This document shows, in pieces, positions 1 to 64,000 of a stretch of 64,000 bases of DNA (positions within the stretch are counted from its first letter, which is position 1; every line of letters starts with the position of its first letter). The notes under the pieces were generated by a model. It was not told the DNA's origin. It ran no database searches and saw only the letters and a list, made by a program, of their open reading frames with translations. This stretch comes from a virus, in IMG/VR virus record IMGVR_UViG_3300020478_001251, positions 1 to 64,000 of that record; one strand, given 5' to 3'. A program made the position numbers and the translations under genes.

Positions 1-1078
1 TCATAGTATCTCCCCACCAATCTTGTACTTGACCACCTCTACCCATTTTGATTCTTCTTATCCAGACATCATTATATTTGGCAGAAATCTTAGGAGCACG
101 CTCATCAAGCCATTTACCAATACCCATTACTCTATGTTTATCTTTTTGGCCTCTTTTTACATATCCTTTACTTATCATATCTTGTACAGCTTTAGCAGAA
201 TTTTCTTTTATTACAGATTCATGTTGAACTAATACACCATCTATTGCTTTTTCAAACTTTTTATAGGAATTAAGTATTTCTTTTGCTGATTTTGGAAATC
301 TACCTTTTTGTAAAAGTGATGATATATGTTTTACTATTGCACTTAAATGGATTCCATATTGTTGTCGGTATCTCTTAATTGCAAGTTTTAATTTTTTACT
401 ATCATTAGGACTCATTTCATATGCTTCAGTTAAATTACTTTTTGCAATCTTACCAACTGAACCTAATAATTTAGAAGATTGTTCTATGAATGCCATTTCA
501 AATTTATATAATTGTTTTTCTAATCTAAGAATTTCATTATTTGGTGATTCAGTTTTTAAAGTATTTAATTGTTTTCTAAGTTTACTATATCTTTCTATAA
601 ACTCATTACGAGCTTTGAGAATATTATTAAAAGATTTGGTTGCTTTTACACCCTCAACAAGTTCAAACTCTGTTCCCATTTTAGCAGTTCTCTTTCTTTT
701 CTCTTTACCTTTAGATTGAAATGCATTTGGTGTATCATATTCACCACCAGCTGTTGCGGTTGTGGATACCTCTTCTAAATCATCATCCAACCCACCAGGT
801 GATGTTAATTTTTTATGTGGTGGTTCTGCCGACATTGTATAACCACAACTTTCCAATTCCATACGAATTAACTCACGAAGTTTTTTTATTACTTCTTTTG
901 GAACATGCTCTGGTTTACCTTTATGTTTAGTAGATGCAAAATCTTCTGCATCTTTATCTGACATATTATCAGCTACATCTTTAACTTTATCGGAAACATC
1001 ATCAGGTGAGAGTTCACCTTTCTGTATAGCATGAACCATTCCCATAAATCTTTGTTGGGCTTTAGATTTGGCAGGCAT
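1..1078 (-). CDS. Head-region protein with DUF3008-like N-terminus, scaffold position (3' end outside window)
   Basis: An open frame of 359 codons begins at an ATG at 1078 and runs off the window without a stop, so the C-terminus is missing. The N-terminus (MPAKSKAQQRFMGMVHAIQK) matches the short DUF3008 signature common in phages. An acidic segment follows (about residues 25-60), then a linker, then a Lys/Glu/Leu-rich helical region (about 150-260) that may form coiled coils. The gene starts 1 nt after the stop of the prohead protease. In T4-like phages the scaffold gene 22 and capsid gene 23 follow the protease, so a scaffold or core role is inferred from position only. I see no homology to T4 gp22. 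Confidence 0.6.
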   Translation of the reverse strand, partial: MPAKSKAQQRFMGMVHAIQKGELSPDDVSDKVKDVADNMSDKDAEDFASTKHKGKPEHVPKEVIKKLRELIRMELESCGYTMSAEPPHKKLTSPGGLDDDLEEVSTTATAGGEYDTPNAFQSKGKEKRKRTAKMGTEFELVEGVKATKSFNNILKARNEFIERYSKLRKQLNTLKTESPNNEILRLEKQLYKFEMAFIEQSSKLLGSVGKIAKSNLTEAYEMSPNDSKKLKLAIKRYRQQYGIHLSAIVKHISSLLQKGRFPKSAKEILNSYKKFEKAIDGVLVQHESVIKENSAKAVQDMISKGYVKRGQKDKHRVMGIGKWLDERAPKISAKYNDVWIRRIKMGRGGQVQDWWGDTM

Positions 1079-1079
1079 C

Positions 1080-1700
1080 TTACTCGCCTCGGATTATTTT
1101 ATTAATTATATCTTCGGCCTTACAATATTGACCACAAGTTCTACCTTGTGTTTGAGATTTATCAACTCCCTCACTTAATGGATGCATAAAAGCACCATGT
1201 GTTGATGGATTACTTACGAAATCAAATGCGATTAATTCAAAATCTTTACCAACTTTCATCATTGGTTGTCCATTATCTTCCGAAACAGTCTCAACTGAAC
1301 CCATTCCACGAGAACTGATACCAAGTTTAATTCCATTTTTAAATAATTCTCTTAAAATGTTTCCACTTGGTGTTGTTAGTATTTCCACAGTCCCAACTAA
1401 ACTATCACCCTCAAAGTGCATTTCAGTTACATTATGTGATACATTTTGTAAATTAACTACCGAAGAGTCTGGATGGTCTAATTCACCAAGTGCTCTTTTT
1501 TGTTTTATAAAACCTTCATTATAATTCTTTGCTTCTCTTGTTAGTATCTCCATTGGATATACTCTACCATTTTGATTTTTAGCATCTGCTCTTTGTAATA
1601 CACCTTTAACAATTAACTTACCATTATTTTCTTTTAATGATTCTTGTATTTGTTGTGGTGATAAATCAAAAGGTATATAATCTACGATTAATTGTTTCAT
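1080..1700 (-). CDS. Prohead core protease, T4 gp21-like
   Basis: A 206-residue serine protease of the T4 gp21 (peptidase U9/S78-like) family. It matures the prohead by cutting scaffold and head proteins, classically after Glu in an (I/L)-x-E context. The diagnostic block GELDHPDSS (residues 72-80, His76) and the following NVSHN (His89) fit the conserved histidine region. KLGISSRGMGS (125-135) carries the expected catalytic serine. Length agrees with gp21 (about 210 residues). The ATG at 1700 overlaps the previous gene's stop by one base, suggesting coupled translation. The C-terminus has a Cys pair (TCGQYC) of unknown use. Position between portal-region genes and the scaffold-position gene is canonical. 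Confidence 0.88.
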   Translation of the reverse strand: MKQLIVDYIPFDLSPQQIQESLKENNGKLIVKGVLQRADAKNQNGRVYPMEILTREAKNYNEGFIKQKRALGELDHPDSSVVNLQNVSHNVTEMHFEGDSLVGTVEILTTPSGNILRELFKNGIKLGISSRGMGSVETVSEDNGQPMMKVGKDFELIAFDFVSNPSTHGAFMHPLSEGVDKSQTQGRTCGQYCKAEDIINKIIRGE

Positions 1701-2980
1701 TATTTCATCCTCTTTATCATTTGAACCGAATCTCTCATAAATTTGGTTACACCATCTTTATAGGATTTCTTAATTTCTTTTGCCAATTTTTTGTTTTCAG
1801 GTCTTGGGTCTCTTAGGAATGATTGTTCTAAATCCATCATTGCCTTTCTTAGTGATTTTTCTGACTTTACCACCTTAGATAATGCTCTTCTTGCAAACCT
1901 CACATCATCTGGACCCTCTTTTAATTCTTTTTGCATTAGAGCTCTATATTGAGCCGCTTTATCTACTGGTTTATCTTTTTTCTTTTTCTTAAACTTATCA
2001 ACTAATTTTGCAAATATACCTTTTGCCTTTTGATGTTGTGGATGTGATTTATTACTAAGAGCAGTAGACATTTTATTTACACGACCAGATTGTGGATTTT
2101 TAGCTTTCATTTGAACCATTGCTGCAGTTGCTGCCGCTACCGCCGCTGGATTCTCTTTTAGAAGTGATTCAAATGTTTGTTCTTTAGATAATCCCTGATT
2201 TATTAAATATTCTACAAAATTTTTCTGTTGATTTAATGGCATCTTACTAAAGGCCTTACCCATACCTTGAAGAGCTCTTTTACTATACTTTCTTGTTGGA
2301 TAATATTTCATCCCTTTTTTTAAAAAGAATTGGTCTTTCTTTGGTGCATCAGATAAATTATCTATATATTGCATACCACCTAAAATTCTCCTAATGGTTT
2401 CAGCTAATTGTCTATTATATCTCTTTCCATACCAACCAGCTCTTTTCATCATTCTCACACCAACTATCGTAAATAGTTTTAGTTCAGATGAACTAAGTCT
2501 TTCATTTATGGATTCATCAAAATCAAAATCAAATTCTTTTTCCATATCTTTCTTTGCCTGTTCTTTAGCTTTTCTTTCCATTTCTTTTTCATCTCTATCC
2601 ATCTTAGCATTTGCATCATCTGCCGCCTTACTCATCTTCTTTTCAATATCTTTTGCAGAACCTGGTTCTGGTTTTCTACCACTACCTGGCCCACCTTCAT
2701 CATACACATGAAGTTTGTCCCAACCAGGTGCTTTATTTTGTTTCCAACCACCTGAACCACTATGTGATTTTTTTCTATTTTTTTGTTTCCAACCACCTGA
2801 ACCACTATCGGATTCATAATCATCAGTCTTTTTTTGCTTCACACCTTTTTGAGGTCCACTTCCTGGCCCACCTTCTTTTTTTATCTTGTGAGCTTTCATA
2901 GTATCTTCAAGAGTAGGTAATGGTTGTCCAAATTCTCTTTTTAAAATATCTAAAGATTCTGTTAAATACTTATCGTTCAT
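1700..2980 (-). CDS. Head-associated protein with EGGPGSG motifs and duplicated Gly/Trp segment
   Basis: A 426-residue protein with no recognised enzymatic domain. The N-terminal 110 residues are low complexity. EGGPGSG occurs at 36-42 and again at 95-101. SGSGGWKQ occurs at 59-66 and 74-81, encoded by a 28-bp exact DNA repeat. A charged helical segment (110-155) follows. The C-terminal two thirds are basic and helical, with a poly-Lys patch. LKEG near residue 350 fits the T4 protease consensus L-x-E|G. EGGPGSG-type motifs recur in other phage head proteins. The gene lies between the portal and the prohead protease, so an internal head or core protein cut by that protease is a reasonable inference. 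Start ATG overlaps the upstream stop (ATGA). Confidence 0.65.
   Translation of the reverse strand: MNDKYLTESLDILKREFGQPLPTLEDTMKAHKIKKEGGPGSGPQKGVKQKKTDDYESDSGSGGWKQKNRKKSHSGSGGWKQNKAPGWDKLHVYDEGGPGSGRKPEPGSAKDIEKKMSKAADDANAKMDRDEKEMERKAKEQAKKDMEKEFDFDFDESINERLSSSELKLFTIVGVRMMKRAGWYGKRYNRQLAETIRRILGGMQYIDNLSDAPKKDQFFLKKGMKYYPTRKYSKRALQGMGKAFSKMPLNQQKNFVEYLINQGLSKEQTFESLLKENPAAVAAATAAMVQMKAKNPQSGRVNKMSTALSNKSHPQHQKAKGIFAKLVDKFKKKKKDKPVDKAAQYRALMQKELKEGPDDVRFARRALSKVVKSEKSLRKAMMDLEQSFLRDPRPENKKLAKEIKKSYKDGVTKFMRDSVQMIKRMK
2736..2808. repeat. 28-bp direct repeat inside head-protein gene
   Basis: Two identical 28-bp copies lie at 2736-2763 and 2781-2808, 45 nt (15 codons) apart and therefore in frame. 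They encode the repeated SGSGGWKQ-containing segment. Perfect identity suggests a recent duplication or active slippage/recombination that could change copy number without a frameshift. Confidence 0.9.
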
Positions 2981-3495
2981 TGTAGTTTTCCAACTTTATT
3001 AGCCAATTTAACTAATCGTTCTGAGATTTTACTCATTGCTTTATGTGTATTTTTCCAATATGATTTTGAATCAACACTCAACTCATTCTTTAATTTAACA
3101 TTCATATCAATAAGTTTACTTAATTCAGATAATTTATCTCTAACTTCTCTCATTGATATACCAATTTTTTGTTTTGCAGTTAAAGAATCATCATTACGAT
3201 ATTGTGTGTAACGACCTTCTTTTAATTCTTCACCAATTTTTTTAGTCATTTGTCCTGCAAATGCTTGTTGTACTCTTGTTACACTTTTAATACCCTTTAA
3301 ACCTTTTTTTAATTGACGAGCAACAAGTGTTTTTGCTTGTCCAGCACCCTGAGCATCAACGATAACTTTACCAATACCATCAACATTAACGGCCCAAGTT
3401 CCTTCGTTTATTGAAGTTTGTTGTTCTTTAATTTCTTTACGAATTAATGTACGAATTAATTCCGTAAACTTTTGTTTATTTATCTTTGTGGACAT
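2977..3495 (-). CDS. Conserved-type head-region protein with candidate protease sites
   Basis: A 172-residue basic protein of unknown function. The N-terminus is helical (ELIRTLIRKEIKEQQ). SINEG near residue 30 and ELKEG near residue 95 both fit the T4 gp21 cleavage pattern (I/L)-x-E|G. Between them is a compact segment (WAVNVDGIGKVIVDAQG) resembling a small alpha/beta domain. The C-terminal 70 residues are helical. It overlaps the upstream gene by 20 nt and the downstream gene by 4 nt. Position between the portal and prohead protease plus the two sites suggests an internal head or core protein processed during maturation. This is inference, as no family is recognised with certainty. Confidence 0.6.
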   Translation of the reverse strand: MSTKINKQKFTELIRTLIRKEIKEQQTSINEGTWAVNVDGIGKVIVDAQGAGQAKTLVARQLKKGLKGIKSVTRVQQAFAGQMTKKIGEELKEGRYTQYRNDDSLTAKQKIGISMREVRDKLSELSKLIDMNVKLKNELSVDSKSYWKNTHKAMSKISERLVKLANKVGKLQ

Positions 3496-4339
3496 CTTCT
3501 AACTCCCCTACTAATTCATAATATCTCATCAAGGATACAACATGATTATCTTTAACCAATGCTCCACCAGTTGCAGTGTCTGTATGAGTGATTGCCTCGG
3601 TTAATTTAATTTTTGTAATCTTATCATCTACTTTTTTTGAATGAGATTTTAAGGTTTTTTTAATTTTTATAACTTCAGAGTCTATAAATTCTCTTAGAGA
3701 GTTAGTGTTTGATAAATTATTGATATACTCTCTCAATAAATTCTTTTGATTTTCATTTAATGTTTTATATTTGTTATTAAATTTATCAACTAATAATTGA
3801 TAAGTAAGTAAACGCAAATCTTTTTCTTCTGATTCTACTACTGATTTTTTCTTAGTTTTAGAGTGTTTCGAATGACTTATTGTTTCAATAATAGTAACTT
3901 TACTATCTGTTTCTTCAACAGGAGTAATTTTTTCTTTACTTGATTCAATTTCAAATAAGTTATAGACAGATGCCAATACTTTATAGTTTGAAATTCTTGA
4001 ATTAAAGAAATCTTTTACATTATAATTCTCTTTAATTGTTTTAATTAAATTGTATTTTTCGTTTTTTAATCTACGATTAGATAATTTTCTGCGATTTTTA
4101 ATCACCGCTTCAAGCAATATATTAGCTTGTTCTGTTTTAGAATACTTTTTTTCTACTAAAACTTTATATAATTCATATTCTTTACCTAATTCTGTTTTAG
4201 AATTAAAAAATTCTTTAAGAATCTTTATTGCAGGTGATTCTTTTGAGTCATTCATTACATCGACAGTGATTTGTCGTGTTAACAACTCAAACAATATACC
4301 TGTATTTTTAATTTTACTATGTTTCTTATTGATTGACAT
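3476..4339 (-). CDS. Conserved T4-like head-region protein of unknown function
   Basis: A 287-residue, very Lys/Asn-rich and largely helical protein. The opening block KHSKIKNTGILFELLTRQIT resembles proteins found beside the portal gene in other marine T4-like phages (recollection of the family, not a search). I start it at the ATG at 4339 because GGAG lies 10 nt upstream. The longer frame to 4363 begins with TTG and lacks a ribosome binding site. A TATTTATA element lies 36 nt upstream, after the portal stop. The C-terminus (ELVGELEDVHKDK) is acidic. No catalytic motif is seen; a head-assembly role is inferred from the neighbours. Confidence 0.65.
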   Translation of the reverse strand: MSINKKHSKIKNTGILFELLTRQITVDVMNDSKESPAIKILKEFFNSKTELGKEYELYKVLVEKKYSKTEQANILLEAVIKNRRKLSNRRLKNEKYNLIKTIKENYNVKDFFNSRISNYKVLASVYNLFEIESSKEKITPVEETDSKVTIIETISHSKHSKTKKKSVVESEEKDLRLLTYQLLVDKFNNKYKTLNENQKNLLREYINNLSNTNSLREFIDSEVIKIKKTLKSHSKKVDDKITKIKLTEAITHTDTATGGALVKDNHVVSLMRYYELVGELEDVHKDK

Positions 4340-4375
4340 CAAACACTCCAATTTTCTATACAATTTAGTATCATA

Positions 4376-4383
4376 TATAAATA
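4376..4383 (-). promoter_or_regulatory. TATTTATA element, candidate phage promoter
   Basis: TATTTATA on the minus strand, in the 64-nt gap after the portal stop and 36 nt before the next ATG. It is one member of a motif found in every larger gap of this window. Confidence 0.45.
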
Positions 4384-4403
4384 TAAAAACTTCAAATAAA
4401 TCG

Positions 4404-6260
4404 TTATTTATCGGTCTTTTTATCTACAAATTCTTTATATTCTGATTCTATATCGTCTGTTACTTTCGTTTCCGTTATTATTTCAGCTGCCTTAGAAGAA
4501 TCTATTGATTTTTTAAGTGCATCATAATGAGCTAAAGCCATTTGGTTTTTTGATTTACCTAATGGATTTCTACCTCGAGCACTACCATCTTTATCATATT
4601 TTGATACTTCTTTTGGTCTACCAGCTCCTGGTTGGCCACCCTCAGGAGCCCCACCTTTGTCAAAGATTGAACCCATTGGTGATTCTTCAGTGTCTTGTTG
4701 TTCCCCATCTTCACCTGGCATCGTTGAGATTGATGCCAAATCACTTGGTGTTCCAACTGCTTCTTCACTGGTAACAGGGTCATTACCCTCAACAGCAATT
4801 TGTTCAAATCTAAATTTTTGTTTTTGGTCATCGACCAATTCTTTTTCTAATTCTTTAATATTATCATCTGAAAAATTAAATATATTTTTATAAATCCAAT
4901 CAGATGGTAGTAATTGATTATCTTTCATATCACGAGCAAGATTAACTTTATTACCCCACAATTCAAGTTTCTCTTGTTCGTAAATTGTAGATGGATTAGT
5001 TAGGTTTAATTCAAAGTTTACCAATTCTTCATCTGTATATCCTTGTGAATATAAATGAACAACTGCAATCTTTGTTAATTCACTAACTACAATTCTTTGT
5101 ATTCTTTCTATAGTTCTTGCAAACCTTACATCTTCTGCTGCAAGTGTTGCTTTACTTCCAAGTGATTCTTCATATCCTAAGAATGCTTTTGGAACATGAA
5201 GTGCTGCCAACATACGATTTTTTAAATACTCAATGTCATCAGTACTTTCATAAGTCATACCTGGTAGTGAATCAACTTGTGTTCCACTATCTCCACCACG
5301 AACTGGCATAAAGAAATCTTCAGTTAAATTCTGAATATTAAACTTCAAATTATAATCACCACTTGCTTCATCAATGAATGGTGTTTTCTTCATTTTGTTG
5401 ATAATTCTTTGCATATAGTTATCAACTTCATTTGGTGGTATATTTCCTATATCAATTTTAAATACTCTCTTTTCAGGTGCTCTCATGATTCTATGAATCA
5501 ACATAGCATCTTCCATCAATGTAACTTGTTTCCAAGTTTTACGAGCACTTTCTAACATTGATTTACCATAAGGTAAAAGATTACTATCACTTGCTAATCT
5601 AAAGTGTGCAATTTGGAAATTTTCAAAATCAATTCTTTTACCTTGACCAGTCGGTCTTGCAAAATATGGATGTGTAGTTTCCATCGCTTCTAAATAAAAT
5701 TTTACATAATAAGGATTCTCAGGGTCTTCTCCTTCTGAACGAAGACATTCATATGGTGATAGTGGAACTACATTTACAATACCATATTTATCCTTAACAT
5801 CTAAATATAAAAAGAAATCACCATACTTTGTTAGGTTACGAACCCATGGCCATAGATTGAATTCTATATTTAATATATCATAAAACAAGTTATGTAATAT
5901 TTCTCTAATATTATTATTATCACTTTTAATTTCTAAAACATCACCATAAGGATTTTTCATTGTAGATTCATCTGCATAGATATCCATTGCTGATGCAATG
6001 ATTGAATCAGCTTCCATAGTTTCATAATCTTTAAATAAACCTAATCTTGCGGCTTGTAATTGAGCAAATGTGGAATATCCACTATTCACCATATCTAATC
6101 CACTATGTAGTTTAGAATATCTATCTACAAGATGTGATTTCATTTGTCGTTGTACTTGGTCTGTATCGGCGATTTTTAATTTTTTACCACCTACATTTCT
6201 AACAATTACATTTGTACTAAATAATCGTCTTAGTCTACCAAATAATGATTTATCTGCCAT
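4404..6260 (-). CDS. Portal vertex protein, T4 gp20-like
   Basis: A 618-residue protein of the T4 gp20 portal family, which forms the dodecameric ring for DNA entry, terminase docking and tail joining. The core has the family's run of features: MDIYADESTM near residue 90, a hydrophobic/aromatic WPWVRNLTKYGDFFLYLDV stretch near 140, and RMLAALHVPKAFLGYEE near 350, a segment typical of gp20. T4 gp20 is 524 residues; the extra length is a low-complexity C-terminal tail (from about 490). The tail contains GGAPEGGQPGAGRPKE, a relative of the EGGPGSG motif in the neighbouring head protein. It lies 12 nt downstream of the terminase gene, as usual in this phage group. Confidence 0.9.
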   Translation of the reverse strand: MADKSLFGRLRRLFSTNVIVRNVGGKKLKIADTDQVQRQMKSHLVDRYSKLHSGLDMVNSGYSTFAQLQAARLGLFKDYETMEADSIIASAMDIYADESTMKNPYGDVLEIKSDNNNIREILHNLFYDILNIEFNLWPWVRNLTKYGDFFLYLDVKDKYGIVNVVPLSPYECLRSEGEDPENPYYVKFYLEAMETTHPYFARPTGQGKRIDFENFQIAHFRLASDSNLLPYGKSMLESARKTWKQVTLMEDAMLIHRIMRAPEKRVFKIDIGNIPPNEVDNYMQRIINKMKKTPFIDEASGDYNLKFNIQNLTEDFFMPVRGGDSGTQVDSLPGMTYESTDDIEYLKNRMLAALHVPKAFLGYEESLGSKATLAAEDVRFARTIERIQRIVVSELTKIAVVHLYSQGYTDEELVNFELNLTNPSTIYEQEKLELWGNKVNLARDMKDNQLLPSDWIYKNIFNFSDDNIKELEKELVDDQKQKFRFEQIAVEGNDPVTSEEAVGTPSDLASISTMPGEDGEQQDTEESPMGSIFDKGGAPEGGQPGAGRPKEVSKYDKDGSARGRNPLGKSKNQMALAHYDALKKSIDSSKAAEIITETKVTDDIESEYKEFVDKKTDK

Positions 6261-6272
6261 TTTTTACCTCAC

Positions 6273-7847
6273 TTACAAGAGCCACTTTAAAGACTCTTTC
6301 TCTTTATCTTTACCAATTTCCCAATCCCAAGATTCATTCTTGTTTTCATCGGGTGTATAAAGTCCATCAATATCTAACATTTTATTGAGAGACTTTTTTG
6401 TTAATTCAATTCCTTCAGTTCGTAATCTTAATGCGGTATCACGAACCCATAAACCGATAGCAAATGACATAACTAAATCATCATTGTATCCTACCATTGC
6501 TTCGGCTCTATTATTCTTATAAATAAAAGTAAATAATTCATCAATCAAACGATTACTACGAACTATTACACTTCCATCTCTAAAATATTCCTCTAACTTT
6601 GCAATAATTAAAGGTCTTGTTCTGGCAGTAGTACTAAACCCTGCTACCATATTCTTTTCTTCTGCTCTATATCGATTATTTATTTGATGTTGTGTATCGA
6701 TATATTTTAAATCTTTACTTGTATAAAATAGATTAGGATATTCCCTATCTATTACTTGTTGGATGGTTGCCCAACCAATATTGTTGTTTTCTATAATTAG
6801 TAAAGCATCGTTATATTCCGTTGAAATACTCACTAACATATTACCAAAATCTTTGGTACTTAACCTACCTTTATATTCCGCTACTTGTTGAACACTCTCT
6901 ACATCGATAACATGAAATGCACTATAATCTGCACTATCACCTCTACCAACATCAGCACTCACAACATAATTTCGTGTATAATTTGGTTGTTCCCATATCC
7001 ACAAATTACCATCTATACCTCGTTTTTCAACAGGGTCTTGTACTTGTTTACTTCTACACTCCTCTAAAATCGGTCCATCAATTACTGAAGTTCCAGAAGT
7101 GATAAAATCACAATCACATTCTTGAGCCGCACCTTGTAATCCTAATAAGGTATCTTGTTCATCTCTCCACTCTTGTTCTCTATCAGGATGAACAGTCCAA
7201 TGAAGTTTAATATCATTAAACATTCCACGACCTTCTTCGGCCTCTACCCAAGTTCTGTGAAACCAATTACCCACACCATTAGGTGTTGAGAGTGCAATAC
7301 AACTACCACCCGTTGTAAGTGTTTGTTGTGATGCAGTCCATATCTCATCAATCTTATCAATGAACGCCGCCTCATCTAATATCAATAATGATAGAGCTTC
7401 AGAACGAGCCGCTTCTGGACCACTTGCACTTGCTTTTATTTGTGAACCATTAACATATCGAAGATTTAATTTATTATCTTCAACACATCGTTGTTTTAAC
7501 CAACTCGGTAAGTTGGCATGCATTACTCTTACTTTTGTAACTAAGTTTTTTGCAGTATCTTGTTTTGTTGCAATAACCAAGATATTTTTATCTTGAAAGA
7601 ATGTCATCATCCATAAAGAATATCCAGCAGTTAATGTTGATATTCCTAACTGGCGTGCTTTCAGAATAATATTAAATCTCTCTTTAGTAAATTCCTCTAC
7701 AGTCTTCTCTTGAAAGTCATACAAATCAAAAGGTATCTTGCCTTTTATTGGATGTTGTATCATACAATACTTCTTTAAAAAGTAGACTGGGTCTTTTGCA
7801 CACTTTGTGTACTCTTTTTTAATTACTTCTTTTATCTGAGTTGCCAT
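6273..7847 (-). CDS. terL: Terminase large subunit, T4 gp17-like
   Basis: A 524-residue DNA-packaging motor with an N-terminal ATPase and a C-terminal RNase H-fold nuclease. The deviant Walker A typical of gp17-type terminases is seen as ARQLGIST (64-71). Walker B is LLILDEA (154-160) with the catalytic Glu159. The nuclease metal ligands appear as SADVGRGDSADYS (near 300), LIIENNN (near 355) and YNDDLVMSFAIG (near 470). No intein or frameshift interrupts it. It overlaps the previous gene by one nucleotide (TAATG) and is followed by the portal, the standard order. The family assignment is firm; which small subunit partners it here is not obvious. Confidence 0.95.
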   Translation of the reverse strand: MATQIKEVIKKEYTKCAKDPVYFLKKYCMIQHPIKGKIPFDLYDFQEKTVEEFTKERFNIILKARQLGISTLTAGYSLWMMTFFQDKNILVIATKQDTAKNLVTKVRVMHANLPSWLKQRCVEDNKLNLRYVNGSQIKASASGPEAARSEALSLLILDEAAFIDKIDEIWTASQQTLTTGGSCIALSTPNGVGNWFHRTWVEAEEGRGMFNDIKLHWTVHPDREQEWRDEQDTLLGLQGAAQECDCDFITSGTSVIDGPILEECRSKQVQDPVEKRGIDGNLWIWEQPNYTRNYVVSADVGRGDSADYSAFHVIDVESVQQVAEYKGRLSTKDFGNMLVSISTEYNDALLIIENNNIGWATIQQVIDREYPNLFYTSKDLKYIDTQHQINNRYRAEEKNMVAGFSTTARTRPLIIAKLEEYFRDGSVIVRSNRLIDELFTFIYKNNRAEAMVGYNDDLVMSFAIGLWVRDTALRLRTEGIELTKKSLNKMLDIDGLYTPDENKNESWDWEIGKDKEKESLKWLL

Positions 7848-8230
7848 TAGTTTGCTAATTGTCCTGCAAGGTTAACTGAAATTGCTGTAGCACCTACACC
7901 ATAACAAAACCATAACCATTTATTTTCATGCCACTTAGGTTTAACAAGTTGTACTTTCTTTTCCATCAGTTCATTTGTTTCTTTAAGTAATGAAATTTGA
8001 AGTTCTCTCTTTTGTATTATTAAAGAATCCATAAATGCATTCTCTTCTAATTTAAAGACAGCCTTTTCTAAATCAGAAATAACCACTTGGGATAAACTAT
8101 CAGCCTTTTCAAACCCTTGTAGTTTATTTGCCCATTCAATTACATCTGATTCAGGTAGAGTTATGGTTTTTTCTTCAGTTTGACCAAAGAGAACACCAAC
8201 AAACAATAATATGTATATAAAATATCTCAT
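7847..8230 (-). CDS. Exported coiled-coil membrane protein, spanin candidate
   Basis: A 127-residue protein with a signal peptide (MRYFIYILLFVGVLFGQ, probable cut after FG or FGQ; no lipobox Cys). A charged segment with heptad-like spacing follows (about 40-95), and a C-terminal hydrophobic helix near 105-123 (WLWFCYGVGATAISV). A periplasmic coiled coil with membrane attachment at both ends is the architecture expected of spanins, which fuse inner and outer membranes in the last step of lysis. It sits beside another coiled-coil protein but about 7 kb from the endolysin, so the role is a guess. The ATG is only 3 nt from a TATTTATA element and has no good ribosome binding site. Confidence 0.55.
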   Translation of the reverse strand: MRYFIYILLFVGVLFGQTEEKTITLPESDVIEWANKLQGFEKADSLSQVVISDLEKAVFKLEENAFMDSLIIQKRELQISLLKETNELMEKKVQLVKPKWHENKWLWFCYGVGATAISVNLAGQLAN

Positions 8231-8233
8231 ATA

Positions 8234-8241
8234 TATAAATA
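8234..8241 (-). promoter_or_regulatory. TATTTATA element in a 15-nt gap
   Basis: The minus strand reads TATTTATA, 3 nt before the downstream ATG. A promoter here would give an almost leaderless transcript, so this copy is the weakest of the set and may be chance or a different signal. Confidence 0.25.
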
Positions 8242-8245
8242 TACT

Positions 8246-8530
8246 CTACTTACTAAATTTCTTCAAATATTTTAAAGCCTCATCAACATCTTGAACATCG
8301 GATGCTTTTTTAGCCTTTTCTATTTGTTTTTTAGTATTGGTTACCTTTCGTTTAAGATTACCAACTTCTTTTTTGTTAACTTTTTTCTTCTTTTCAAGAA
8401 TTTCAACCTCTTTTTCAAGAGTTTTTACTTCTTTATTCTTTACTTCTATCGCCTTATCTAACTTTTTGATTTCTTCTTTCTTCTTTCCACCAAAAAATAG
8501 ATTCATTATAAAATCAATGATTCCACTCAT
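8246..8530 (-). CDS. Small membrane-anchored coiled-coil protein
   Basis: A 94-residue protein. The first 15 residues (MSGIIDFIMNLFFGG) form a short amphipathic or membrane-associating helix. Residues 17-75 are almost purely Lys/Glu/Val/Leu with heptad spacing, predicting a long coiled coil. The C-terminus DEALKYLKKFSK resembles small proteins encoded near the terminase in other marine T4-like phages (recollection, not search). It has a strong GGAG site and overlaps the upstream stop by one base (TAATG). Function unknown; with the next gene it could form a membrane-linked pair such as a spanin. Confidence 0.6.
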   Translation of the reverse strand: MSGIIDFIMNLFFGGKKKEEIKKLDKAIEVKNKEVKTLEKEVEILEKKKKVNKKEVGNLKRKVTNTKKQIEKAKKASDVQDVDEALKYLKKFSK

Positions 8531-8784
8531 TATTTATCTCCTTCACTCGGTAGTTTTATTCCAACATTATGACAAATTTCTTCTAATGATGTTTGGTTAA
8601 ATTCGTTATATTCTTCCAAATCCATCAATTTTTTTATAATTCGTTCATAAACCTTTGTTACACTTAAAGTATCATTACTTTGAATTTTTGAATGGTACTC
8701 AGCAGCAACATTACCAAGTTGTGCTACCATTCCCATTATCTCAATTATTAATTCTTCAGGTAGAAGCAATTTCCTGTTGTTCAT
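8530..8784 (-). CDS. Small hypothetical protein upstream of terminase
   Basis: An 84-residue, mostly helical acidic protein with no recognised domain. I place the start at the ATG at 8784 (MNNRKLLLPEEL) because GAGGAGG lies 9 nt upstream. A longer frame from a TTG at 8790 adds only two residues. The start lies inside the 3' end of the Zn-finger gene. Small size, helical character and position just ahead of the large terminase would suit a small terminase or DNA-binding helper, but no motif supports this. Confidence 0.55.
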   Translation of the reverse strand: MNNRKLLLPEELIIEIMGMVAQLGNVAAEYHSKIQSNDTLSVTKVYERIIKKLMDLEEYNEFNQTSLEEICHNVGIKLPSEGDK

Positions 8785-9325
8785 CTTCAATGGCCTCCTC
8801 TAATGATTGTATATATTCACGAGCATCGTTCATTTGTTTATCAAATTGTTCTTTACCCATATCCCATTTCTCTTTTTCAAGTTCTGGATTATTAACTCCT
8901 ACTTGATTAAAAAATTCAGCCTTACCTTCTGTTTTTTCAAACTCATCAATACTTTGTTTTAAATCCTTTAAGTAAGCTTTTTTGTTTTCTAACATTTTAT
9001 TTCTTGCCCATTTGTCATATTCACCCTCTCCACTTACTCGAATTTTATTTTCATATTCTATTTGACAATCAAAACAATGACCCATTATTCTCCAAAACTT
9101 TGTATCAAGTTTTTTCTTCATTGCCTTTTTACATGATGGACAAAACCATGGCATTCTTACTGATGCCATAGTATCAGTTAAATGTGATTTTCTTGTTTTA
9201 CCACCAAGATTTTCTTGTTTACCTTCATATCCTACTTGAATATAATCCTTTTCATGTTCTTTACCACTCATTAAATCCTTGAGTGCCTTATTCTGTCTTT
9301 CTGATTCTTTACTATATCCTGCCAT
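8756..9325 (-). CDS. Zinc-finger protein upstream of terminase
   Basis: A 189-residue hydrophilic protein. Residues 60-90 hold CPSCKKAMKKK followed by HCFDC. The two CxxC pairs, about 20 residues apart, form a convincing treble-clef or ribbon zinc finger. The region after residue 100 is helical and charged. Genes of this type, with MPWFCPxC and CFDC blocks, lie near the terminase in other marine T4-like phages as far as I recall. A nucleic-acid or protein-contact role in packaging is plausible but unproven. It overlaps the next gene by 29 nt. Confidence 0.65.
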   Translation of the reverse strand: MAGYSKESERQNKALKDLMSGKEHEKDYIQVGYEGKQENLGGKTRKSHLTDTMASVRMPWFCPSCKKAMKKKLDTKFWRIMGHCFDCQIEYENKIRVSGEGEYDKWARNKMLENKKAYLKDLKQSIDEFEKTEGKAEFFNQVGVNNPELEKEKWDMGKEQFDKQMNDAREYIQSLEEAIEDEQQEIAST

Positions 9326-9333
9326 TGTAACTC

Positions 9334-12300
9334 CTATCCAAATTTCAAACTACCCAATATCTGATTGATTGGTGCGAATGCTCCTGTGAACTTATATATC
9401 TTTCCTTTATATTTGAAAACTATACCTTCACTTGGAACTATTGCATTTGTTCCACCAATTGCATGTAATTTCTCTATTTGTATTTTTAATTGTTTTAATT
9501 TTTGAACATTACCACCACCCTTTAAATCATTTAAAGCTTTGATAACTTCTTTTCTCATTTTTTGAACAGTCAAATCTGGTGATACTGCAATAAATCCTGA
9601 AATATTTTTTAATATTTCTGCACCAACTGAAAAGAATAATATCTCAAATGGTTTTATATTTTGTTTAAACAACTTTATATGATTTATTTTATCCGTACTT
9701 AATATCCAATCTAAAAATTTTGGATTATTTTTAAAATCTTTTTTAATCATTCCAATCTTATATGACTTATCAAAGAATGCCCAACGATTAACCAAACTAA
9801 CATACTGATTTGGTTTTAAACTTACCTTAAATTGTTTAGATGCATTGAACACATATTCTCTCCAATACGCTTCGTGATAACTACCTAATGTATCCGAATC
9901 TTTCAATGCATATTGTTTTTGTAATCTTAATAATTGTCCTAAAAATTTACTTTTCATCTTACCAAAGTTTTGAACTTTTGGTACAGTCAAAAAATTAGGT
10001 TTACCAATTTTAAAAACACCTTGTATATGTGCATTTATTTGTCTAATCATACCTGCTAACATTCTAGCACTATCCTTTGGTTGTCCAATCGGTTTACCAC
10101 TTACATCATACTCTAATGTTCCATGAAATACTATTTCACAAACATCATAATCAATAACATTTGCTGTTGCTGGATACATAATCTCTAAATTCATCCATCT
10201 TTTACCATTTCCAAAAACTTTTTCTTTTTGTGCAACACTTAAACCACCTATTGCTTTTTCTAAATCACTCATCGCAAAAACAAAAGCTTTCTTAATATTA
10301 CCTCTACCAGCAAACATACTTTTTATACCACTCGTGGTAGGTGCAGTTTTACCATAATTTTTTAAATGGCCTTTGTTACGAGCTGCTCTTAATTTCCCAT
10401 CAACCCAACTTATCATTAAGTTTTGTCCGTCAAGTTTCTCTGTAACTCCATCTTCTCTGGCAAGTGTTCCACCTAACCCATTAATAATTATCTGTTTCAA
10501 ATCTGAAAATGTAAGATTATTGTCATCAAAAGGATGAGACATATGTCCATAAGCTCCACCCATAAGTAGTAACTCCTTTGTTTCGTTTGTTATATCTATT
10601 TGTTCTTGTATTTTTTTAATTTTTTCTACACCCTTTGTTGATGTTTTCATATCATGTGTTAATGAATCTTTCATCTTAGCAGTAGGTTTACCGAAGAATT
10701 TTACAATTTCCCATCCCAATTTCTTTGCCATATTTGTCATATGTGCTCTGTATTTTGGAAATGGTTTATCTACACTATCTTCATTAGATGTTTTCTGATT
10801 TATTGTTTTACCAAATGTGACTGTATCTACTCTATCTTGTACATAAGTAAAATCATATCCAGGGTCAGTTGCTCTATCATAATTTACAATATCATCAATC
10901 ATATCCCATCCTAAAATTTCTGCATGTCTTGGTGATACTCGTTTATAATCTTTAAAATCATTAAAGAAATCATATAAACCCTCATCATCTAAATCACTTG
11001 CATTAAAATGTGCCCCATGTGCACTTACTTCTTTTACTAATTTTTTTACTGATGGTTGATTATAAAATTCAAATAATTTTTTAAACTTATTTGTCAACAT
11101 ATTGTAAACACCTTGATTATAATAACCAAATAATTTTTTAAATATTTTAGGTCTATCTTCTTCTTTAACTTTAGGTGAACCCAAAATATTTCTCATTGTA
11201 GTACCTGATATTTCATTACCACCAATTTTCATACTAACATGCGGAGCAACCATATAATACCCATGCTCTTCATGTCCTTTTAAATTATTTCTATTTTTAT
11301 TAAAATCTTGGAAATAAGATAATCCACCTGTTTTCTTTCTACCACCTTTTAATCTACCTGCATCTTTCTTACCAAAAATATAAACAACTGCAGTAGTTTC
11401 TGGGTCGAATTTTTTAAGTAATGAGGCAGCTACTAATGGTGATTTTTCAAAGACAATACGACTCTTAGGAACACCCATCATAGACATATGACGAGCTTTT
11501 TCCGCAAAGTTCATTGGGTGTCTTGGTAACGATTTAATATTAGATGTGGCTATATATGCTATATCAACCTTAGATTGTAACCATTTAAAAGTCTTAAAAT
11601 GGTGAGGCCCAAACGGCTGAAACCGTCCACCATAAACACCTACTATTGTTTTAATTTTTGATTTCTTTTCATTCAAATTGGTTGCATTATCCCCACTTTC
11701 TATACTTGAATATACAACATTTTCCATATATAAGTCAAGCTTTTTTTCAAGATTTTCTACTGGTTCATAACCTCTTTTCTTTTTGTTTTTCGTTGTTTGG
11801 TGTCCAGGTTTATTATGTGTAGTTCCATCATCATCTCCATCATAAGTGTCTGGTTCTGCTAATTTGCCCATAGTACCTGAACCTTGAGAACCAGCGTGAT
11901 GTCCTGAAAAAGATTTTTCTATATCTGTACCTGGTTCATCTTTTACTTTATTTCCCTTTTTAATTTTATCTTTTACCTTATTTGGTAATGAAGCTTCTGC
12001 TCTTTGTTGTCTTAATTTTTTCTTCCACTTCTTTCTACCTTTTGCACTTGGTGATGGAATTACTCCAGCAGGTGCACCAAACTCTTCACCTAAAAACTTT
12101 TTCGTTTCTAAATCTTTTATCTTATCACCAATCTGTCTTCCTCTTAATCCAATAAACTCATCACCACCAACCTTAACTGATAATTTAAATGTTGATAATT
12201 TTTTAAAATCTTTTCCAATCATTTTACCATATTGTAGAATTTGTAGTGGTGTTAAAGAAGTTTTCTCTTGTGCCTTTTTTACCATATAAATGTCTCGTGG

Positions 12301-14253
12301 TTTAAAACTATTTAGATAAACTAAAAATTGAATGTTACTAACTTCTTTACCACTATACTTTAATAAGTTCAACACCTTTCCTAATCTCTGTACTTTATTA
12401 CCTCTTAAAATAAATGATAAAAATAAAATATAATCCTTGACATTTGGATAAGGTTTTTGTAACTTTAAACCTGGAAATATTTGTTTTGTAAATCCAAACT
12501 TATCACAAGCCTCCATAAATAATTTAGATGATTTCCCTTTCTGAATTGCCTTTATAAACTCTTCCCTAATTCTTTCCCCACTTACACCATGTAAACTTGG
12601 ATTCTTTAATAAAGCTATTTCTGTTTCTTTATCCATCTTACCACCAACTACTGCTTGAAATCTTAATGCTCGTAACTTTCTTAATGGGTCTTCATCAAAT
12701 CTTCTTTTAGGACTACCGACTGTTTTAATTATTTTTGCTTTTAAATCTTTTAATCCACCAGTTAAATCTACAACTTGATTAGTTCCTATATCATAGAATA
12801 ATGAATTGATTGTTAAATCTCTACGATTAACATCACCTTTTATATCTGAAAAATCTACTGCGGTTGGTCTTCTACCTCTACCAATATCTTTTCTAAATGT
12901 AGCAATCTCGTGTCCACCCACAACCACTACTCCAAATGATTTACCTACTTCATATGTTTTGAATCCACCTTGTTTTGCAATCTTCAATACTTCATCTGGT
13001 TTTGCATCTGTGGCTAAATCGAAATCTTTTGGTGCTTTACCAAGAATTGCATCACGAACTGCTCCACCCACGATATATAATTGTTTTTTATTTTTCCTAA
13101 ATAATCTATACAACCCTTTAATATCACCAGGAACTTTTAACATAATTCTATTATTTGATTCTGCAACAACATCCGTATCTTTAATAGCACTTTTTTTCTT
13201 TTTCTTATCTGTAGTAACATAAGTATCATATTTATCTGCTGGTGAATGTTCGTATTGTCTAATTTTTAAATTTAATTTAGATTTATAATCTTTTGGTAAT
13301 GTATTTTCAATTCCTAAAAACTTAACTGCTCCTGGTATCAAATATAAAGTCATTTCTCTTTTATTTAAATTCATCATAACTTGACTTGAAGTCCATAATT
13401 TATTTTGAGCCCTAACTAAATCATACTTAGCACCTTTATTTTGAGTATGATTATAAAACGATGGAAATACTTTTTTATAGTCATCCGTTTTATCTATAAT
13501 ATCCATTGCATTTTTCATTCTCAGCTGTGAAGATAATTTATCAGGACCTCTTTGATATCCTTGTTCTGGGTGTTCTATTCCATGATTAGTTCTAACGATT
13601 GATGATTTATCTATATTATGAATTTTAACTAATGGTTTAGTTCTACTTGTATTTTCAATAACCACTACCTTTTTACCATCACTTACAATTGTATGTCCTT
13701 TAACACCACCTTTAAATTTTACAAGTGAATCTACAACTTTTTTTAATGTTTTCTTTCCTAATGCCTCACGAATTCTTTCTCCATCTTTAGACATTGCTTT
13801 CTTTTTCTTTGCTTTATCAAAATCTTTTTCATCTCTTTTTACAAATAATGCTGAATTAACCAATCCTATTCCATAAGAATTCATACCTTCTGACCAGTCT
13901 GTATCTTGGTCTATTACATAACAAACTTCAACACCATAACCATTTAATTCCCTAACAACTTTTAAATTTGGATTATAATTTCTATCACGATTTTTTCCAA
14001 TTACAACATCATCACCGAATTTTTTTGAGAATGCAACGCACTCATCCACTTGTTCTTCTTTAGGAACAACTCTAAATTTTAATGCCGGCCTATCGTTGAT
14101 AAGTAAATCACCTTTTTCATTCCATTTGATAGATTTAATCTTAACTTTTTTATTTTTAAATCTACCCATCTTGACTGTATCACCAATCTCAATTGGTAAA
14201 TCTACACTCTCATCGATAAGTGGCTTGATTAACCATTCTGTTAATTGAGTCAC
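9334..14253 (-). CDS. Giant fusion: CCA/poly(A)-polymerase head + NMN-adenylyltransferase-like + RNA/DNA-ligase-like protein
   Basis: A 1639-residue protein with three different nucleotidyl-transfer domains. (a) About 385-640: a class II CCA-adding/poly(A)-polymerase head, with YIVGGAVRDAILG, the DFDLAT metal ligands (410-412) and NRRDLTIN (477-479). (b) About 868-1060: an HxGH-class cytidylyltransferase fold with YGGRFQPFGPHH (874-885) and ISGTTMR (1015-1021), as in NMN/nicotinate adenylyltransferases. (c) About 1225-1639: a covalent nucleotidyltransferase (ligase/capping fold), with EKLDGQN (Lys1273), EGIVFKYKGK (1609-1618) and YKFTG (1620-1624). The N-terminal 50 residues carry an LPIEIGDT/FKNKKVKIKSI module. 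I choose the GTG at 14253, just after the upstream stop, with AGGA upstream. A longer GTG frame from 14310 is entirely overlap. A nucleic-acid repair and NAD role is inferred from the domains. Confidence 0.8.
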   Translation of the reverse strand: MTQLTEWLIKPLIDESVDLPIEIGDTVKMGRFKNKKVKIKSIKWNEKGDLLINDRPALKFRVVPKEEQVDECVAFSKKFGDDVVIGKNRDRNYNPNLKVVRELNGYGVEVCYVIDQDTDWSEGMNSYGIGLVNSALFVKRDEKDFDKAKKKKAMSKDGERIREALGKKTLKKVVDSLVKFKGGVKGHTIVSDGKKVVVIENTSRTKPLVKIHNIDKSSIVRTNHGIEHPEQGYQRGPDKLSSQLRMKNAMDIIDKTDDYKKVFPSFYNHTQNKGAKYDLVRAQNKLWTSSQVMMNLNKREMTLYLIPGAVKFLGIENTLPKDYKSKLNLKIRQYEHSPADKYDTYVTTDKKKKKSAIKDTDVVAESNNRIMLKVPGDIKGLYRLFRKNKKQLYIVGGAVRDAILGKAPKDFDLATDAKPDEVLKIAKQGGFKTYEVGKSFGVVVVGGHEIATFRKDIGRGRRPTAVDFSDIKGDVNRRDLTINSLFYDIGTNQVVDLTGGLKDLKAKIIKTVGSPKRRFDEDPLRKLRALRFQAVVGGKMDKETEIALLKNPSLHGVSGERIREEFIKAIQKGKSSKLFMEACDKFGFTKQIFPGLKLQKPYPNVKDYILFLSFILRGNKVQRLGKVLNLLKYSGKEVSNIQFLVYLNSFKPRDIYMVKKAQEKTSLTPLQILQYGKMIGKDFKKLSTFKLSVKVGGDEFIGLRGRQIGDKIKDLETKKFLGEEFGAPAGVIPSPSAKGRKKWKKKLRQQRAEASLPNKVKDKIKKGNKVKDEPGTDIEKSFSGHHAGSQGSGTMGKLAEPDTYDGDDDGTTHNKPGHQTTKNKKKRGYEPVENLEKKLDLYMENVVYSSIESGDNATNLNEKKSKIKTIVGVYGGRFQPFGPHHFKTFKWLQSKVDIAYIATSNIKSLPRHPMNFAEKARHMSMMGVPKSRIVFEKSPLVAASLLKKFDPETTAVVYIFGKKDAGRLKGGRKKTGGLSYFQDFNKNRNNLKGHEEHGYYMVAPHVSMKIGGNEISGTTMRNILGSPKVKEEDRPKIFKKLFGYYNQGVYNMLTNKFKKLFEFYNQPSVKKLVKEVSAHGAHFNASDLDDEGLYDFFNDFKDYKRVSPRHAEILGWDMIDDIVNYDRATDPGYDFTYVQDRVDTVTFGKTINQKTSNEDSVDKPFPKYRAHMTNMAKKLGWEIVKFFGKPTAKMKDSLTHDMKTSTKGVEKIKKIQEQIDITNETKELLLMGGAYGHMSHPFDDNNLTFSDLKQIIINGLGGTLAREDGVTEKLDGQNLMISWVDGKLRAARNKGHLKNYGKTAPTTSGIKSMFAGRGNIKKAFVFAMSDLEKAIGGLSVAQKEKVFGNGKRWMNLEIMYPATANVIDYDVCEIVFHGTLEYDVSGKPIGQPKDSARMLAGMIRQINAHIQGVFKIGKPNFLTVPKVQNFGKMKSKFLGQLLRLQKQYALKDSDTLGSYHEAYWREYVFNASKQFKVSLKPNQYVSLVNRWAFFDKSYKIGMIKKDFKNNPKFLDWILSTDKINHIKLFKQNIKPFEILFFSVGAEILKNISGFIAVSPDLTVQKMRKEVIKALNDLKGGGNVQKLKQLKIQIEKLHAIGGTNAIVPSEGIVFKYKGKIYKFTGAFAPINQILGSLKFG

Positions 14254-14254
14254 T

Positions 14255-15268
14255 TTACCACTTCCTACATGACCAATAACGAGCCTTATGTCTCGGGCCT
14301 GGATTATCACAATTGTGTCGTGCTCTAAAAGACTTTCTTGCCTTTGGATTAGATTTTCTAATTCTCATAGTTTTATCTTTACCACCTGCCCCAAAATTAA
14401 CTTTAACTACATTACCAGCGGGATTTTTTACATATACTTTAAACTTTTTTACATCACCTTGCATTGGCTTACCAAGTTTTACTTTACGACCTTGATATTC
14501 AGCTTCATTTAATTCTTTAGTTCTAAGGTATTCAAAGGTATATCCATATCCTTTACCTTCTGATTCATAAAAGATTTCCATTTCTTCCTTTACACAATTA
14601 GGAACTTTTCTACCATTTTTATCTTTCATTCCATATTGTTTATATCCTACCCAACAAGCTTCGTTTGTTGTAGTTTTTACAGATTCTTTTTTAGATTTAT
14701 TACCCCAATTTTTTGCACCAACTTTTCTACATTTTACCAATGCACCACTAGCGTAAGCAGAAGGCCATACATCATAACGAGATTTTACTTTATGATAACA
14801 CGCATCTTTTTCACCAGCTGCCTCATCAAATTGAGCTTCCGTAATTGGTTTACCTACTAACTCTTCTAACTTCATTTTACTCTCCACTTTCGTTTTTACT
14901 CTAATGGGTGCTTTACCTTGTCCAGCAGATTTCTTACCACCACGATTAGCTTTATTTTGTGCTGCTCTTTTTCTACGAACTGCACTTGTTTTTTGTTTTT
15001 TACTCATACTACGAGCCTTTGATGCAGGAACACATTTAGCATACGCTTGTTTTTCACCACTTGTTCCACATTCAGGATGTTTACCACTTTTATCTTTCTT
15101 TCCGATATTCACCCATTTGTCTTTAAACCATTTTCTTAAATTTTCATTCGTAATATTATCGGCGATGAGTCTTTCTTGTAAGTCATTTTTAAGTCTCATC
15201 TTATCTCCTGATGACATTCTTAATCTTTTCTTTCCAATTTCTCTCGGTTCATCTATGTGAAATTCCAT
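14255..15268 (-). CDS. Concatenated Cys-rich phage modules (DUF5872-type)
   Basis: A 337-residue, highly basic protein made of short modules that occur separately in many marine phages. (a) Residues 45-110 (WVNIGKKDKSGKHPECGTSG, then YAKCVPASKARSM and an RRKRAAQ tail), DUF5872-like. (b) Residues 150-190 (DACYHKVKSRYDVWPSAYAS, ALVKCRK). (c) Residues 205-232 (ACWVGYKQYGMKDKNGRKVP, NCVKE). (d) C-terminal residues 305-337 (RKSFRARHNCDNPGPRHKAR, YWSCRKW). Each has a Cys pair with His or aromatic residues, suggesting small metal- or nucleic-acid-binding folds. Family names are from memory. The gene ends 1 nt before the GTG of the giant fusion gene. Function unknown; a virion or DNA-associated role is a guess. 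Confidence 0.65.
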   Translation of the reverse strand: MEFHIDEPREIGKKRLRMSSGDKMRLKNDLQERLIADNITNENLRKWFKDKWVNIGKKDKSGKHPECGTSGEKQAYAKCVPASKARSMSKKQKTSAVRRKRAAQNKANRGGKKSAGQGKAPIRVKTKVESKMKLEELVGKPITEAQFDEAAGEKDACYHKVKSRYDVWPSAYASGALVKCRKVGAKNWGNKSKKESVKTTTNEACWVGYKQYGMKDKNGRKVPNCVKEEMEIFYESEGKGYGYTFEYLRTKELNEAEYQGRKVKLGKPMQGDVKKFKVYVKNPAGNVVKVNFGAGGKDKTMRIRKSNPKARKSFRARHNCDNPGPRHKARYWSCRKW

Positions 15269-15594
15269 TACTTATCACCCTTTTTCTTTGAATGTCTAAA
15301 CCAAAAATCTATGGTTTTTCCAAATGTTGCTATAAATGTCCCTAAAATAATATTTAATAAATCTCTATGTGTTTCATCTAATTCTAAAGTTGGATGAAAT
15401 AACAAATATAATACCCACCACAATAATCCAAACATACCACAAGTAATTGTAAATTGCATCCAATCTGGTAAACCATCTCCACCATAATAAACATCAACAT
15501 CAGTTACTTTTGGTTTTTTCTTTTCCTCACACTTCTTACATTTATGTGTTGTAGGTGTTGTACTTAATTTAATATCTTTTTTAATTTCAGCCAT
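15268..15594 (-). CDS. Holin candidate, two membrane helices
   Basis: A 108-residue protein with a hydrophilic N-terminus containing CKKCEEKKK, then two hydrophobic helices at about 47-68 (QFTITCGMFGLLWWVLYLLF) and 80-98 (LLNIILGTFIATFGKTIDFW). It ends in a basic tail (RHSKKKGDK). The second helix plus 'IDFWF...SKKK' tail is typical of a small phage membrane family usually annotated as holins. It lies near the GH108 endolysin, separated by two small genes. Size, topology and location support a holin, which would release the endolysin through the inner membrane. Confidence 0.6.
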   Translation of the reverse strand: MAEIKKDIKLSTTPTTHKCKKCEEKKKPKVTDVDVYYGGDGLPDWMQFTITCGMFGLLWWVLYLLFHPTLELDETHRDLLNIILGTFIATFGKTIDFWFRHSKKKGDK

Positions 15595-15597
15595 AAT

Positions 15598-15909
15598 TTA
15601 TCTCGGTGGTCTTAAATCCCAGGGCCCCCAATGTTCTGTTTGTAATAATTTTTTTGCCATTTCTAAATAAGTGTATTTATAAAGTTTATATGGTTTAACT
15701 GGTATCCCACCTAACTCATAATACTTCTTCTTATTCATTAGAACTTTTTTACCATTACTAAAATCTAATACTTGATTTCCTTTTTCAATCCAACAATGTC
15801 CAAAAGGTTTACCATCTGTTGCTAAGATTGCGACACCATGAACTAATTGGTAACCATCCTTACCAATCATCCATCTTCCATTTGCTGCGTAACAATCTCC
15901 TTTTGCCAT
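15598..15909 (-). CDS. Small protein with possible transglutaminase-like Cys-His-Asp arrangement
   Basis: A 103-residue protein. Visible landmarks are GDCYAANGR (Cys6), FGHCWIEKG (His42) and QVLDFSNGK (Asp49). The order Cys ... GH-W-E ... D resembles the catalytic triad of papain/transglutaminase-like folds, but at this length it would be minimal, and the similarity could be structural only. Proteins opening GDCYxANG are common in phages without known function. It lies between the holin and endolysin genes in the lysis region, separated from the holin gene by 3 nt. Confidence 0.55.
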   Translation of the reverse strand: MAKGDCYAANGRWMIGKDGYQLVHGVAILATDGKPFGHCWIEKGNQVLDFSNGKKVLMNKKKYYELGGIPVKPYKLYKYTYLEMAKKLLQTEHWGPWDLRPPR

Positions 15910-15910
15910 T

Positions 15911-16204
15911 TTATTTTAATAATTTTACGACAGTACTTCCACCTGTTACTATTTTACTAATAGATATTGGATAGATTTCTCCTGCAATTAATCCTTTAGT
16001 AATAGTACCACCTTCTAATGCTGTAAAGGTATAATTACTTCCTTCATGTAAAATAAAAGCTTGGTTTTTAAATGAACCCGTTGGTTCATAAGTTGTACTT
16101 GCCCCTACTTCATGAATTGCTGTGAAAGTATTATCTCCTCTTAAATCACCTTTTGTTCTACTTACAAATGGTGCTTGATATCGTGTTACACTTGACCATG
16201 ACAT
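15911..16204 (-). CDS. Small beta-rich hypothetical protein
   Basis: A 97-residue protein without Cys, rich in Thr, Ser, Gly and alternating hydrophobic residues (FTAIHEVGAS, YTFTALEGG, YPISISKIVTG). This is typical of a small beta-sandwich such as a head-decoration or tail-tip protein. No signature is recognised. It starts at an ATG with GGAG upstream, between the endolysin and the GDCY protein. Confidence 0.55.
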   Translation of the reverse strand: MSWSSVTRYQAPFVSRTKGDLRGDNTFTAIHEVGASTTYEPTGSFKNQAFILHEGSNYTFTALEGGTITKGLIAGEIYPISISKIVTGGSTVVKLLK

Positions 16205-16215
16205 ATTTTATCTCC

Positions 16216-16698
16216 TTAAACTGATAATGCTCTTTTAAACCATCCGAACAAAAATCTTTCTTGTTCTGGTTTCTTGTTAACTAAATCGTAATAATGTTTC
16301 ATTCTATAACAACGAACTCTATCTATAGATGGTTTATAAGTTTCTAATGCACCTTTAGTGCCTGGTCCAAATCCACCATCAACTGCTAAATCCGCACCTT
16401 TACCATTACAAGCTCGTTGTAAAATTCTTACTGCTGTTCCTCTACCTTGATTAACACACATATCAAAAAAGATATGTTTTAATTGGTCATCAAGTTCATC
16501 AACTTTATTTTTATCCCAATAATCTCTTTTATAAATTTCTTTTGCACCCTCTTTAGTAAGGTTTTTAATATCTACATCTGGATAGAATCTTTTTGCTATT
16601 CCGTAATTAGTTTCACCACCTAAATCTTTTGGGTCGTGAACATATCCGCCTTCGTGATGTAGTGTTACTTCTATAATTTCATCAAAAGTAGTTAACAT
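16216..16698 (-). CDS. Endolysin, glycoside hydrolase family 108 with peptidoglycan-binding C-terminus
   Basis: A 160-residue N-acetylmuramidase. The GH108 signature HHEGGYVHDPKDLGGETNYG (14-33) contains the catalytic Glu16. IYKRDYWDKNKVDEL and FFDMCVNQGRGTAVRILQRA are further family blocks. The C-terminal part (AVDGGFGPGTKGALE) matches the PG_binding_3 region common in this family. There is no signal peptide, so release should depend on a holin. I start at the ATG at 16698, which has GGGAGAA upstream and follows the kinase stop by 1 nt. The longer frame from 16833 lies wholly inside the kinase gene and would add an unrelated 45-residue extension. Confidence 0.92.
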   Translation of the reverse strand: MLTTFDEIIEVTLHHEGGYVHDPKDLGGETNYGIAKRFYPDVDIKNLTKEGAKEIYKRDYWDKNKVDELDDQLKHIFFDMCVNQGRGTAVRILQRACNGKGADLAVDGGFGPGTKGALETYKPSIDRVRCYRMKHYYDLVNKKPEQERFLFGWFKRALSV

Positions 16699-16699
16699 T

Positions 16700-17470
16700 T
16701 TATTTTCTCCCTTTATGTCTAAGTATGATTTGTTTTTCAACCCATTTTCTTCCAAGTGGGTTTTTGATAGGCATGTTAGCAAATTTTCTAACAACCTTAG
16801 TAACCAATGGTACAAATTTTGCCTCCGCTTCATCTTCGTCTAAATGTTTTGAATTATCAATTATGACGAAATTTCCTTTAAATAAATTCTGAAAAGCACC
16901 AATGTTCTTTTGAACATCAGTCCAACTTTTCTTTAATAATTGTGGTGGTAATACTCTATCTCTTTCTTGATTTCTTTTTTGTGCTACTTCTAATGATGTG
17001 TTAACCATTACCATATATGTATCGTATCCGTCTTCTTCTAACATTTTTTTCATAGTATGTATTTTACCGAAGTCGTGTCCTGTCCCATCAATAATCATAC
17101 CCAACTTACCTTGTTGGTATAATTTCATTCTCTGTTTAGTAAGAGATTTAGCAAAAGTTCTCAATCCACTATCTACATCTTGTGGTTTACTAACCATATC
17201 TTTTGATGTACCTGTTAACTGAGCAAAAACTTCATCTGGCATTTTATCTAAATCTGTTCCGAATCCATACTTGTGTAGTAAGAATTTAAGTTCTTTATCT
17301 GAGTTAACCATCTTCATACCACTCATAGAAATATTAAACTTCTCAGGTATACCAAATAGATTTTTTGCCACATAAGTTTTACCACTTCCAGGACCACCTG
17401 CAAGAAAAACGGCTTTGAAGATACCAGCATCTGCTATACCTTCTTGTAATAAATCTGACAACCTTATCAT
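16700..17470 (-). CDS. P-loop kinase (zeta-toxin / polynucleotide-kinase-like)
   Basis: A 256-residue nucleotide kinase-like protein. Walker A is FLAGGPGSGKTYVAK (residues 22-36). MVNSDKELK follows where zeta-type kinases have their conserved N-D segment. GMIIDGTGHDFGK is the Walker B-like strand, and NQERDRVLPPQLLKKSW a lid with Arg residues. No phosphatase domain is visible, unlike full T4 Pnk. The substrate could be a 5' nucleic-acid end, a nucleotide sugar or another small molecule. Its closeness to the CCA/ligase fusion makes a nucleic-acid end-healing kinase attractive but unproven. Overlaps the previous gene by one nucleotide. Confidence 0.75.
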   Translation of the reverse strand: MIRLSDLLQEGIADAGIFKAVFLAGGPGSGKTYVAKNLFGIPEKFNISMSGMKMVNSDKELKFLLHKYGFGTDLDKMPDEVFAQLTGTSKDMVSKPQDVDSGLRTFAKSLTKQRMKLYQQGKLGMIIDGTGHDFGKIHTMKKMLEEDGYDTYMVMVNTSLEVAQKRNQERDRVLPPQLLKKSWTDVQKNIGAFQNLFKGNFVIIDNSKHLDEDEAEAKFVPLVTKVVRKFANMPIKNPLGRKWVEKQIILRHKGRK

Positions 17471-17754
17471 TATTCTACTTCTGGTAAGTCATCTATCGGT
17501 TCTATTTCTACTATTTCTTCTACTATTTCTTCGGCTTGTAGGGCATCTACTATAGCCTGATTTTTAGCGTGGATTTCACGGCGTTTTTCCGCTTCTTCGT
17601 TTTCAGAACCACATGGTTCAAACCATACCATATCATGTGTTTCTATTTTTTGACCACAATGTCCTTCTCCACAATCCTCACTACAAGCATCTGGATGGAC
17701 TTCGAAAAAATCATCATCAGCTAAGTTTTTTTCCCATGTTGTTAATTCTGACAT
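17470..17754 (-). CDS. Small acidic Cys/His protein
   Basis: A 94-residue, strongly acidic protein with HPDACSEDCGEGHCGQK (residues 20-36) and WFEPCG (near 45). The four Cys and two His could bind a metal. The C-terminus is an acidic repeat of Glu-Ile-Val (EEIVEEIVEIEP). No family is recognised. It follows a 47-nt gap with a TATTTATA element 34 nt upstream and a GGAG site, and is probably the first gene of a transcript that includes the kinase and endolysin. Confidence 0.55.
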   Translation of the reverse strand: MSELTTWEKNLADDDFFEVHPDACSEDCGEGHCGQKIETHDMVWFEPCGSENEEAEKRREIHAKNQAIVDALQAEEIVEEIVEIEPIDDLPEVE

Positions 17755-17788
17755 AATATTCTCCAGTTAATTTAAAGTCTTATACACT

Positions 17789-17796
17789 TATAAATA
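17789..17796 (-). promoter_or_regulatory. TATTTATA element, candidate promoter for kinase-endolysin unit
   Basis: The minus strand reads TTTATATTTATAAGTG immediately after the stop of the ParB-like gene and 34 nt before the next ATG. The spacing leaves room for a short leader and the ribosome binding site. Confidence 0.45.
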
Positions 17797-17801
17797 TAAA
17801 A

Positions 17802-18209
17802 CTACCAAGTTTTAGTTCGCAATCTCCTACGACCTTCTAAACCTTTTTTCCAACAAAAGCCATGATTTCTATACATTTTATTACGATATATTGGTATTTC
17901 GGTTTTACCAAGTAAATAATATGCTTGAATCCTATGATGTCCATCCATTATTTGATTCTTATTATTTACAAATATAGGTAATTCAATACCTTGATTGATT
18001 ATAGATTGAAAATATAATACTAAAGATTTGTTAGTATTTTCACCAACACACTCACAAACTGGTCCTTCTGATTTTTTTCTTGGTGTATTTAGTTCTTCTA
18101 TATCATTTACAAAATTATGTTTACCGCCATTGAAACTTACAAAGTCTTCAATATTTAATAAATCAAATTCTTGTGGAAACAATTTAAGAAAAAAATCTGT
18201 TTCACTCAT
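17802..18209 (-). CDS. ParB/sulfiredoxin-like domain protein
   Basis: A 135-residue protein. NKNQIMDGHHRIQAYYLLG (about 84-102), after an ELPIFVNNK strand, matches the ParB N-terminal nuclease/NTP-binding core (the [DN]GHHR block), the only recognisable motif. The N-terminal half includes PVCECVGE. The C-terminus is very basic and Arg-rich (KKGLEGRRRLRTKTW). Isolated ParB-like folds in phages may be nucleases or CTP-binding proteins; the specific role is unknown. Its ATG overlaps the stop of the 34-residue gene (ATGA), so translation is coupled. Confidence 0.65.
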   Translation of the reverse strand: MSETDFFLKLFPQEFDLLNIEDFVSFNGGKHNFVNDIEELNTPRKKSEGPVCECVGENTNKSLVLYFQSIINQGIELPIFVNNKNQIMDGHHRIQAYYLLGKTEIPIYRNKMYRNHGFCWKKGLEGRRRLRTKTW

Positions 18210-18310
18210 TTGTAAATAAACGGGTCTCGTTTTCTAAGTTCTTTAAGTTTTTTCTTTAACTTTCTTTTTTGTTTCCAATCTTGAAACCATTTTTTTATTG
18301 TTTTAAACAT
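18206..18310 (-). CDS. Tiny Lys-rich protein ending RDPFIYK
   Basis: A 34-residue protein: MFKTIKKWFQDWKQKRK, then LKKKLKELRKRDPFIYK. It overlaps the stop of the upstream methyltransferase gene (by 8 nt) and the start of the ParB-like gene (ATGA), which argues that it is translated. Very small Lys-rich proteins ending in a RDPFIY-type tail occur in other marine phages as I recall. The N-terminal half is a basic amphipathic helix that could touch membranes or nucleic acids. Function unknown. Confidence 0.6.
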   Translation of the reverse strand: MFKTIKKWFQDWKQKRKLKKKLKELRKRDPFIYK

Positions 18311-18980
18311 TATGTTCTTTACTCCTTGCTATAACTATACCTTGTTCTTTACTATGTAAAATTTTATGTAAGTTATATTCTGTTTCTAAACTATCTATAA
18401 ATTTTTTTAACTCATAATCTTTATGTGGCCACAAATAATCATGAAATACTAAATAACCATCAGGTTTTAAAAAATTTTTATAAATTAAAAAATCTGTTAA
18501 TATAGCTTCATAACTATGAAACCCATCAATAAATAACATATCAACTTTTTTACCATCTAAAAGTTTTGCAAGTTTATATATTGATGATGGTTCGTATGAT
18601 TTATTATGTATAAATCTACTTTTATAAATATCAACTTTATTATTATAAAATTTATGTAAATTATCATTAAAAGTGCGAATTCTATTAAAATCTTTTTCTA
18701 TAGTAATAACCATATCAAAAAAATATCTAAATATAAAATGTGTACTTCCAAAGTATCCCAAACCTATTTCTAAAATTATATCTCGTTCATTGACATTATT
18801 GTGTATATAATTTATAAACTCAAAAATTTCTTCTTCATTTTGTTGTATGGCTTGTGTTGGATATACTAATCCATCAACTGAATTTGCTACCATCTTTTCT
18901 TCATTAATAAAATCCACAACACCTTTATCAGATAACCAAAGTCTTAAATCATTTATTATTTTTTCTTTTCTATTTTTCAC
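18303..18980 (-). CDS. SAM-dependent methyltransferase (Methyltransf_24 type)
   Basis: A 225-residue class I methyltransferase-like protein. DIILEIGLGYFGST (about 68-81) is the SAM-binding loop. VITIEKD follows as motif II. DMLFIDGFHSYEA (about 147-159) and GYLVFHDYLWPH are typical of the Methyltransf_24/cephalosporin-hydroxylase-like group. These often act on sugars or secondary metabolites. The start is a GTG at 18980 with GAGG upstream, overlapping the SGNH gene stop. It is the last gene of the glycan island, so O-methylation of a sugar is the likely use (inference). Confidence 0.75.
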   Translation of the reverse strand: MKNRKEKIINDLRLWLSDKGVVDFINEEKMVANSVDGLVYPTQAIQQNEEEIFEFINYIHNNVNERDIILEIGLGYFGSTHFIFRYFFDMVITIEKDFNRIRTFNDNLHKFYNNKVDIYKSRFIHNKSYEPSSIYKLAKLLDGKKVDMLFIDGFHSYEAILTDFLIYKNFLKPDGYLVFHDYLWPHKDYELKKFIDSLETEYNLHKILHSKEQGIVIARSKEHNV

Positions 18981-19740
18981 TTATTACCTCTATTATTCTA
19001 TCAGCAACAATCTCATGTGCTTCTGGTGTTAAATGTGAATCCATGTATTCACCATTAGTTAAATGTTCAAAAGTTTGTTTATTATGAGATGCCCAATTAC
19101 CAAGTGAATGTGGTGAAGCTTTTGATTCAAATTTTATCAAATTAGGAACATCAACTATTGTTTCACAATGTTCCCAAGTAATCCAATATATTTCTTTTCT
19201 CATATTACTAAATAAATCAACATATTGTGCAATTTTTTTCTGAGCCTGTTCTTCATTATAAATTAACTCTAAATATTCTTTATACATATCAGCCAATTTT
19301 ACCATTTTTGGTTCATTATTAAAAGGTGTATTCTGATATTCGTATGAATTTAAATTATAAAATTTTTCCATCAATTCAAACCACCAAAGAACTCTTGTCT
19401 TTAATGTAAGTTGAACTACAAGTTTATCATAGTTATATAAATTTTCATAAAGAACATCAAAAATATTTTCATTTGAATTACAAGATAGAGCAAGATTATC
19501 CACTTGACACTTTAATTTTTTACCAATTAATGTAGAAAATTTATGTTCATCTCTATATTGTTTATATAATATACCTCTCTCCATAGATAAATCTTTTAAA
19601 TCAATTTCTAAATTAGGATGGGTTGTTCTTATATTCCATTTCTCATCAATTAAGTTGTGTTTTAATGCATAAGTATTCCATTCAAAAGAATCCAATCCAC
19701 CACCCTCAGTAAAACTACAACCAAAAAATCCTATCTTCAT
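18970..19740 (-). CDS. SGNH/GDSL-like hydrolase, copy 1
   Basis: A 256-residue protein of the SGNH fold type. Block I is KIGFFGCSFTEGGG (nucleophile Ser9). NLALSCNSNENI (near 92-103) takes the place of blocks II/III. GEYMDSHLTPEAHEIVAD (near 231-248) is block V with the D-x-H pair. Members of this fold are O-acetyl esterases, lipases or acyltransferases. It begins immediately after the RmlC-like gene. One of seven such genes in 17 kb; the partner sugar substrate is unknown. Confidence 0.72.
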   Translation of the reverse strand: MKIGFFGCSFTEGGGLDSFEWNTYALKHNLIDEKWNIRTTHPNLEIDLKDLSMERGILYKQYRDEHKFSTLIGKKLKCQVDNLALSCNSNENIFDVLYENLYNYDKLVVQLTLKTRVLWWFELMEKFYNLNSYEYQNTPFNNEPKMVKLADMYKEYLELIYNEEQAQKKIAQYVDLFSNMRKEIYWITWEHCETIVDVPNLIKFESKASPHSLGNWASHNKQTFEHLTNGEYMDSHLTPEAHEIVADRIIEVISEK

Positions 19741-20240
19741 GAATCTCTCCTACTTAATATTGGATTAGTTACTGGCCAATCTATTTTTAACATTGGGTCA
19801 TTCCATTTAACTGATATTTGGTCTTTCCAATCTACATAATCATCTGGATAAGATTGTGTATAATGAAATAAACATTCATCACTTAAACATAAATGTCCAT
19901 TTAAAAATCCTGGTGGAACTAAAACACTTTTATGATTTCTATCAGATATTAAAAAAGTATCATATTCTAAATAATTTTCACTTTCTTCTCTAAAATCTAC
20001 TACAACTAAATATATTTCTCCCCAAACACAACTAATATGTTTCCAAGTTACATCATCTCCATGCAAACCACGAAGAACATTTTTTCTTGAACGAGTAAAC
20101 TTAGAAATTTTTTCTGTTGGTGTATCCATTGATTGTTCCCAAAATGTCCACATTTCACCTCTAAACTCATGGTGTGGTTCAGGAACATAAACTTTTACTT
20201 CTGGTAAAGTTATTGAACTACTTTCTTTATATTTAAACAT
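19737..20240 (-). CDS. rfbC: RmlC-like dTDP-sugar 3,5-epimerase / cupin isomerase
   Basis: A 167-residue cupin of the RmlC family. RKNVLRGLHGD (normally VLRGLHYQ) carries the catalytic His. VPPGFLNGHLCLSDEC and FHYTQSYPDDY match the VPxGFAHGF...LSD...Y region. The C-terminal WNDPMLKIDWP...ILSRRD is typical of the family. The second HG of the usual GFAHGF is GFLNGH here, so the substrate may differ from dTDP-4-keto-rhamnose; it may be a 3-epimerase or a ketoisomerase. It overlaps its neighbours by 4-8 nt and fits a nucleotide-sugar pathway with the SDR genes. No RmlA or clear RmlB is in the window. Confidence 0.75.
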   Translation of the reverse strand: MFKYKESSSITLPEVKVYVPEPHHEFRGEMWTFWEQSMDTPTEKISKFTRSRKNVLRGLHGDDVTWKHISCVWGEIYLVVVDFREESENYLEYDTFLISDRNHKSVLVPPGFLNGHLCLSDECLFHYTQSYPDDYVDWKDQISVKWNDPMLKIDWPVTNPILSRRDS

Positions 20241-21552
20241 TTAAATTCTCCCTCATTTGTTTATATGTTTTTAAGGTAACTTTAGTATGAAAATCAACAT
20301 ACTCTTCTCCATACTTTAATATAAGTCTCTGATTATGAATTAGAATATCCATCATTTGATAATACCAATCATGCATATCTTCCTCACTCATACTACAAAT
20401 ACGAATAACTTCATCCGTAAATTTTTGCATTCGTTTTCCATTATCAGATTCATCATCATAACTCTCATCTATATAAGGTTCAAAAGTTTTAAATCCTAAT
20501 TTTCTTATTTCTTTTAAAGTTCCTTTAGAACCATGAACTATAAATGGATGAAAATGTAACATAGGTCTCCAAACCTTTTCAGAAGTCATTCCCATCTTTT
20601 CATTAAATGGTGTTTCCGTTACAATTGAAAAATAAGTATTTAAATATGGTTCTTTATTTTCACAACCAGGACCCATAACATCTAATAAATTAGGAAAATC
20701 AACGGTCAATGGCGACATCTCCATTAAATCATTATAATAATTCATATAAGTTTCAATCAAATCATTATCTCTTCCCATTGTATTAACCATCGTTGGTAAA
20801 TCTGGAAAACCACTATGTCCTAAACAATTTAAATTAGGTATTTTTTCTATTGAGAAACTTATAAGATTATTTTTTATCAAATTATTATGATGTAACATAG
20901 CCATAACTGCATATCGTGGTGGTCTAATTCTTCTATTAAAACATAAAAATTGATGTTTTCTTTTTTCTCTCCTAAGAACATCTGTTCCTGTTACAAATGT
21001 TCCTTTACTAAATGCTAAATCTCCACCTTTCATATACATTTGTGAAAAACTATTTACAATTAAAATTGGTTTTTCTTTTTTTAAACTACACCATCTTTTA
21101 TACTTTTTAATTTCTGTATAATTATGTCCTGTAATATAATTAACAACATCCGTTGGAACTTCAAATTTATTACACAACTCGTGTAAATAAGTAAAAGTTC
21201 TAAAATCTACCCTACTTTCTTCAAAAGCAAGTATTGATATAATTCCCTGTTTCTTACGAATCTTATCTAAAGTTTTAGGTTTTATATGATGAAAAAAACA
21301 AAACTCTGCATATTTTTCATCCCTACCAATTAATTTTTCTACAGCACCATATTGATGTATAGGATATATAAAATCAGTATCAACTTTATCTGATTCTATA
21401 ATTGGTGTGCTATACTCAAACATTTCATGAACAGTCGGTTCTTTTTTAAAATAATTAGTATATTCATCTACAGATTCAATATACTTAAAATTTCTTGGAT
21501 AACCATTTGGTACTGGTTTACCATTTATTATTCTATCATAAGCAAAAATCAT
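20233..21552 (-). CDS. Putative glycosyltransferase, 'EK'-motif family, copy 1
   Basis: A 439-residue protein resembling a loosely defined viral glycosyltransferase group. The informative C-terminal part reads FSIVTETPFNEK, then TSEKVWRPMLHFHPFIVHGS (about residues 310-345), then LGFKTFEPYIDESYD. The pattern 'E-T ... (S/T)EK ... P ... G...L...GF.TF' recalls fucosyltransferase/exostosin-type GT-B enzymes, where the EK segment binds the nucleotide sugar. KHQFLCFNRRIRPPRYA (near 198-214) is another conserved-looking block. Three more genes here share the motif. Specificity unknown. Confidence 0.6.
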   Translation of the reverse strand: MIFAYDRIINGKPVPNGYPRNFKYIESVDEYTNYFKKEPTVHEMFEYSTPIIESDKVDTDFIYPIHQYGAVEKLIGRDEKYAEFCFFHHIKPKTLDKIRKKQGIISILAFEESRVDFRTFTYLHELCNKFEVPTDVVNYITGHNYTEIKKYKRWCSLKKEKPILIVNSFSQMYMKGGDLAFSKGTFVTGTDVLRREKRKHQFLCFNRRIRPPRYAVMAMLHHNNLIKNNLISFSIEKIPNLNCLGHSGFPDLPTMVNTMGRDNDLIETYMNYYNDLMEMSPLTVDFPNLLDVMGPGCENKEPYLNTYFSIVTETPFNEKMGMTSEKVWRPMLHFHPFIVHGSKGTLKEIRKLGFKTFEPYIDESYDDESDNGKRMQKFTDEVIRICSMSEEDMHDWYYQMMDILIHNQRLILKYGEEYVDFHTKVTLKTYKQMRENLNV

Positions 21553-22518
21553 TTATACCTCATGTCCATAACTTAGTGGAAACGCATTTCTATAATGAGA
21601 ACTCTCTTGTGGAACTATCATTTTATATGCTTTAATTAATTCCTGTATCCCATCATCTAAACTATAAGATGGTTTCCAACCCGTTGATTCTATTTTATCA
21701 TTACTAACAATATAATCTCGTTTATCAGGGTCTTCAAAATAATCAGAATAAGTTACTGATATATTTGGGATATGATTCTGTATCCTTTCAACTAATTGTT
21801 GTTTATTAATATTAGTATCAGATAAACCTACATTAAATATTTGATTTTTATGTGTATCATAATGTGTAATCATCCACTCAAAAACTGAAGCAACATCTTG
21901 TATATGAATAAAATTACGAACAAATTGTTTTTCAAAAATAGTGATATATTTATCAGTTAGTAATTTATATACAAACTCATTTACTAATAAATCTAATCTC
22001 ATTCTACTTGATACACCAAAGACAGTAGCTAATCTAAATATTATACCATTACTAAATGACTTAATATAATTTTCAGCATCACATTTAGTTTGACCATAAT
22101 GTGAAATTGGTGTAAGTTTATTTTTTTCTGTAACCTCTCCACCAGTTCTACTTCCATATCCACTATTAGTATTTGGAAATAATAACTTTTGGTCTTTATC
22201 AAGATTATCTACTATATCTTTTATATGATGATAATTTATCGCAGTAGCTAATTGTTTATCATTTTCACACGCGGGAAATCCCACTAAAGCTGCAAGTGGA
22301 ATTATAACATCATGTTTATTAACTTGTTCTATCAATAACTTGTAATCACGAACATCACCATAAATAAAATTAAAATTTTTATTATTACTTAAATCTATTA
22401 ATGATGTTTGATTATACATCAAGTTATCGATTATTGTTACTTGATTATTTTTTAATAATCTTCGTGTAAGTGCTGAACCTAAATATCCAGCACCACCCGT
22501 AATCAATATTCTATTCAT
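21553..22518 (-). CDS. NAD-dependent sugar epimerase/dehydratase (extended SDR) with intact YxxxK
   Basis: A 321-residue extended short-chain dehydrogenase. TGGAGYLGS (7-15) is the Rossmann NAD loop. TIIDNLMYN provides the Asp for NAD(P) selection, and YGDVRD follows. NTNSGYG carries the Ser/Thr, and HYGQTKCDAE the catalytic Tyr-xxx-Lys. VFGVSSRMR and VRNFIHIQDVA are family blocks. It acts on a nucleotide-diphosphate sugar (4-epimerase, dehydratase or reductase; not decidable). It is the only one of the three SDRs in this island with a complete catalytic motif. Confidence 0.85.
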   Translation of the reverse strand: MNRILITGGAGYLGSALTRRLLKNNQVTIIDNLMYNQTSLIDLSNNKNFNFIYGDVRDYKLLIEQVNKHDVIIPLAALVGFPACENDKQLATAINYHHIKDIVDNLDKDQKLLFPNTNSGYGSRTGGEVTEKNKLTPISHYGQTKCDAENYIKSFSNGIIFRLATVFGVSSRMRLDLLVNEFVYKLLTDKYITIFEKQFVRNFIHIQDVASVFEWMITHYDTHKNQIFNVGLSDTNINKQQLVERIQNHIPNISVTYSDYFEDPDKRDYIVSNDKIESTGWKPSYSLDDGIQELIKAYKMIVPQESSHYRNAFPLSYGHEV

Positions 22519-23275
22519 ACCAATGTTTTCCTTTTAACTTATATACATCAATTGCCTCTCGTTTCATATGATTACCTTTATTGAAGTGTGCACCTTTTTT
22601 CAAGTACCCACCAAGTAAAGCTCTTCTAAAACGAGTTTTTGATTTATTAGGTTCTGAACCATGAACACAATGAGAATGTATGATTGTCATTTGTCCTTTT
22701 TTTCCATTACAATATTCCTTTTGAAAATTATGACCTTCAGGCATAACACAAGGTTTACCTCTTTCATTAGTCCAATTTTTAGGATTTGTTTTTGTTCTCT
22801 CTTTATCTACCTCGATAGGTAATAGTGGTAAAAAGTGTGAACCAGGATAACACCATACTGCACCATTCTCTTCATCATGGTCTTCCAATGCTATTGAAGT
22901 ATTTATAACTTCATTAAAATTACATCCAGTATAAAAAACATTCTGATGCATATCTCTTCCTAATTCTCCTGGTTTTTTAAAATACGCCCAATCTTGTAAT
23001 CCAATAATTTCATCACACTCTAATAATACTTCTGCAACCTCAATTATTTTTGGATGTACAAAATACTTTTCCAATAACTCTGATTCTTTATGTGGATAAG
23101 CATATGGTTCATATTCACTCCATTCTCCATTTTCATTTCTTTTTAATCTTAACTTATCAAGTTCATCATTAAGGATATCACAAACATACTCATCAAGTAT
23201 ATCAACTTGAGTGAATCCTTTATACAACCAATCTGATTTGATTCGTTGTTTTTCCGTATCTGTTAAAAACGCCAT
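22511..23275 (-). CDS. Phytanoyl-CoA dioxygenase-like Fe(II)/2-oxoglutarate protein
   Basis: A 254-residue PhyH-family protein. RDMHQNVFY (about 110-118) occupies the place of the HxD iron motif. SIALEDHDEENGAVWCYPGS then H is the classic middle block (ALxDxDxENGxLxxxPGSH). HSHCVHGSEPNKSKTRFRRA carries the distal His and the 2-oxoglutarate-binding Arg. The Asp of HxD appears as Asn (H-Q-N), which may weaken iron binding or change the reaction. PhyH enzymes hydroxylate or epimerise small molecules, sometimes sugars. It lies between a sugar SDR and the TPP alpha subunit, so a sugar intermediate is a likely substrate. Confidence 0.78.
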   Translation of the reverse strand: MAFLTDTEKQRIKSDWLYKGFTQVDILDEYVCDILNDELDKLRLKRNENGEWSEYEPYAYPHKESELLEKYFVHPKIIEVAEVLLECDEIIGLQDWAYFKKPGELGRDMHQNVFYTGCNFNEVINTSIALEDHDEENGAVWCYPGSHFLPLLPIEVDKERTKTNPKNWTNERGKPCVMPEGHNFQKEYCNGKKGQMTIIHSHCVHGSEPNKSKTRFRRALLGGYLKKGAHFNKGNHMKREAIDVYKLKGKHWYE

Positions 23276-23284
23276 TTTATCTCC

Positions 23285-23914
23285 TTAAAATACTACCCAC
23301 TTACCTGTGCCATAATGTGGATAGACCCTCTCATACTGATAATATAAAACATCATCAGGTATAGGACTTCTTTTTTTCCAAGTTTCTAATGTAGGTGTAT
23401 TTGTAGATATACCATTATCTTCTACTACAAACTTTATTGGTAAATCAAAGTTTTTAGAATATTTGTAAGCAAGATGAAAATCTCCTGTTTCAAATGCCAT
23501 ATCTCCAACAAAACACCACACCATCCTATCACTCTTTTTGTTCTTTAAAGATTGTGCAACTCCAACCGCTATAGGTAGAATACCACCAACGATTGCACTC
23601 GATACAAAATTATGAGAAGAATTTGTTAATGTTATACTCATTCCACTTAAAATATCAGATTCTAATTTATCTGGACTAACACCATGTAATAATGCATGAT
23701 AATGACTTCTCCAAGTAGAGAATACCCAATCTTCTGGATTTACATATTGAAATATTTCAATAAGTTGTTTTTCATTACCACCAGATAAATGAACTGGACC
23801 TGTAATTTTCCCATTCTCCCAAGAGTCTTTTATTTTAAGTTCGAATTCTTTTAAGAAATCTTCTGTAAGTGTGATTTCTCTTTGTTTTTTTAAATCTTTT
23901 ATATTTTTCACCAT
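23285..23914 (-). CDS. Minimal TPP-enzyme alpha subunit (PP domain, E1-alpha-like)
   Basis: A 209-residue thiamine-diphosphate-binding protein. FVGDMAFETGDFHLAYKYSK followed by FVVEDNGIST is the TPP pyrophosphate/Mg motif (GD...N) of E1-alpha/transketolase N-terminal domains, with GDM replacing GDG. LHGVSPDKLES and NFVSSAIVGGILPIAVGVA match E1-alpha blocks upstream. It is far shorter than a normal E1-alpha (about 320-400 residues), and the C-terminus stops soon after the TPP motif. The partner beta domain is encoded at 27310-27891, separated by four genes. Together they may transfer a two-carbon or acyl unit to a sugar, as in branched-sugar biosynthesis (inference). Confidence 0.75.
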   Translation of the reverse strand: MVKNIKDLKKQREITLTEDFLKEFELKIKDSWENGKITGPVHLSGGNEKQLIEIFQYVNPEDWVFSTWRSHYHALLHGVSPDKLESDILSGMSITLTNSSHNFVSSAIVGGILPIAVGVAQSLKNKKSDRMVWCFVGDMAFETGDFHLAYKYSKNFDLPIKFVVEDNGISTNTPTLETWKKRSPIPDDVLYYQYERVYPHYGTGKWVVF

Positions 23915-24597
23915 ATTTTCTCCAAAAACTTTGTTAAATCTTTTCCCAGTTTTTTATTATCTTCCTTATCTAAATGTGTAGGAAAATAATTTTCCTCAAC
24001 ACTTGATATATAATTTCTTAAGTCTGTTTCTTTTGTTAATCCAAATGTTAAATCATTTATAGGATGATTTTTTAATGTTTTACTAAAATGTGAATCTTGA
24101 TTAGTATATAAAAAAGCACTAAAACAAAAATTAATTTTATAAAATGTTAATATCTGATATAACACAATAGGAAACCAAGCATTCATTTCAACTCCCCACC
24201 AATGAATTGTTTCTATATTATCAACTGATTTGAAATCAATTAAAGCTTTAATATCTGGTAAGTTAAGAACATTACCAGTTTTTAATTTATATGGATGTTG
24301 TATTCTACCTATACTTGATAAACCAATTATAACTTTATCATCTTTTTTTATTTCGTTATTTCGTATTAATTCATTCAATTTTACTGAATGATAATACATA
24401 CTACAACCAGCTTGTGAATGATTTTTTACTTCATCAAAACCTAAATTGTTCTTTACAATATTAATCCATTGATGTGAATTATTATATTCCTCTGTTGGGT
24501 CAATTGTGTTTTTATCATCTTTGAAAGTAGTCCACCAATCAAAATCACAACAAAAACTATCACCAATTATATGTAAAGTTTTACTCATAGAAATCAT
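23908..24597 (-). CDS. SGNH-like protein, copy 2 (divergent)
   Basis: A 229-residue protein. LHIIGDSFCCDFDWW (8-22) is block I with Ser14. NHSQAGCSMYYHSVKLNEL resembles the block II/III region (usually N-x-x-x-G-x-S/N). The C-terminal FPTHLDKEDNKKLGKDLTKF aligns with block V, but the Asp before the His position is Thr, so the catalytic dyad may be incomplete. Starts at an ATG overlapping the upstream SDR stop; another ATG at 24588 is possible. Belongs to the same array as copies 1 and 3-7. Confidence 0.55.
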   Translation of the reverse strand: MISMSKTLHIIGDSFCCDFDWWTTFKDDKNTIDPTEEYNNSHQWINIVKNNLGFDEVKNHSQAGCSMYYHSVKLNELIRNNEIKKDDKVIIGLSSIGRIQHPYKLKTGNVLNLPDIKALIDFKSVDNIETIHWWGVEMNAWFPIVLYQILTFYKINFCFSAFLYTNQDSHFSKTLKNHPINDLTFGLTKETDLRNYISSVEENYFPTHLDKEDNKKLGKDLTKFLEKIW

Positions 24598-25522
24598 TAT
24601 ACCATTTTATAGTTTTTCGTATACCTTCTTCTAATGTTGTGTTTGCCTTCCATCCGTATTTTTGTAACATTTTATTAGAATTTATTTTTCTAATTGGAAT
24701 CATAGATGGTTTGCCACTAATATGTTCAATTGGTGCTTCATAGTTTTCAACACTCATACAAATATCTAATATTTCATTTACACTATAATCTGTACCTGAA
24801 CCAATGTTTACTACTTCATGTTTCTCATTACAATTTTCCATAACATTTACTAAACCATCTACAAAATCATCAATATAAATCACATCTCTAATATCTTCAC
24901 CATCACCCCAAACTTGAATTGGATTATGTTTATCAATCACTTTTCTAATTGTTGCAGGTGTAACATGACATCTATCAAACTCCCACTTATCATGTGGCCC
25001 ATAACAATTTGCTGGACGAATCACTAAACAATCCATACTTGGTGATAAATGGTTTGCATATAAATCACACAACACCTCACCATATCTTTTCATCCAACCA
25101 ACTGCGTGATAAACTGGATATGGTTCATCAAATATATTCCAAGTTTCATCTACTGATTTTTCATCACTTGGTGGATAGACCGTTGAACTACTAATGAACA
25201 CATATCGTAATACTTTATTAAAATATGCAGCTTCAATTAATTGTGTGTTCACTATCACATTTGGTGTAACATGAACTAATGGTGATTTGACTGTGTCAAC
25301 CGCATTAGATGTATTAGCTGAACAATTAATAACTACATCCATACCCTCTGTAATTTCCTTACAAAATTCCATATCTCGTAAATCACCATAAAAGTATTTT
25401 ACACCATCTACTTCTTTTTTATTTTTATGTATTGTTCCATATACTTCATGTCCATCTTTTAATAATCTTTCCGCAAGATTATATCCAATTAAACCTGAAG
25501 TACCTGTAATTAAAATTTTCAT
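24581..25522 (-). CDS. Extended SDR (GDP-fucose-synthase-like) lacking the catalytic Tyr
   Basis: A 313-residue NAD(P)-binding SDR. MKILITGTSGLIGYNLAERL is the Rossmann loop, YFYGDLRD the adenine pocket, and SSSTVYPPSDEKSVDETW the Ser block. IRPANCYGPHDKWEF and VWGDGEDIRDVIYIDDFVDG are typical of GDP-L-fucose-synthase/WcaG relatives. The YxxxK motif should align with AVGWMKRYGE, where the Tyr position is Val; Lys is kept. Start is the ATG at 25522 with GGAG 8 nt upstream; a GTG start at 25531 is less likely. Substrate is a nucleotide sugar; activity is uncertain because of the missing Tyr. Confidence 0.8.
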   Translation of the reverse strand: MKILITGTSGLIGYNLAERLLKDGHEVYGTIHKNKKEVDGVKYFYGDLRDMEFCKEITEGMDVVINCSANTSNAVDTVKSPLVHVTPNVIVNTQLIEAAYFNKVLRYVFISSSTVYPPSDEKSVDETWNIFDEPYPVYHAVGWMKRYGEVLCDLYANHLSPSMDCLVIRPANCYGPHDKWEFDRCHVTPATIRKVIDKHNPIQVWGDGEDIRDVIYIDDFVDGLVNVMENCNEKHEVVNIGSGTDYSVNEILDICMSVENYEAPIEHISGKPSMIPIRKINSNKMLQKYGWKANTTLEEGIRKTIKWYNDFYE

Positions 25523-26409
25523 TAGTACCACTCCTGTATTTTTTCACTTAAATATTTTCCATAAACTTTATGTCCATTATAACTTGGATGTGAATCTGAA
25601 TAAGAATAAGGTTTCGTTCTTTCATTATCATAATATCCAGCTATAAGCCCATCTAAATCTTCTTTAATTATTAAGTTTTTTTCCTTACAAAAAGTTTTTG
25701 GATGTTTTATAAATTTAATATATTCCCATTCTTGTTTAAATAAACTTTTAAACTTTTTAATAAACTTTTTATCATTACAAAATTCAAATATCCAACCTGT
25801 TTTATCAGGATTGTCATCCGTAAGTATTAATGGTATTTTATTATTTTCACAATGTAACATTATACCATACATTGAAATTATTTCTTTTTTAAAATGTAAA
25901 ACACAATCAGGATTAAATAAGTGTTTATAATAATTTTTTAATGGTTCATAAACAACATTCTTATCTTCATTAGATTTTAAAGTTTTATAATTTCTTTGAC
26001 CTCCTGTATTTTCAAACGATTCTAAAATCATTTCTGTAGTCATGTTTGTATTTACTTTTATATAATCATTTAATTTTGTAGAAAAAAATTCATCTCGTAA
26101 TCCACCTGGATATTCTAAAACAAATAAAGTATTTAATTCACTATTATTAGAAACATACTCCCAAAACATTCTAACAATTCTATTCCAACTACCACCTTGT
26201 TGTGCTTTATTAATAACTTCTACATCTAATTCATCTGATACTCTTTGTGGATAAGCCACTTCTTTATGGTGTTTCCAATAAACATCCATAATTTCTTTAT
26301 AACCCTTTATCGGCCAAACTGCATATGAATCTTCTTCACTTGGTATTTCTAATCCACCACCAGCAGTATATGAACATCCATTAAAATATATTTTATTGAA
26401 TTGATTCAT
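25522..26409 (-). CDS. SGNH/GDSL-like hydrolase, copy 3
   Basis: A 295-residue protein. KIYFNGCSYTAGGGLEIPSE (6-25) is block I with Ser13. VINKAQQGGSWNRIV (near 64-78) is the G-x-N-like block with small residues. YSDSHPSYNGHKVYGKYLSE (near 270-289) is block V with the D-x-H pair. The middle contains FVLEYPGGLRDE and a Lys/Phe-rich stretch. It overlaps the SDR genes on both sides (TAATG with the next). Likely an esterase or acyltransferase acting on a sugar made by the neighbours (inference). Confidence 0.7.
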   Translation of the reverse strand: MNQFNKIYFNGCSYTAGGGLEIPSEEDSYAVWPIKGYKEIMDVYWKHHKEVAYPQRVSDELDVEVINKAQQGGSWNRIVRMFWEYVSNNSELNTLFVLEYPGGLRDEFFSTKLNDYIKVNTNMTTEMILESFENTGGQRNYKTLKSNEDKNVVYEPLKNYYKHLFNPDCVLHFKKEIISMYGIMLHCENNKIPLILTDDNPDKTGWIFEFCNDKKFIKKFKSLFKQEWEYIKFIKHPKTFCKEKNLIIKEDLDGLIAGYYDNERTKPYSYSDSHPSYNGHKVYGKYLSEKIQEWY

Positions 26410-27310
26410 AATATTCTATTGTTTCCTTTATCCCAACTTCCAATGAATGACTTCTTCTGAATCCATATTCTTCCATCCTTGTGGTATCCATCTGTCTTCT
26501 CATATCACCATTTGGTTTTGTTGTATCATAATCTATTTCTTGATTATAATGATTTGCAATTATTTCTGCAATATCTGATATTCTAACTTCCTCACCACTA
26601 CCAAGATTTATTGTATCATTAATTTTATTTTGAACCATATATAACATACCACGAGCAACATCTTTTGAATAAATAAAATCTCTTATAGGTGAACCATCTC
26701 CCCATACCTCTAATATATCATTGTTGTCGTGATATGCTTTTTTAATTAATGAAGCTATGACCGTAGATTCATCACCAAAATTATCATAAGGCCCGTAAAT
26801 ATTTGCGGGTCTAACAATGGATATATTTTTATAATCGTTTGTAATACTAATTGCTTCACAACTTAACTCTCCCATTCGTTTTATATATGCAGGAATTTTA
26901 TCATTTGGACTTGGAACTTTATTCCATACATCATCTTCTTTATAATACTCACTTGGTGGATAAACACCAATCGAACTTGTATATAGAAACCAATCTGGTT
27001 TCCATTGTCCAACCGCCTGTATAACATTTGTATCAAATTGTAACATCGGTAAGTAATCAGCTGGTGATTCCTTTACTCTTAATGGTGAACCCTTTATTCC
27101 TGCTAAGTGATAAACATGATTATAATCTGCAACGATACTTGCATTAGTTTTAAAGGTCATATCACAAGGTTCATAATCAACATTAGCTGGTAAATCTTGT
27201 GGAATACTATAACCTACATCTGCAACACAAACTTCATCATAAACTATGGAACACAACTCTGTAAGTTGTCTTCCAACCATTCCTCTTCCACCTATTATTA
27301 ACGCTTTCAT
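26393..27310 (-). CDS. Extended SDR lacking the catalytic Tyr, second copy
   Basis: A 305-residue NAD-dependent epimerase-like protein. KALIIGGRGMVGRQLTELCS is the Rossmann loop. YEPCDMTF follows, then YTSSIGVYPPSEYYKEDDVW with the Ser. VRPANIYGPYDNFGDE and VWGDGSPIRDFIYSKDVARG are shared with the SDR at 24581. The place of YxxxK reads IPAYIKRMGE, so the Tyr is replaced by Pro while Lys is kept; a Tyr lies two residues before the Lys. The two SDRs look like paralogues. Overlaps the SGNH gene by 17 nt and abuts the TPP beta gene. Confidence 0.78.
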   Translation of the reverse strand: MKALIIGGRGMVGRQLTELCSIVYDEVCVADVGYSIPQDLPANVDYEPCDMTFKTNASIVADYNHVYHLAGIKGSPLRVKESPADYLPMLQFDTNVIQAVGQWKPDWFLYTSSIGVYPPSEYYKEDDVWNKVPSPNDKIPAYIKRMGELSCEAISITNDYKNISIVRPANIYGPYDNFGDESTVIASLIKKAYHDNNDILEVWGDGSPIRDFIYSKDVARGMLYMVQNKINDTINLGSGEEVRISDIAEIIANHYNQEIDYDTTKPNGDMRRQMDTTRMEEYGFRRSHSLEVGIKETIEYYESIQ

Positions 27311-27891
27311 TAGTATCCGTACCTATCTACATATTCAACAAATATACTTGGTTTTGCATTTGGTTCTAAAAACTTTTTATAAGCAGGAATTATATCTTCA
27401 GGAGTTTTTAATTCTACAACATCAACATACTTTAACATTAACTTAAACGCTTCTGTATAATTTGATTTATGTTGTATACCAGGGTCTATCGGTGAACTTG
27501 TTGGAACTGCAACTCTAATACCAACTACTGGATTAAAATCACCTTGTGAATATTCTTTAAGTTTATCTAAATGTGTACATAATTGATTTGCAGCTAAAAT
27601 TAAGAAATCCCATCGTGGATAAAAAGATAATGGTCGATAACCATCTAATGCCAATCCATTACAAAACCCAAGTTGAAATTCCTCTGCGACTGGCATTTCA
27701 ATCATTTGTTTCTCTGTAACATTTTTTAATGTAGATGACATAGGATTACCTGGAAAAACTATTTGTTGACCGACAAAAATAACTCTTTCATCTTTTGATA
27801 AAAAAGTCATTGCATCAGTTAAATTATCTTTATAGGTTGATTTTGCATTACCAACTTGAATATTTTTCAAGTCATCTTTCTTGATGTCCAT
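27310..27891 (-). CDS. Minimal TPP-enzyme beta subunit (pyrimidine domain, E1-beta-like)
   Basis: A 193-residue protein covering only the transketolase pyrimidine-binding domain. IEMPVAEEFQLGFCNGLALD, with the Glu that activates TPP, and YRPLSFYPRWDFLILAANQL match the E1-beta blocks; VVGIRVAVPTSSPIDPGIQH follows. The usual C-terminal transketolase_C domain is missing, so length is half that of E1-beta. The probable partner is the alpha protein at 23285-23914. A 120-nt leader precedes it, with a TATTTATA element, a short upstream ORF and alternative hairpins. The ribosome binding site is GGGAGGG, 7 nt from the ATG. Confidence 0.75.
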   Translation of the reverse strand: MDIKKDDLKNIQVGNAKSTYKDNLTDAMTFLSKDERVIFVGQQIVFPGNPMSSTLKNVTEKQMIEMPVAEEFQLGFCNGLALDGYRPLSFYPRWDFLILAANQLCTHLDKLKEYSQGDFNPVVGIRVAVPTSSPIDPGIQHKSNYTEAFKLMLKYVDVVELKTPEDIIPAYKKFLEPNAKPSIFVEYVDRYGY

Positions 27892-27893
27892 AA

Positions 27894-27920
27894 CTATTGC
27901 CTCCCATAGACGAAGGCATC
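27894..27920 (-). other. Possible leader ORF (MPSSMGGQ) ahead of TPP beta gene
   Basis: An ATG at 27920 with GGGAGG 8 nt upstream opens an 8-codon ORF (MPSSMGGQ) that stops with TAG 2 nt before the ATG of the TPP beta gene. It spans that gene's own ribosome binding site. Speculative, but the duplicated GGGAGG elements make it worth noting. Confidence 0.3.
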
Positions 27921-27934
27921 TTTAAATGCCTCCC
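27898..27934 (-). promoter_or_regulatory. Two mutually exclusive hairpins over the TPP-beta ribosome binding site
   Basis: Hairpin A (27913-27934): GGAGGCAT pairs with ATGCCTTC, 8 bp with one G-U, loop TTAAAG. Hairpin B (27898-27919): TGCCTT pairs with AGGGCA, 6 bp with one G-U, 10-nt loop. The strand TGCCTT is used by both, so only one can form. Hairpin B hides part of the GGGAGGG of the TPP beta gene; hairpin A hides the ribosome binding site and start of the leader ORF. This is the layout of a translational switch. Confidence 0.35.
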
Positions 27935-28010
27935 GTTATTTTTTATAGTCTAATAGTGGGTTAGGACTTTCAGGAATCTCACCCGAGTTATCACTATATG
28001 ACTCTTCATA

Positions 28011-28018
28011 TATAAATA
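28011..28018 (-). promoter_or_regulatory. TATTTATA element upstream of TPP-beta leader
   Basis: TATTTATA on the minus strand, 15 nt after the stop of the 2OG-oxygenase gene and 119 nt before the TPP beta ATG, in the longest gap of the window (142 nt). Candidate start of the transcript for the lower half of the glycan island. Confidence 0.42.
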
Positions 28019-28033
28019 TCTATAATCTCAATT

Positions 28034-28720
28034 TTAATCAAGTTTTTTAATAAAACAAGTGAGCATAAACCTAAACCAATTTACTACTGGTGTAACTTCA
28101 TGTGTTGCCTCTGAATTAAAATCTACTACTACCATATCACCCCTTTTTGGTCTGTATTCAAATATTGTTTGATATACTGGAGTTTTAGTATAAGTCATAT
28201 CTTCTTCAAATTTTATAGTGCGTTTTTTAGTTTTTTTTCTACCAACCAAAAGTCCACCACTAGCATTTTCTGGCATTGAATTTAATGGTATTAAAATTGC
28301 ACAAATTTTATCGTCTTCATCATCATAACTTTTATCAGAATGAGCTTCTATATGTGAACCTGGTGGATAAATTTGAATTTGAGTATGTGTTACACCTAAT
28401 TTATCTTTAGGTATGTTATAATTTTTTGAAACCCAGGAGGTTATTTTTTCTTTTAATGGCCAATCTGAATTAAAAAAATGTAAAGGACGAGTAAACCAAA
28501 CCTGTGATATTGATTCAATTGTATCATTACGATATTGATATATATCATCAAATTTTATAGTATCAAATTCTTTACGGAACTGCATTGAGTATTCATTATC
28601 AACGAGATTAGCATTAAATGTAACTGAAAAATTATCGTGGTCACCTAAGTTTTCATTAAAAATTTTATCGAAATTATCTTTCGTAATATAATTTTCTACT
28701 ATATAAAAATCATTTTTCAT
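28034..28720 (-). CDS. 2-oxoglutarate/Fe(II) oxygenase, prolyl-4-hydroxylase type
   Basis: A 228-residue dioxygenase. IYPPGSHIEAHSDKSYDDED gives the HxD iron pair (about residue 127). LIPLNSMPENASGGLLVG is the middle strand block. GDMVVVDFNSEATHEVTPV carries the distal His, and the R of WFRFMLT binds 2-oxoglutarate. The fold and order match the P4Hc/2OG-FeII_Oxy families, which hydroxylate proteins, nucleobases or small molecules. I start at the ATG at 28720; the frame from 28726 begins at TTG. It overlaps the SGNH gene upstream by 11 nt. Substrate unknown. Confidence 0.8.
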   Translation of the reverse strand: MKNDFYIVENYITKDNFDKIFNENLGDHDNFSVTFNANLVDNEYSMQFRKEFDTIKFDDIYQYRNDTIESISQVWFTRPLHFFNSDWPLKEKITSWVSKNYNIPKDKLGVTHTQIQIYPPGSHIEAHSDKSYDDEDDKICAILIPLNSMPENASGGLLVGRKKTKKRTIKFEEDMTYTKTPVYQTIFEYRPKRGDMVVVDFNSEATHEVTPVVNWFRFMLTCFIKKLD

Positions 28721-29759
28721 ATCCAATTAAATCTAAAACAACTTCATTAACAAATTTTTTAGTTAATAAAGATGAAGTATGACCATACCAATTTTGTTCT
28801 AAATATCTCCTCTGTTGTGTTTCATCCATATCATTCAACTCTCTCCATAATACAACTGGTAAATCACTTTGTTGTGTTTCATCAAAGTTTCTAATACTCC
28901 ATTCTATCATACCACCATATTGATGTATATCTTCTTCTTCAAAAAACCACCACTTATCAAAATCAATTCTATCAGCATATGTTTTAACATATGGATTGTC
29001 ATAAATAATTATATCATCGTTCCAAGTTTGTGCAACTCTTTTATCTTTAATTAATTGTTGATAAACATCTCCATCCCAAATGCCATCAGGTGGTGTTTTT
29101 CCTTGTAAAGCTGTTTTTGAAAAATTATTATTCATATTAAAACAATGAAATTTATCTATACCAATATTTTCTAACCAACTTGTTAATCCAATATATGAAT
29201 CAAACCATTCAATATATCGTTCTTCTTTAGTTAAAACATCTAAAAAATACTTTTCAGAATAATCATCAAGGTATTGTTCAGTTTTATTAAACCCACCAGT
29301 CATATAAAAATATCCATGTTCATAACAATGATGTTTATCACCAAATTTTAAATAATCTGTAGTGTGTGGTGGTGGTTGTTGATTTATCCCCTGTTGTTGT
29401 ATATCTAATTTCTTAATTTCATTATATTTGTCTGGAGATACAAACCAAGAATTTCTTGTTAAGGTTGTCCATTGTGCAATAACAATAATATCTTTTGGAT
29501 TAACTTTTTTATTAAAAATTAAATCACTTACTTTATAAAAAATACTACGACAAATGGTTTTATTATCATTTGTTATAGTTCCATAATTATAAAACTCATA
29601 ATCATCTTCACCCAAAATATTCCATAACCAATGAAACCAAGTAAAATCTTTTATAGAATCATTTTTCCACCTATGTTCTCTTGAAGCCTTATCAACATTA
29701 ACTTTATAATTATGTGTGAAAGAACATCCTGATGCAATTATATATTTTTTATTTTTCAT
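28710..29759 (-). CDS. SGNH-like protein, copy 4 (long subfamily)
   Basis: A 349-residue protein. KYIIASGCSFTHNYKVNVD is block I with the Ser of GCSFT. YNYGTITNDNKTICRSIFYK (about 57-76) has the Asn-rich block III. IIVIAQWTTLTRNSWF follows. It ends WYGHTSSLLTKKFVNEVVLD, which aligns with the GH-x-S end of copy 7 rather than with the D-x-H of copies 1 and 3. Copies 4 and 7 are close paralogues (similar length, matching blocks throughout). Start at the ATG at 29759 with AGGAG upstream; the longer frame begins at TTG. Confidence 0.65.
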   Translation of the reverse strand: MKNKKYIIASGCSFTHNYKVNVDKASREHRWKNDSIKDFTWFHWLWNILGEDDYEFYNYGTITNDNKTICRSIFYKVSDLIFNKKVNPKDIIVIAQWTTLTRNSWFVSPDKYNEIKKLDIQQQGINQQPPPHTTDYLKFGDKHHCYEHGYFYMTGGFNKTEQYLDDYSEKYFLDVLTKEERYIEWFDSYIGLTSWLENIGIDKFHCFNMNNNFSKTALQGKTPPDGIWDGDVYQQLIKDKRVAQTWNDDIIIYDNPYVKTYADRIDFDKWWFFEEEDIHQYGGMIEWSIRNFDETQQSDLPVVLWRELNDMDETQQRRYLEQNWYGHTSSLLTKKFVNEVVLDLIGYEK

Positions 29760-30828
29760 CAAACAACTCCTCTATTGATTTATATAATGTATTATCATCT
29801 ATTTTTTTACATAACTCAAAATTGTGTTGTATCTCATCTTGTTTTGAATTAAAATAATTATCCCCCCAATCAGAATTTATTTTTTTTAAAATTTCTTTCC
29901 ATTGTAAATAATATTCTTTATTAAGTTCCCAACTAACTTCAGGTTCTATTACATAACCACCTCTATTTTCATATAGTAAAGTTTTATCTACATCAAATCC
30001 ATCGTAGATTTCATCAAAAGTATAAAACCCAAGTTGTTCTAAACATTTTCTATTTCTCATATCAGTAGCATATACTGGTATTCGTTTTGCAAGAAATGGT
30101 AAAATACTTTTTTCAGTTATAATTGGTCCAGAATCATAAGTTTCAAGTACTAAATTATATTTTGATTTAGTTTGTAACTTTACAGCATCTGATAGTAATT
30201 TAGCATTATATTTATGATAATTATTTATTCGTTTTTTCCATGTTCCCATTTCTTGTTTCTCTGTAAAATATGGAAACTCAATACCATTCCATTCATCAAA
30301 AAAACATTTTTCTACATTCTGCCATTTCCAATGATAATTCCAATAATTTATAAAAAAATTATTTTTATGTTCATAAGTTAATACAAAAAAATTCCACCTC
30401 TTTTCTGTTCCTCTTCTACCCAAGTAAGAACATTGATATTCTGGTTTAACATCAATATCATAAACTTCTGGATGTAGTATTGTAAGACTTTCAATATGAC
30501 ATTTTACTTGGAAATAAACATCCCAACGGCCATTAGAATAACCACAGGTTTGTCTATAAAATTTATCATTACCATATACAAATGGTGCTCTATCATCATT
30601 CCAAAATTCTGATGGAGCTAATCCAATAACTTTTTTATTTTCAAAAAGTTTTGAAACTTTGTTATCAATTTCTTCTACTGGGTTTGCCCACTTATAATAC
30701 TCTCTAATAATAGCATAATTATCATCTTCATACAAGAGAACATCTTCCCAAGTTAATGATACTCCATTTACATCATACAAATCACGATAATATTTTTCAT
30801 CTAATATCTGTAAATTATTCCAATCCAT
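29749..30828 (-). CDS. Putative glycosyltransferase, 'EK'-motif family, copy 2
   Basis: A 359-residue protein. YNLVLETYDSG, then PIITEKSILPFLAKRIPVYA (near 230-255), then LEQLGFYTFDEIYDGFDVD reproduces the 'E-T ... TEK ... P ... LGF.TF' pattern of copy 1. The N-terminal half has aromatic-rich blocks (YSNGRWDVYFQVK, YLGRRGTEKRWNFFVLTYEH) shared by no other protein here. The start is the ATG at 30828, with GAGG upstream; the frame to 30840 begins at TTG. Lies between two SGNH genes. Activity as a sugar transferase is inferred from the motif only. Confidence 0.58.
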   Translation of the reverse strand: MDWNNLQILDEKYYRDLYDVNGVSLTWEDVLLYEDDNYAIIREYYKWANPVEEIDNKVSKLFENKKVIGLAPSEFWNDDRAPFVYGNDKFYRQTCGYSNGRWDVYFQVKCHIESLTILHPEVYDIDVKPEYQCSYLGRRGTEKRWNFFVLTYEHKNNFFINYWNYHWKWQNVEKCFFDEWNGIEFPYFTEKQEMGTWKKRINNYHKYNAKLLSDAVKLQTKSKYNLVLETYDSGPIITEKSILPFLAKRIPVYATDMRNRKCLEQLGFYTFDEIYDGFDVDKTLLYENRGGYVIEPEVSWELNKEYYLQWKEILKKINSDWGDNYFNSKQDEIQHNFELCKKIDDNTLYKSIEELFDEK

Positions 30829-31669
30829 TAATAACCTCAATCAAATGTTTACTCCACATTTCTGAACCTTCTTCGTTAGGATGTCCATCATTTCCTTTTG
30901 TATATTTATCACCAACACCACTTAATTGGTTATTGATTTTTCTATATAATACTTCATCATTATAATAATATTTGTGATTTTTTAAATAATCAATTTCTGA
31001 TTTTAAAATACCTGATGTTGAATCGTATTTTGAATAAAAATGTGTATCAGCTGCACCAGGTTCATTTTCATTTACCATAACTTCAAATTTTTCATGATTT
31101 GGATTTGAACCCTCAAGATACCATTTACCATCTATTTTTATTGGAATATGTTGATTGATACCATCAAAAATTAAAAACGGATAACCTTTACCTTCACAAA
31201 AATTTATAAAATTAATTATATGTTTGTGTGTATTATATAATCTTTCAGTAATATTAACAAATATTGGTGCTAAAGCATATCGATTATCAAATACCCATTT
31301 ATTGATTCTATCTTTCATATCCCAATTATCAAATTTTCTATCACCATAAACATCAAACATAAACTGATTTGGTGTAAAAACCATTGGAACACCTTTACTA
31401 TCTAAATCTAAATCTAAAGATACATTATATCTTAAACATTCCGTTAATTGAATTACAAAAAAACTATTTTTTGCTATTTCTGGATACTTCATTGCATACA
31501 AAATAGTATTTGGAATAATACTATCATTAGAACGACCACCTTTTCCTAAATTTATTAATTCTGATTTTAGTTTCTCACTAAGTTTTGTTGCCCAACTTAT
31601 AGGTTGAATTTTGTGTCCCTCAGTAAAAGAACAACCACTTGTAATTAAATAATCTTTATTTATTTTCAT
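30815..31669 (-). CDS. SGNH/GDSL-like hydrolase, copy 5
   Basis: A 284-residue protein. DYLITSGCSFTEGHKIQPIS (6-25) is block I with Ser13. NLGKGGRSNDSIIPNTILYA (near 41-60) is an excellent block II/III (G-x-x-N). GNDGHPNEEGSEMWSKHLIE (near 260-279) is block V with D-x-H. It is the best preserved member of the array, so a real esterase/acyltransferase is likely. Substrate not known; the neighbours suggest a glycan. Confidence 0.75.
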   Translation of the reverse strand: MKINKDYLITSGCSFTEGHKIQPISWATKLSEKLKSELINLGKGGRSNDSIIPNTILYAMKYPEIAKNSFFVIQLTECLRYNVSLDLDLDSKGVPMVFTPNQFMFDVYGDRKFDNWDMKDRINKWVFDNRYALAPIFVNITERLYNTHKHIINFINFCEGKGYPFLIFDGINQHIPIKIDGKWYLEGSNPNHEKFEVMVNENEPGAADTHFYSKYDSTSGILKSEIDYLKNHKYYYNDEVLYRKINNQLSGVGDKYTKGNDGHPNEEGSEMWSKHLIEVINGLE

Positions 31670-32513
31670 TTTTAATCTTTAGTATTGAGTTATAAAGTGA
31701 GTTTGCAAAAAATTGATTACCTTCTATATTCATATGACCATCTTTTCTGTATTCTATAGGAAAAACTTCAGCAAATACATCACTCCAACAATCTATTACT
31801 TTACCATCTGAAAATCGACCATTGTTTGGTAAGCGTGTATATATTGGTGGTGTTAATTTAGGACATTCTAATAAATTTTCCCAACCATTATGCCTATCTT
31901 TTAGAAGATAATAAATAGTTTCAGATTGCTCTATATTTTTTTTCTTTGATTCTTCTCTAAGATGGTTTTCATCTAAACTATTTAAAACATCTTCAAGTAA
32001 ATCTTTTGGTTCTAATAACCATTGATAAACTTCAGCACCAGTACTTTTTAGTAATTTATAAGCATGGGATTGTTTAAGATACCAATGTGCAAATAAAACT
32101 TGGTCACTTTTATAATTCATGTCAATCAAATCTTCTCGTTTATAATCCTTACCATAATTAGCTTTAAAGTGCTCCATTATACTCGTATGCCAATTAACCC
32201 ATCGTTTATCTTTAGTAGGTTTACTAACAAGTTCTGAAGATTGTATTCGTGTTGAATAAGAAGCATTAAAGATAACTACATCATCAGGTTTAATTAAACC
32301 TAAATGAACCTTTGTCATAACATTTAAGAATATGATACCAATACCACAACCACCATCACCTTCAACTGGAACAGAAAAACCTCTATCAGCTACTCTAATT
32401 TGTTTTGGTAATCTTATACCCAATTTTTTTGCTAATATTGTAGCCCACCACTCATCATGTGAAACTCCACTTGGTGTAGTATGTGAACACCCAAATACCC
32501 ATAGTTTACTCAT
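31656..32513 (-). CDS. SGNH/GDSL-like hydrolase, copy 6
   Basis: A 285-residue protein. KLWVFGCSHTTPSGVSHDEW (3-22) is block I with Ser9, with the usual T/F after Ser replaced by His. GDGGCGIGIIFLNVMTK (near 52-68) takes the oxyanion-block place. YRKDGHMNIEGNQFFANSLY (near 256-275) is block V with D-x-H. Overlaps copy 5 by 14 nt, forming a tandem pair. Confidence 0.7.
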   Translation of the reverse strand: MSKLWVFGCSHTTPSGVSHDEWWATILAKKLGIRLPKQIRVADRGFSVPVEGDGGCGIGIIFLNVMTKVHLGLIKPDDVVIFNASYSTRIQSSELVSKPTKDKRWVNWHTSIMEHFKANYGKDYKREDLIDMNYKSDQVLFAHWYLKQSHAYKLLKSTGAEVYQWLLEPKDLLEDVLNSLDENHLREESKKKNIEQSETIYYLLKDRHNGWENLLECPKLTPPIYTRLPNNGRFSDGKVIDCWSDVFAEVFPIEYRKDGHMNIEGNQFFANSLYNSILKIKNENK

Positions 32514-33588
32514 TAATATACTCCACTATTCTTTTTAAAGAACCTTTCCAAAATTCATTTATCAATATATCCCTATTTTGTTTAGTTTGAAGTTTGTATT
32601 GATATGAAAACTCCTTTAAATCCTCTCTACTATAAGTAAGTATTTTTTTCAATTGTTTTTCAATAGAATTTAATCTTTCTTCTGAATTAGTTATATCATC
32701 ATAATCATGTGTCCAAATATCATATGAAAAATTAAATCCAAAGTTATCTTCTAATTTTTTTATAGTTTGTGGATAATTTAACATTATAAAAGGCATACCA
32801 CACAATATAGGTTTAAGTGTTTTTTCTGAAACATGGTGTATAAAATTATCATCATAAAAACAAGTTTCTCCCACAATATCAAAACAACTATTTAAATAAA
32901 ATCCCCAATTGATTGTTATACCAATTGATACTAAATGGTGATTAGAAGTTTCATATTTATAATCAAGTTTTTTTGGTAAAAGTTTTATTACATCAAACGA
33001 TAAATATTCATCATCTCTATCCTGAACATCATGAACCCATGTGATTCCTTTTGGTAAATCATAATCAATCTTTGAACTTGTCCAATATAAACTATCCAAT
33101 AAATTATTTAAATGTAAAAAATTAAGAATTTTTAATTTATGAAATCTTGGATGTCCTGCAAAAAACATTCCCTTTTTCTGTGGCAATAAATAATTTCTAT
33201 TAAAATCCTTTTGTAAATCATCATAAGAATCAAGTATATCAACAAAATCTTTCATTCTAAACATTTGTTGGTCATAATATAAATAATTTAATTCTTTAAA
33301 ATCAAGTGATTTAGATATAACTTTAAAATCACGCTTTAATTTTTTATTTAATGATTTATAAACAGCCTTACCAATACCATCATTGGATGAAGTATCAATC
33401 AATAGTTTTTTACATTTTATTTTATTTAAAAAATCAAAGTCATTATCTGTTAAATTACCCAAAACATCATATATAAAAACACCCTCACCATCACATTGAC
33501 CATCTTTAACATCAGATTCTTTAATTAAATTATGATATATCAAATCTGAAATAAGAATACTATTTGTATTATTAGTGCACAAATTCAT
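32506..33588 (-). CDS. Putative glycosyltransferase, 'EK'-motif family, copy 3
   Basis: A 360-residue protein. FDIVGETCFYDDNFIHHVSE followed by KTLKPILCGMPFIMLN (near 260-297), then LEDNFGFNFSYDIWTHDYDD, gives the same ET...SEK...P...GF pattern as copies 1, 2 and 4. The N-terminus carries a possible Rossmann-type region, and MFFAGHPRFHKLKILNFLHL (near 153-172) parallels the KHQFLCFNRRIRPPR block of copy 1. It overlaps copy 4 by 17 nt. Putative nucleotide-sugar-dependent transferase. Confidence 0.58.
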   Translation of the reverse strand: MNLCTNNTNSILISDLIYHNLIKESDVKDGQCDGEGVFIYDVLGNLTDNDFDFLNKIKCKKLLIDTSSNDGIGKAVYKSLNKKLKRDFKVISKSLDFKELNYLYYDQQMFRMKDFVDILDSYDDLQKDFNRNYLLPQKKGMFFAGHPRFHKLKILNFLHLNNLLDSLYWTSSKIDYDLPKGITWVHDVQDRDDEYLSFDVIKLLPKKLDYKYETSNHHLVSIGITINWGFYLNSCFDIVGETCFYDDNFIHHVSEKTLKPILCGMPFIMLNYPQTIKKLEDNFGFNFSYDIWTHDYDDITNSEERLNSIEKQLKKILTYSREDLKEFSYQYKLQTKQNRDILINEFWKGSLKRIVEYINE

Positions 33589-34774
33589 TTAACACCTCTA
33601 ATACTTTGTTATCTCTATACCTTAATGTTAACCAATTTTTCCATAATTTAAAATTTTTATTTATCCTTGATTGTACATCTTTTCTTTTATAAAACTTTTT
33701 AATTTGAATATAACTCCAAGAATTAATTTCATTAATAATTTCTAAAGTAGTATCTTGAGCAAATAAATCACTAAAAGTTTCTATACCAACTTCATTCAAA
33801 TATTTATCAAAATCACTATGTGAGTTTGTAAAAATTACACATTTAGCTGCCAGTGGAATTATTGTTTTTTCTGTCATATGATATTGATTAAAATATTTTT
33901 TATCTTGGTTTTTACCTCTATGAAAATCTGGAAAACAAGTTTCATGTATAACTGCAAAATATGATTTTAAGTAATCTTCTACTAAAGGTTCATAATACAT
34001 TTCTTCACGGTCTTGCATCAATTCATTTTCGAGATTTTCTGATGGTTCATTGTGTGGAAATAAATCATAGTAAGTTCGTTTACCAAATTTAGATGGTAAA
34101 GTACTATTGGCACAATAATCATAAAACCTAATTATATTATTATCATTAATTAAATCTGGATAATCTGTTAATAACTTTTCATAATAAGAACCTCTATAAT
34201 GATTCCACTTACGAGCACTACTTATAATTTTTTTAGTTTTCTTTATGTTTATTCTATTTTCAAATATTGGTTTAGTTCCAAAATATCTTCCATCATCATC
34301 TGGATATAAATCATCTTGTAAAAAGTATTCTTTTTTACCAAAATAAACTTGTGGTATAAAATAATGTATTGGTGCGAGATAATTTGGTGCGTGTGTGAAA
34401 TAAGAATATTCTACATCAGAATTTATATTTGGTGTAAATGCAATAATCTCTTTTTTTGTAAAAACATTATCTTCAACTAATAACTTCATTACCTCATATA
34501 ATTTATCATGTCCAATGTTTTGAACAATCTCATCTTTCCATACTAATAATATTTTTATATGTGGATATTCTAATTTTACTTGTTTTACTTCTTGTGCAAA
34601 ATCCTTTGGGTCTTCTGGATAATCACTTCTGTATGGAGCATTGAATGACATAAAATCTGCTTCACCAAAATCATTGGTTGTCATTCCTCTTCCTCTGGGT
34701 GTAGTTAATGTTTTACCAAATAAAAAATCTGGTGCATAAGAATATAAACTATCGTTCTTGTGATAAAATTTCAT
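33572..34774 (-). CDS. Putative glycosyltransferase, 'EK'-motif family, copy 4
   Basis: A 400-residue protein. SYFAVIHETCFPDFHRGKNQ, then HMTEKTIIPLAAKCVIFTNS (near 298-318), then LNEVGIETFSDLFAQDTT fits the family pattern. Upstream are KKIISSARKWNHYRGSYYEK and IKILLVWKDE. The overlap with the downstream paralogue (copy 3) and shared motif suggest tandem duplication followed by strong divergence. Transferase activity is inferred. Confidence 0.58.
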   Translation of the reverse strand: MKFYHKNDSLYSYAPDFLFGKTLTTPRGRGMTTNDFGEADFMSFNAPYRSDYPEDPKDFAQEVKQVKLEYPHIKILLVWKDEIVQNIGHDKLYEVMKLLVEDNVFTKKEIIAFTPNINSDVEYSYFTHAPNYLAPIHYFIPQVYFGKKEYFLQDDLYPDDDGRYFGTKPIFENRINIKKTKKIISSARKWNHYRGSYYEKLLTDYPDLINDNNIIRFYDYCANSTLPSKFGKRTYYDLFPHNEPSENLENELMQDREEMYYEPLVEDYLKSYFAVIHETCFPDFHRGKNQDKKYFNQYHMTEKTIIPLAAKCVIFTNSHSDFDKYLNEVGIETFSDLFAQDTTLEIINEINSWSYIQIKKFYKRKDVQSRINKNFKLWKNWLTLRYRDNKVLEVLNEFVH

Positions 34775-35780
34775 TTCCTAACAACTCCTCTTTTACAAAT
34801 TTTTCATTCATCATTGCAGATAGATGCCCAAAACACCAATCATTTCTTTTTAATTTCTTTTTTAAATCATCTGGAGTTATACCAGCAAATTCATACCATA
34901 ATCCATTTACATTTTTATCTGTTTCAATATCATAGTTTTTAACTGCCCACTCCATTAAACCACCATAAAGAGTATCTTCATTTTTTAAAAACCAAAATTT
35001 ATCAAAATCAATCATATCAAATAAATGTTGTATATAAGGATTATCATAATTTAAATCTGTATCATCATCTATTGTTTTTGGTATAAACTTATCTATATAA
35101 ATAGAATTATATGGTACTTCTTCATCATTTAATAATCCTGGAAATCCTTGTTTTACATAATAGTTAGAAAAATTATTTTGTAAATTAAAAGATAAATTTT
35201 TTATATCGTGAGATTTTAAATAACTTTGTAAAAATATAATATTTTCAAAAAATCTTATTTGAGATTCTTCTTCTGAAAAAAATTCATCTACATATGTATT
35301 AATTAATTTCTTTATTGGATAAGGAACATGGTCTATTGCAAAACCACCAGTTAACAGATAATAACCATATTGTCCAATTTGACTTTTACCATTAATAAAA
35401 TCGGATATATGTGAATATTCACCATGAACTCCCTTAAATTTATACAACAATGATTTACTTAATCGGGCACGGTCTCTTGATATATAAAATGAATTTCTTT
35501 GCCAACTACTCCATTGAACTAAAACAATAATATCTTTAGGTGATATTCCCTCTTTTAATAATTTATCAACTTTATAAATAATAGATTTTCTAACTACTGA
35601 ATTATCATTGGTTGGACTTCCTAAATTATAAATTTTACTATCATTTAAATTTTCTTTTAAAAAATGTGGCCATTTCCAAATCTTTTTATTATCTTTTAAA
35701 TAATCTAAATCTGTACCATTGATATTATATCGATAATGGTCTCTTGTAAAAGAACACCCACAACAAACTATATGTTTCAT
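34749..35780 (-). CDS. SGNH-like protein, copy 7 (long subfamily)
   Basis: A 343-residue protein, paralogue of copy 4. HIVCCGCSFTRDHYRYNING (3-22) is block I. YNLGSPTNDNSVVRKSIIYK (about 55-74) is the block II/III Asn region. IIVLVQWSSWQRNSFYISRD aligns with the same place in copy 4. It ends NDWCFGHLSAMMNEKFVKEE, the GH-x-S tail shared with copy 4, without the D-x-H of other copies. Overlaps both neighbours (26 and 4 nt). Confidence 0.65.
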   Translation of the reverse strand: MKHIVCCGCSFTRDHYRYNINGTDLDYLKDNKKIWKWPHFLKENLNDSKIYNLGSPTNDNSVVRKSIIYKVDKLLKEGISPKDIIVLVQWSSWQRNSFYISRDRARLSKSLLYKFKGVHGEYSHISDFINGKSQIGQYGYYLLTGGFAIDHVPYPIKKLINTYVDEFFSEEESQIRFFENIIFLQSYLKSHDIKNLSFNLQNNFSNYYVKQGFPGLLNDEEVPYNSIYIDKFIPKTIDDDTDLNYDNPYIQHLFDMIDFDKFWFLKNEDTLYGGLMEWAVKNYDIETDKNVNGLWYEFAGITPDDLKKKLKRNDWCFGHLSAMMNEKFVKEELLGNEILSQER

Positions 35781-36514
35781 GTGCCCAAATCCGTATTAAC
35801 GGCTAAGAAATTACAATGTCCAGATAAATCCCAAACTTTATACAAGGTTCTATTATTAAAATTAAAATAAAAAACTAAATCTAATAAAGGATAATGTCCT
35901 TTTAACTCATCTTTATCATTTTTTGTTTTATCTATAAATTCTAAAAGTAAACCATCATCATATTCTACATTTTCTATTAAACCACAATTGTATAAATTAT
36001 AATCACCAAAGAAATAATGGTCATCTCCTACTTGTTTGAAATAATTACCACACCCAAAGTTATAAGGTGTTCCACTAAAGTCTTTTAGTTTTCCCTCATA
36101 AGTAGTTTCTCTTGTAATTAATTTTCCAACATCATCATAAACATGCATTGTAAATGCTTTATTTGCTTCAATATGTCTAATGATAACTAACCATTCTGTA
36201 TCAAAAAGTGTTTTACCTTTAAATTCGTGATTTGTACATAATGTTGTCATACCAAATTCATCAGATTCACCATCTTGATTATACCAAAATTCCCAATTTA
36301 TCGAATCATGGTCTTGATTATAACATAAACCATAATGTAATCCTGGCCTCATCATTACAGAACAAGGAACTTTTGTTTTTATCTTTTTATTAACTTTAAA
36401 TTTTGCCCAAAAAGTAAAATTACCTTGCATAGTTTGACTTGGTGGATGTGTTGTTAAATCATATCTTTGTGTTGGTAACACATAATATAAATTATCTTTA
36501 TTAATTTTAACCAT
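35777..36514 (-). CDS. Stand-alone concanavalin A/LamG-like lectin domain protein
   Basis: A 245-residue beta-rich protein. MQGNFTFWAKFKVNKKIK, WLVIIRHIEANKAFTMHVYD and LITRETTYEGKLKDFSG have the spacing of LamG/ConA-like jelly rolls, and it ends with LVFYFNFNNRTLYKVWDLSG. The same type of domain is fused behind two glycosyltransferases at 37.9-40.8 kb, whose end also has 'ILHYDFDKSYKGAKVIDLSG'. It is probably a carbohydrate-binding protein derived from or working with those enzymes. No signal peptide. It overlaps the SGNH gene by 4 nt. Confidence 0.62.
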   Translation of the reverse strand: MVKINKDNLYYVLPTQRYDLTTHPPSQTMQGNFTFWAKFKVNKKIKTKVPCSVMMRPGLHYGLCYNQDHDSINWEFWYNQDGESDEFGMTTLCTNHEFKGKTLFDTEWLVIIRHIEANKAFTMHVYDDVGKLITRETTYEGKLKDFSGTPYNFGCGNYFKQVGDDHYFFGDYNLYNCGLIENVEYDDGLLLEFIDKTKNDKDELKGHYPLLDLVFYFNFNNRTLYKVWDLSGHCNFLAVNTDLGT

Positions 36515-37941
36515 TATCTATAACTTCTTTCTACCATAACTCTACATCTATTATAAAAATGTTCAAGTTCAGGAAAAGTTTTACAAAAGTCTGTTCCTCT
36601 TCTTTTATCATGTTCACTAAAGAATTTATAAAAATCTTTTCTATTTTGAATTCGTTCTTTTTTATCTGCAACCAACATCCAATCATAAATTCTTTTTATT
36701 TTTTGAACTTCAATATCTGAGTATCCTATCAACCTTGTTTCAAAATTAGGTGTTGCCATATATTCACTTAATTGTGTTTGTTTGTAAATATTTTGTGCAA
36801 AACTCTTTGGTAAAATTTGAACAGATTGATGTAGTGGATATCGTAAATAACTTGAATCTAAAAATACTGCTGAATTCCAATATCTATCATCAGAACCATA
36901 CATTCTTTTCATATCGTAAATACCATATAACAACTTATCATAATTTGGAACTGATAATGCATTGTATGTTGACATGATTGTAAAATTAACACGATTACAT
37001 TTAGTTAAAATTTTATTACAATTATCCCAAAAACGATTAAACTCTAAACCATTTCTAATATACTCCGCTTGTTCTCCCCAAGATTCTACAGAAGTAAATA
37101 TAATCATTTCTCTAACTCTGCCCTCATCTTCAATTCGTTGTACCTTTTCAATTAACTTATCAATCAAATTATCTGGAACACCCAAATTACTATTAATCGC
37201 CAATTGTAAATTTTTATTTGGATTTGGTTGTTCTATAATATAATCTAATACTCCCCAAGTATCTTTTGATAACAATGGTTCTCCACCTGTGATTCTAAAT
37301 GTATGTAAATCCCTATATAGTTCTGGCCACCATTTCCAAAATGCTTCTGTATATGGATTGTGTTCTCGTTGTGGGATTGGAATTTTATCCTCTGCAATTA
37401 AACCTCTTGGGTCATTAAATCCTGTTGATGTTGGGTAACCACCATATTTATCTATTTCTTCCATCCAAGTGGTAGAATATGCCGGTCCACAATAACTACA
37501 TTTGAAATTACAAGCATTTGAGAAAGCAACCTCTACATATCTTGGATTATAATCTGCTCTCCAATCTAAATTGGCAATTTCATCTGCATGTGGCCAAGAC
37601 CAACTTTCAGCTGATTTAAAAACTCTATCACTAAATCTATCTGAATTATCCTCTACATTCCAACAATAATCACATTCTTTTGGTCTTTGACCAGTCAACA
37701 TTTCTTTTCGTTTTTCTTTCTTAAATTGTGTATTATGTAGAGCAGATGGATTTCTTTTAATCTCTTGTAAATTAATTTTATGTGTTTTTGGATGGTGACA
37801 GGAATGATTATGTCCTGACTGTAATTGTAGTGTTACTTGTGTCCATTTTGCTAAACAAAATCCACAACCTGTTTTATCCAACTTATTCTTTGTTTTTTGA
37901 AATATTGGATTTTCTGCTACTTGGTCTTTATACCCTGCCAT
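36514..37941 (-). CDS. Radical SAM protein (twitch/SPASM-like)
   Basis: A 475-residue radical SAM enzyme. VAFSNACNFKCSYCGPAYST (about 142-161) contains the CxxxCxxC 4Fe-4S cluster motif. FRITGGEPLLSKDTWGVLDY (about 217-236) is the GGE-type SAM-binding strand. An N-terminal Cys-rich part (TGCGFCLAKW, HNHSCHHP, ECDYCWNVED) may bind an auxiliary cluster; such proteins are often called 'twitch domain' radical SAM. Its C-terminal region is helical. Substrate unknown; in a glycan island it may act on a sugar or a peptide to be glycosylated. Adjacent to LamG-fused glycosyltransferases. Confidence 0.82.
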   Translation of the reverse strand: MAGYKDQVAENPIFQKTKNKLDKTGCGFCLAKWTQVTLQLQSGHNHSCHHPKTHKINLQEIKRNPSALHNTQFKKEKRKEMLTGQRPKECDYCWNVEDNSDRFSDRVFKSAESWSWPHADEIANLDWRADYNPRYVEVAFSNACNFKCSYCGPAYSTTWMEEIDKYGGYPTSTGFNDPRGLIAEDKIPIPQREHNPYTEAFWKWWPELYRDLHTFRITGGEPLLSKDTWGVLDYIIEQPNPNKNLQLAINSNLGVPDNLIDKLIEKVQRIEDEGRVREMIIFTSVESWGEQAEYIRNGLEFNRFWDNCNKILTKCNRVNFTIMSTYNALSVPNYDKLLYGIYDMKRMYGSDDRYWNSAVFLDSSYLRYPLHQSVQILPKSFAQNIYKQTQLSEYMATPNFETRLIGYSDIEVQKIKRIYDWMLVADKKERIQNRKDFYKFFSEHDKRRGTDFCKTFPELEHFYNRCRVMVERSYR

Positions 37942-39366
37942 TTAAAACCTCACATTAATAATTTGATGTCTATTATAAATATCATCTTTACTATCTATTT
38001 CATATTTCATTTCTTTTAAACCATATTCATCGTTATCAATATCTATTTTACCTTTTTGCATATGTTTTCTATATATCAATTCATTTCTTGCTGTTGCTTT
38101 TATATCCCCTTGAAACTTTTCATCAACAATACCCTCATCTTCATGTGGCATACATTCCATAGTTCCGTATCTTCTATCTGGTTCTAATGTATTTACCAAA
38201 TCACCTATATGTTCTCTTGTAACTTTACCCTCATAAAGAAATAATTTACCATGATTATCACATCCACTTAAATCTATAACTTTAGCTCCTTTATATGATT
38301 TATCAAAATCATAATGTAAGATTAATTTATTTTGATGATTCCATATTTTTATATAAGCTAAATCACCCTTGAAAAAATTTCTAATATTTCCCCAAGAGTT
38401 TGGTGCATTCCTACCAATATAAAATGGTTTTGGTGGATATTTTTTTAATCTATCATCAAGTTTTAATTTAGATTTTTGTATTCCAAACCGAGAACCATAC
38501 TCAACATCATTAATTGTTAATTTTCTAAACCTATTTCTAACATCAACTTCTAAATTAACTTTAGTCCACAAATTAGAGTATCGTTTTACCCAACTATACA
38601 TATGTCTATTTTTCCAAGTCCATAATGATGTTGACCAAGCTCTTGCATTATTGTATGAAATATCAAAATCCCATCCTTGTTTACATAATAAAGGATATTT
38701 TATATATCTTGAATTATCGTTACCAATTAAATACTCTTCTTCATCACTTTTTACAACACCTCTTGTTAATGCCTCTACTTTAAAAGATTTTTGTGGAACT
38801 TCATTTAAAGTATAACTTGGTGGTACTTCAATATATGTAGTAAATCCATCAAATTTCAAAATTCTTTTATTACCAGGTCCTGGAATTGTATCTGGTTTAT
38901 AATAACCTTTTTGATAACATCTCCAAAACAAATCATCATCTTCCATACCCCAACCCCAATAGTTAGTGTGATAACCATTTACATTTTCAAATTGTTCTAT
39001 AGTGAACAACACCACTCCACCAAAGTATTCTACATCTCGTAGTGTGTAATCCCATTGTGATAGATATGTAGCAATCTGTTTTGGTGTTTCACCTGGATAC
39101 GAATAATCAACATCCTCTGTTGGTAACATATCTACATCATGAAATGCTACATAATCACAACCATCTTCTTTTGCTGCAAGAAATGCTACATTCTTTGTTC
39201 CACTTCTGTTAAATTGTTTATCATCTACTTGATGTCCAATGTAAATTCTAAAATCAATATCTCGTTCACTAAAAAATTTTTCTAAATGTGGAACTAATGA
39301 ATCTAAATGTCCTTTCCTTACTCCATCACCCGTATCTCTGTATGGAATACAAATTCCTAATTTCAT
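37942..39366 (-). CDS. GT7-like glycosyltransferase fused to LamG domain, copy 1
   Basis: A 474-residue protein. The N-terminal GT-A part resembles beta-1,4-galactosyltransferase (GT7). KLGICIPYRDTGDG opens it, and FNRSGTKNVAFLAA follows. YVAFHDVDMLPTEDVDYS carries the DxD metal site (near 100). EYFGGVVLFTIEQFENVNGY and NYWGWGMEDDDLFWRCY are the GT7 acceptor/donor blocks. From about 170 to 370 a LamG/ConA-like lectin insert follows, ending ILHYDFDKSYKGAKVIDLSG. The C-terminal 80 residues resume GT-like sequence. Paralogue of the next gene, with a 4-nt overlap. Confidence 0.8.
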   Translation of the reverse strand: MKLGICIPYRDTGDGVRKGHLDSLVPHLEKFFSERDIDFRIYIGHQVDDKQFNRSGTKNVAFLAAKEDGCDYVAFHDVDMLPTEDVDYSYPGETPKQIATYLSQWDYTLRDVEYFGGVVLFTIEQFENVNGYHTNYWGWGMEDDDLFWRCYQKGYYKPDTIPGPGNKRILKFDGFTTYIEVPPSYTLNEVPQKSFKVEALTRGVVKSDEEEYLIGNDNSRYIKYPLLCKQGWDFDISYNNARAWSTSLWTWKNRHMYSWVKRYSNLWTKVNLEVDVRNRFRKLTINDVEYGSRFGIQKSKLKLDDRLKKYPPKPFYIGRNAPNSWGNIRNFFKGDLAYIKIWNHQNKLILHYDFDKSYKGAKVIDLSGCDNHGKLFLYEGKVTREHIGDLVNTLEPDRRYGTMECMPHEDEGIVDEKFQGDIKATARNELIYRKHMQKGKIDIDNDEYGLKEMKYEIDSKDDIYNRHQIINVRF

Positions 39367-40799
39367 AAAGTAACCTTTAGATGTAAATAATTTCTTACAT
39401 TTTTTTCTTCAATAATCTCATAATGTAATGTAGTTAATCCATCTTCTAATAAATTACTTTTATTATTACGAATTTGGTCAAAAAATTTAATTTGATTTAA
39501 TCTTGTTGATTCAGTTTTCCATCTACCTGCATTATATCCTGTAGGAGCATGTTTTAATAACTTAAATGTAGATGGTCTTCTAAATGGTTTATTTACTTTT
39601 ATATCTTCATTTTCCATTTCTGTTCGTGGGATACAATTAAAAGTTTTTGGCCAAAATCTTTCTTCTTGATGATTTACCAAATCAATTACTTTACCATGTT
39701 CATACTCCCATTGTCTTTCAAGTAGTAAATGTTTAAAATCATAGTAAATTTTTAAATTTTCACAACTACTATATTGTCCTGTATTTGTTAAATAATTTAC
39801 TCCATGATTTTCATGTAATTCCATTACTTCATTTCCACTCAACCCTACATTCCAATATGCAAAATCTTTTACGAGTCCTCTATAACCTTTAATATCACCT
39901 TTTCTTCTTGGCACACCAGTTCCAATATAGAAAAATTGAGTATCTGTATTTAGAAGTTTTCTTGGAATAACTTTTCTACCAACTTCTTCACCATCTTGAT
40001 ACATAACCAAAACTCGTGTACTTCTATCATAAGTGACAGTTATTCTTGTAAGTTTTGGTGGTGAATGCTCTGATGTTATCGAGTAACATTCTTTTTCAGT
40101 ATCCCAACATTCAAATTTATAACGATTAAATGAACTATAACTGATTGTTGTATCCCAACCTGGTAAAGACCAAACACAATATTCATCAAATGGTTTATTG
40201 TATTCTGGAATAATTTCATCAGGTTTAAAAGTACAATGTATAGTGAAACTATTTTCAATATCAATTGTATTGTAACATTGAATATAACTTTCATCACCAT
40301 GTATATACAAGCCTGAATTATATTCTTTTTCAGATTTATGAACTGAAAAATCTGTTCCTATTTGTTGTTCAGTTAATCGTAAAAGTAAATCATCATCCTC
40401 AAATCCCCAACCCCAATATTCATTGGAATAACCATTTACTTTTTTAAATGAATCAATTGGAAAGATTGTAACGCCACCGAAATATGTATCCCATACTTCT
40501 TGTTTACCACCTTCAAAATTTGTAGCCAAATGTATTGGAACATCTGAGGCGGAATAATCTACATCAACTGGTAACATATCAATATCATGAAATACTACAT
40601 ACTCACACCTTTTCTTTAGTGCTTGTTCAAATCCTATATTGAGTAGTTTACCTCGATTAAATGGTAAATTATCATTTTGTTCAACAATAATTAAATGATA
40701 CGAGATATCCTTATCATTAAAGTATGTTTCTATGTATTCTTTAAATTTTCGTAAATGTGTTGGTCTAGCACGATAAGGAACAATAATTCCTAATTTCAT
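39363..40799 (-). CDS. GT7-like glycosyltransferase fused to LamG domain, copy 2
   Basis: A 478-residue paralogue of the preceding entry. KLGIIVPYRARPTHLRKFKE, then FNRGKLLNIGFEQALKKR, then YVVFHDIDMLPVDVDYSA (DxD). TYFGGVTIFPIDSFKKVNGY and EYWGWGFEDDDLLLRL are the GT7 blocks. The LamG-like insert runs from about 165 to 340 (HGDESYIQCYNTIDIENSFT; WDTTISYSSFNRYKFECWDT). The C-terminus (TLHYEIIEEKNVRNYLHLKV) is alike in both copies, so the lectin is an insertion between two parts of the GT domain rather than a simple C-terminal tag. Confidence 0.8.
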   Translation of the reverse strand: MKLGIIVPYRARPTHLRKFKEYIETYFNDKDISYHLIIVEQNDNLPFNRGKLLNIGFEQALKKRCEYVVFHDIDMLPVDVDYSASDVPIHLATNFEGGKQEVWDTYFGGVTIFPIDSFKKVNGYSNEYWGWGFEDDDLLLRLTEQQIGTDFSVHKSEKEYNSGLYIHGDESYIQCYNTIDIENSFTIHCTFKPDEIIPEYNKPFDEYCVWSLPGWDTTISYSSFNRYKFECWDTEKECYSITSEHSPPKLTRITVTYDRSTRVLVMYQDGEEVGRKVIPRKLLNTDTQFFYIGTGVPRRKGDIKGYRGLVKDFAYWNVGLSGNEVMELHENHGVNYLTNTGQYSSCENLKIYYDFKHLLLERQWEYEHGKVIDLVNHQEERFWPKTFNCIPRTEMENEDIKVNKPFRRPSTFKLLKHAPTGYNAGRWKTESTRLNQIKFFDQIRNNKSNLLEDGLTTLHYEIIEEKNVRNYLHLKVTL

Positions 40800-41002
40800 T
40801 ACTTATCTTTTTCTGGTTTAGTACCAACAAACTTATCGTGGAATTCAAATAAATACCATTGGAGTCTCTCACTCCATTCTGCTTTATCTACATCTTCAAA
40901 CCATATTGTAAGTGCATCTAAAACATTAGCAATCTTTTCTAATGCTTTTACTTTTCTTTCTTCCAATATTAGTTGTTCGTTTGTTTTTGCTGTATTAGCC
41001 AT
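40799..41002 (-). CDS. Small helical hypothetical protein
   Basis: A 67-residue protein, start MANTAKTNEQLILEERK at the ATG at 41002, which has GAGG 7 nt upstream. The frame to an ATG at 41014 lacks a ribosome binding site. Helical, with no motif recognised. It follows a gap with a TATTTATT element and is the first gene of the transcript leading into the GT7 pair. Confidence 0.55.
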   Translation of the reverse strand: MANTAKTNEQLILEERKVKALEKIANVLDALTIWFEDVDKAEWSERLQWYLFEFHDKFVGTKPEKDK

Positions 41003-41040
41003 ATAAAACCTCATGAGTTTAGTTTAAGTGTTATAACAAT

Positions 41041-41048
41041 AATAAATA
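41041..41048 (-). promoter_or_regulatory. TATTTATT element (one mismatch), candidate promoter
   Basis: The minus strand reads ATTATATTTATTATTG, one base from TATTTATA, in the 49-nt gap before the small hypothetical gene; 38 nt to its likely ATG at 41002. Confidence 0.4.
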
Positions 41049-41051
41049 TAA

Positions 41052-41912
41052 TTATAAGTTTGAAATATTCAATATTTTTTTAGTTAATATATTCCATTTC
41101 CTATAATGATTATAGTTTGGAACATCTACCCTTTCAAACATATAATTTCTTTCATTTAAATCTAATTTATAGTCCAAATATTCAATTGCAGATAACATTT
41201 TCTTATATTCATGTGCAAATGCCTCTACTGCGGTTGAATTACTTACTTGTTTCAACCTTTCTAATACTGAATAATCCCATTTAAAATGGTGAACTTGTGT
41301 AAAATTCTTTTCTACTGGATATCTTAATGGATGTGATTTACCCCAAGATGTTTTTCCATCTTCAAATTGTATAAAATGTTGACCAGGTACAACATTATGT
41401 TTTCCTTTTAATAATGTAACTTTATTTGCTTCTGCTCTACTTAATGGATATCTAAAGAATCCTGCATTTGGCATTTCTTTCCACACATCACTTTCCAATG
41501 TTATCTTTGGAAAACAACCATCTTCTCCTATTCTATCAATAAATCCACCTGTTACAAATTCATAACCATATTCTTCACACTCCTCAATAATCTGATATGT
41601 TGGTTTAGAATATAATTGTAATTCATCATCATCTGCTACTATCCACCACTCATCTGGTTTTAATGATGTGGTTTCATTATAAAGTTCTGTAACACGATTC
41701 CAATTGAATGGTTCTTCTATTGCAATCTTATGTGGTTTTAAATTAAATTTATCTAATATTTCCAATCCTTGTTCAATAACAGGGTCATCTTTATGATGTG
41801 CATATAAAACTACAAAAATTTCCTTGACATTGTATTGATAATGTTGTAACATATGGTATAACATTGTTGTGTTATGTCCACAAACTGTCACTAAATTTTC
41901 TTTTGGTTTCAT
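41052..41912 (-). CDS. Glycosyltransferase, GT-A fold (GT2/GT92-like)
   Basis: A 286-residue protein. IFVVLYAHHKDDPVIEQGLE and DEWWIVADDDELQLY (about 90-104) give a GT-A core with the DxD site inside ADDDE. NAGFFRYPLSRAEANKV and VTGGFIDRIGEDGCFPK follow. The motif resembles the 'VADDDEF' of GT2/GT92-like enzymes that act on glycans. I use the ATG at 41912 (MKPKENLVTV), with GAGG upstream and ATGA overlap with the methyltransferase; the frame to 41954 adds an unlikely tail. A TATTTATT element and the small hypothetical gene follow the stop. Confidence 0.72.
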   Translation of the reverse strand: MKPKENLVTVCGHNTTMLYHMLQHYQYNVKEIFVVLYAHHKDDPVIEQGLEILDKFNLKPHKIAIEEPFNWNRVTELYNETTSLKPDEWWIVADDDELQLYSKPTYQIIEECEEYGYEFVTGGFIDRIGEDGCFPKITLESDVWKEMPNAGFFRYPLSRAEANKVTLLKGKHNVVPGQHFIQFEDGKTSWGKSHPLRYPVEKNFTQVHHFKWDYSVLERLKQVSNSTAVEAFAHEYKKMLSAIEYLDYKLDLNERNYMFERVDVPNYNHYRKWNILTKKILNISNL

Positions 41913-42631
41913 TTTTTCCTCACTATTGTTAATCCTGTTGAACTTGGTTTCCAAGATACTTTATTATGATTAAAGAAGTTAAATACTTCAAATTTTCTTT
42001 TATCTATTGTTTTAACAAACTCAGAAGGACCTGTTAAATCATCACCTTTATGACCTTCTAATTCTACAAAATTTTCTACATACTCTTTATCAGTATCATG
42101 TATTGTAATTAAACCACCTTTATTCATTATCTGTGAATACAATTCAAAATCTTTTTTAACACCCTCAAAAGTATGGTCTGCATCTATATGTAATAAATCT
42201 ATTTTAATATCTTGTTTCACAAAGAAATCATAATATGCCTTTTCCGTTGTTTCTTTTATAAACTTTGGATGAAAATGTCTACGAAAAACACTATCCTCTT
42301 CTACCCAATCTACATTACCATTAAAACCATTACAAGCATCTACAACATAAGTACTTCCATTATCTCCCCACTCCATACAAACTTCTTTATAAAATCCTTG
42401 TTCAGATAAATCATATCTTGCTTGTGTCATTATTCTTGGTATAAATCCACCACCACTTCCTAAACAAACTAATGTTTTAAATTTAAAGAACTGAACTAAG
42501 GTGTAAATAATTAAACCATCACCGAGATGCATATCATCTGCACCATGACTCCAACGATAAGGAACTTCTTCTCCTTCATTCGTTGTGATATAATTCATTA
42601 TATAATCATAATTTAATATTGAATTTTTCAT
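41909..42631 (-). CDS. SAM-dependent methyltransferase (Methyltransf_24 type), second
   Basis: A 240-residue class I methyltransferase-like protein. TLVCLGSGGGFIPRIMTQAR (about 52-71) is the SAM loop. DLLHIDADHTFEGVKKDFEL (about 149-168) and GGLITIHDTDKEY fit the Methyltransf_24 family, as in the gene at 18303. It lies between the Hint protein gene and a GT gene and overlaps the latter by 4 nt. A sugar O-methyltransferase is a natural guess. Confidence 0.73.
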   Translation of the reverse strand: MKNSILNYDYIMNYITTNEGEEVPYRWSHGADDMHLGDGLIIYTLVQFFKFKTLVCLGSGGGFIPRIMTQARYDLSEQGFYKEVCMEWGDNGSTYVVDACNGFNGNVDWVEEDSVFRRHFHPKFIKETTEKAYYDFFVKQDIKIDLLHIDADHTFEGVKKDFELYSQIMNKGGLITIHDTDKEYVENFVELEGHKGDDLTGPSEFVKTIDKRKFEVFNFFNHNKVSWKPSSTGLTIVRKK

Positions 42632-42648
42632 AAAACCTTTTTTAAATA

Positions 42649-43689
42649 TTAATCAAATGGATTATCGTTACTTCCCTTATTGTGTACCAAGAATGTTTTA
42701 CCAAAATATACATCCAATGGTTCTACATCAATCTGAACTACTTCGAATCCATCTTCACTTTGAACCTTTTCTAAACTTGTAATTAAAACTTCATTTCCAT
42801 TCTTATCCATTAAATGTCCACCAGTCAACATATTTGGAACTAAATTCCACATCCAAGTATTTTCACCAACTGGTTTATATAACATTTCATGTTCACCTGT
42901 AATTCTCTCTTCTCCGTTATTTATATTCCAATAACTTTGAACAAAATCAAAATTAATATCTTGAATACTGGCCGAATGTATTGTAAATGATTCTGTTTTT
43001 TCATCTGGAAACCTACAACTTCTCCAATCATCATTATCTTCATCTAACTGACCTGGCATTTCCATTGATTTTATCCACTCTCCAATATTCAACTCTTCAA
43101 CCTTTTTATATGAACCATCTGCCATTTCTATTTTTGTTCCCTCTAATAAACAACTTGGTGAACCACCATAACTATCAACAATAGTTACAGCCTTTGTTCT
43201 TGAAGTATTATAATTAGTTGCATGGTCATTATACCCATCAGTTTGTCCATCTTCTTTAAACTTAACACTAACATTCATACTAATATTATTTGTTCCTGCG
43301 GGAAACCAATCACTATCATCACCTGTGCCAGTATTTGCATTTGATATTGCAGCGGCTGCAAACGAACCTGTAGCTCCTTGATTGGTAAGTGTTGCACCAG
43401 AAGTACTTAAACTCCATTCAAAGTTACTTGTTCCTTTTCCAATCTTATCATTAAACTTAGAACCTTTACCAGTAAAACCTAACACATAAGTTTCTGTAGT
43501 ACTTTCCCAAACATAATTATACCCAGTCAAACTATCAACTGATGTGATTGAAAAATCACTCATTTTAGTTGTAGTTGGACTTCCACCAGCTTCAGATAAT
43601 GAAGTTCGTGTGGTATAATTAGAACGAGAACCACTCACGGCTCTTCCTAATTTTCCTAATGATAATATTTGTGCTGCTGTTGTTGCCAT
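42649..43689 (-). CDS. Fibre-like protein with C-terminal Hint (intein-like) domain, short
   Basis: A 346-residue protein. Residues 1-179 are beta-rich and Ser/Thr/Gly/Asn-rich (TTKMSDFSITSVDSLTGYNY, NTGTGDDSDWFPAGTNN), virion-like. Residues 180-346 (DNA 42652-43152) form a Hint domain: CLLEGTKIEMADGSYKKVEE with the block A Cys180, RITGEHEMLYKP with the block B His, and FLVHNKGS, the HN junction. After the HN there is Lys, not Cys/Ser/Thr, so splicing is unlikely; N-terminal cleavage or transfer at Cys180 is possible. The gene follows a TATTTATA element. A second Hint protein lies at 44927-50179. Confidence 0.75.
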   Translation of the reverse strand: MATTAAQILSLGKLGRAVSGSRSNYTTRTSLSEAGGSPTTTKMSDFSITSVDSLTGYNYVWESTTETYVLGFTGKGSKFNDKIGKGTSNFEWSLSTSGATLTNQGATGSFAAAAISNANTGTGDDSDWFPAGTNNISMNVSVKFKEDGQTDGYNDHATNYNTSRTKAVTIVDSYGGSPSCLLEGTKIEMADGSYKKVEELNIGEWIKSMEMPGQLDEDNDDWRSCRFPDEKTESFTIHSASIQDINFDFVQSYWNINNGEERITGEHEMLYKPVGENTWMWNLVPNMLTGGHLMDKNGNEVLITSLEKVQSEDGFEVVQIDVEPLDVYFGKTFLVHNKGSNDNPFD

Positions 43690-43709
43690 AATATTTCCTA
43701 TGTTACACT

Positions 43710-43717
43710 TATAAATA
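43710..43717 (-). promoter_or_regulatory. TATTTATA element, candidate promoter
   Basis: The minus strand reads GATATTTATAAGTG, directly after the stop of the GT-B gene and 20 nt before the ATG of the short Hint protein. Confidence 0.42.
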
Positions 43718-44872
43718 TCACTCGTTATACATTCTTAACATTTTTTCAACCCACTCTTCTTTATTTCCATAATGTTTATCTAAATACTCTCGTAATGGAA
43801 AAACATAATCTCTTCTACCATCAATTGATAAATCACAAATCTTTTTATGTTGTTCATGAAATTCTTCAAGTGTTCCTGCTCTAAATGGATAATCATAACT
43901 TGGTATCCAATCGTGAGCTAATATTGGTATTTTACCATAATCTAATGCCTGAAATATACTATACCCAAATGGTTCATAAATATGTGCTGAATGTGATATT
44001 CCCCAATCTCTTTTCATAAATTTATCTTGATTATCATAATTAAAATTATAAACTTTCCAACCATCTCGATTTAAATCACAATTTCTTTGCCACCACAAAA
44101 TATCTTTTCCCTTAGTGTGTAATATAGAATCTAATCCTTGCATAAAATGTGGACATTTTCTTGTTTCCATTCTTGAAGCAAATCCAACTTGATTACTATC
44201 ATTTACATCAAGATTATTTTTAAACTCATAAAAATTTGGAATATGTTCTACAGGATGTTTTAATTCTCTTTCGTTAACACCAATCCAAAATGGATGTTTA
44301 GCAAGTTTACATAAATCATCTTCCCACTTCTGTTCCATATAAAAATGAAAAGAATTTCTTAAATCAAGAATCATTCCTGATTTTAATACATCGGCAACTG
44401 AAACATGAATTGCATTACTATGTATTTTATGTTTATTTTCTACAATATATTTATGTGGTGCATAATAACCATGTAAAATATTTATTCTTCGAGCATTACC
44501 CAATAATTCTTTAAATTTTGTTGTATCATCACCTTGCCAATGATGTTCCAAATCATCTTTTAATATTTGTCTATAATCTTTTTTAGGTTTATCTTTTGTT
44601 TTTTCAACTACTTTATTAAATGTTTTTTCAATTTTTTTCTGTACTTGTCTACCAGTATTTCCACCTCTACCAACTTTTACACTATTCTCAAAAGTTTTCT
44701 TTTGTTCCTCTGTTTGTGGTTTACTCGGTTTATTTCTATGTATAAGTAACTTAGGTTTTACATCTAACTTTGGTGCAATTTCTTCTATCCAATGGTTAAC
44801 CCAAACATCAGCTCCACCACCAACCATACCAGCACCACCTGTTGAATAATAAACATCATATTCTTCTGACAT
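43718..44872 (-). CDS. Glycosyltransferase, GT-B fold (GT4-like)
   Basis: A 384-residue protein. The Gly-rich N-terminus (YYSTGGAGMVGGGADVWVNH) is a donor/acceptor loop typical of GT4. NILHGYYAPH and VPHI-type blocks follow (HPVEHIPNFYEFK). QVGFASRMETRKCPHFMQGL resembles the 'vGRl...KG...' strand. HIYEPFGYSIFQALDYGKIP (about 320-339) is the classic E-P-F-G...A...G.P donor motif. A Lys-rich coiled insert lies near 55-110. Lies between two Hint-containing genes; possibly glycosylates one of those fibre proteins, but no evidence shows this. Confidence 0.8.
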   Translation of the reverse strand: MSEEYDVYYSTGGAGMVGGGADVWVNHWIEEIAPKLDVKPKLLIHRNKPSKPQTEEQKKTFENSVKVGRGGNTGRQVQKKIEKTFNKVVEKTKDKPKKDYRQILKDDLEHHWQGDDTTKFKELLGNARRINILHGYYAPHKYIVENKHKIHSNAIHVSVADVLKSGMILDLRNSFHFYMEQKWEDDLCKLAKHPFWIGVNERELKHPVEHIPNFYEFKNNLDVNDSNQVGFASRMETRKCPHFMQGLDSILHTKGKDILWWQRNCDLNRDGWKVYNFNYDNQDKFMKRDWGISHSAHIYEPFGYSIFQALDYGKIPILAHDWIPSYDYPFRAGTLEEFHEQHKKICDLSIDGRRDYVFPLREYLDKHYGNKEEWVEKMLRMYNE

Positions 44873-44886
44873 TATAACTCCTTTAA

Positions 44887-44894
44887 TATAAATA
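44887..44894 (-). promoter_or_regulatory. TATTTATA element, candidate promoter
   Basis: The minus strand reads TTTTATATTTATATTA, 14 nt before the ATG of the GT-B gene and overlapping the region of its AAAGGAG site. A promoter with normal -10 spacing would start within the ribosome binding site, so this copy is less certain. Confidence 0.35.
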
Positions 44895-44926
44895 TAAAAT
44901 TAAATCCTCTTAATGTTAATTATTTA

Positions 44927-47900
44927 TTAAGGTGCTTTTCCTGCATTATGAACAGCAATAGCATTATCACCAAGTTTTACAAAATAAGTATTATTATCCT
45001 CAACATCTAACTTAACAAACAACGCTTCAGATTCAGTATAATTTATCGTTTTAATACTCACAAGTTCTTTATTTGAATTAACTAATTTATCAGTATATTT
45101 ATCTAACGACTTAGCCCTTACCCAACAATATTTAGGTGTAGCTTCTGTAATATTTCCATCATTATTTAATGATAAATCTCTATACACTAAGAATGGATGT
45201 TCATATGTTGATTTTATACTATTATCATTTTCATCAATTATTTCATAATGGTCATAATAATAATCTTGTCCATTAAATACTGCATCTGAATCTGTTATTG
45301 ATGCACCCGCAATTGAACCTGTTGACCAAAAACCATAATCACCAAAATTATCACTATTTGGTAAACCATCAATATTCATAGATTTTAATGAATCTGTTAA
45401 TGTTACATCTTCAATATTTTTCCAAGTTCCATCATTCATCCATACTTTAGTTCCTAATGCAAAACAAGTTGTACCAGTACCACCTGATTCATCAAATACA
45501 TTAACATTTACTTTCACTGCTTTCTTATTCAATCCAGCAGTTTCAGAGTTGTAAAATGCTTTAATAACATAATTCTCTTCAATAGTACCTTCAGCAGTAA
45601 TTCCTGTCTCCATACCCAAAGCAACAAAAGCTTTTGAATTATCATCGGTCATATCACCACCAACCCAAAGTTTAATTGTATCTAATGCAGATACTTCATT
45701 TGAAATGGCACCTGAGAATCCACTATATGCTTCTGTAGTTGCAGTTTGATTTTGTAATTTAACTCTTAAAGTTGTTGTACCATCCGTACTAACTGCACCA
45801 GCCGAACCTGTTCTTCCAATATTCAAATGCATTTTCATACCAGAACCAGCAGTTCCTGGGAAATTATTATTACTTGTATCATTAATGTGAAAATATACTT
45901 CGACATCATCTGTTCCAGAAAGTTCACCCGATTCCACACTCGTTCCACCTATCCACCAAATTTCATCACCTTGTCCTTGATATCCTGAAATGTTAACATC
46001 ATATGGATATGTTAATGGTGTTCCAGGAACTCTCCATACCAACGCATCATTTGCACTGACAGTGAATGAATGATTATTTGCAAGATTTCCACTTGTTGAA
46101 CTTGGATAACCACCATATTTACAATAAATTGTCCAACTACCAGGTTCTAATGATACAGAACTAAATGTAAATGGTCCTGTTCCTGTGGTAGTTCCTAAGT
46201 TTTTCCAACTTGAACCATTATAAGCTCCAAAATAAAGTGTGGCATCATTATTGACTGTAATAGTTCCACTATTTACAGCTCCACCAAATTGATTTACACC
46301 ATTTCTTGAATTCCTAACATTCGCTCCATTAGTATAACTACCATTTGTTACTGAAGTTACAGATTTTCCAGTTGAATTTGCCGCTAATGCAGAATATCCA
46401 CCATTATTCCATTCAAACCCAACTGCATCATTAATAGAACTATTTCTTGTCCAAGTAAACGCTACAGTCTTTGTTGTTGCTTTACCGGTTATTGTAACCG
46501 ACCTATCATTATTTGCACCATATGTATAATCAGCTAAATCACCTATGGAACTAACCGAGGCACCCGTTGTAGTTTGTGAAGAAGCTAAACTTGATATTGC
46601 ATCTGGTGGTATTGCCAGTTCATCGTAATATTCATCAATCCCACCATCTGCACCTATTTTCATCACATCATTATTATATGCACTCAAACCACTATTCCAT
46701 TGATAGTTATGATAATATTGATTAGCACCATCTGTAATAGCAACTGACCCATCTGCCATAAGTTTATAAACTTCAGTTCCATCACCAACAGGGTCATTAA
46801 GGTCTCCATAAATTCTACAATCACTTCCAGCTGCACCACCTCCTGTTGTATCATTAAATGCACCTTCTGGTGTAGAATAACCACCAGACCATTTTCCTGT
46901 AGAACTATTACAGGATTGATAAGTAGTCAATGTGTTTGGATGGTTTAAACTAACAGAAGTGGTAAATAAAACTGGTGAAACAGTCGGGTCATTAGTTGTA
47001 TCATGATTTTGAAATGTAAAACGAACTTTAGCTGTTGTTGTTCCAGTTCCTACAGCGGCATCTACATATCCTAAATTTATAACCTCATCAACAATTTCAC
47101 GCTCAGTTGTATGACTATCATCTATATTAGAAAGTGTAACTGATGTTGTATTACCAGTCGAAGTAGAATAACCGACTGTATTACTACCATCAGATAAATC
47201 TATCACTACATTCATGGCAGAAGCACCAAGTTGTCTAAATCCTTGATATGTAAAATCCTCGACCACTAATTGGTCTGATTCTACACCAACTTTTAAACTT
47301 GTTTTGTTTAAACTCATCGCACTTATCGCAGGATAATGATACAATGCAATTCCAACTGCTGTTGCAGATGTTGTATCAGAATCAGAACCACCCTCACAAG
47401 TAATATCAAGTGTTACTGTCCCAGTTCCTGCAGTTCCTGTTGCCGTTAATAATGCCGTAGATGTAGATGCATCACTAATTGACCAAACGGCAGTATTATC
47501 ACTATAAGCATAAGTAACAACATTATCTGTTGCATTTGTTGGTGAATTAAAATGTAATGTTGTATCTGTACTATTATTTAAAGTAGTTCTAAATATTGTG
47601 GCTGGTGCACTAATTACATTTTTACTATTAGTTGCATCTGGATAAAGTTGATATCGAGCTGATGCATTTGCAGTTCCAGATTCATCCGAAGTAGATGCAC
47701 CACCATTATCATCAACATAAGAATTATCATTATATGGCACCATTCTATAATAATAATTTGTAGTGTTTGTAGAATGACCATCAAGTGTAATAGAAGTACC
47801 TGTAGTTGTTTTACCACTAACATTTCCCCAAGTGACATCATCGGAAGACCTTTGTAGTTGGTAATATGCCGCATATGTACTTGCATTAAAACTTACAGAT

Positions 47901-50179
47901 TTACCAGCAACATATCCACTTCCCTCGGCCGTAGTCCAAGCACCAGTAGTAGTTGGAGCTTTATCAATTATTGTAATATCTTGTAAAGCGGAAGTTCTTG
48001 TTTGTGGTAGATTATTTGGTGCCGAACCTTCAAAATCAAAAACCATAATATCATATAAACCACACTTAGCTGCAGATAATGCAGGTGTGGTGATTGCATA
48101 GTTATTATCAGTATCCGTATTATCAGAAGTCATTGCCACAGTCGCAAGTTTTGTTGTATCACTATGGTCGTAAAAATCTTCATCATCGACAGATGCAAAT
48201 CCTAAACATATATCTCCCTTTGCTACATTCTTAGATTGCCAATCTATTCTAAGTGTATTTGATGCACCTCTTCTCACAACACGACTACTTACCCATCCAC
48301 CACCACCAACCGATGTTGATAGTGCTCCAAAAGATTGTGCCCCAAGTAATGTTACATTAATTGCGACTGTGGCTTGTGTTGATGTTGTACCATTTCCACT
48401 TGCTGTTACACCAAATGTTTTTGAACCAGCAGTTGTTCCTGAAAAATTTCCAGCCAAAGTATTATCCGTTTCACTTGAATCTGAAAATCCAGATGGTATT
48501 GTCCATGTAAATCCATTTGTTGAAATTGTATCACCCGCGGCAGTTGCAGTAAATGATAATGAAGTGGCACTAATTCCTGTTGGTGTAAGTCCAGTACTAT
48601 ATGTATTTGCAAACCCTACCGCCGATGTTAACGAACTATCTTCAACTAAACTTACAGTCGGTCTGACTGTTAATGTATCTGTTTGGTTGTTTGTTTGTGA
48701 ATAATTCGATGTTCCAGCAAAACTAATTGTATAAACTCCATTTGCAGAACCTGGTGTCATTGTGGCACTATTCGTTCCACTGCCAATATTTGGACTTGAA
48801 GTAATAGCAACACTTGCACCATTTCCAGCCGAAACTGATGCCACAAAAGCTTGAGTATTATTTATATCAATTGTTGTATTTCCTGTAGTTGAATAAGTTA
48901 AAGTTGGTGCAACTGAAATACCAGAACCTGCAGTTAAATTTTGGTCTCCACCAGTAAGATAATACGCTTTTGGATAATATGTAGTAAGACCTGTACCTGT
49001 AGCAGTTAATGATGTAGATGTATTACTCCAAGTAGATGCTGAATATAATGAATTAACGAGTCCTGCAGTATAATCTGTAAAGGTTGTATTAGAATTAGAT
49101 GTTCCCCAACCAACTCTTAGAGCGACAGAACCACCACTATTATCAGCACCTTTAGAAACTGCATTCATTGTTACTGAATCACCAGCATTAAATGTTCCAT
49201 CACCAATTGCAGCAACATCATCCCACGACCTTGTATAAGGAACATCTACAATTGCCGTACTCGTTGTTGTATTTCTTGTATTTGGATTATTAACATCTCC
49301 ACTATCTGGATATCCATAATGTGTAGTTGTAAATGTCATTTTACCTGGAGTATTTAAAACTTGTATTCCACCCTCTACCAAATTTAAATGATATATATTA
49401 CCACCATCTCCGTTCACATTAATAGCCCTTGAAACAGATGATGAAAATTGTGTACCCGTTGTTACGGCCGTGGCATAACTTAATGTTCCATTACCTGATG
49501 GCCCAATATATTGGTCTGATTCTGAAACAAATGTTTGATATGTTGCTCCAGCACCCGCCGATTGAATATTAGTAGTTCCATGTCCAGATATAGAATCACG
49601 ATATCTGAATTTAGTATCTGCAAAATTTGAATTATAACTCGAATCATCATCAGCAACTTTAAATTTTAGTGTTGCACCATCTTGTGTTCCTGGAGTAATT
49701 CCTAAAGATACACCTACATATGCCGTTCCACTACCATCTGTATCATCTGCATCAGTATGAGCAGGTGAAACAGAAGAACCCGCATCAGTAACAACTTCAA
49801 ATTCAGCTGTATTTACTATACCTGAATTATCAATTGCTAACATCACAAGAGTTTCACCCTCTACCATTGTAGAGTTAGCATCATTGGCCGCATTACCATC
49901 TAATTGATTTGAACCAACACTACCTCGATATAATACAAAACTTTCAAATGTACCTGGATAATCCGCACTATAAAAATGTGATATCCTATCTTCATCCGCA
50001 CCTAATAATGTTCTTAAAGTTGATGAAGCTGTTGGTGAATTACTTAAAACGGCAGCATTTGCAAATGCATCTGAAAAACTATCTAATGACATATCAGAAC
50101 CAGAAGTTACTGATGATGTTTCGTTCTGGTTCTTATATAAATCCGAAAATTTTATCTCACCACTACTTGTTATTGCCAT
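44927..50179 (-). CDS. Giant fibre-like protein with Ig/FN3-like repeats and C-terminal Hint domain
   Basis: A 1750-residue protein, Thr/Ser/Gly/Asn-rich and beta-strand-rich throughout. Several parts resemble Ig-like/cadherin-like or FN3 modules (for example YYQLQRSSDDVTWGNVSGKT near 790). The N-terminus (AITSSGEIKFSDL) resembles other phage fibre/baseplate proteins. Residues 1572-1750 (DNA 44930-45466) are a Hint domain: CFALGTKVWMNDGTWKNIED, then STYEHPFLVYRD (block B His), and AVHNAGKAP at the very end. After HN there are only five residues, with Ala at +1, so it should not splice as an intein. It could cleave or attach itself. It overlaps the 3544-residue fibre gene by 17 nt, so both are probably made together as virion proteins. 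Confidence 0.75.
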   Translation of the reverse strand: MAITSSGEIKFSDLYKNQNETSSVTSGSDMSLDSFSDAFANAAVLSNSPTASSTLRTLLGADEDRISHFYSADYPGTFESFVLYRGSVGSNQLDGNAANDANSTMVEGETLVMLAIDNSGIVNTAEFEVVTDAGSSVSPAHTDADDTDGSGTAYVGVSLGITPGTQDGATLKFKVADDDSSYNSNFADTKFRYRDSISGHGTTNIQSAGAGATYQTFVSESDQYIGPSGNGTLSYATAVTTGTQFSSSVSRAINVNGDGGNIYHLNLVEGGIQVLNTPGKMTFTTTHYGYPDSGDVNNPNTRNTTTSTAIVDVPYTRSWDDVAAIGDGTFNAGDSVTMNAVSKGADNSGGSVALRVGWGTSNSNTTFTDYTAGLVNSLYSASTWSNTSTSLTATGTGLTTYYPKAYYLTGGDQNLTAGSGISVAPTLTYSTTGNTTIDINNTQAFVASVSAGNGASVAITSSPNIGSGTNSATMTPGSANGVYTISFAGTSNYSQTNNQTDTLTVRPTVSLVEDSSLTSAVGFANTYSTGLTPTGISATSLSFTATAAGDTISTNGFTWTIPSGFSDSSETDNTLAGNFSGTTAGSKTFGVTASGNGTTSTQATVAINVTLLGAQSFGALSTSVGGGGWVSSRVVRRGASNTLRIDWQSKNVAKGDICLGFASVDDEDFYDHSDTTKLATVAMTSDNTDTDNNYAITTPALSAAKCGLYDIMVFDFEGSAPNNLPQTRTSALQDITIIDKAPTTTGAWTTAEGSGYVAGKSVSFNASTYAAYYQLQRSSDDVTWGNVSGKTTTGTSITLDGHSTNTTNYYYRMVPYNDNSYVDDNGGASTSDESGTANASARYQLYPDATNSKNVISAPATIFRTTLNNSTDTTLHFNSPTNATDNVVTYAYSDNTAVWSISDASTSTALLTATGTAGTGTVTLDITCEGGSDSDTTSATAVGIALYHYPAISAMSLNKTSLKVGVESDQLVVEDFTYQGFRQLGASAMNVVIDLSDGSNTVGYSTSTGNTTSVTLSNIDDSHTTEREIVDEVINLGYVDAAVGTGTTTAKVRFTFQNHDTTNDPTVSPVLFTTSVSLNHPNTLTTYQSCNSSTGKWSGGYSTPEGAFNDTTGGGAAGSDCRIYGDLNDPVGDGTEVYKLMADGSVAITDGANQYYHNYQWNSGLSAYNNDVMKIGADGGIDEYYDELAIPPDAISSLASSQTTTGASVSSIGDLADYTYGANNDRSVTITGKATTKTVAFTWTRNSSINDAVGFEWNNGGYSALAANSTGKSVTSVTNGSYTNGANVRNSRNGVNQFGGAVNSGTITVNNDATLYFGAYNGSSWKNLGTTTGTGPFTFSSVSLEPGSWTIYCKYGGYPSSTSGNLANNHSFTVSANDALVWRVPGTPLTYPYDVNISGYQGQGDEIWWIGGTSVESGELSGTDDVEVYFHINDTSNNNFPGTAGSGMKMHLNIGRTGSAGAVSTDGTTTLRVKLQNQTATTEAYSGFSGAISNEVSALDTIKLWVGGDMTDDNSKAFVALGMETGITAEGTIEENYVIKAFYNSETAGLNKKAVKVNVNVFDESGGTGTTCFALGTKVWMNDGTWKNIEDVTLTDSLKSMNIDGLPNSDNFGDYGFWSTGSIAGASITDSDAVFNGQDYYYDHYEIIDENDNSIKSTYEHPFLVYRDLSLNNDGNITEATPKYCWVRAKSLDKYTDKLVNSNKELVSIKTINYTESEALFVKLDVEDNNTYFVKLGDNAIAVHNAGKAP

Positions 50180-53100
50180 CTAACTTCTCCACTTTAGATT
50201 GCAATTCCTTAATTTGAATTTGTTGTTCTTTAATGGCCTCTACTAATAGTGGTACAACCTTTTCATAATAAACTCTTTTACCAGTTAATTCCTCATCATC
50301 ATCATTAAGTAGATATCCCTCTTTGACCAACACTTCCAATCCATCAACTTTTTCTACCTCTTGTGCAATAAACCCAACATCATGACCTCTTTCATTAAAA
50401 TCGTCTTTCCAATCAAACTCAACACCTCTTAATTTTTGAACTTTAAGTAATGCATTTTCTATAGGTCTAACATTTTCTTTAAATTTTATATCTGATATTG
50501 TCGATGAATATCCAATAATATCACCATCTGCATGAAAATCTCCAGAATCTGTCATTGCAAAATCAACTGCTCCAGCAGTATAGAATCTCATACCACCAGC
50601 TCCAGTTCCTATAGATTGAATTGAATCATTACCAGTACCATAATTACCAGTATGGTCTAACATTACCGCACCAAAATTTCCAGTATAAGCTTTGACTTTT
50701 CCAGTACCAGAGTAATCCAATGTTATATCACTACCAATGACCGTTTTCTTACTCATCGAACCAAGTTCTGATATTGAAATAGAACCAGTTGTATGAACTG
50801 CTCCCATAATATCAACCGTCTTATCTTCATCAGGAGTCATACGGAAATATTTATTATCCGAATTTTCCAAAGTAGCATTTGTTAAGAATACTGCCTGTAT
50901 TCCTTTTGGTGTAACCTCTACTTTTTTATTACTTGGTGAATGAGCCATTGTTTCGATTTTAGAATATTGCTCTGTAACAGATAAACCTGCAGAAGCATTT
51001 TTTCCAGTACTTGAATGTTGATATTCTTCTCTCAAATTATTATTAGTAAATACAATATCATAAATTACCCAAGTATAATCATCTAAATCATTTGCGACAG
51101 TATGGTTATAACTTCTTGTAATAGTTCTTTTAAATGTATTAGCATAATACGGGCCTCCACCACTACCTGTAAAATCATCAGGTATAAAATCTGTAAAGAA
51201 ATTACCACTATGTGATTCAATCGAATCTGAAATAACTGCCCAAGCACCACCACTTACTGATTTATATAAAGCAGTTTTACAAGTATAACTAACATCACCC
51301 AAACTCATCCAGTTTGTAGTAGTGGTATCTAATACATTCATAGATTTTATTTGACACCATAATGCCCAACCAGCCTCACTCTTATAAACTGCATCTGTTA
51401 AATCTGCAGAGTATGTTCCAAAATTTGTTGTAGATGGTGAATTTCCAACCGAACTTTCAACATTGGCATAAACACTACTTTCTCCAGTATGTCCTGTAAA
51501 TCCACCTGCAATCCAAGATTTACTACTTGAATCACCATTATCTAAATCTGGAGTTTGTGTTTGTGTTTGTGTTCCAGTCCATCCTTGTGTAACACTATTA
51601 TATGCCAAACCACCAGCCTTCAATATAGAAGCTGCCGCTGTGAATGATGGAACAATTTCAGCTATATAGTTTCCATCCTTTAATGTGATATTTGGACTTG
51701 CACCACCATCAATTACAATTGAACTATCTGCATCTCTTATTTTACTACCATCAATATTCCAACCTGAACCTGTACTTTGACCAAAGAAACCTGAAGTTGC
51801 TGATATATCTCCTGCAAAAACCGCATCTTCAGCCGTCATAATACCACCATCTCGTAGTGAGAATTTTGGTGTAGCTATACCAAGTTGGAAATTATCACCT
51901 GTACTACCAATATTTTTCTTCTGCATAAATCTTACATATTCCGAACCACTTCTCATAGAAAATTCACCACTACCACTAATGAATACTCCCTCAATATCTG
52001 CCATTGAAGTTCTATTACCACCTGGACCTACTGATATATAACCACTATCAGCAGATGATGCTGTAAATGTTGCTGTATTTATAGCTAAATTATCTGTTAC
52101 GATATTAATACTTGATGGTGTTCCAGAAATATAATTAGTACTTCCACCCCATTTAAACGCCGAAGTAGAATCTATATAAGCATAATTGTTTGAATCAACA
52201 TATAATCCATCATTATTACCACTAACATTAATACCAAATTTACTACTACCTGCAGTGACTGTTCCATCTGGAATTGTTAATCCATCTGAATTCATACGAA
52301 CTCGGACAGTAGTACCATCCATCAATCTCATACCTAAAGCATCTATCTGAATATGTTCCGTTGCAGTTGGACCAAATGAAGATGTTGTAGCAGTAATACT
52401 TACGGCTGTGTTACTTGCATCACCAGCATGAATTGCAAAACCAGTACTTGATTGATTTGTAAAAAATGTATTAGTATTACCATAAGATTTAACACCACTT
52501 GAACTAATAACGACTGTATTTGTATCATCACTATCAGCACCACCTAATGTTAAAACACCATTCTTTTGTTCACTTATTATAGTTCCATCTTCATCATAAT
52601 ATCGAGTTGAAGTAGAATCAATAATAATTCTATCCCTTGTATTATCATTAAAAGATACAGTCCCACCATAAATTGTAGAATTTGCACCAAAGGTTGATAA
52701 AACTGAACTTGCGTTTTTTATATCAATTGAATCGGTATCAATGTGGACATGTTGACCAGAAGTTGGACCAAGTGTAATTAAATTATCTGCAAATGAAGCT
52801 GAAATTTGTGTTCCTCTTCTAAGTTGAATACCAGCATCAGAATCAACATACACATTACGATTTGTAGATGTAGTTTGTCCAATCGTCATATCAGTACCAT
52901 AACTTGCTAATGTTGCATTACCAGCGGCATTCTTCAAATCCATACCAGCAGAAGATAATACAACTTGTGTTTGCATTGATTGTGAAAATTGATTTAAATA
53001 TGAACCACTAATACTACCACTAATATCTGCATCCGTTGGTATTCCTGTTCCACCAGTTATATTAATTGTTCCCTCAACTTCTAATGTACTTCCATTCCAT

Positions 53101-56100
53101 TTAATATGGTCACCACTTGAATTACCTAATAGGAATTTACCACTACCATCTACAAAGAAACCATTACCAGCAGTATAATCAGTAGGTGGTGTACTACCAA
53201 GTGCAATACTACCACTTCCACCTGCGGCTGAATCTATATCAAGATTACTTGTATCAAGTTTAAACACACCTGTTTTAATATCTAAATCACTACCATCAAA
53301 ATGTAAATAAGAATCACCACTTGTTGCAGTTCCAACTCTGAACTTACCAGTACCATCCATATACACACCTGTATTAGCAGTTTCGGTAATATCTTTTGCA
53401 GATGAACCTAATTTAATAGCACCACTACTTAGTGAACTACTAACGATTATTGTTCCTGCATCTAATCCAAAGTTTTGTGATTTTAAATCAAAACCACTTG
53501 ATGTATTCCTTATATAATTACCTATTCCTGCTTGAAGATTAAAGTATCCACTACCACTTATGATAATTCCATTTGAAGAAAAATTCGTTGGTGGTGATGC
53601 ACCCATAGAAAGTCTTGTTGCACTACCTGATGCAACTATATCCATCGTTGTGGTATCAATATTTAAGTTACTTGTTTTTACTTGTAATTCTTCGGATGTT
53701 GGATTATATCTTACAAATGAATTACCACTTGTTGCAGTTCCAACTCTAAAGTTTCCACCACCATCAAGATAAGCACCCTCACCAGCCGTTACAGAAGTTG
53801 CACTTCCAAGTTTTAAGAAGTTAGATGTGCCAGTTCCACTCGTTCCACTAATATCAAAACCTTCTGTTACAACTCTAAATGATACTGTCCTTAAATCAAA
53901 ATCTGTTCCATCAAATACTAAGGAAGAAGAAGCATGATTATAAACTTTTAATTTTGAAGTTCCACTATCACTACCAATTATAATTCCACCTTCTGTTCCC
54001 GTAAATGTTTGTGAACCAATTTGTAAATAATTATCACTTGTAGTACTTGATAGTAACATCTTAGCACTTCCTTTTGGTCCGAAATGTATCTTTGATGGGC
54101 TTCCACCTGTAAATGTTACTCCTGCATTTGAATTAGTATCATAACCCAAACTCATTGATGGGACTGTAGATTCTATTTCAAAATCAGTTGCATCTACAGA
54201 TATAGTTCCTGTTGTAATATCAACATTGGATGCCGTTACTTCAATATCATCACTTGCTATTTGTAAATTACCACTTGTACTATCAAATTTTATATATTGT
54301 GTAGAAGTTCCAATGTTCATTTGTTGAACTGAATTACTATTTGCAATCCAAATACCAGTAGTAGTATCTGCAAAAGATGTTTTACCACTTGATAATGAAC
54401 CAAAAGTTTGTGAACCACTCAAAATCAGAGCTTTACTTACATTTCTACCAACTCTTAAATAAGCACTATCATCAGATGCTTGCATTAAAATATCATTATT
54501 TTTTAATGACATCGAGGCTTGTGTAGATGATATTCTTAAATCTGTATATCCATTTAATGCTGTTCCAGCCTTTAACTCAAAAGTTTTTGGTTGAATTGCA
54601 ATATTTCCACTTGAATCATTTGATAAATAATAATTTGAACTACCAACTTTAAATGCGGCATTAGTGTACCAATAATTGTTGTTATTTATATAGATACCAT
54701 CATTACTTCCATTTACATCAATACCCATTTTTATCTGTTCAGAATCGGAAGTATTGATATGAACGATACCAGTAAACGAACCTGTCGTTGCGGTTATGGC
54801 TCCTGTTAAAAATATATTTTCTGTAAATAAACCAAATCCAGGATTTGTGTTTCCATAAAGTAATCCACTACTTAATCCACTTAAATCACCAAGTCTTGCT
54901 TTTAAATTTACATCATAAATTGCAGAACCAGTTCTTTCAACAATATCCATATAAGGTGTTGTTTCATCATTTGGATTAGCATTTAATCTAATGTAACCAG
55001 TATTAATCTTACCAGTCGAAACTATTACTTGTGAACCACTATAAGCTTGTGCAGTTCCTGGAGTTTCTCCTAATGAACCACTATCACCACTTATTCCACT
55101 TCCATAAGAACGAGTTACAAATAACTGACCTGAAAAGTTTGTTTCACTATCAGGATAATCTCTCGAAGCACTTTGAACTAAAACATACTCTGTTCCAAAT
55201 CCTGTTGTACTTACTTTCTTTAAAGATAAAACTTCATTAGCAGTAAATCCTGTAACATTAACAACTGACATTGTATTTTGTGTTGAAGCATGAACTCCAC
55301 TTGGATTAAATGCACTTGATGTTAAGACAGTCGAATTGGCAACATATAATTGTCCACCAACGGCATTTACACTTTCTTTTTCAAATACGGCAGTTGCCAA
55401 TGTTCCACGAATTTTAGCATTTTCTACTTCTAAGAAACCACCTTGTGCGGCAGTTAATCTAAATCCACTACCAGCAACATTACTTGCAAATCCACTTGAT
55501 TCAATAGTACCATCTTTTCTAATAACCATAGCACCACCAGTTAAAGTTTCATTTGCAATAGTCCAACCTGCTATCTCGTTACCTTCACCACCAAGTTTTA
55601 ATAATGTATCACTTGAACCCGTTCCTGCACCATCGTAAACTTTTAATCCATATAAATCTGAAGCACTATCTGATATTTCTCCAAATCTAATAACTTCATC
55701 ACCCTCTCCATCATATACTTGTATTCTACTTGTGGATGAATCAATATCTAATCTATCAGTATCTAATCTAAAATTAGGTGTTTTAATATCAATACCACTA
55801 TTTTGTGCTCTGAAGTAATTATTATTACCACTACCAACTGTCATATCAAATTTGGCTTCTCCATTATCCATACCCATAATGAAACCAGCCGTTGTAGTTT
55901 GAGCAAAATCTGTTTTACTACCAAATTTTATAAATCTATCATTACCAGCACTTTGAATTACTATTGGATTACTTCCACCTGGACCTATACTCATACTCGT
56001 ATGTGCTGATGAAATTTCAATACCTGTAGTTTGAACTTCTAAAGTAGAAGTTTTAATATCTACACCAGTATCAAATAGGAAATGTCCAGCACTACCACTA

Positions 56101-59100
56101 AACGAAACTCGTGGTCTTGATTGTGCATTTACATATCCAAGAAATACTCCAGGATTTGAATATGCTTTTGTAGATTGTCCAATACTCAAATATGGACTTG
56201 CCCCATTACCATTTGCATACCATTGTTCATTTGTTCCTAAAGACATTGAAGCATCAGTAGATGATAATTTAAATCCTGCGGCAGTAATGTTTAAATCTGT
56301 TACTTGTATATCAACATCAGAACCAGTTATACTAAAATTACCACTATTAAATGAAACATTACCATCATCATCACCAAATTTAAAATTACCAGCTCCATCC
56401 ATATAAATACCACTACCTGTGGTCATACTGATAAATGATGCATCTGTTCCTATTGCAACTTTTGGTGTTCCACTTCCTTGTAATATAATTCTACCTTGTG
56501 GATAACTTACACTATGTCCTAAACTCATAGAAGATTCGGTAGTAGATACCTCAAATGTTGAAGCATCTATTTCAAGTTTTTGTGATTGTATATCTAAATT
56601 TCCACCATCAAATTTTATAAAATCTGTTGAGTTACCTACATGAAATTCAGGGTCTGTATTATTATTTGCTAACCAAAATCCTGCGGTTGTTGATGTTGCA
56701 GATGTTTTACCTGTTGCAATATATCCTTGTGTTGATGAACCAACTATCTCTACTTGTTTACTTGTAGTTGCACCAACTTTAATTTTACTATTATCACCAT
56801 CGAGTATAATATTACCCTCACCCAATGACATACTTGCATTTGTAGAACTTATTTCTACATTACTTGCATCTAATTCTAATGAACCAACTTGGACTGTAAA
56901 GTTACTACCATCAAATTGGATTCTATCTCCACTTCCACTACCAATTAATAATTTACCAGTACCATCTACATAAAATCCATTTCCACTATTATAAGCAGTT
57001 GGTGGTGTTCCACCAAGTGCAATTTTACCCTCATTCGTTCCACTATCCATAATAAGTGAAGTTGCATCTAAATCAAAGTTTTGTGCCTTAATATCAATAC
57101 TACCACCAGCAGAAACTTTAAGATAATCATTATTACTAACATTACCTTTTATTAAAACATTACCACTTGAATCTGCAAAGAAACCACTATTGGTTGTTGC
57201 GACTGTAGTAGCATCGGATAATCCACCAACTTCTATTGAACCTGCAGAATTTAATGTTACTACTCCACCAGTTAATGTAGTATCAGTTAAAGTCCATCCA
57301 CCAATCTTACCACCAGTAAATAATACTTGTGAACCTGTTATTTCTCCTGAACCACTAAGAATTAAACTATTATCAGTAGAATGAATAGCAACTGGAGTAA
57401 TACTGAAACCTGATATCTTTTGTTCACTTTTACCAATATACATAATATTGGAATAATTGTTATCTGAATCCTTTTTTATTACTTGTAAACCATAATCATC
57501 ATTGTGGTGTAAAGTGGTAGTATTACTTAATCCACCAACTCTAACTATCTTTACATGACCATCGGTTGTATCATCATCATCTCTGTATATATGTAAACCT
57601 TGTTGAATATTTTGAGCTTGATTATCAGCCTCAACTGATAAGTAAATTCTGGATGTAGCAGTTGTAGAATGACCACCAAGTGCCTTAGAAATATATTGTG
57701 GATTCATTTCCCATCCAGCAATAGAACCTGAAACAAACTTTGCATGTCCTTGTGCAGTTATAGATGATGAGGCATTTGCCACTGTCGCTGGTGAACCACC
57801 AATTGTTGCAGGTGTTAATATAGAGTTAGCAGCAACTGTCCCAAGTATTGTAACTCCATCTGTAATTGTTCCACCCTCTAATAAGAAACTACTACCTGTT
57901 ACATCTCCATTTTGTTTTACATTAAACTTCGATGTACTGATAAACATATATTTATCTTGATTAATTCCACCTGCAGTTGGCGAACCAGAAATAAAAATAT
58001 TGTTACTTGAAAAGGCATGGTCATCAGAAGTAAATCCACCAATCAAACCAGCACTTGCAGTTATAGTACCCTGGAATGTAGCCCCACTTGCAAATAAAAT
58101 ACCATCCTTATCAACACCAAAATTTGGCCCCATCTTAATATAATAACCAGAACGATAATTATTTACTTTATCTACACTTTCGGATGGTTGAAAATCTATA
58201 TAATATTCATCTCTTAATTGTTCAAAAGCTGCTCCTGTATCAGAACCTGGACCAGCATCTGTTTTATATATTTGAGAACGAGTAGCATTCATCGTGATAT
58301 TACTACCACTAATTTGTCCATCTACAATTTGAAAATCACCAATATTACCAGCAGTTGCTGTAATAGTACCTGACATAATAACATCACCATCAGGTTGTAT
58401 TTCAAAATTACTCGAACTTATATGTAAGTTTCCATTTGAACCACTAACAAAAGTAGATGTTGATTGTCCTAAAAAGAACTCATCAGTAACAACTTGAAAT
58501 GTACTTGGATTTGTTCTAAACTTTAAATATCTATCTGTTGAACTATGTGCATCTACAATTTCTAAACCAACACCATTGTAAGTTTCTGCTGAACCTATTT
58601 GGTCTGTAACAGAACCACTAAACATCATAAATCCACCACTACTACTTGCTATAGTTTTATCAAACCCATCATATCCTATTGAACGAATAAATGCAGAACC
58701 ACCATGCATTTCAATACCACTACCCTCAACATTTCCAAGATACATTGAACCACTTAATAAGTTTCCATCTCCATCTATATTAAATGATGCCCCAAGAAAA
58801 TCAGCATCTTCTGCGATTGCAACAGTCTCCGCGATATTATTATTTACATCATAAAATTCAACTAAGAAATCATACTTATCTGGTTTCTTAGGCATTGGAT
58901 GTGGCATTGGAACAATTGCCCTAAAGAAATCTGGATTAAAATTTGTTTCACTATAAGGCCCAACTTCTACATCAGAAATTATTGCTCTACCAGAATTAAT
59001 TTCAAACTTTAATTTTAATTTAGGGTCTACTGTCGCACCACTCGGTGTTATAAATGTATTGAATACTGAAGGTATTGAACCTTGTTCTTCTGTTGCATCT

Positions 59101-60797
59101 TGAACTCTTCCTAATGGATACCATTTATCAGTAGCAAGTGATGTTCCATCGATTGCAGATTGGTGAACATATACTTGCATATCAAAATCTTGTGAACCCG
59201 TTCCATTGGCATTTATTTTATTACCTTGATAATAATGTGTATTAAATCTTAATGTATGTGTTACATTTTTTTCTAAATCAAAACTTGCAGAAGTTTCAAA
59301 AGTTAATTTTGTTCCATGAGCTTCATTAGAACCACTAATTAAAATACCATCTATAAATTGTGAATCATCTCGTGTAACAACGGCATTTGATGAACTAACC
59401 CAATAATTATCTACTATACTTGAAGAATAAAAATATCCCTCATTAACAAATCCTGTTTTACTAAATGGGTCAATCAATAATGTTGGTGATTCAATTGTAG
59501 ATTCATACATTGGTTCAAAATCACCAAGTGTTCCTTTACTCTTTGCATAAATTTTTGCTTTATAAACATCACCACTAAAAGTTCTTAAATTTGCAATTGT
59601 AATATCAGCAAAAGAACGATAGTGTGTATTACTTAATGTAACATTTGGTGTTGGTGTATATGACATTGTAACATTTGGTGTTCCACCCGTATTATGAACA
59701 ATATCAGCTACAACCTTTTCACCAGTATCTTTTCTTGTTATTATAAAATCATCAAGTGGAACAAGAGTATTTTGATTTTTTACTTTCTTAATTGAAGTAG
59801 TATATGTTGATGGAATTGTATAATCCTCTGATGGATATTTTGTATCATCAACCGCTGGACTATTAATTGTTAATGTTCCACCAACTAAAGCACTTGAAGC
59901 TTGATTTGAACTATTCTCATCTGAACTTTCAAGGTCATTAATTGTAATTGTAAATCTATCTTCCTCTGGAGAAGCTCTTCTAACCAATCTACCACGAGAA
60001 GAAAATGATGTATTTCTCAATGGTTCTATTTTAGATTGTCTTCTATCTTTGTATAATGATAATTGTTGACCAACATTATCTATTCCTGAAACATCAGTAC
60101 TATCAAACTCTGATTGTCCTGTAGGTCCTGTTTGATTGGCTGTTATATTTGGTGCTTTATTTACATCAACACTTCCAGTTATTTCTATTGATGCAGATGG
60201 TCTTGTTTCTTCAACGAATGGTTTTACTATTTCTGATAATGAAATTGTTGGTTGTTTATAGAAAAATATTGGTTGTGTATTTGGTAGTGTAGCATTAATA
60301 AAAACAGGTCTGATATATCTAACATTATATACACCTTGAAATTCTGGTGGTATATCATCCGTTAAATTACCACCACCTACTTCTTCTAACAAATCTTGTG
60401 GGTCTATTTCACCAGAAGTAATCTCATCTTGATTTTCATTTAAAGCAGCTATACTTTGATAATTAGGTTTTAGTTCCCCAACTATATACATAAAACCATC
60501 ACCAGGAACTACATCATCATATACCTCTACTGATACACGACGAGAACCACCCTCAAGATAATTAGTTACAGCTTCCGTATAGATTGTGTTTCCACCAGCA
60601 TCTAAAATCTCAACTTTTAATTCTACATTGTTTTTAAGATATGGTGAACCTGCTATAAGAAAGGAAGATTTACCTTGTGGTATCTGGTCTGGAAAGTCGT
60701 AAACATTAAAATATTGTGAAGTTAATCCCTGTTCTTCAACCAGTATATCAATGTCTTTTAATCCTTGATATTTATTAATTCTTTTGAGAATTGCCAT
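50163..60797 (-). CDS. Giant tail fibre with repeat modules and S74 intramolecular chaperone
   Basis: A 3544-residue fibre. The N-terminus (DIDILVEEQGLTSQYFNVYD) and the following part resemble the virion-attachment region of long fibres. From about 1225 to 2545 (53.1-57.1 kb) there is a long series of beta-rich modules. They alternate a VDGTGKLLIGSGSGDRIQFD-type segment with an EISSTNASMSLG-type segment. The last 110 residues (from 3435; DNA to 50495) are a peptidase S74 chaperone: SDIKFKENVRPIENALLKVQ with the Ser and Lys, then RGHDVGFIAQEVEKV, then a coiled coil. This domain trimerises the fibre and cuts itself off at the Ser. The repeat length suggests a very long thin fibre. It follows a TATTTATA element. 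Confidence 0.85.
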   Translation of the reverse strand: MAILKRINKYQGLKDIDILVEEQGLTSQYFNVYDFPDQIPQGKSSFLIAGSPYLKNNVELKVEILDAGGNTIYTEAVTNYLEGGSRRVSVEVYDDVVPGDGFMYIVGELKPNYQSIAALNENQDEITSGEIDPQDLLEEVGGGNLTDDIPPEFQGVYNVRYIRPVFINATLPNTQPIFFYKQPTISLSEIVKPFVEETRPSASIEITGSVDVNKAPNITANQTGPTGQSEFDSTDVSGIDNVGQQLSLYKDRRQSKIEPLRNTSFSSRGRLVRRASPEEDRFTITINDLESSDENSSNQASSALVGGTLTINSPAVDDTKYPSEDYTIPSTYTTSIKKVKNQNTLVPLDDFIITRKDTGEKVVADIVHNTGGTPNVTMSYTPTPNVTLSNTHYRSFADITIANLRTFSGDVYKAKIYAKSKGTLGDFEPMYESTIESPTLLIDPFSKTGFVNEGYFYSSSIVDNYWVSSSNAVVTRDDSQFIDGILISGSNEAHGTKLTFETSASFDLEKNVTHTLRFNTHYYQGNKINANGTGSQDFDMQVYVHQSAIDGTSLATDKWYPLGRVQDATEEQGSIPSVFNTFITPSGATVDPKLKLKFEINSGRAIISDVEVGPYSETNFNPDFFRAIVPMPHPMPKKPDKYDFLVEFYDVNNNIAETVAIAEDADFLGASFNIDGDGNLLSGSMYLGNVEGSGIEMHGGSAFIRSIGYDGFDKTIASSSGGFMMFSGSVTDQIGSAETYNGVGLEIVDAHSSTDRYLKFRTNPSTFQVVTDEFFLGQSTSTFVSGSNGNLHISSSNFEIQPDGDVIMSGTITATAGNIGDFQIVDGQISGSNITMNATRSQIYKTDAGPGSDTGAAFEQLRDEYYIDFQPSESVDKVNNYRSGYYIKMGPNFGVDKDGILFASGATFQGTITASAGLIGGFTSDDHAFSSNNIFISGSPTAGGINQDKYMFISTSKFNVKQNGDVTGSSFLLEGGTITDGVTILGTVAANSILTPATIGGSPATVANASSSITAQGHAKFVSGSIAGWEMNPQYISKALGGHSTTATSRIYLSVEADNQAQNIQQGLHIYRDDDDTTDGHVKIVRVGGLSNTTTLHHNDDYGLQVIKKDSDNNYSNIMYIGKSEQKISGFSITPVAIHSTDNSLILSGSGEITGSQVLFTGGKIGGWTLTDTTLTGGVVTLNSAGSIEVGGLSDATTVATTNSGFFADSSGNVLIKGNVSNNDYLKVSAGGSIDIKAQNFDLDATSLIMDSGTNEGKIALGGTPPTAYNSGNGFYVDGTGKLLIGSGSGDRIQFDGSNFTVQVGSLELDASNVEISSTNASMSLGEGNIILDGDNSKIKVGATTSKQVEIVGSSTQGYIATGKTSATSTTAGFWLANNNTDPEFHVGNSTDFIKFDGGNLDIQSQKLEIDASTFEVSTTESSMSLGHSVSYPQGRIILQGSGTPKVAIGTDASFISMTTGSGIYMDGAGNFKFGDDDGNVSFNSGNFSITGSDVDIQVTDLNITAAGFKLSSTDASMSLGTNEQWYANGNGASPYLSIGQSTKAYSNPGVFLGYVNAQSRPRVSFSGSAGHFLFDTGVDIKTSTLEVQTTGIEISSAHTSMSIGPGGSNPIVIQSAGNDRFIKFGSKTDFAQTTTAGFIMGMDNGEAKFDMTVGSGNNNYFRAQNSGIDIKTPNFRLDTDRLDIDSSTSRIQVYDGEGDEVIRFGEISDSASDLYGLKVYDGAGTGSSDTLLKLGGEGNEIAGWTIANETLTGGAMVIRKDGTIESSGFASNVAGSGFRLTAAQGGFLEVENAKIRGTLATAVFEKESVNAVGGQLYVANSTVLTSSAFNPSGVHASTQNTMSVVNVTGFTANEVLSLKKVSTTGFGTEYVLVQSASRDYPDSETNFSGQLFVTRSYGSGISGDSGSLGETPGTAQAYSGSQVIVSTGKINTGYIRLNANPNDETTPYMDIVERTGSAIYDVNLKARLGDLSGLSSGLLYGNTNPGFGLFTENIFLTGAITATTGSFTGIVHINTSDSEQIKMGIDVNGSNDGIYINNNNYWYTNAAFKVGSSNYYLSNDSSGNIAIQPKTFELKAGTALNGYTDLRISSTQASMSLKNNDILMQASDDSAYLRVGRNVSKALILSGSQTFGSLSSGKTSFADTTTGIWIANSNSVQQMNIGTSTQYIKFDSTSGNLQIASDDIEVTASNVDITTGTISVDATDFEIESTVPSMSLGYDTNSNAGVTFTGGSPSKIHFGPKGSAKMLLSSTTSDNYLQIGSQTFTGTEGGIIIGSDSGTSKLKVYNHASSSLVFDGTDFDLRTVSFRVVTEGFDISGTSGTGTSNFLKLGSATSVTAGEGAYLDGGGNFRVGTATSGNSFVRYNPTSEELQVKTSNLNIDTTTMDIVASGSATRLSMGASPPTNFSSNGIIISGSGYFNLQAGIGNYIRNTSSGFDLKSQNFGLDAGTIIVSSSLSSGAIKLGSSAKDITETANTGVYMDGTGKFRVGTATSGDSYLHFDGSDLDIKTGVFKLDTSNLDIDSAAGGSGSIALGSTPPTDYTAGNGFFVDGSGKFLLGNSSGDHIKWNGSTLEVEGTINITGGTGIPTDADISGSISGSYLNQFSQSMQTQVVLSSAGMDLKNAAGNATLASYGTDMTIGQTTSTNRNVYVDSDAGIQLRRGTQISASFADNLITLGPTSGQHVHIDTDSIDIKNASSVLSTFGANSTIYGGTVSFNDNTRDRIIIDSTSTRYYDEDGTIISEQKNGVLTLGGADSDDTNTVVISSSGVKSYGNTNTFFTNQSSTGFAIHAGDASNTAVSITATTSSFGPTATEHIQIDALGMRLMDGTTVRVRMNSDGLTIPDGTVTAGSSKFGINVSGNNDGLYVDSNNYAYIDSTSAFKWGGSTNYISGTPSSINIVTDNLAINTATFTASSADSGYISVGPGGNRTSMADIEGVFISGSGEFSMRSGSEYVRFMQKKNIGSTGDNFQLGIATPKFSLRDGGIMTAEDAVFAGDISATSGFFGQSTGSGWNIDGSKIRDADSSIVIDGGASPNITLKDGNYIAEIVPSFTAAASILKAGGLAYNSVTQGWTGTQTQTQTPDLDNGDSSSKSWIAGGFTGHTGESSVYANVESSVGNSPSTTNFGTYSADLTDAVYKSEAGWALWCQIKSMNVLDTTTTNWMSLGDVSYTCKTALYKSVSGGAWAVISDSIESHSGNFFTDFIPDDFTGSGGGPYYANTFKRTITRSYNHTVANDLDDYTWVIYDIVFTNNNLREEYQHSSTGKNASAGLSVTEQYSKIETMAHSPSNKKVEVTPKGIQAVFLTNATLENSDNKYFRMTPDEDKTVDIMGAVHTTGSISISELGSMSKKTVIGSDITLDYSGTGKVKAYTGNFGAVMLDHTGNYGTGNDSIQSIGTGAGGMRFYTAGAVDFAMTDSGDFHADGDIIGYSSTISDIKFKENVRPIENALLKVQKLRGVEFDWKDDFNERGHDVGFIAQEVEKVDGLEVLVKEGYLLNDDDEELTGKRVYYEKVVPLLVEAIKEQQIQIKELQSKVEKLDGNNK
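53100..57120 (-). repeat. Series of at least eleven related fibre modules
   Basis: Repeated protein modules recognised by a short hallmark (SMSLG, SMSIG, IALG or LKLG) preceded by 'LDI/IEISST'. They are visible near 56.82, 56.53, 56.24, 55.99, 54.50 and 54.15 kb (SMSL/SMSI type) and near 53.80, 53.59, 53.41, 53.19 and 57.03 kb (the LG-S/G-x-P-P-T type). Copies differ strongly in sequence, so the array is old, but the two types share 'GNGFxVDGSGKFLLG' and 'GDxIxFDGSxL'. Confidence 0.7.
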
Positions 60798-60825
60798 CTA
60801 TAAAATACTCCATTCGGGGTTCTAT

Positions 60826-60833
60826 TATAAATA
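60826..60833 (-). promoter_or_regulatory. TATTTATA element upstream of the giant fibre gene
   Basis: The minus strand reads TTGATATTTATAATAG, 28 nt before the fibre ATG at 60797, with GGAG between. It faces away from the plus-strand RHH gene. Confidence 0.45.
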
Positions 60834-60852
60834 TCAAAATTTTAAAATTTAC

Positions 60853-60860
60853 TATTTATT
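60853..60860 (+). promoter_or_regulatory. TATTTATT element upstream of RHH gene
   Basis: The plus strand reads TTACTATTTATTAATATA, 34 nt before the ATG of the RHH gene: the same direction-relative element as on the minus strand, with one mismatch. It supports TATTTATA as the sense orientation of the motif. Confidence 0.4.
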
Positions 60861-60894
60861 AATATATATAAAGTGTGTATAAGGTGAGTATAAT

Positions 60895-61068
60895 ATGAAA
60901 AAAAGATATAATTTCACATTAGATGAAGATGTTATGGAATGGTTAAAATATTATTGTAAAGAGAATAGAACTAATTGTTCTTCTTTTATAAATCAAACAT
61001 TAGCAAAGATGAAAGGTGCTTCTCAACCCAAAGTTAAGATGTCATCAATCTCTAGCAAATCTAACTGA
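60895..61068 (+). CDS. Ribbon-helix-helix (CopG/Arc-like) regulator, only plus-strand gene
   Basis: A 57-residue protein. KKRYNFTLDEDVMEWLKYYC (2-21) then KENRTNCSSFINQTLAKM (22-39) is the ribbon-helix-helix pattern: a short basic beta strand, helix, turn and second helix (family: Arc/CopG/MetJ). RHH dimers bind DNA with the ribbon. A ribosome binding site, AAGGTGAG, lies 6 nt before the ATG. It is divergent from the fibre gene and its 3' end overlaps the end of the Mre11-Rad50 gene by 24 nt. Position at the junction of DNA-metabolism and virion genes fits a regulator of the early/late border; this is inference. Confidence 0.75.
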   Translation: MKKRYNFTLDEDVMEWLKYYCKENRTNCSSFINQTLAKMKGASQPKVKMSSISSKSN

Positions 61069-64000
61069 TGAACTTCCACTAACTTTTTTAATTTCTAATA
61101 GTGTATCAACAAAATCTCTCATAGATTCAATATGAGAAACAACCAATGAGAACTGAAATTGAGTTTTCAGATATTGAAACAATTGGTGTACAGAATTTAG
61201 ATTCTCTGAATCCATTGTTCCCCAACCTTCGTCAATAGCAAGGAAGTTACTTCTTGGTAAATTACTTACATTCATTAAACCAACACGAATAGCCAGTGAT
61301 GAAACAAACCTTTCCATTCCACTTGATAACTCAAGAGGCCATACTCTATCATCATCATATACGATATGAGTATCGATTTGTTTTCCATCCATATTAAACA
61401 CAATACTAAAATCAACTATTTGTGCCAAGATATCATTTACTGCACCCTCGACAGTTGGTAATGATTTACTGATTAAATCATAAGGAACACCATCTCGTTT
61501 TATTGCCTCTAATAGATATTGATATGCCTGATGTGAATCTTCAAGTTCTTCTACTTTATTAATGTTATCATTAATTTGTTTTTCTTTGGTTTTCAATACT
61601 TGGATATCACCATGTAATGAAGTTAATTTTGAACCAACTACATCTAATTGATAATCTAAATCATCACTTTCATTTTGTAATTTATCAATCTCTATTTCTA
61701 CCTGTGAATTAAACATTACATCTTGTTCTTGTGATTTTGCTCTTTCCATATCACTCTTAATAAGATTAAATTGTGTTCCGATATTCTTTTGTTTTTCTTT
61801 AGTAAGATTTATATTAGATACAATGTTATCTTGGTATCGTTGTTTTTCACTTAATTTAGTTTCTAACTCATCTAAATCTTTTTTGAATGCACGAACCTTA
61901 AATTGTTTTTGTATCTCATCTTCCATAGTTTGTTTCTTTTGAACATATTCTTGTGCAAGAAGTTTATCTTTGTTTAAATTCTTTTTAGTTTCTATCGCAT
62001 CTAATGTAAATGGATTACTCATACAATGGTCACAATCATCATCATAAGTTAAATCACCAAGTTTCTCAATCTTATCTAATTTACTACGAACTTCTATTTT
62101 CAATTTATCAATTTCTACTTGAAATAAATCTCTTTCCTCTTCTAACTTCTCTAATTGATAATACTTCTCTTCTACACCATCTTGTTGATAGATAACAATC
62201 TTATTCTCAATCTCTTTTACTGCCTTATCAAAATCATATTGTTCTGTTTCATATTCTGAAAGTTTTTGCTTGACATTCTCAGATAAAGTTTGTAACTTAG
62301 AGTGTTCTCCTTCGAGTACTTCTATACTTTTCAAACTATCATCTACTGGTTTTAATCTTTTAGTTTGTTCTTTTATTTTTGATAATAACTCTTTGTTTGA
62401 TTTCTTTAAATCTCGTTCATCTTTCTTGAAATCTTTTTGTTTAGATTCAAGTAAAATCAAATCATCAGTTATACTTGCCAATTCACTATCGTAATCAGCC
62501 TTTTTAAAATCAGTTAAAAGTGTATTAACTTCTTTAATATCTTCTGCCGCCTGTGTATATAATTTATCAAATATCTTTAATCCCATAAATTGTGATAATA
62601 ACTCTTTTCGTTCTTTTTGAGTTTTATCTATAAAGACTGTAGAATTGTTTTGTGAACTCATTGATGTAAGAATGAAATCTTCATAATTACCAATAACCTT
62701 TTTAATGTTATTTTGTGTAGTTCTTCTTTGGTCTCCATTTAATGATATACTTTCACCTGTTTCATCTACCATCCAAAAATCTATATCAACCTTAACATGA
62801 CCAGTTCTTAAATTCTTTTTACCTTTTTTCTCTATATAATAATCTATACCATCTATTTCAAAATTAACTTTACAATATAAATTAGATTTTGCCTTATTAA
62901 TAATATTATCTGCCTTATATGCTCTTGAACTTATATCAAATAAACAAAATGATAAAGCATCTAATAATGCAGATTTACCTGTTGCGTTTGGAGCAAATAA
63001 TCCAACAATACCATTTAGTTTTGTGAAATCAACTACATTGTTTTCTCCATAACTAAACATATTATCAAACTCAAATCTTTTTATTTTCCAACTTACATTT
63101 CTTTGTATATCTGCTTCTGGTATTACTCCATTTAAATCTTTTAATATATCCTTGATTTTAATCATAGTATCATCATCAACAATATAATTGTTTTTCAAAT
63201 ACTCACTAACTAAATCATATTGATAATCTACATTATTAACATCACCAATATTAATTTTCTTATCACGAATTTTTTCTGTTGATAATCCATCTACTCGTGT
63301 GATAACTGATTCTTGAATTTTTGCCATCTTCTGAACCTTAGTCATCAATCGTTTTAATTGTGCTGGTTTTGTATTACTTACTCTAACACGAACTCTTGGT
63401 TTATTTGGTAAATCACTTAAATCTGGTAACTTACCATTATCAATATTAATAGTATAATAACCAAAATCATTATGTATTTCTATATATTTAGATTTTCTCT
63501 TTGGAACATCCCATAACAAATAACCTTTACCAATATCTTCACCATGATTTTGTTGAACCAATGAACCACAATAAGAAATAGTTTCTTCTTTATTCAAATG
63601 TTGTCGTTTGTGAATATCTCCAAGTAATCCTAAATCATATCCTTTAAACATACTCATCTTTACTTTACTTGGTAACTTGAATCCTAAATCAGTTTCACTT
63701 CTATCGACTGTTCCATGAAACAATACAACTTTAGTTCTATCACCTGGAACATCTTTTGCTTTAATATAATCTTTCTCTTTATCCCAAACATCCCATACGA
63801 TAAAATCCGTATCAGCACAAGTGTAAATACCAGTTCTCTTTAGATAGTGTAAATTAGGATGATTTAAATTTTCTACAATTGGTGATAAACAATCTAATCT
63901 ATTTAAATTATTTAAATTACAATCGTGATTTCCAGCTATAATAATTGTAGGAACAATATCAGATAAGTTTTTGAATAACCTTGATAACTGGTCAATTAAT
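61045..64000 (-). CDS. Fused Mre11/SbcD (gp47)-Rad50/SbcC (gp46)-like nuclease-ATPase (5' end outside window)
   Basis: A single open frame runs from the window edge to 61045 (984 residues seen). The first part is an Mre11-type phosphodiesterase. IIIAGNHDCN (63.92 kb) is the GNHD motif, LFHGTVDRSETDLGF the next, and LLGDIHKRQHLNKEE the Mn-binding His motif, then GSLVQQNHGED. A cap-like and helical linker of about 150 residues follows. The second part is a Rad50 ATPase: LFAPNATGKSALLDAL (Walker A, near 62.99 kb), long coiled coils, zinc hook CDHC (near 62.03 kb), ELSSGMERFVSSLAIRVGL (signature) and FLAIDEGWGTMD (Walker B). In T4, gp47 and gp46 are separate genes. No stop codon separates the two parts here. 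A TTG at 63723 is internal and should not be taken as the start. The role is end processing in recombination-dependent replication. Confidence 0.88.
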   Translation of the reverse strand, partial: LIDQLSRLFKNLSDIVPTIIIAGNHDCNLNNLNRLDCLSPIVENLNHPNLHYLKRTGIYTCADTDFIVWDVWDKEKDYIKAKDVPGDRTKVVLFHGTVDRSETDLGFKLPSKVKMSMFKGYDLGLLGDIHKRQHLNKEETISYCGSLVQQNHGEDIGKGYLLWDVPKRKSKYIEIHNDFGYYTINIDNGKLPDLSDLPNKPRVRVRVSNTKPAQLKRLMTKVQKMAKIQESVITRVDGLSTEKIRDKKINIGDVNNVDYQYDLVSEYLKNNYIVDDDTMIKIKDILKDLNGVIPEADIQRNVSWKIKRFEFDNMFSYGENNVVDFTKLNGIVGLFAPNATGKSALLDALSFCLFDISSRAYKADNIINKAKSNLYCKVNFEIDGIDYYIEKKGKKNLRTGHVKVDIDFWMVDETGESISLNGDQRRTTQNNIKKVIGNYEDFILTSMSSQNNSTVFIDKTQKERKELLSQFMGLKIFDKLYTQAAEDIKEVNTLLTDFKKADYDSELASITDDLILLESKQKDFKKDERDLKKSNKELLSKIKEQTKRLKPVDDSLKSIEVLEGEHSKLQTLSENVKQKLSEYETEQYDFDKAVKEIENKIVIYQQDGVEEKYYQLEKLEEERDLFQVEIDKLKIEVRSKLDKIEKLGDLTYDDDCDHCMSNPFTLDAIETKKNLNKDKLLAQEYVQKKQTMEDEIQKQFKVRAFKKDLDELETKLSEKQRYQDNIVSNINLTKEKQKNIGTQFNLIKSDMERAKSQEQDVMFNSQVEIEIDKLQNESDDLDYQLDVVGSKLTSLHGDIQVLKTKEKQINDNINKVEELEDSHQAYQYLLEAIKRDGVPYDLISKSLPTVEGAVNDILAQIVDFSIVFNMDGKQIDTHIVYDDDRVWPLELSSGMERFVSSLAIRVGLMNVSNLPRSNFLAIDEGWGTMDSENLNSVHQLFQYLKTQFQFSLVVSHIESMRDFVDTLLEIKKVSGSSSVRFARD

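Follow-up and report, generated by a model that had tools for sequence, protein, structure and literature searches.

A candidate head-packaged polyprotein with exchangeable enzyme modules and prohead-protease-type border sites in a T4-like marine phage

Polyvalent proteins of phages, as described by Iyer et al. 2017 (PMC5512222), include Pol-beta nucleotidyltransferases, and their packaging and injection have been predicted. In its main text, that description mentions RNA ligases only as not associating with its 2H domains, and it contains no mention of CCA enzymes or of choloylglycine/Ntn hydrolases. A second point of reference are the internal proteins of phage T4. The T4 prohead protease gp21 cleaves after L/I-X-E, and in the leader of IPII/IPIII residues 4 and 7 function in targeting and residues 8 and 10 in processing (PMC9026906). 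Moreover, a study of cyanophage virion proteomes identified NMNAT-like proteins and kinases by mass spectrometry in purified virions from several cyanomyoviruses, where the authors could not exclude co-purification (PMC10665884). A literature search, which left subscription journals mostly outside its reach, retrieved no earlier description of a phage polyprotein cut by a prohead protease. Here a gene is presented that shares features with these systems.

Enzyme domains of the polyprotein

The gene is located at 9334..14253 on the minus strand of the window, the stretch of 64,000 nucleotides analyzed in this study. It runs from a GTG start at 14253 to a stop at 9334 and encodes 1639 residues, the length given in an earlier note on this DNA; the reading frame is complete and uninterrupted in the virus record of 83,277 bases that contains the window. 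A longer GTG frame starting at 14310 is possible; the start used in relatives is the equivalent of 14253. Every motif quoted in the earlier note is found in the order and regions given there, with GGAVRD/DFD/RRD followed by GGRFQPFGPHH/ISGTTMR and then by KLDGQN/EGIVFKY/YKFTG. The three nucleotidyl-transfer domains deduced from these motifs fare differently, since family or fold evidence identifies the CCA/poly(A) polymerase and the HIGH domain, whereas the ligase-like domain is recognized by its motifs. A fourth enzyme, an N-terminal-nucleophile (Ntn) hydrolase at residues 72–365, had been overlooked, as had small domains at residues 16–71 and 1076–1217. The polyprotein thus holds several disparate enzyme domains, namely an Ntn hydrolase, a CCA/poly(A) polymerase, an NMNAT-like and a ligase-like domain.

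The chain opens with a capsid-targeting-like leader (residues 1–15; 14209..14253, minus strand), to which we return below, and a small beta domain (IEIGDTVKMGRFKNKKVKIKSI..., residues 16–71; 14041..14208, minus strand), which displays beta strands in the structural model and is a movable module in relatives. The adjoining residues 72–365 (13159..14040, minus strand) are assigned to the Ntn hydrolases of the isopenicillin N acyltransferase/C45-like type, with Cys72 as nucleophile directly behind the putative cut VDE|C. The fold assignment came from structure: isopenicillin N acyltransferase is matched by the predicted model in both its precursor and its mature form (Foldseek, 2x1c, E=1.5e-9), while a PDB sequence search with the Ntn profile gave nothing useful and Pfam AAT is matched by 8 of 29 members (best 2.4e-6). 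Cys72 and the surrounding Ntn motifs are invariant, and a glutamate precedes the cysteine in all aligned members but one. The sole exception, the standalone copy L287, begins with Met-Cys, which fits a cysteine that must become the N-terminus. With acyl-CoA:isopenicillin N acyltransferase (C45) the module has the fold, the Cys nucleophile at a cleavable bond and the NRD and TNH motifs in common; it differs in belonging to a viral branch with standalone copies in other viruses. Such standalone Ntn hydrolases (L271–L302) comprise about 275 aa, are roughly 40–45% identical and are encoded on other viral contigs. Standalone Ntn hydrolases are also found in Chryseobacterium phages MA9V-1 and MA9V-2, and no relatives were returned when viral contigs were scanned with the protein from the Chryseobacterium phage as query.

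Residues 366–745 (12019..13158, minus strand), with the putative cut VAE|S at their start, comprise head, neck and body of a class II CCA-adding enzyme or poly(A) polymerase. Judged by sequence this identity is certain, as the matches to Pfam PolyA_pol (E=3e-29), the PHROG tRNA nucleotidyltransferase (2e-57) and a PDB poly(A) polymerase (1e-30) are all strong. The earlier note had recognized the head and proposed to look for neck and body; both follow the head (PolyA_pol_RNAbd, 2e-7), and conservation runs through them. GGAVRD, DFD, RRD and DPLRKLRALRF are largely invariant among relatives. The head, neck and body motifs (GGxxRD, DxD, RRD, DPLRxLRxxRF) are those of class II enzymes in general, whereas the version in the polyprotein is an embedded cassette. 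For one relative (L041) the HD region was considered as a separate cassette of its own, an idea weakened by the PHROG tRNA nucleotidyltransferase model, which spans the HD. The module is followed by a basic low-complexity linker (residues 746–862; 11668..12018, minus strand) ending at the putative cut LNE|K.

Residues 863–1075 (11029..11667, minus strand), which end at the putative cut LVKE|V, are assigned to the HIGH superfamily with a NadM/NMNAT-like fold and the motifs GGRFQPFGPHH and ISGTTMR. Pfam CTP_transf_like is weak in the window member, yet is matched by 49 of 50 relatives (best 9e-11). In a profile search the archaeal NMNAT MJ0541 aligns to the HIGH profile at 8e-5 with both motifs in register, and comparison of the predicted fold with NadM 2qjo gives 1e-4. 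The claim of an HxGH-class adenylyltransferase is therefore upheld for the NMNAT-like fold and the S(S/G)TxxR motif, but not for a canonical HxGH, which is replaced by GPHH in the window member and in 78 of 98 distinct relatives. Canonical HSGH, HPGH or HKGH occurs in 13 of the 98, and the last histidine as well as SGT..R are invariant. Compared with NadM-type NMN adenylyltransferases, fold and both motif regions are shared, whereas the module carries GPHH in place of HxGH and no Nudix domain was seen. The small 'mid' module behind it (residues 1076–1217; 10603..11028, minus strand), whose core has no PHROG match, ends at the putative cut KIQE|Q.

The constant C-terminal domain (residues 1218–1639; 9337..10602, minus strand) contains EKLDGQN, ARNK, NLEIMYP, EGIVFKY and YKFTG, so that motifs I to V of covalent nucleotidyltransferases are present in order. 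Pfam RNA_ligase is matched weakly by 41 of 52 relatives (best 7e-4), and when its profile is compared with that of the T4 Rnl2 family, EKLDGQN falls on EKIHGTN and RNK on KRTG (P=0.0026). Motif I has the KxDG form with a subsequent R, and the motif III/IV glutamate of the superfamily is present; the motif I lysine, RN and the motif IV glutamate are invariant. However, motif V reads K-F-T in the window member and K-x-T (K-F/L/Y-T) in all scored relatives, not K-x-K. The structural model of HIGH, 'mid' and ligase-like domain did not provide a reliable ligase fold: the Foldseek matches listed are HIGH-superfamily enzymes, and pLDDT is below 50 at motif I and motifs IV/V of the ligase-like domain. 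A PDB sequence search with the ligase-like profile gave nothing useful. Hence, of the ligase-fold nucleotidyltransferase proposed earlier, the ordered motifs stand while the second lysine of motif V is lost and the fold model is weak at the motifs; a third nucleotidyl-transfer domain of ligase-like type is likely. T4 Rnl2-type RNA ligases (Pfam RNA_ligase) have motif I and RN in common with the polyprotein domain and show the later motifs in the same order, whereas the polyprotein domain lacks the second lysine of motif V and has a long helical insert. Among annotated phages, the domain is found only in Microcystis phage Mel-JY01 (gene at 11243-13162 of PP395634) and two uncultured huge phages. 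Copies in uncultured phages with genomes >460 kb are L345 and L337 (LR756500, LR756508), and a copy also lies on a 410 kb contig labelled Firmicutes (L351).

Module exchange and genomic context

Scans of IMG/VR yielded hundreds of relatives, mostly on close marine-type contigs. By comparison, bacterial and archaeal genome contigs contributed only six, mostly on short, MAG-binned and viral-looking contigs. The 93 distinct complete homologues display 36 module architectures. Typically, the leader and the small beta domain come first; Ntn, CCA, kinase and unnamed modules, which are exchangeable, occupy the next part, and HIGH and 'mid' precede the ligase-like domain. HIGH and 'mid' are sometimes permuted or trailed by inserts; the ligase-like domain is nearly always last. 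Most relatives lack the CCA module and carry the acylase-like Ntn hydrolase or a zeta-toxin-like kinase in its place. Among the ORFs with the kinase cassette (Pfam Zeta_toxin), 64 are fusions and 49 encode the kinase alone. In the window this kinase type, an internal polyprotein cassette in relatives, is encoded by a separate gene (16700..17470, minus strand) as a zeta-toxin-like P-loop kinase behind the 10-residue leader MIRLSDLLQE|G; the gene overlaps a GH108 endolysin gene (16216-16833, minus strand). Several insert modules are unnamed by Pfam and PHROGs; some appear ParB-like, HNH-like or ADP-ribosyltransferase-like by eye, and no assignment is claimed for them. A MAFFT alignment of residues 1–745 with single-module relatives (A5) was left out because modules were misaligned. 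Such swapping of cassettes from phage to phage is what one would expect of arms-race effectors.

Downstream of the polyprotein gene, the large terminase subunit is encoded in 162 of the 168 loci with room for it, the portal protein in 137/137 and the protease in 30/38, and thus the gene sits in the head module. In the window these genes, all on the minus strand, are found at 6273..7847 (terminase large subunit), 4404..6260 (gp20-like portal protein) and 1080..1700 (T4 gp21-like prohead protease; Peptidase_S77, Pfam E=2.8e-25; PHROG head maturation protease, 8e-52). Situated between portal and protease genes (1700-2980, minus strand) is a reading frame with repeated E|GGPGSG motifs and no PHROG match, which is probably a core protein.

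Within the structural half of the genome (18303-42631 of the window, minus strand), an extended series of genes resembling a sugar epimerase, glycosyltransferases, SGNH, radical-SAM and methyltransferase proteins can be discerned by eye. Hint-like ends (CLLEGTKI..., CFALGTKV..., HN) are carried by large proteins of virion type encoded at 42649-43689 and 44927-50179 of the window and at L353:13957-18789, the last with a Pfam Vint match of 4.5e-19.

The motif at module borders

The module starts share a common feature. The motif [I/L/V]-x-E directly precedes 174 of 191 distinct starts (91%), compared with 18% for random and 42% for shuffled windows, and among 91 P3-class/P1 combinations none of the other 90 comes near. 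It is found in front of six module families, with 42/46 starts for HIGH, 59/62 for 'mid', 19/21 for Ntn, 11/12 for CCA, 16/18 for the kinase and 27/32 for the ligase-like domain. In the window member, cuts are predicted after E15, E71, E365, E862, E1075 and E1217. The site LIxE|GGAY that precedes the ligase-like domain in many relatives has M in this member, the nearest site being KIQE|Q at 1217. For Microcystis phage Mel-JY01, a cut is predicted at ...IIAE|GGLGGHM. At the HIGH border P1' is Q, D, E or K, as opposed to A/G/S elsewhere. Since [ILV]xE is also present inside folded domains of the window polyprotein, accessibility must decide cutting.

The N-terminus points in the same direction. 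The leader MTQLTEWLIKPLIDE|S, with its GTG start and a putative cut after E15 (LIDE|S), has its start in register with the T4 IPII/IPIII leader, MKTYQEFIAE|A; 30 leader variants are found in relatives. In the kinase, the first residue after [ILV]xE is identical irrespective of whether the cassette is internal or standalone behind the ten-residue leader MIKLxDLLxE|G, which matches the T4 IPII/IPIII leader in length and register. Moreover, the major capsid protein (gp23) of relatives contains LIDE|AS or LIQE|AS at a place that would correspond to the T4 gp23 processing site. Given the prohead-protease-type sites at module starts, the domains probably end as separate proteins.

Similar sites can be observed in neighboring and more distant proteins. 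Just upstream of the polyprotein gene, a very basic 337-aa protein (14255-15268, minus strand) with a weak DUF5872 match contains several sites of the type [IL]xE|A, such as PITE|A and LNE|A, and is possibly a second cut-apart internal protein. In Pelagibacter phage HTVC008M (L355:4004-6453), adjoining kinase (MIPFILKE|GLYDPGIFK...) and cytidyltransferase (MKTLKELL...) genes have leader-like starts, and the cytidyltransferase chain has internal IIRE|N and LINE|N sites; the theme may therefore extend to isolated pelagiphages and cyanophages.

Interpretation and relation to known systems

The best explanation, with a probability of about 0.7, is that a T4-like marine phage packages the protein into its head as a 'polyvalent' polyprotein, which is cut by gp21 and whose enzymes are injected. 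The N-terminal leader would direct the polyprotein to the prohead core, where a gp21-like prohead protease would cleave after [I/L/V]-x-E at the module borders; the Ntn module may cleave its own E71|C72 bond. The predicted products are an Ntn acylase-like hydrolase, a CCA/poly(A)-adding enzyme, an NMNAT-like adenylyltransferase, the small 'mid' protein and a ligase-like protein. Once freed, the enzymes would be injected together with the DNA and be active during the initial minutes after infection, with host RNA, NAD and an amide or acyl substrate as candidate targets. The domains, their modular arrangement, the enrichment of the motif, the likeness of the leader and the conserved gene order are observed in the sequences, whereas packaging, cleavage, injection and the individual substrates are inferred from them. 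On balance we also favor a broader view, in which marine T4-like phages possess a general plug-in cargo system: any enzyme could be inserted behind a prohead-protease site in a head-targeted polyprotein, and separated enzymes in varying combinations would be delivered by the virion as infection begins.

In the earlier note, it had been suggested that this one chain could restore 3'-CCA ends, produce NAD+ or adenylylate a substrate, and join ends. An intact multi-enzyme chain of this kind, acting in the infected cell by tRNA repair (CCA addition and sealing) and NAD+ supply against host defence, would be in line with the genuine CCA and NMNAT-like domains, with the presence of a ligase-like domain and with the CCA enzymes, RNA ligases and NAD+ synthesis genes that phages are known to carry as counter-defence (PMC7824862; PMC9503650). 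However, most relatives have functionally unrelated modules where the CCA module is swapped out, the prohead-protease-type sites at the borders suggest separation, and the gene lies among head genes. In addition, no tRNA gene was found in the virus record, and no NadV or other RNA-repair gene was recognized in its scanned parts. This reading is thus unlikely for the chain as a whole. For single products, counter-defence by NAD or tRNA repair is possible, and a role of the individual products as early-infection phage enzymes against host defence is plausible.

Quite improbable, too, is that the polyprotein is packaged but enzymatically dead, serving as a head scaffold or DNA-condensing protein derived from enzyme relics. 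The loss of the first histidine of HxGH to glycine in most members, the threonine in place of the second motif V lysine of the ligase-like domain in all scored members and the very basic linkers could be read in this way, but the conservation described above argues against it and covers the CCA motifs, the Ntn cysteine with its neighboring motifs, the last histidine and SGT..R of the HIGH module, in which some members have canonical HSGH, and the motif I lysine, RN and motif IV glutamate of the ligase-like domain. Finally, the protein could be a late structural or assembly enzyme remaining uncut in the virion, and [ILV]xE a by-product of helix caps at domain edges. This would agree with the synteny with head genes and with the part of the enrichment that composition accounts for (42% in shuffled windows), but is very improbable, as one motif precedes six unrelated module families and recurs in standalone leaders, and the distance between motif and domain is variable although P3 and P1 are conserved.

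If the preferred reading of a packaged, gp21-cleaved polyprotein is true, one abundant family of uncultured ocean phages obtains the effectors it injects by cutting up a polyprotein, which would explain how enzymes as unrelated as an acylase-like hydrolase, a CCA enzyme, an NMNAT, a kinase and a ligase-like protein reach the virion together. The content injected by such phages at time zero would then be testable by ordinary virion mass spectrometry, and [I/L/V]xE could be used to predict the cargo of other T4-like phages, isolates included, and the borders of its modules.

Among known systems, T4 IPI–IPIII and Alt share with the polyprotein a short N-terminal leader and a gp21-type L/I-x-E site, and the T4 proteins are injected with the DNA. 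However, the T4 internal proteins are encoded by single genes with one leader each, whereas here several enzymes are joined in one precursor with a site before each. The NMNAT-like protein and the kinase are types in common with the cyanomyovirus virion proteins, which were described as separate proteins (PMC10665884). With polyvalent proteins (Iyer et al. 2017, PMC5512222), the polyprotein has in common that unrelated enzyme domains are joined and exchangeable and that the gene lies beside late virion genes. Processing of polyvalent proteins was proposed to occur mainly by zincin-like or assemblin-like peptidases within the chain, whereas the cutter proposed here is a separate gp21-like protease with its motif before each module. 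In conclusion, polyvalent proteins are the closest known kind, from which the polyprotein differs in its proposed use of a gp21-like protease and in its cargo.
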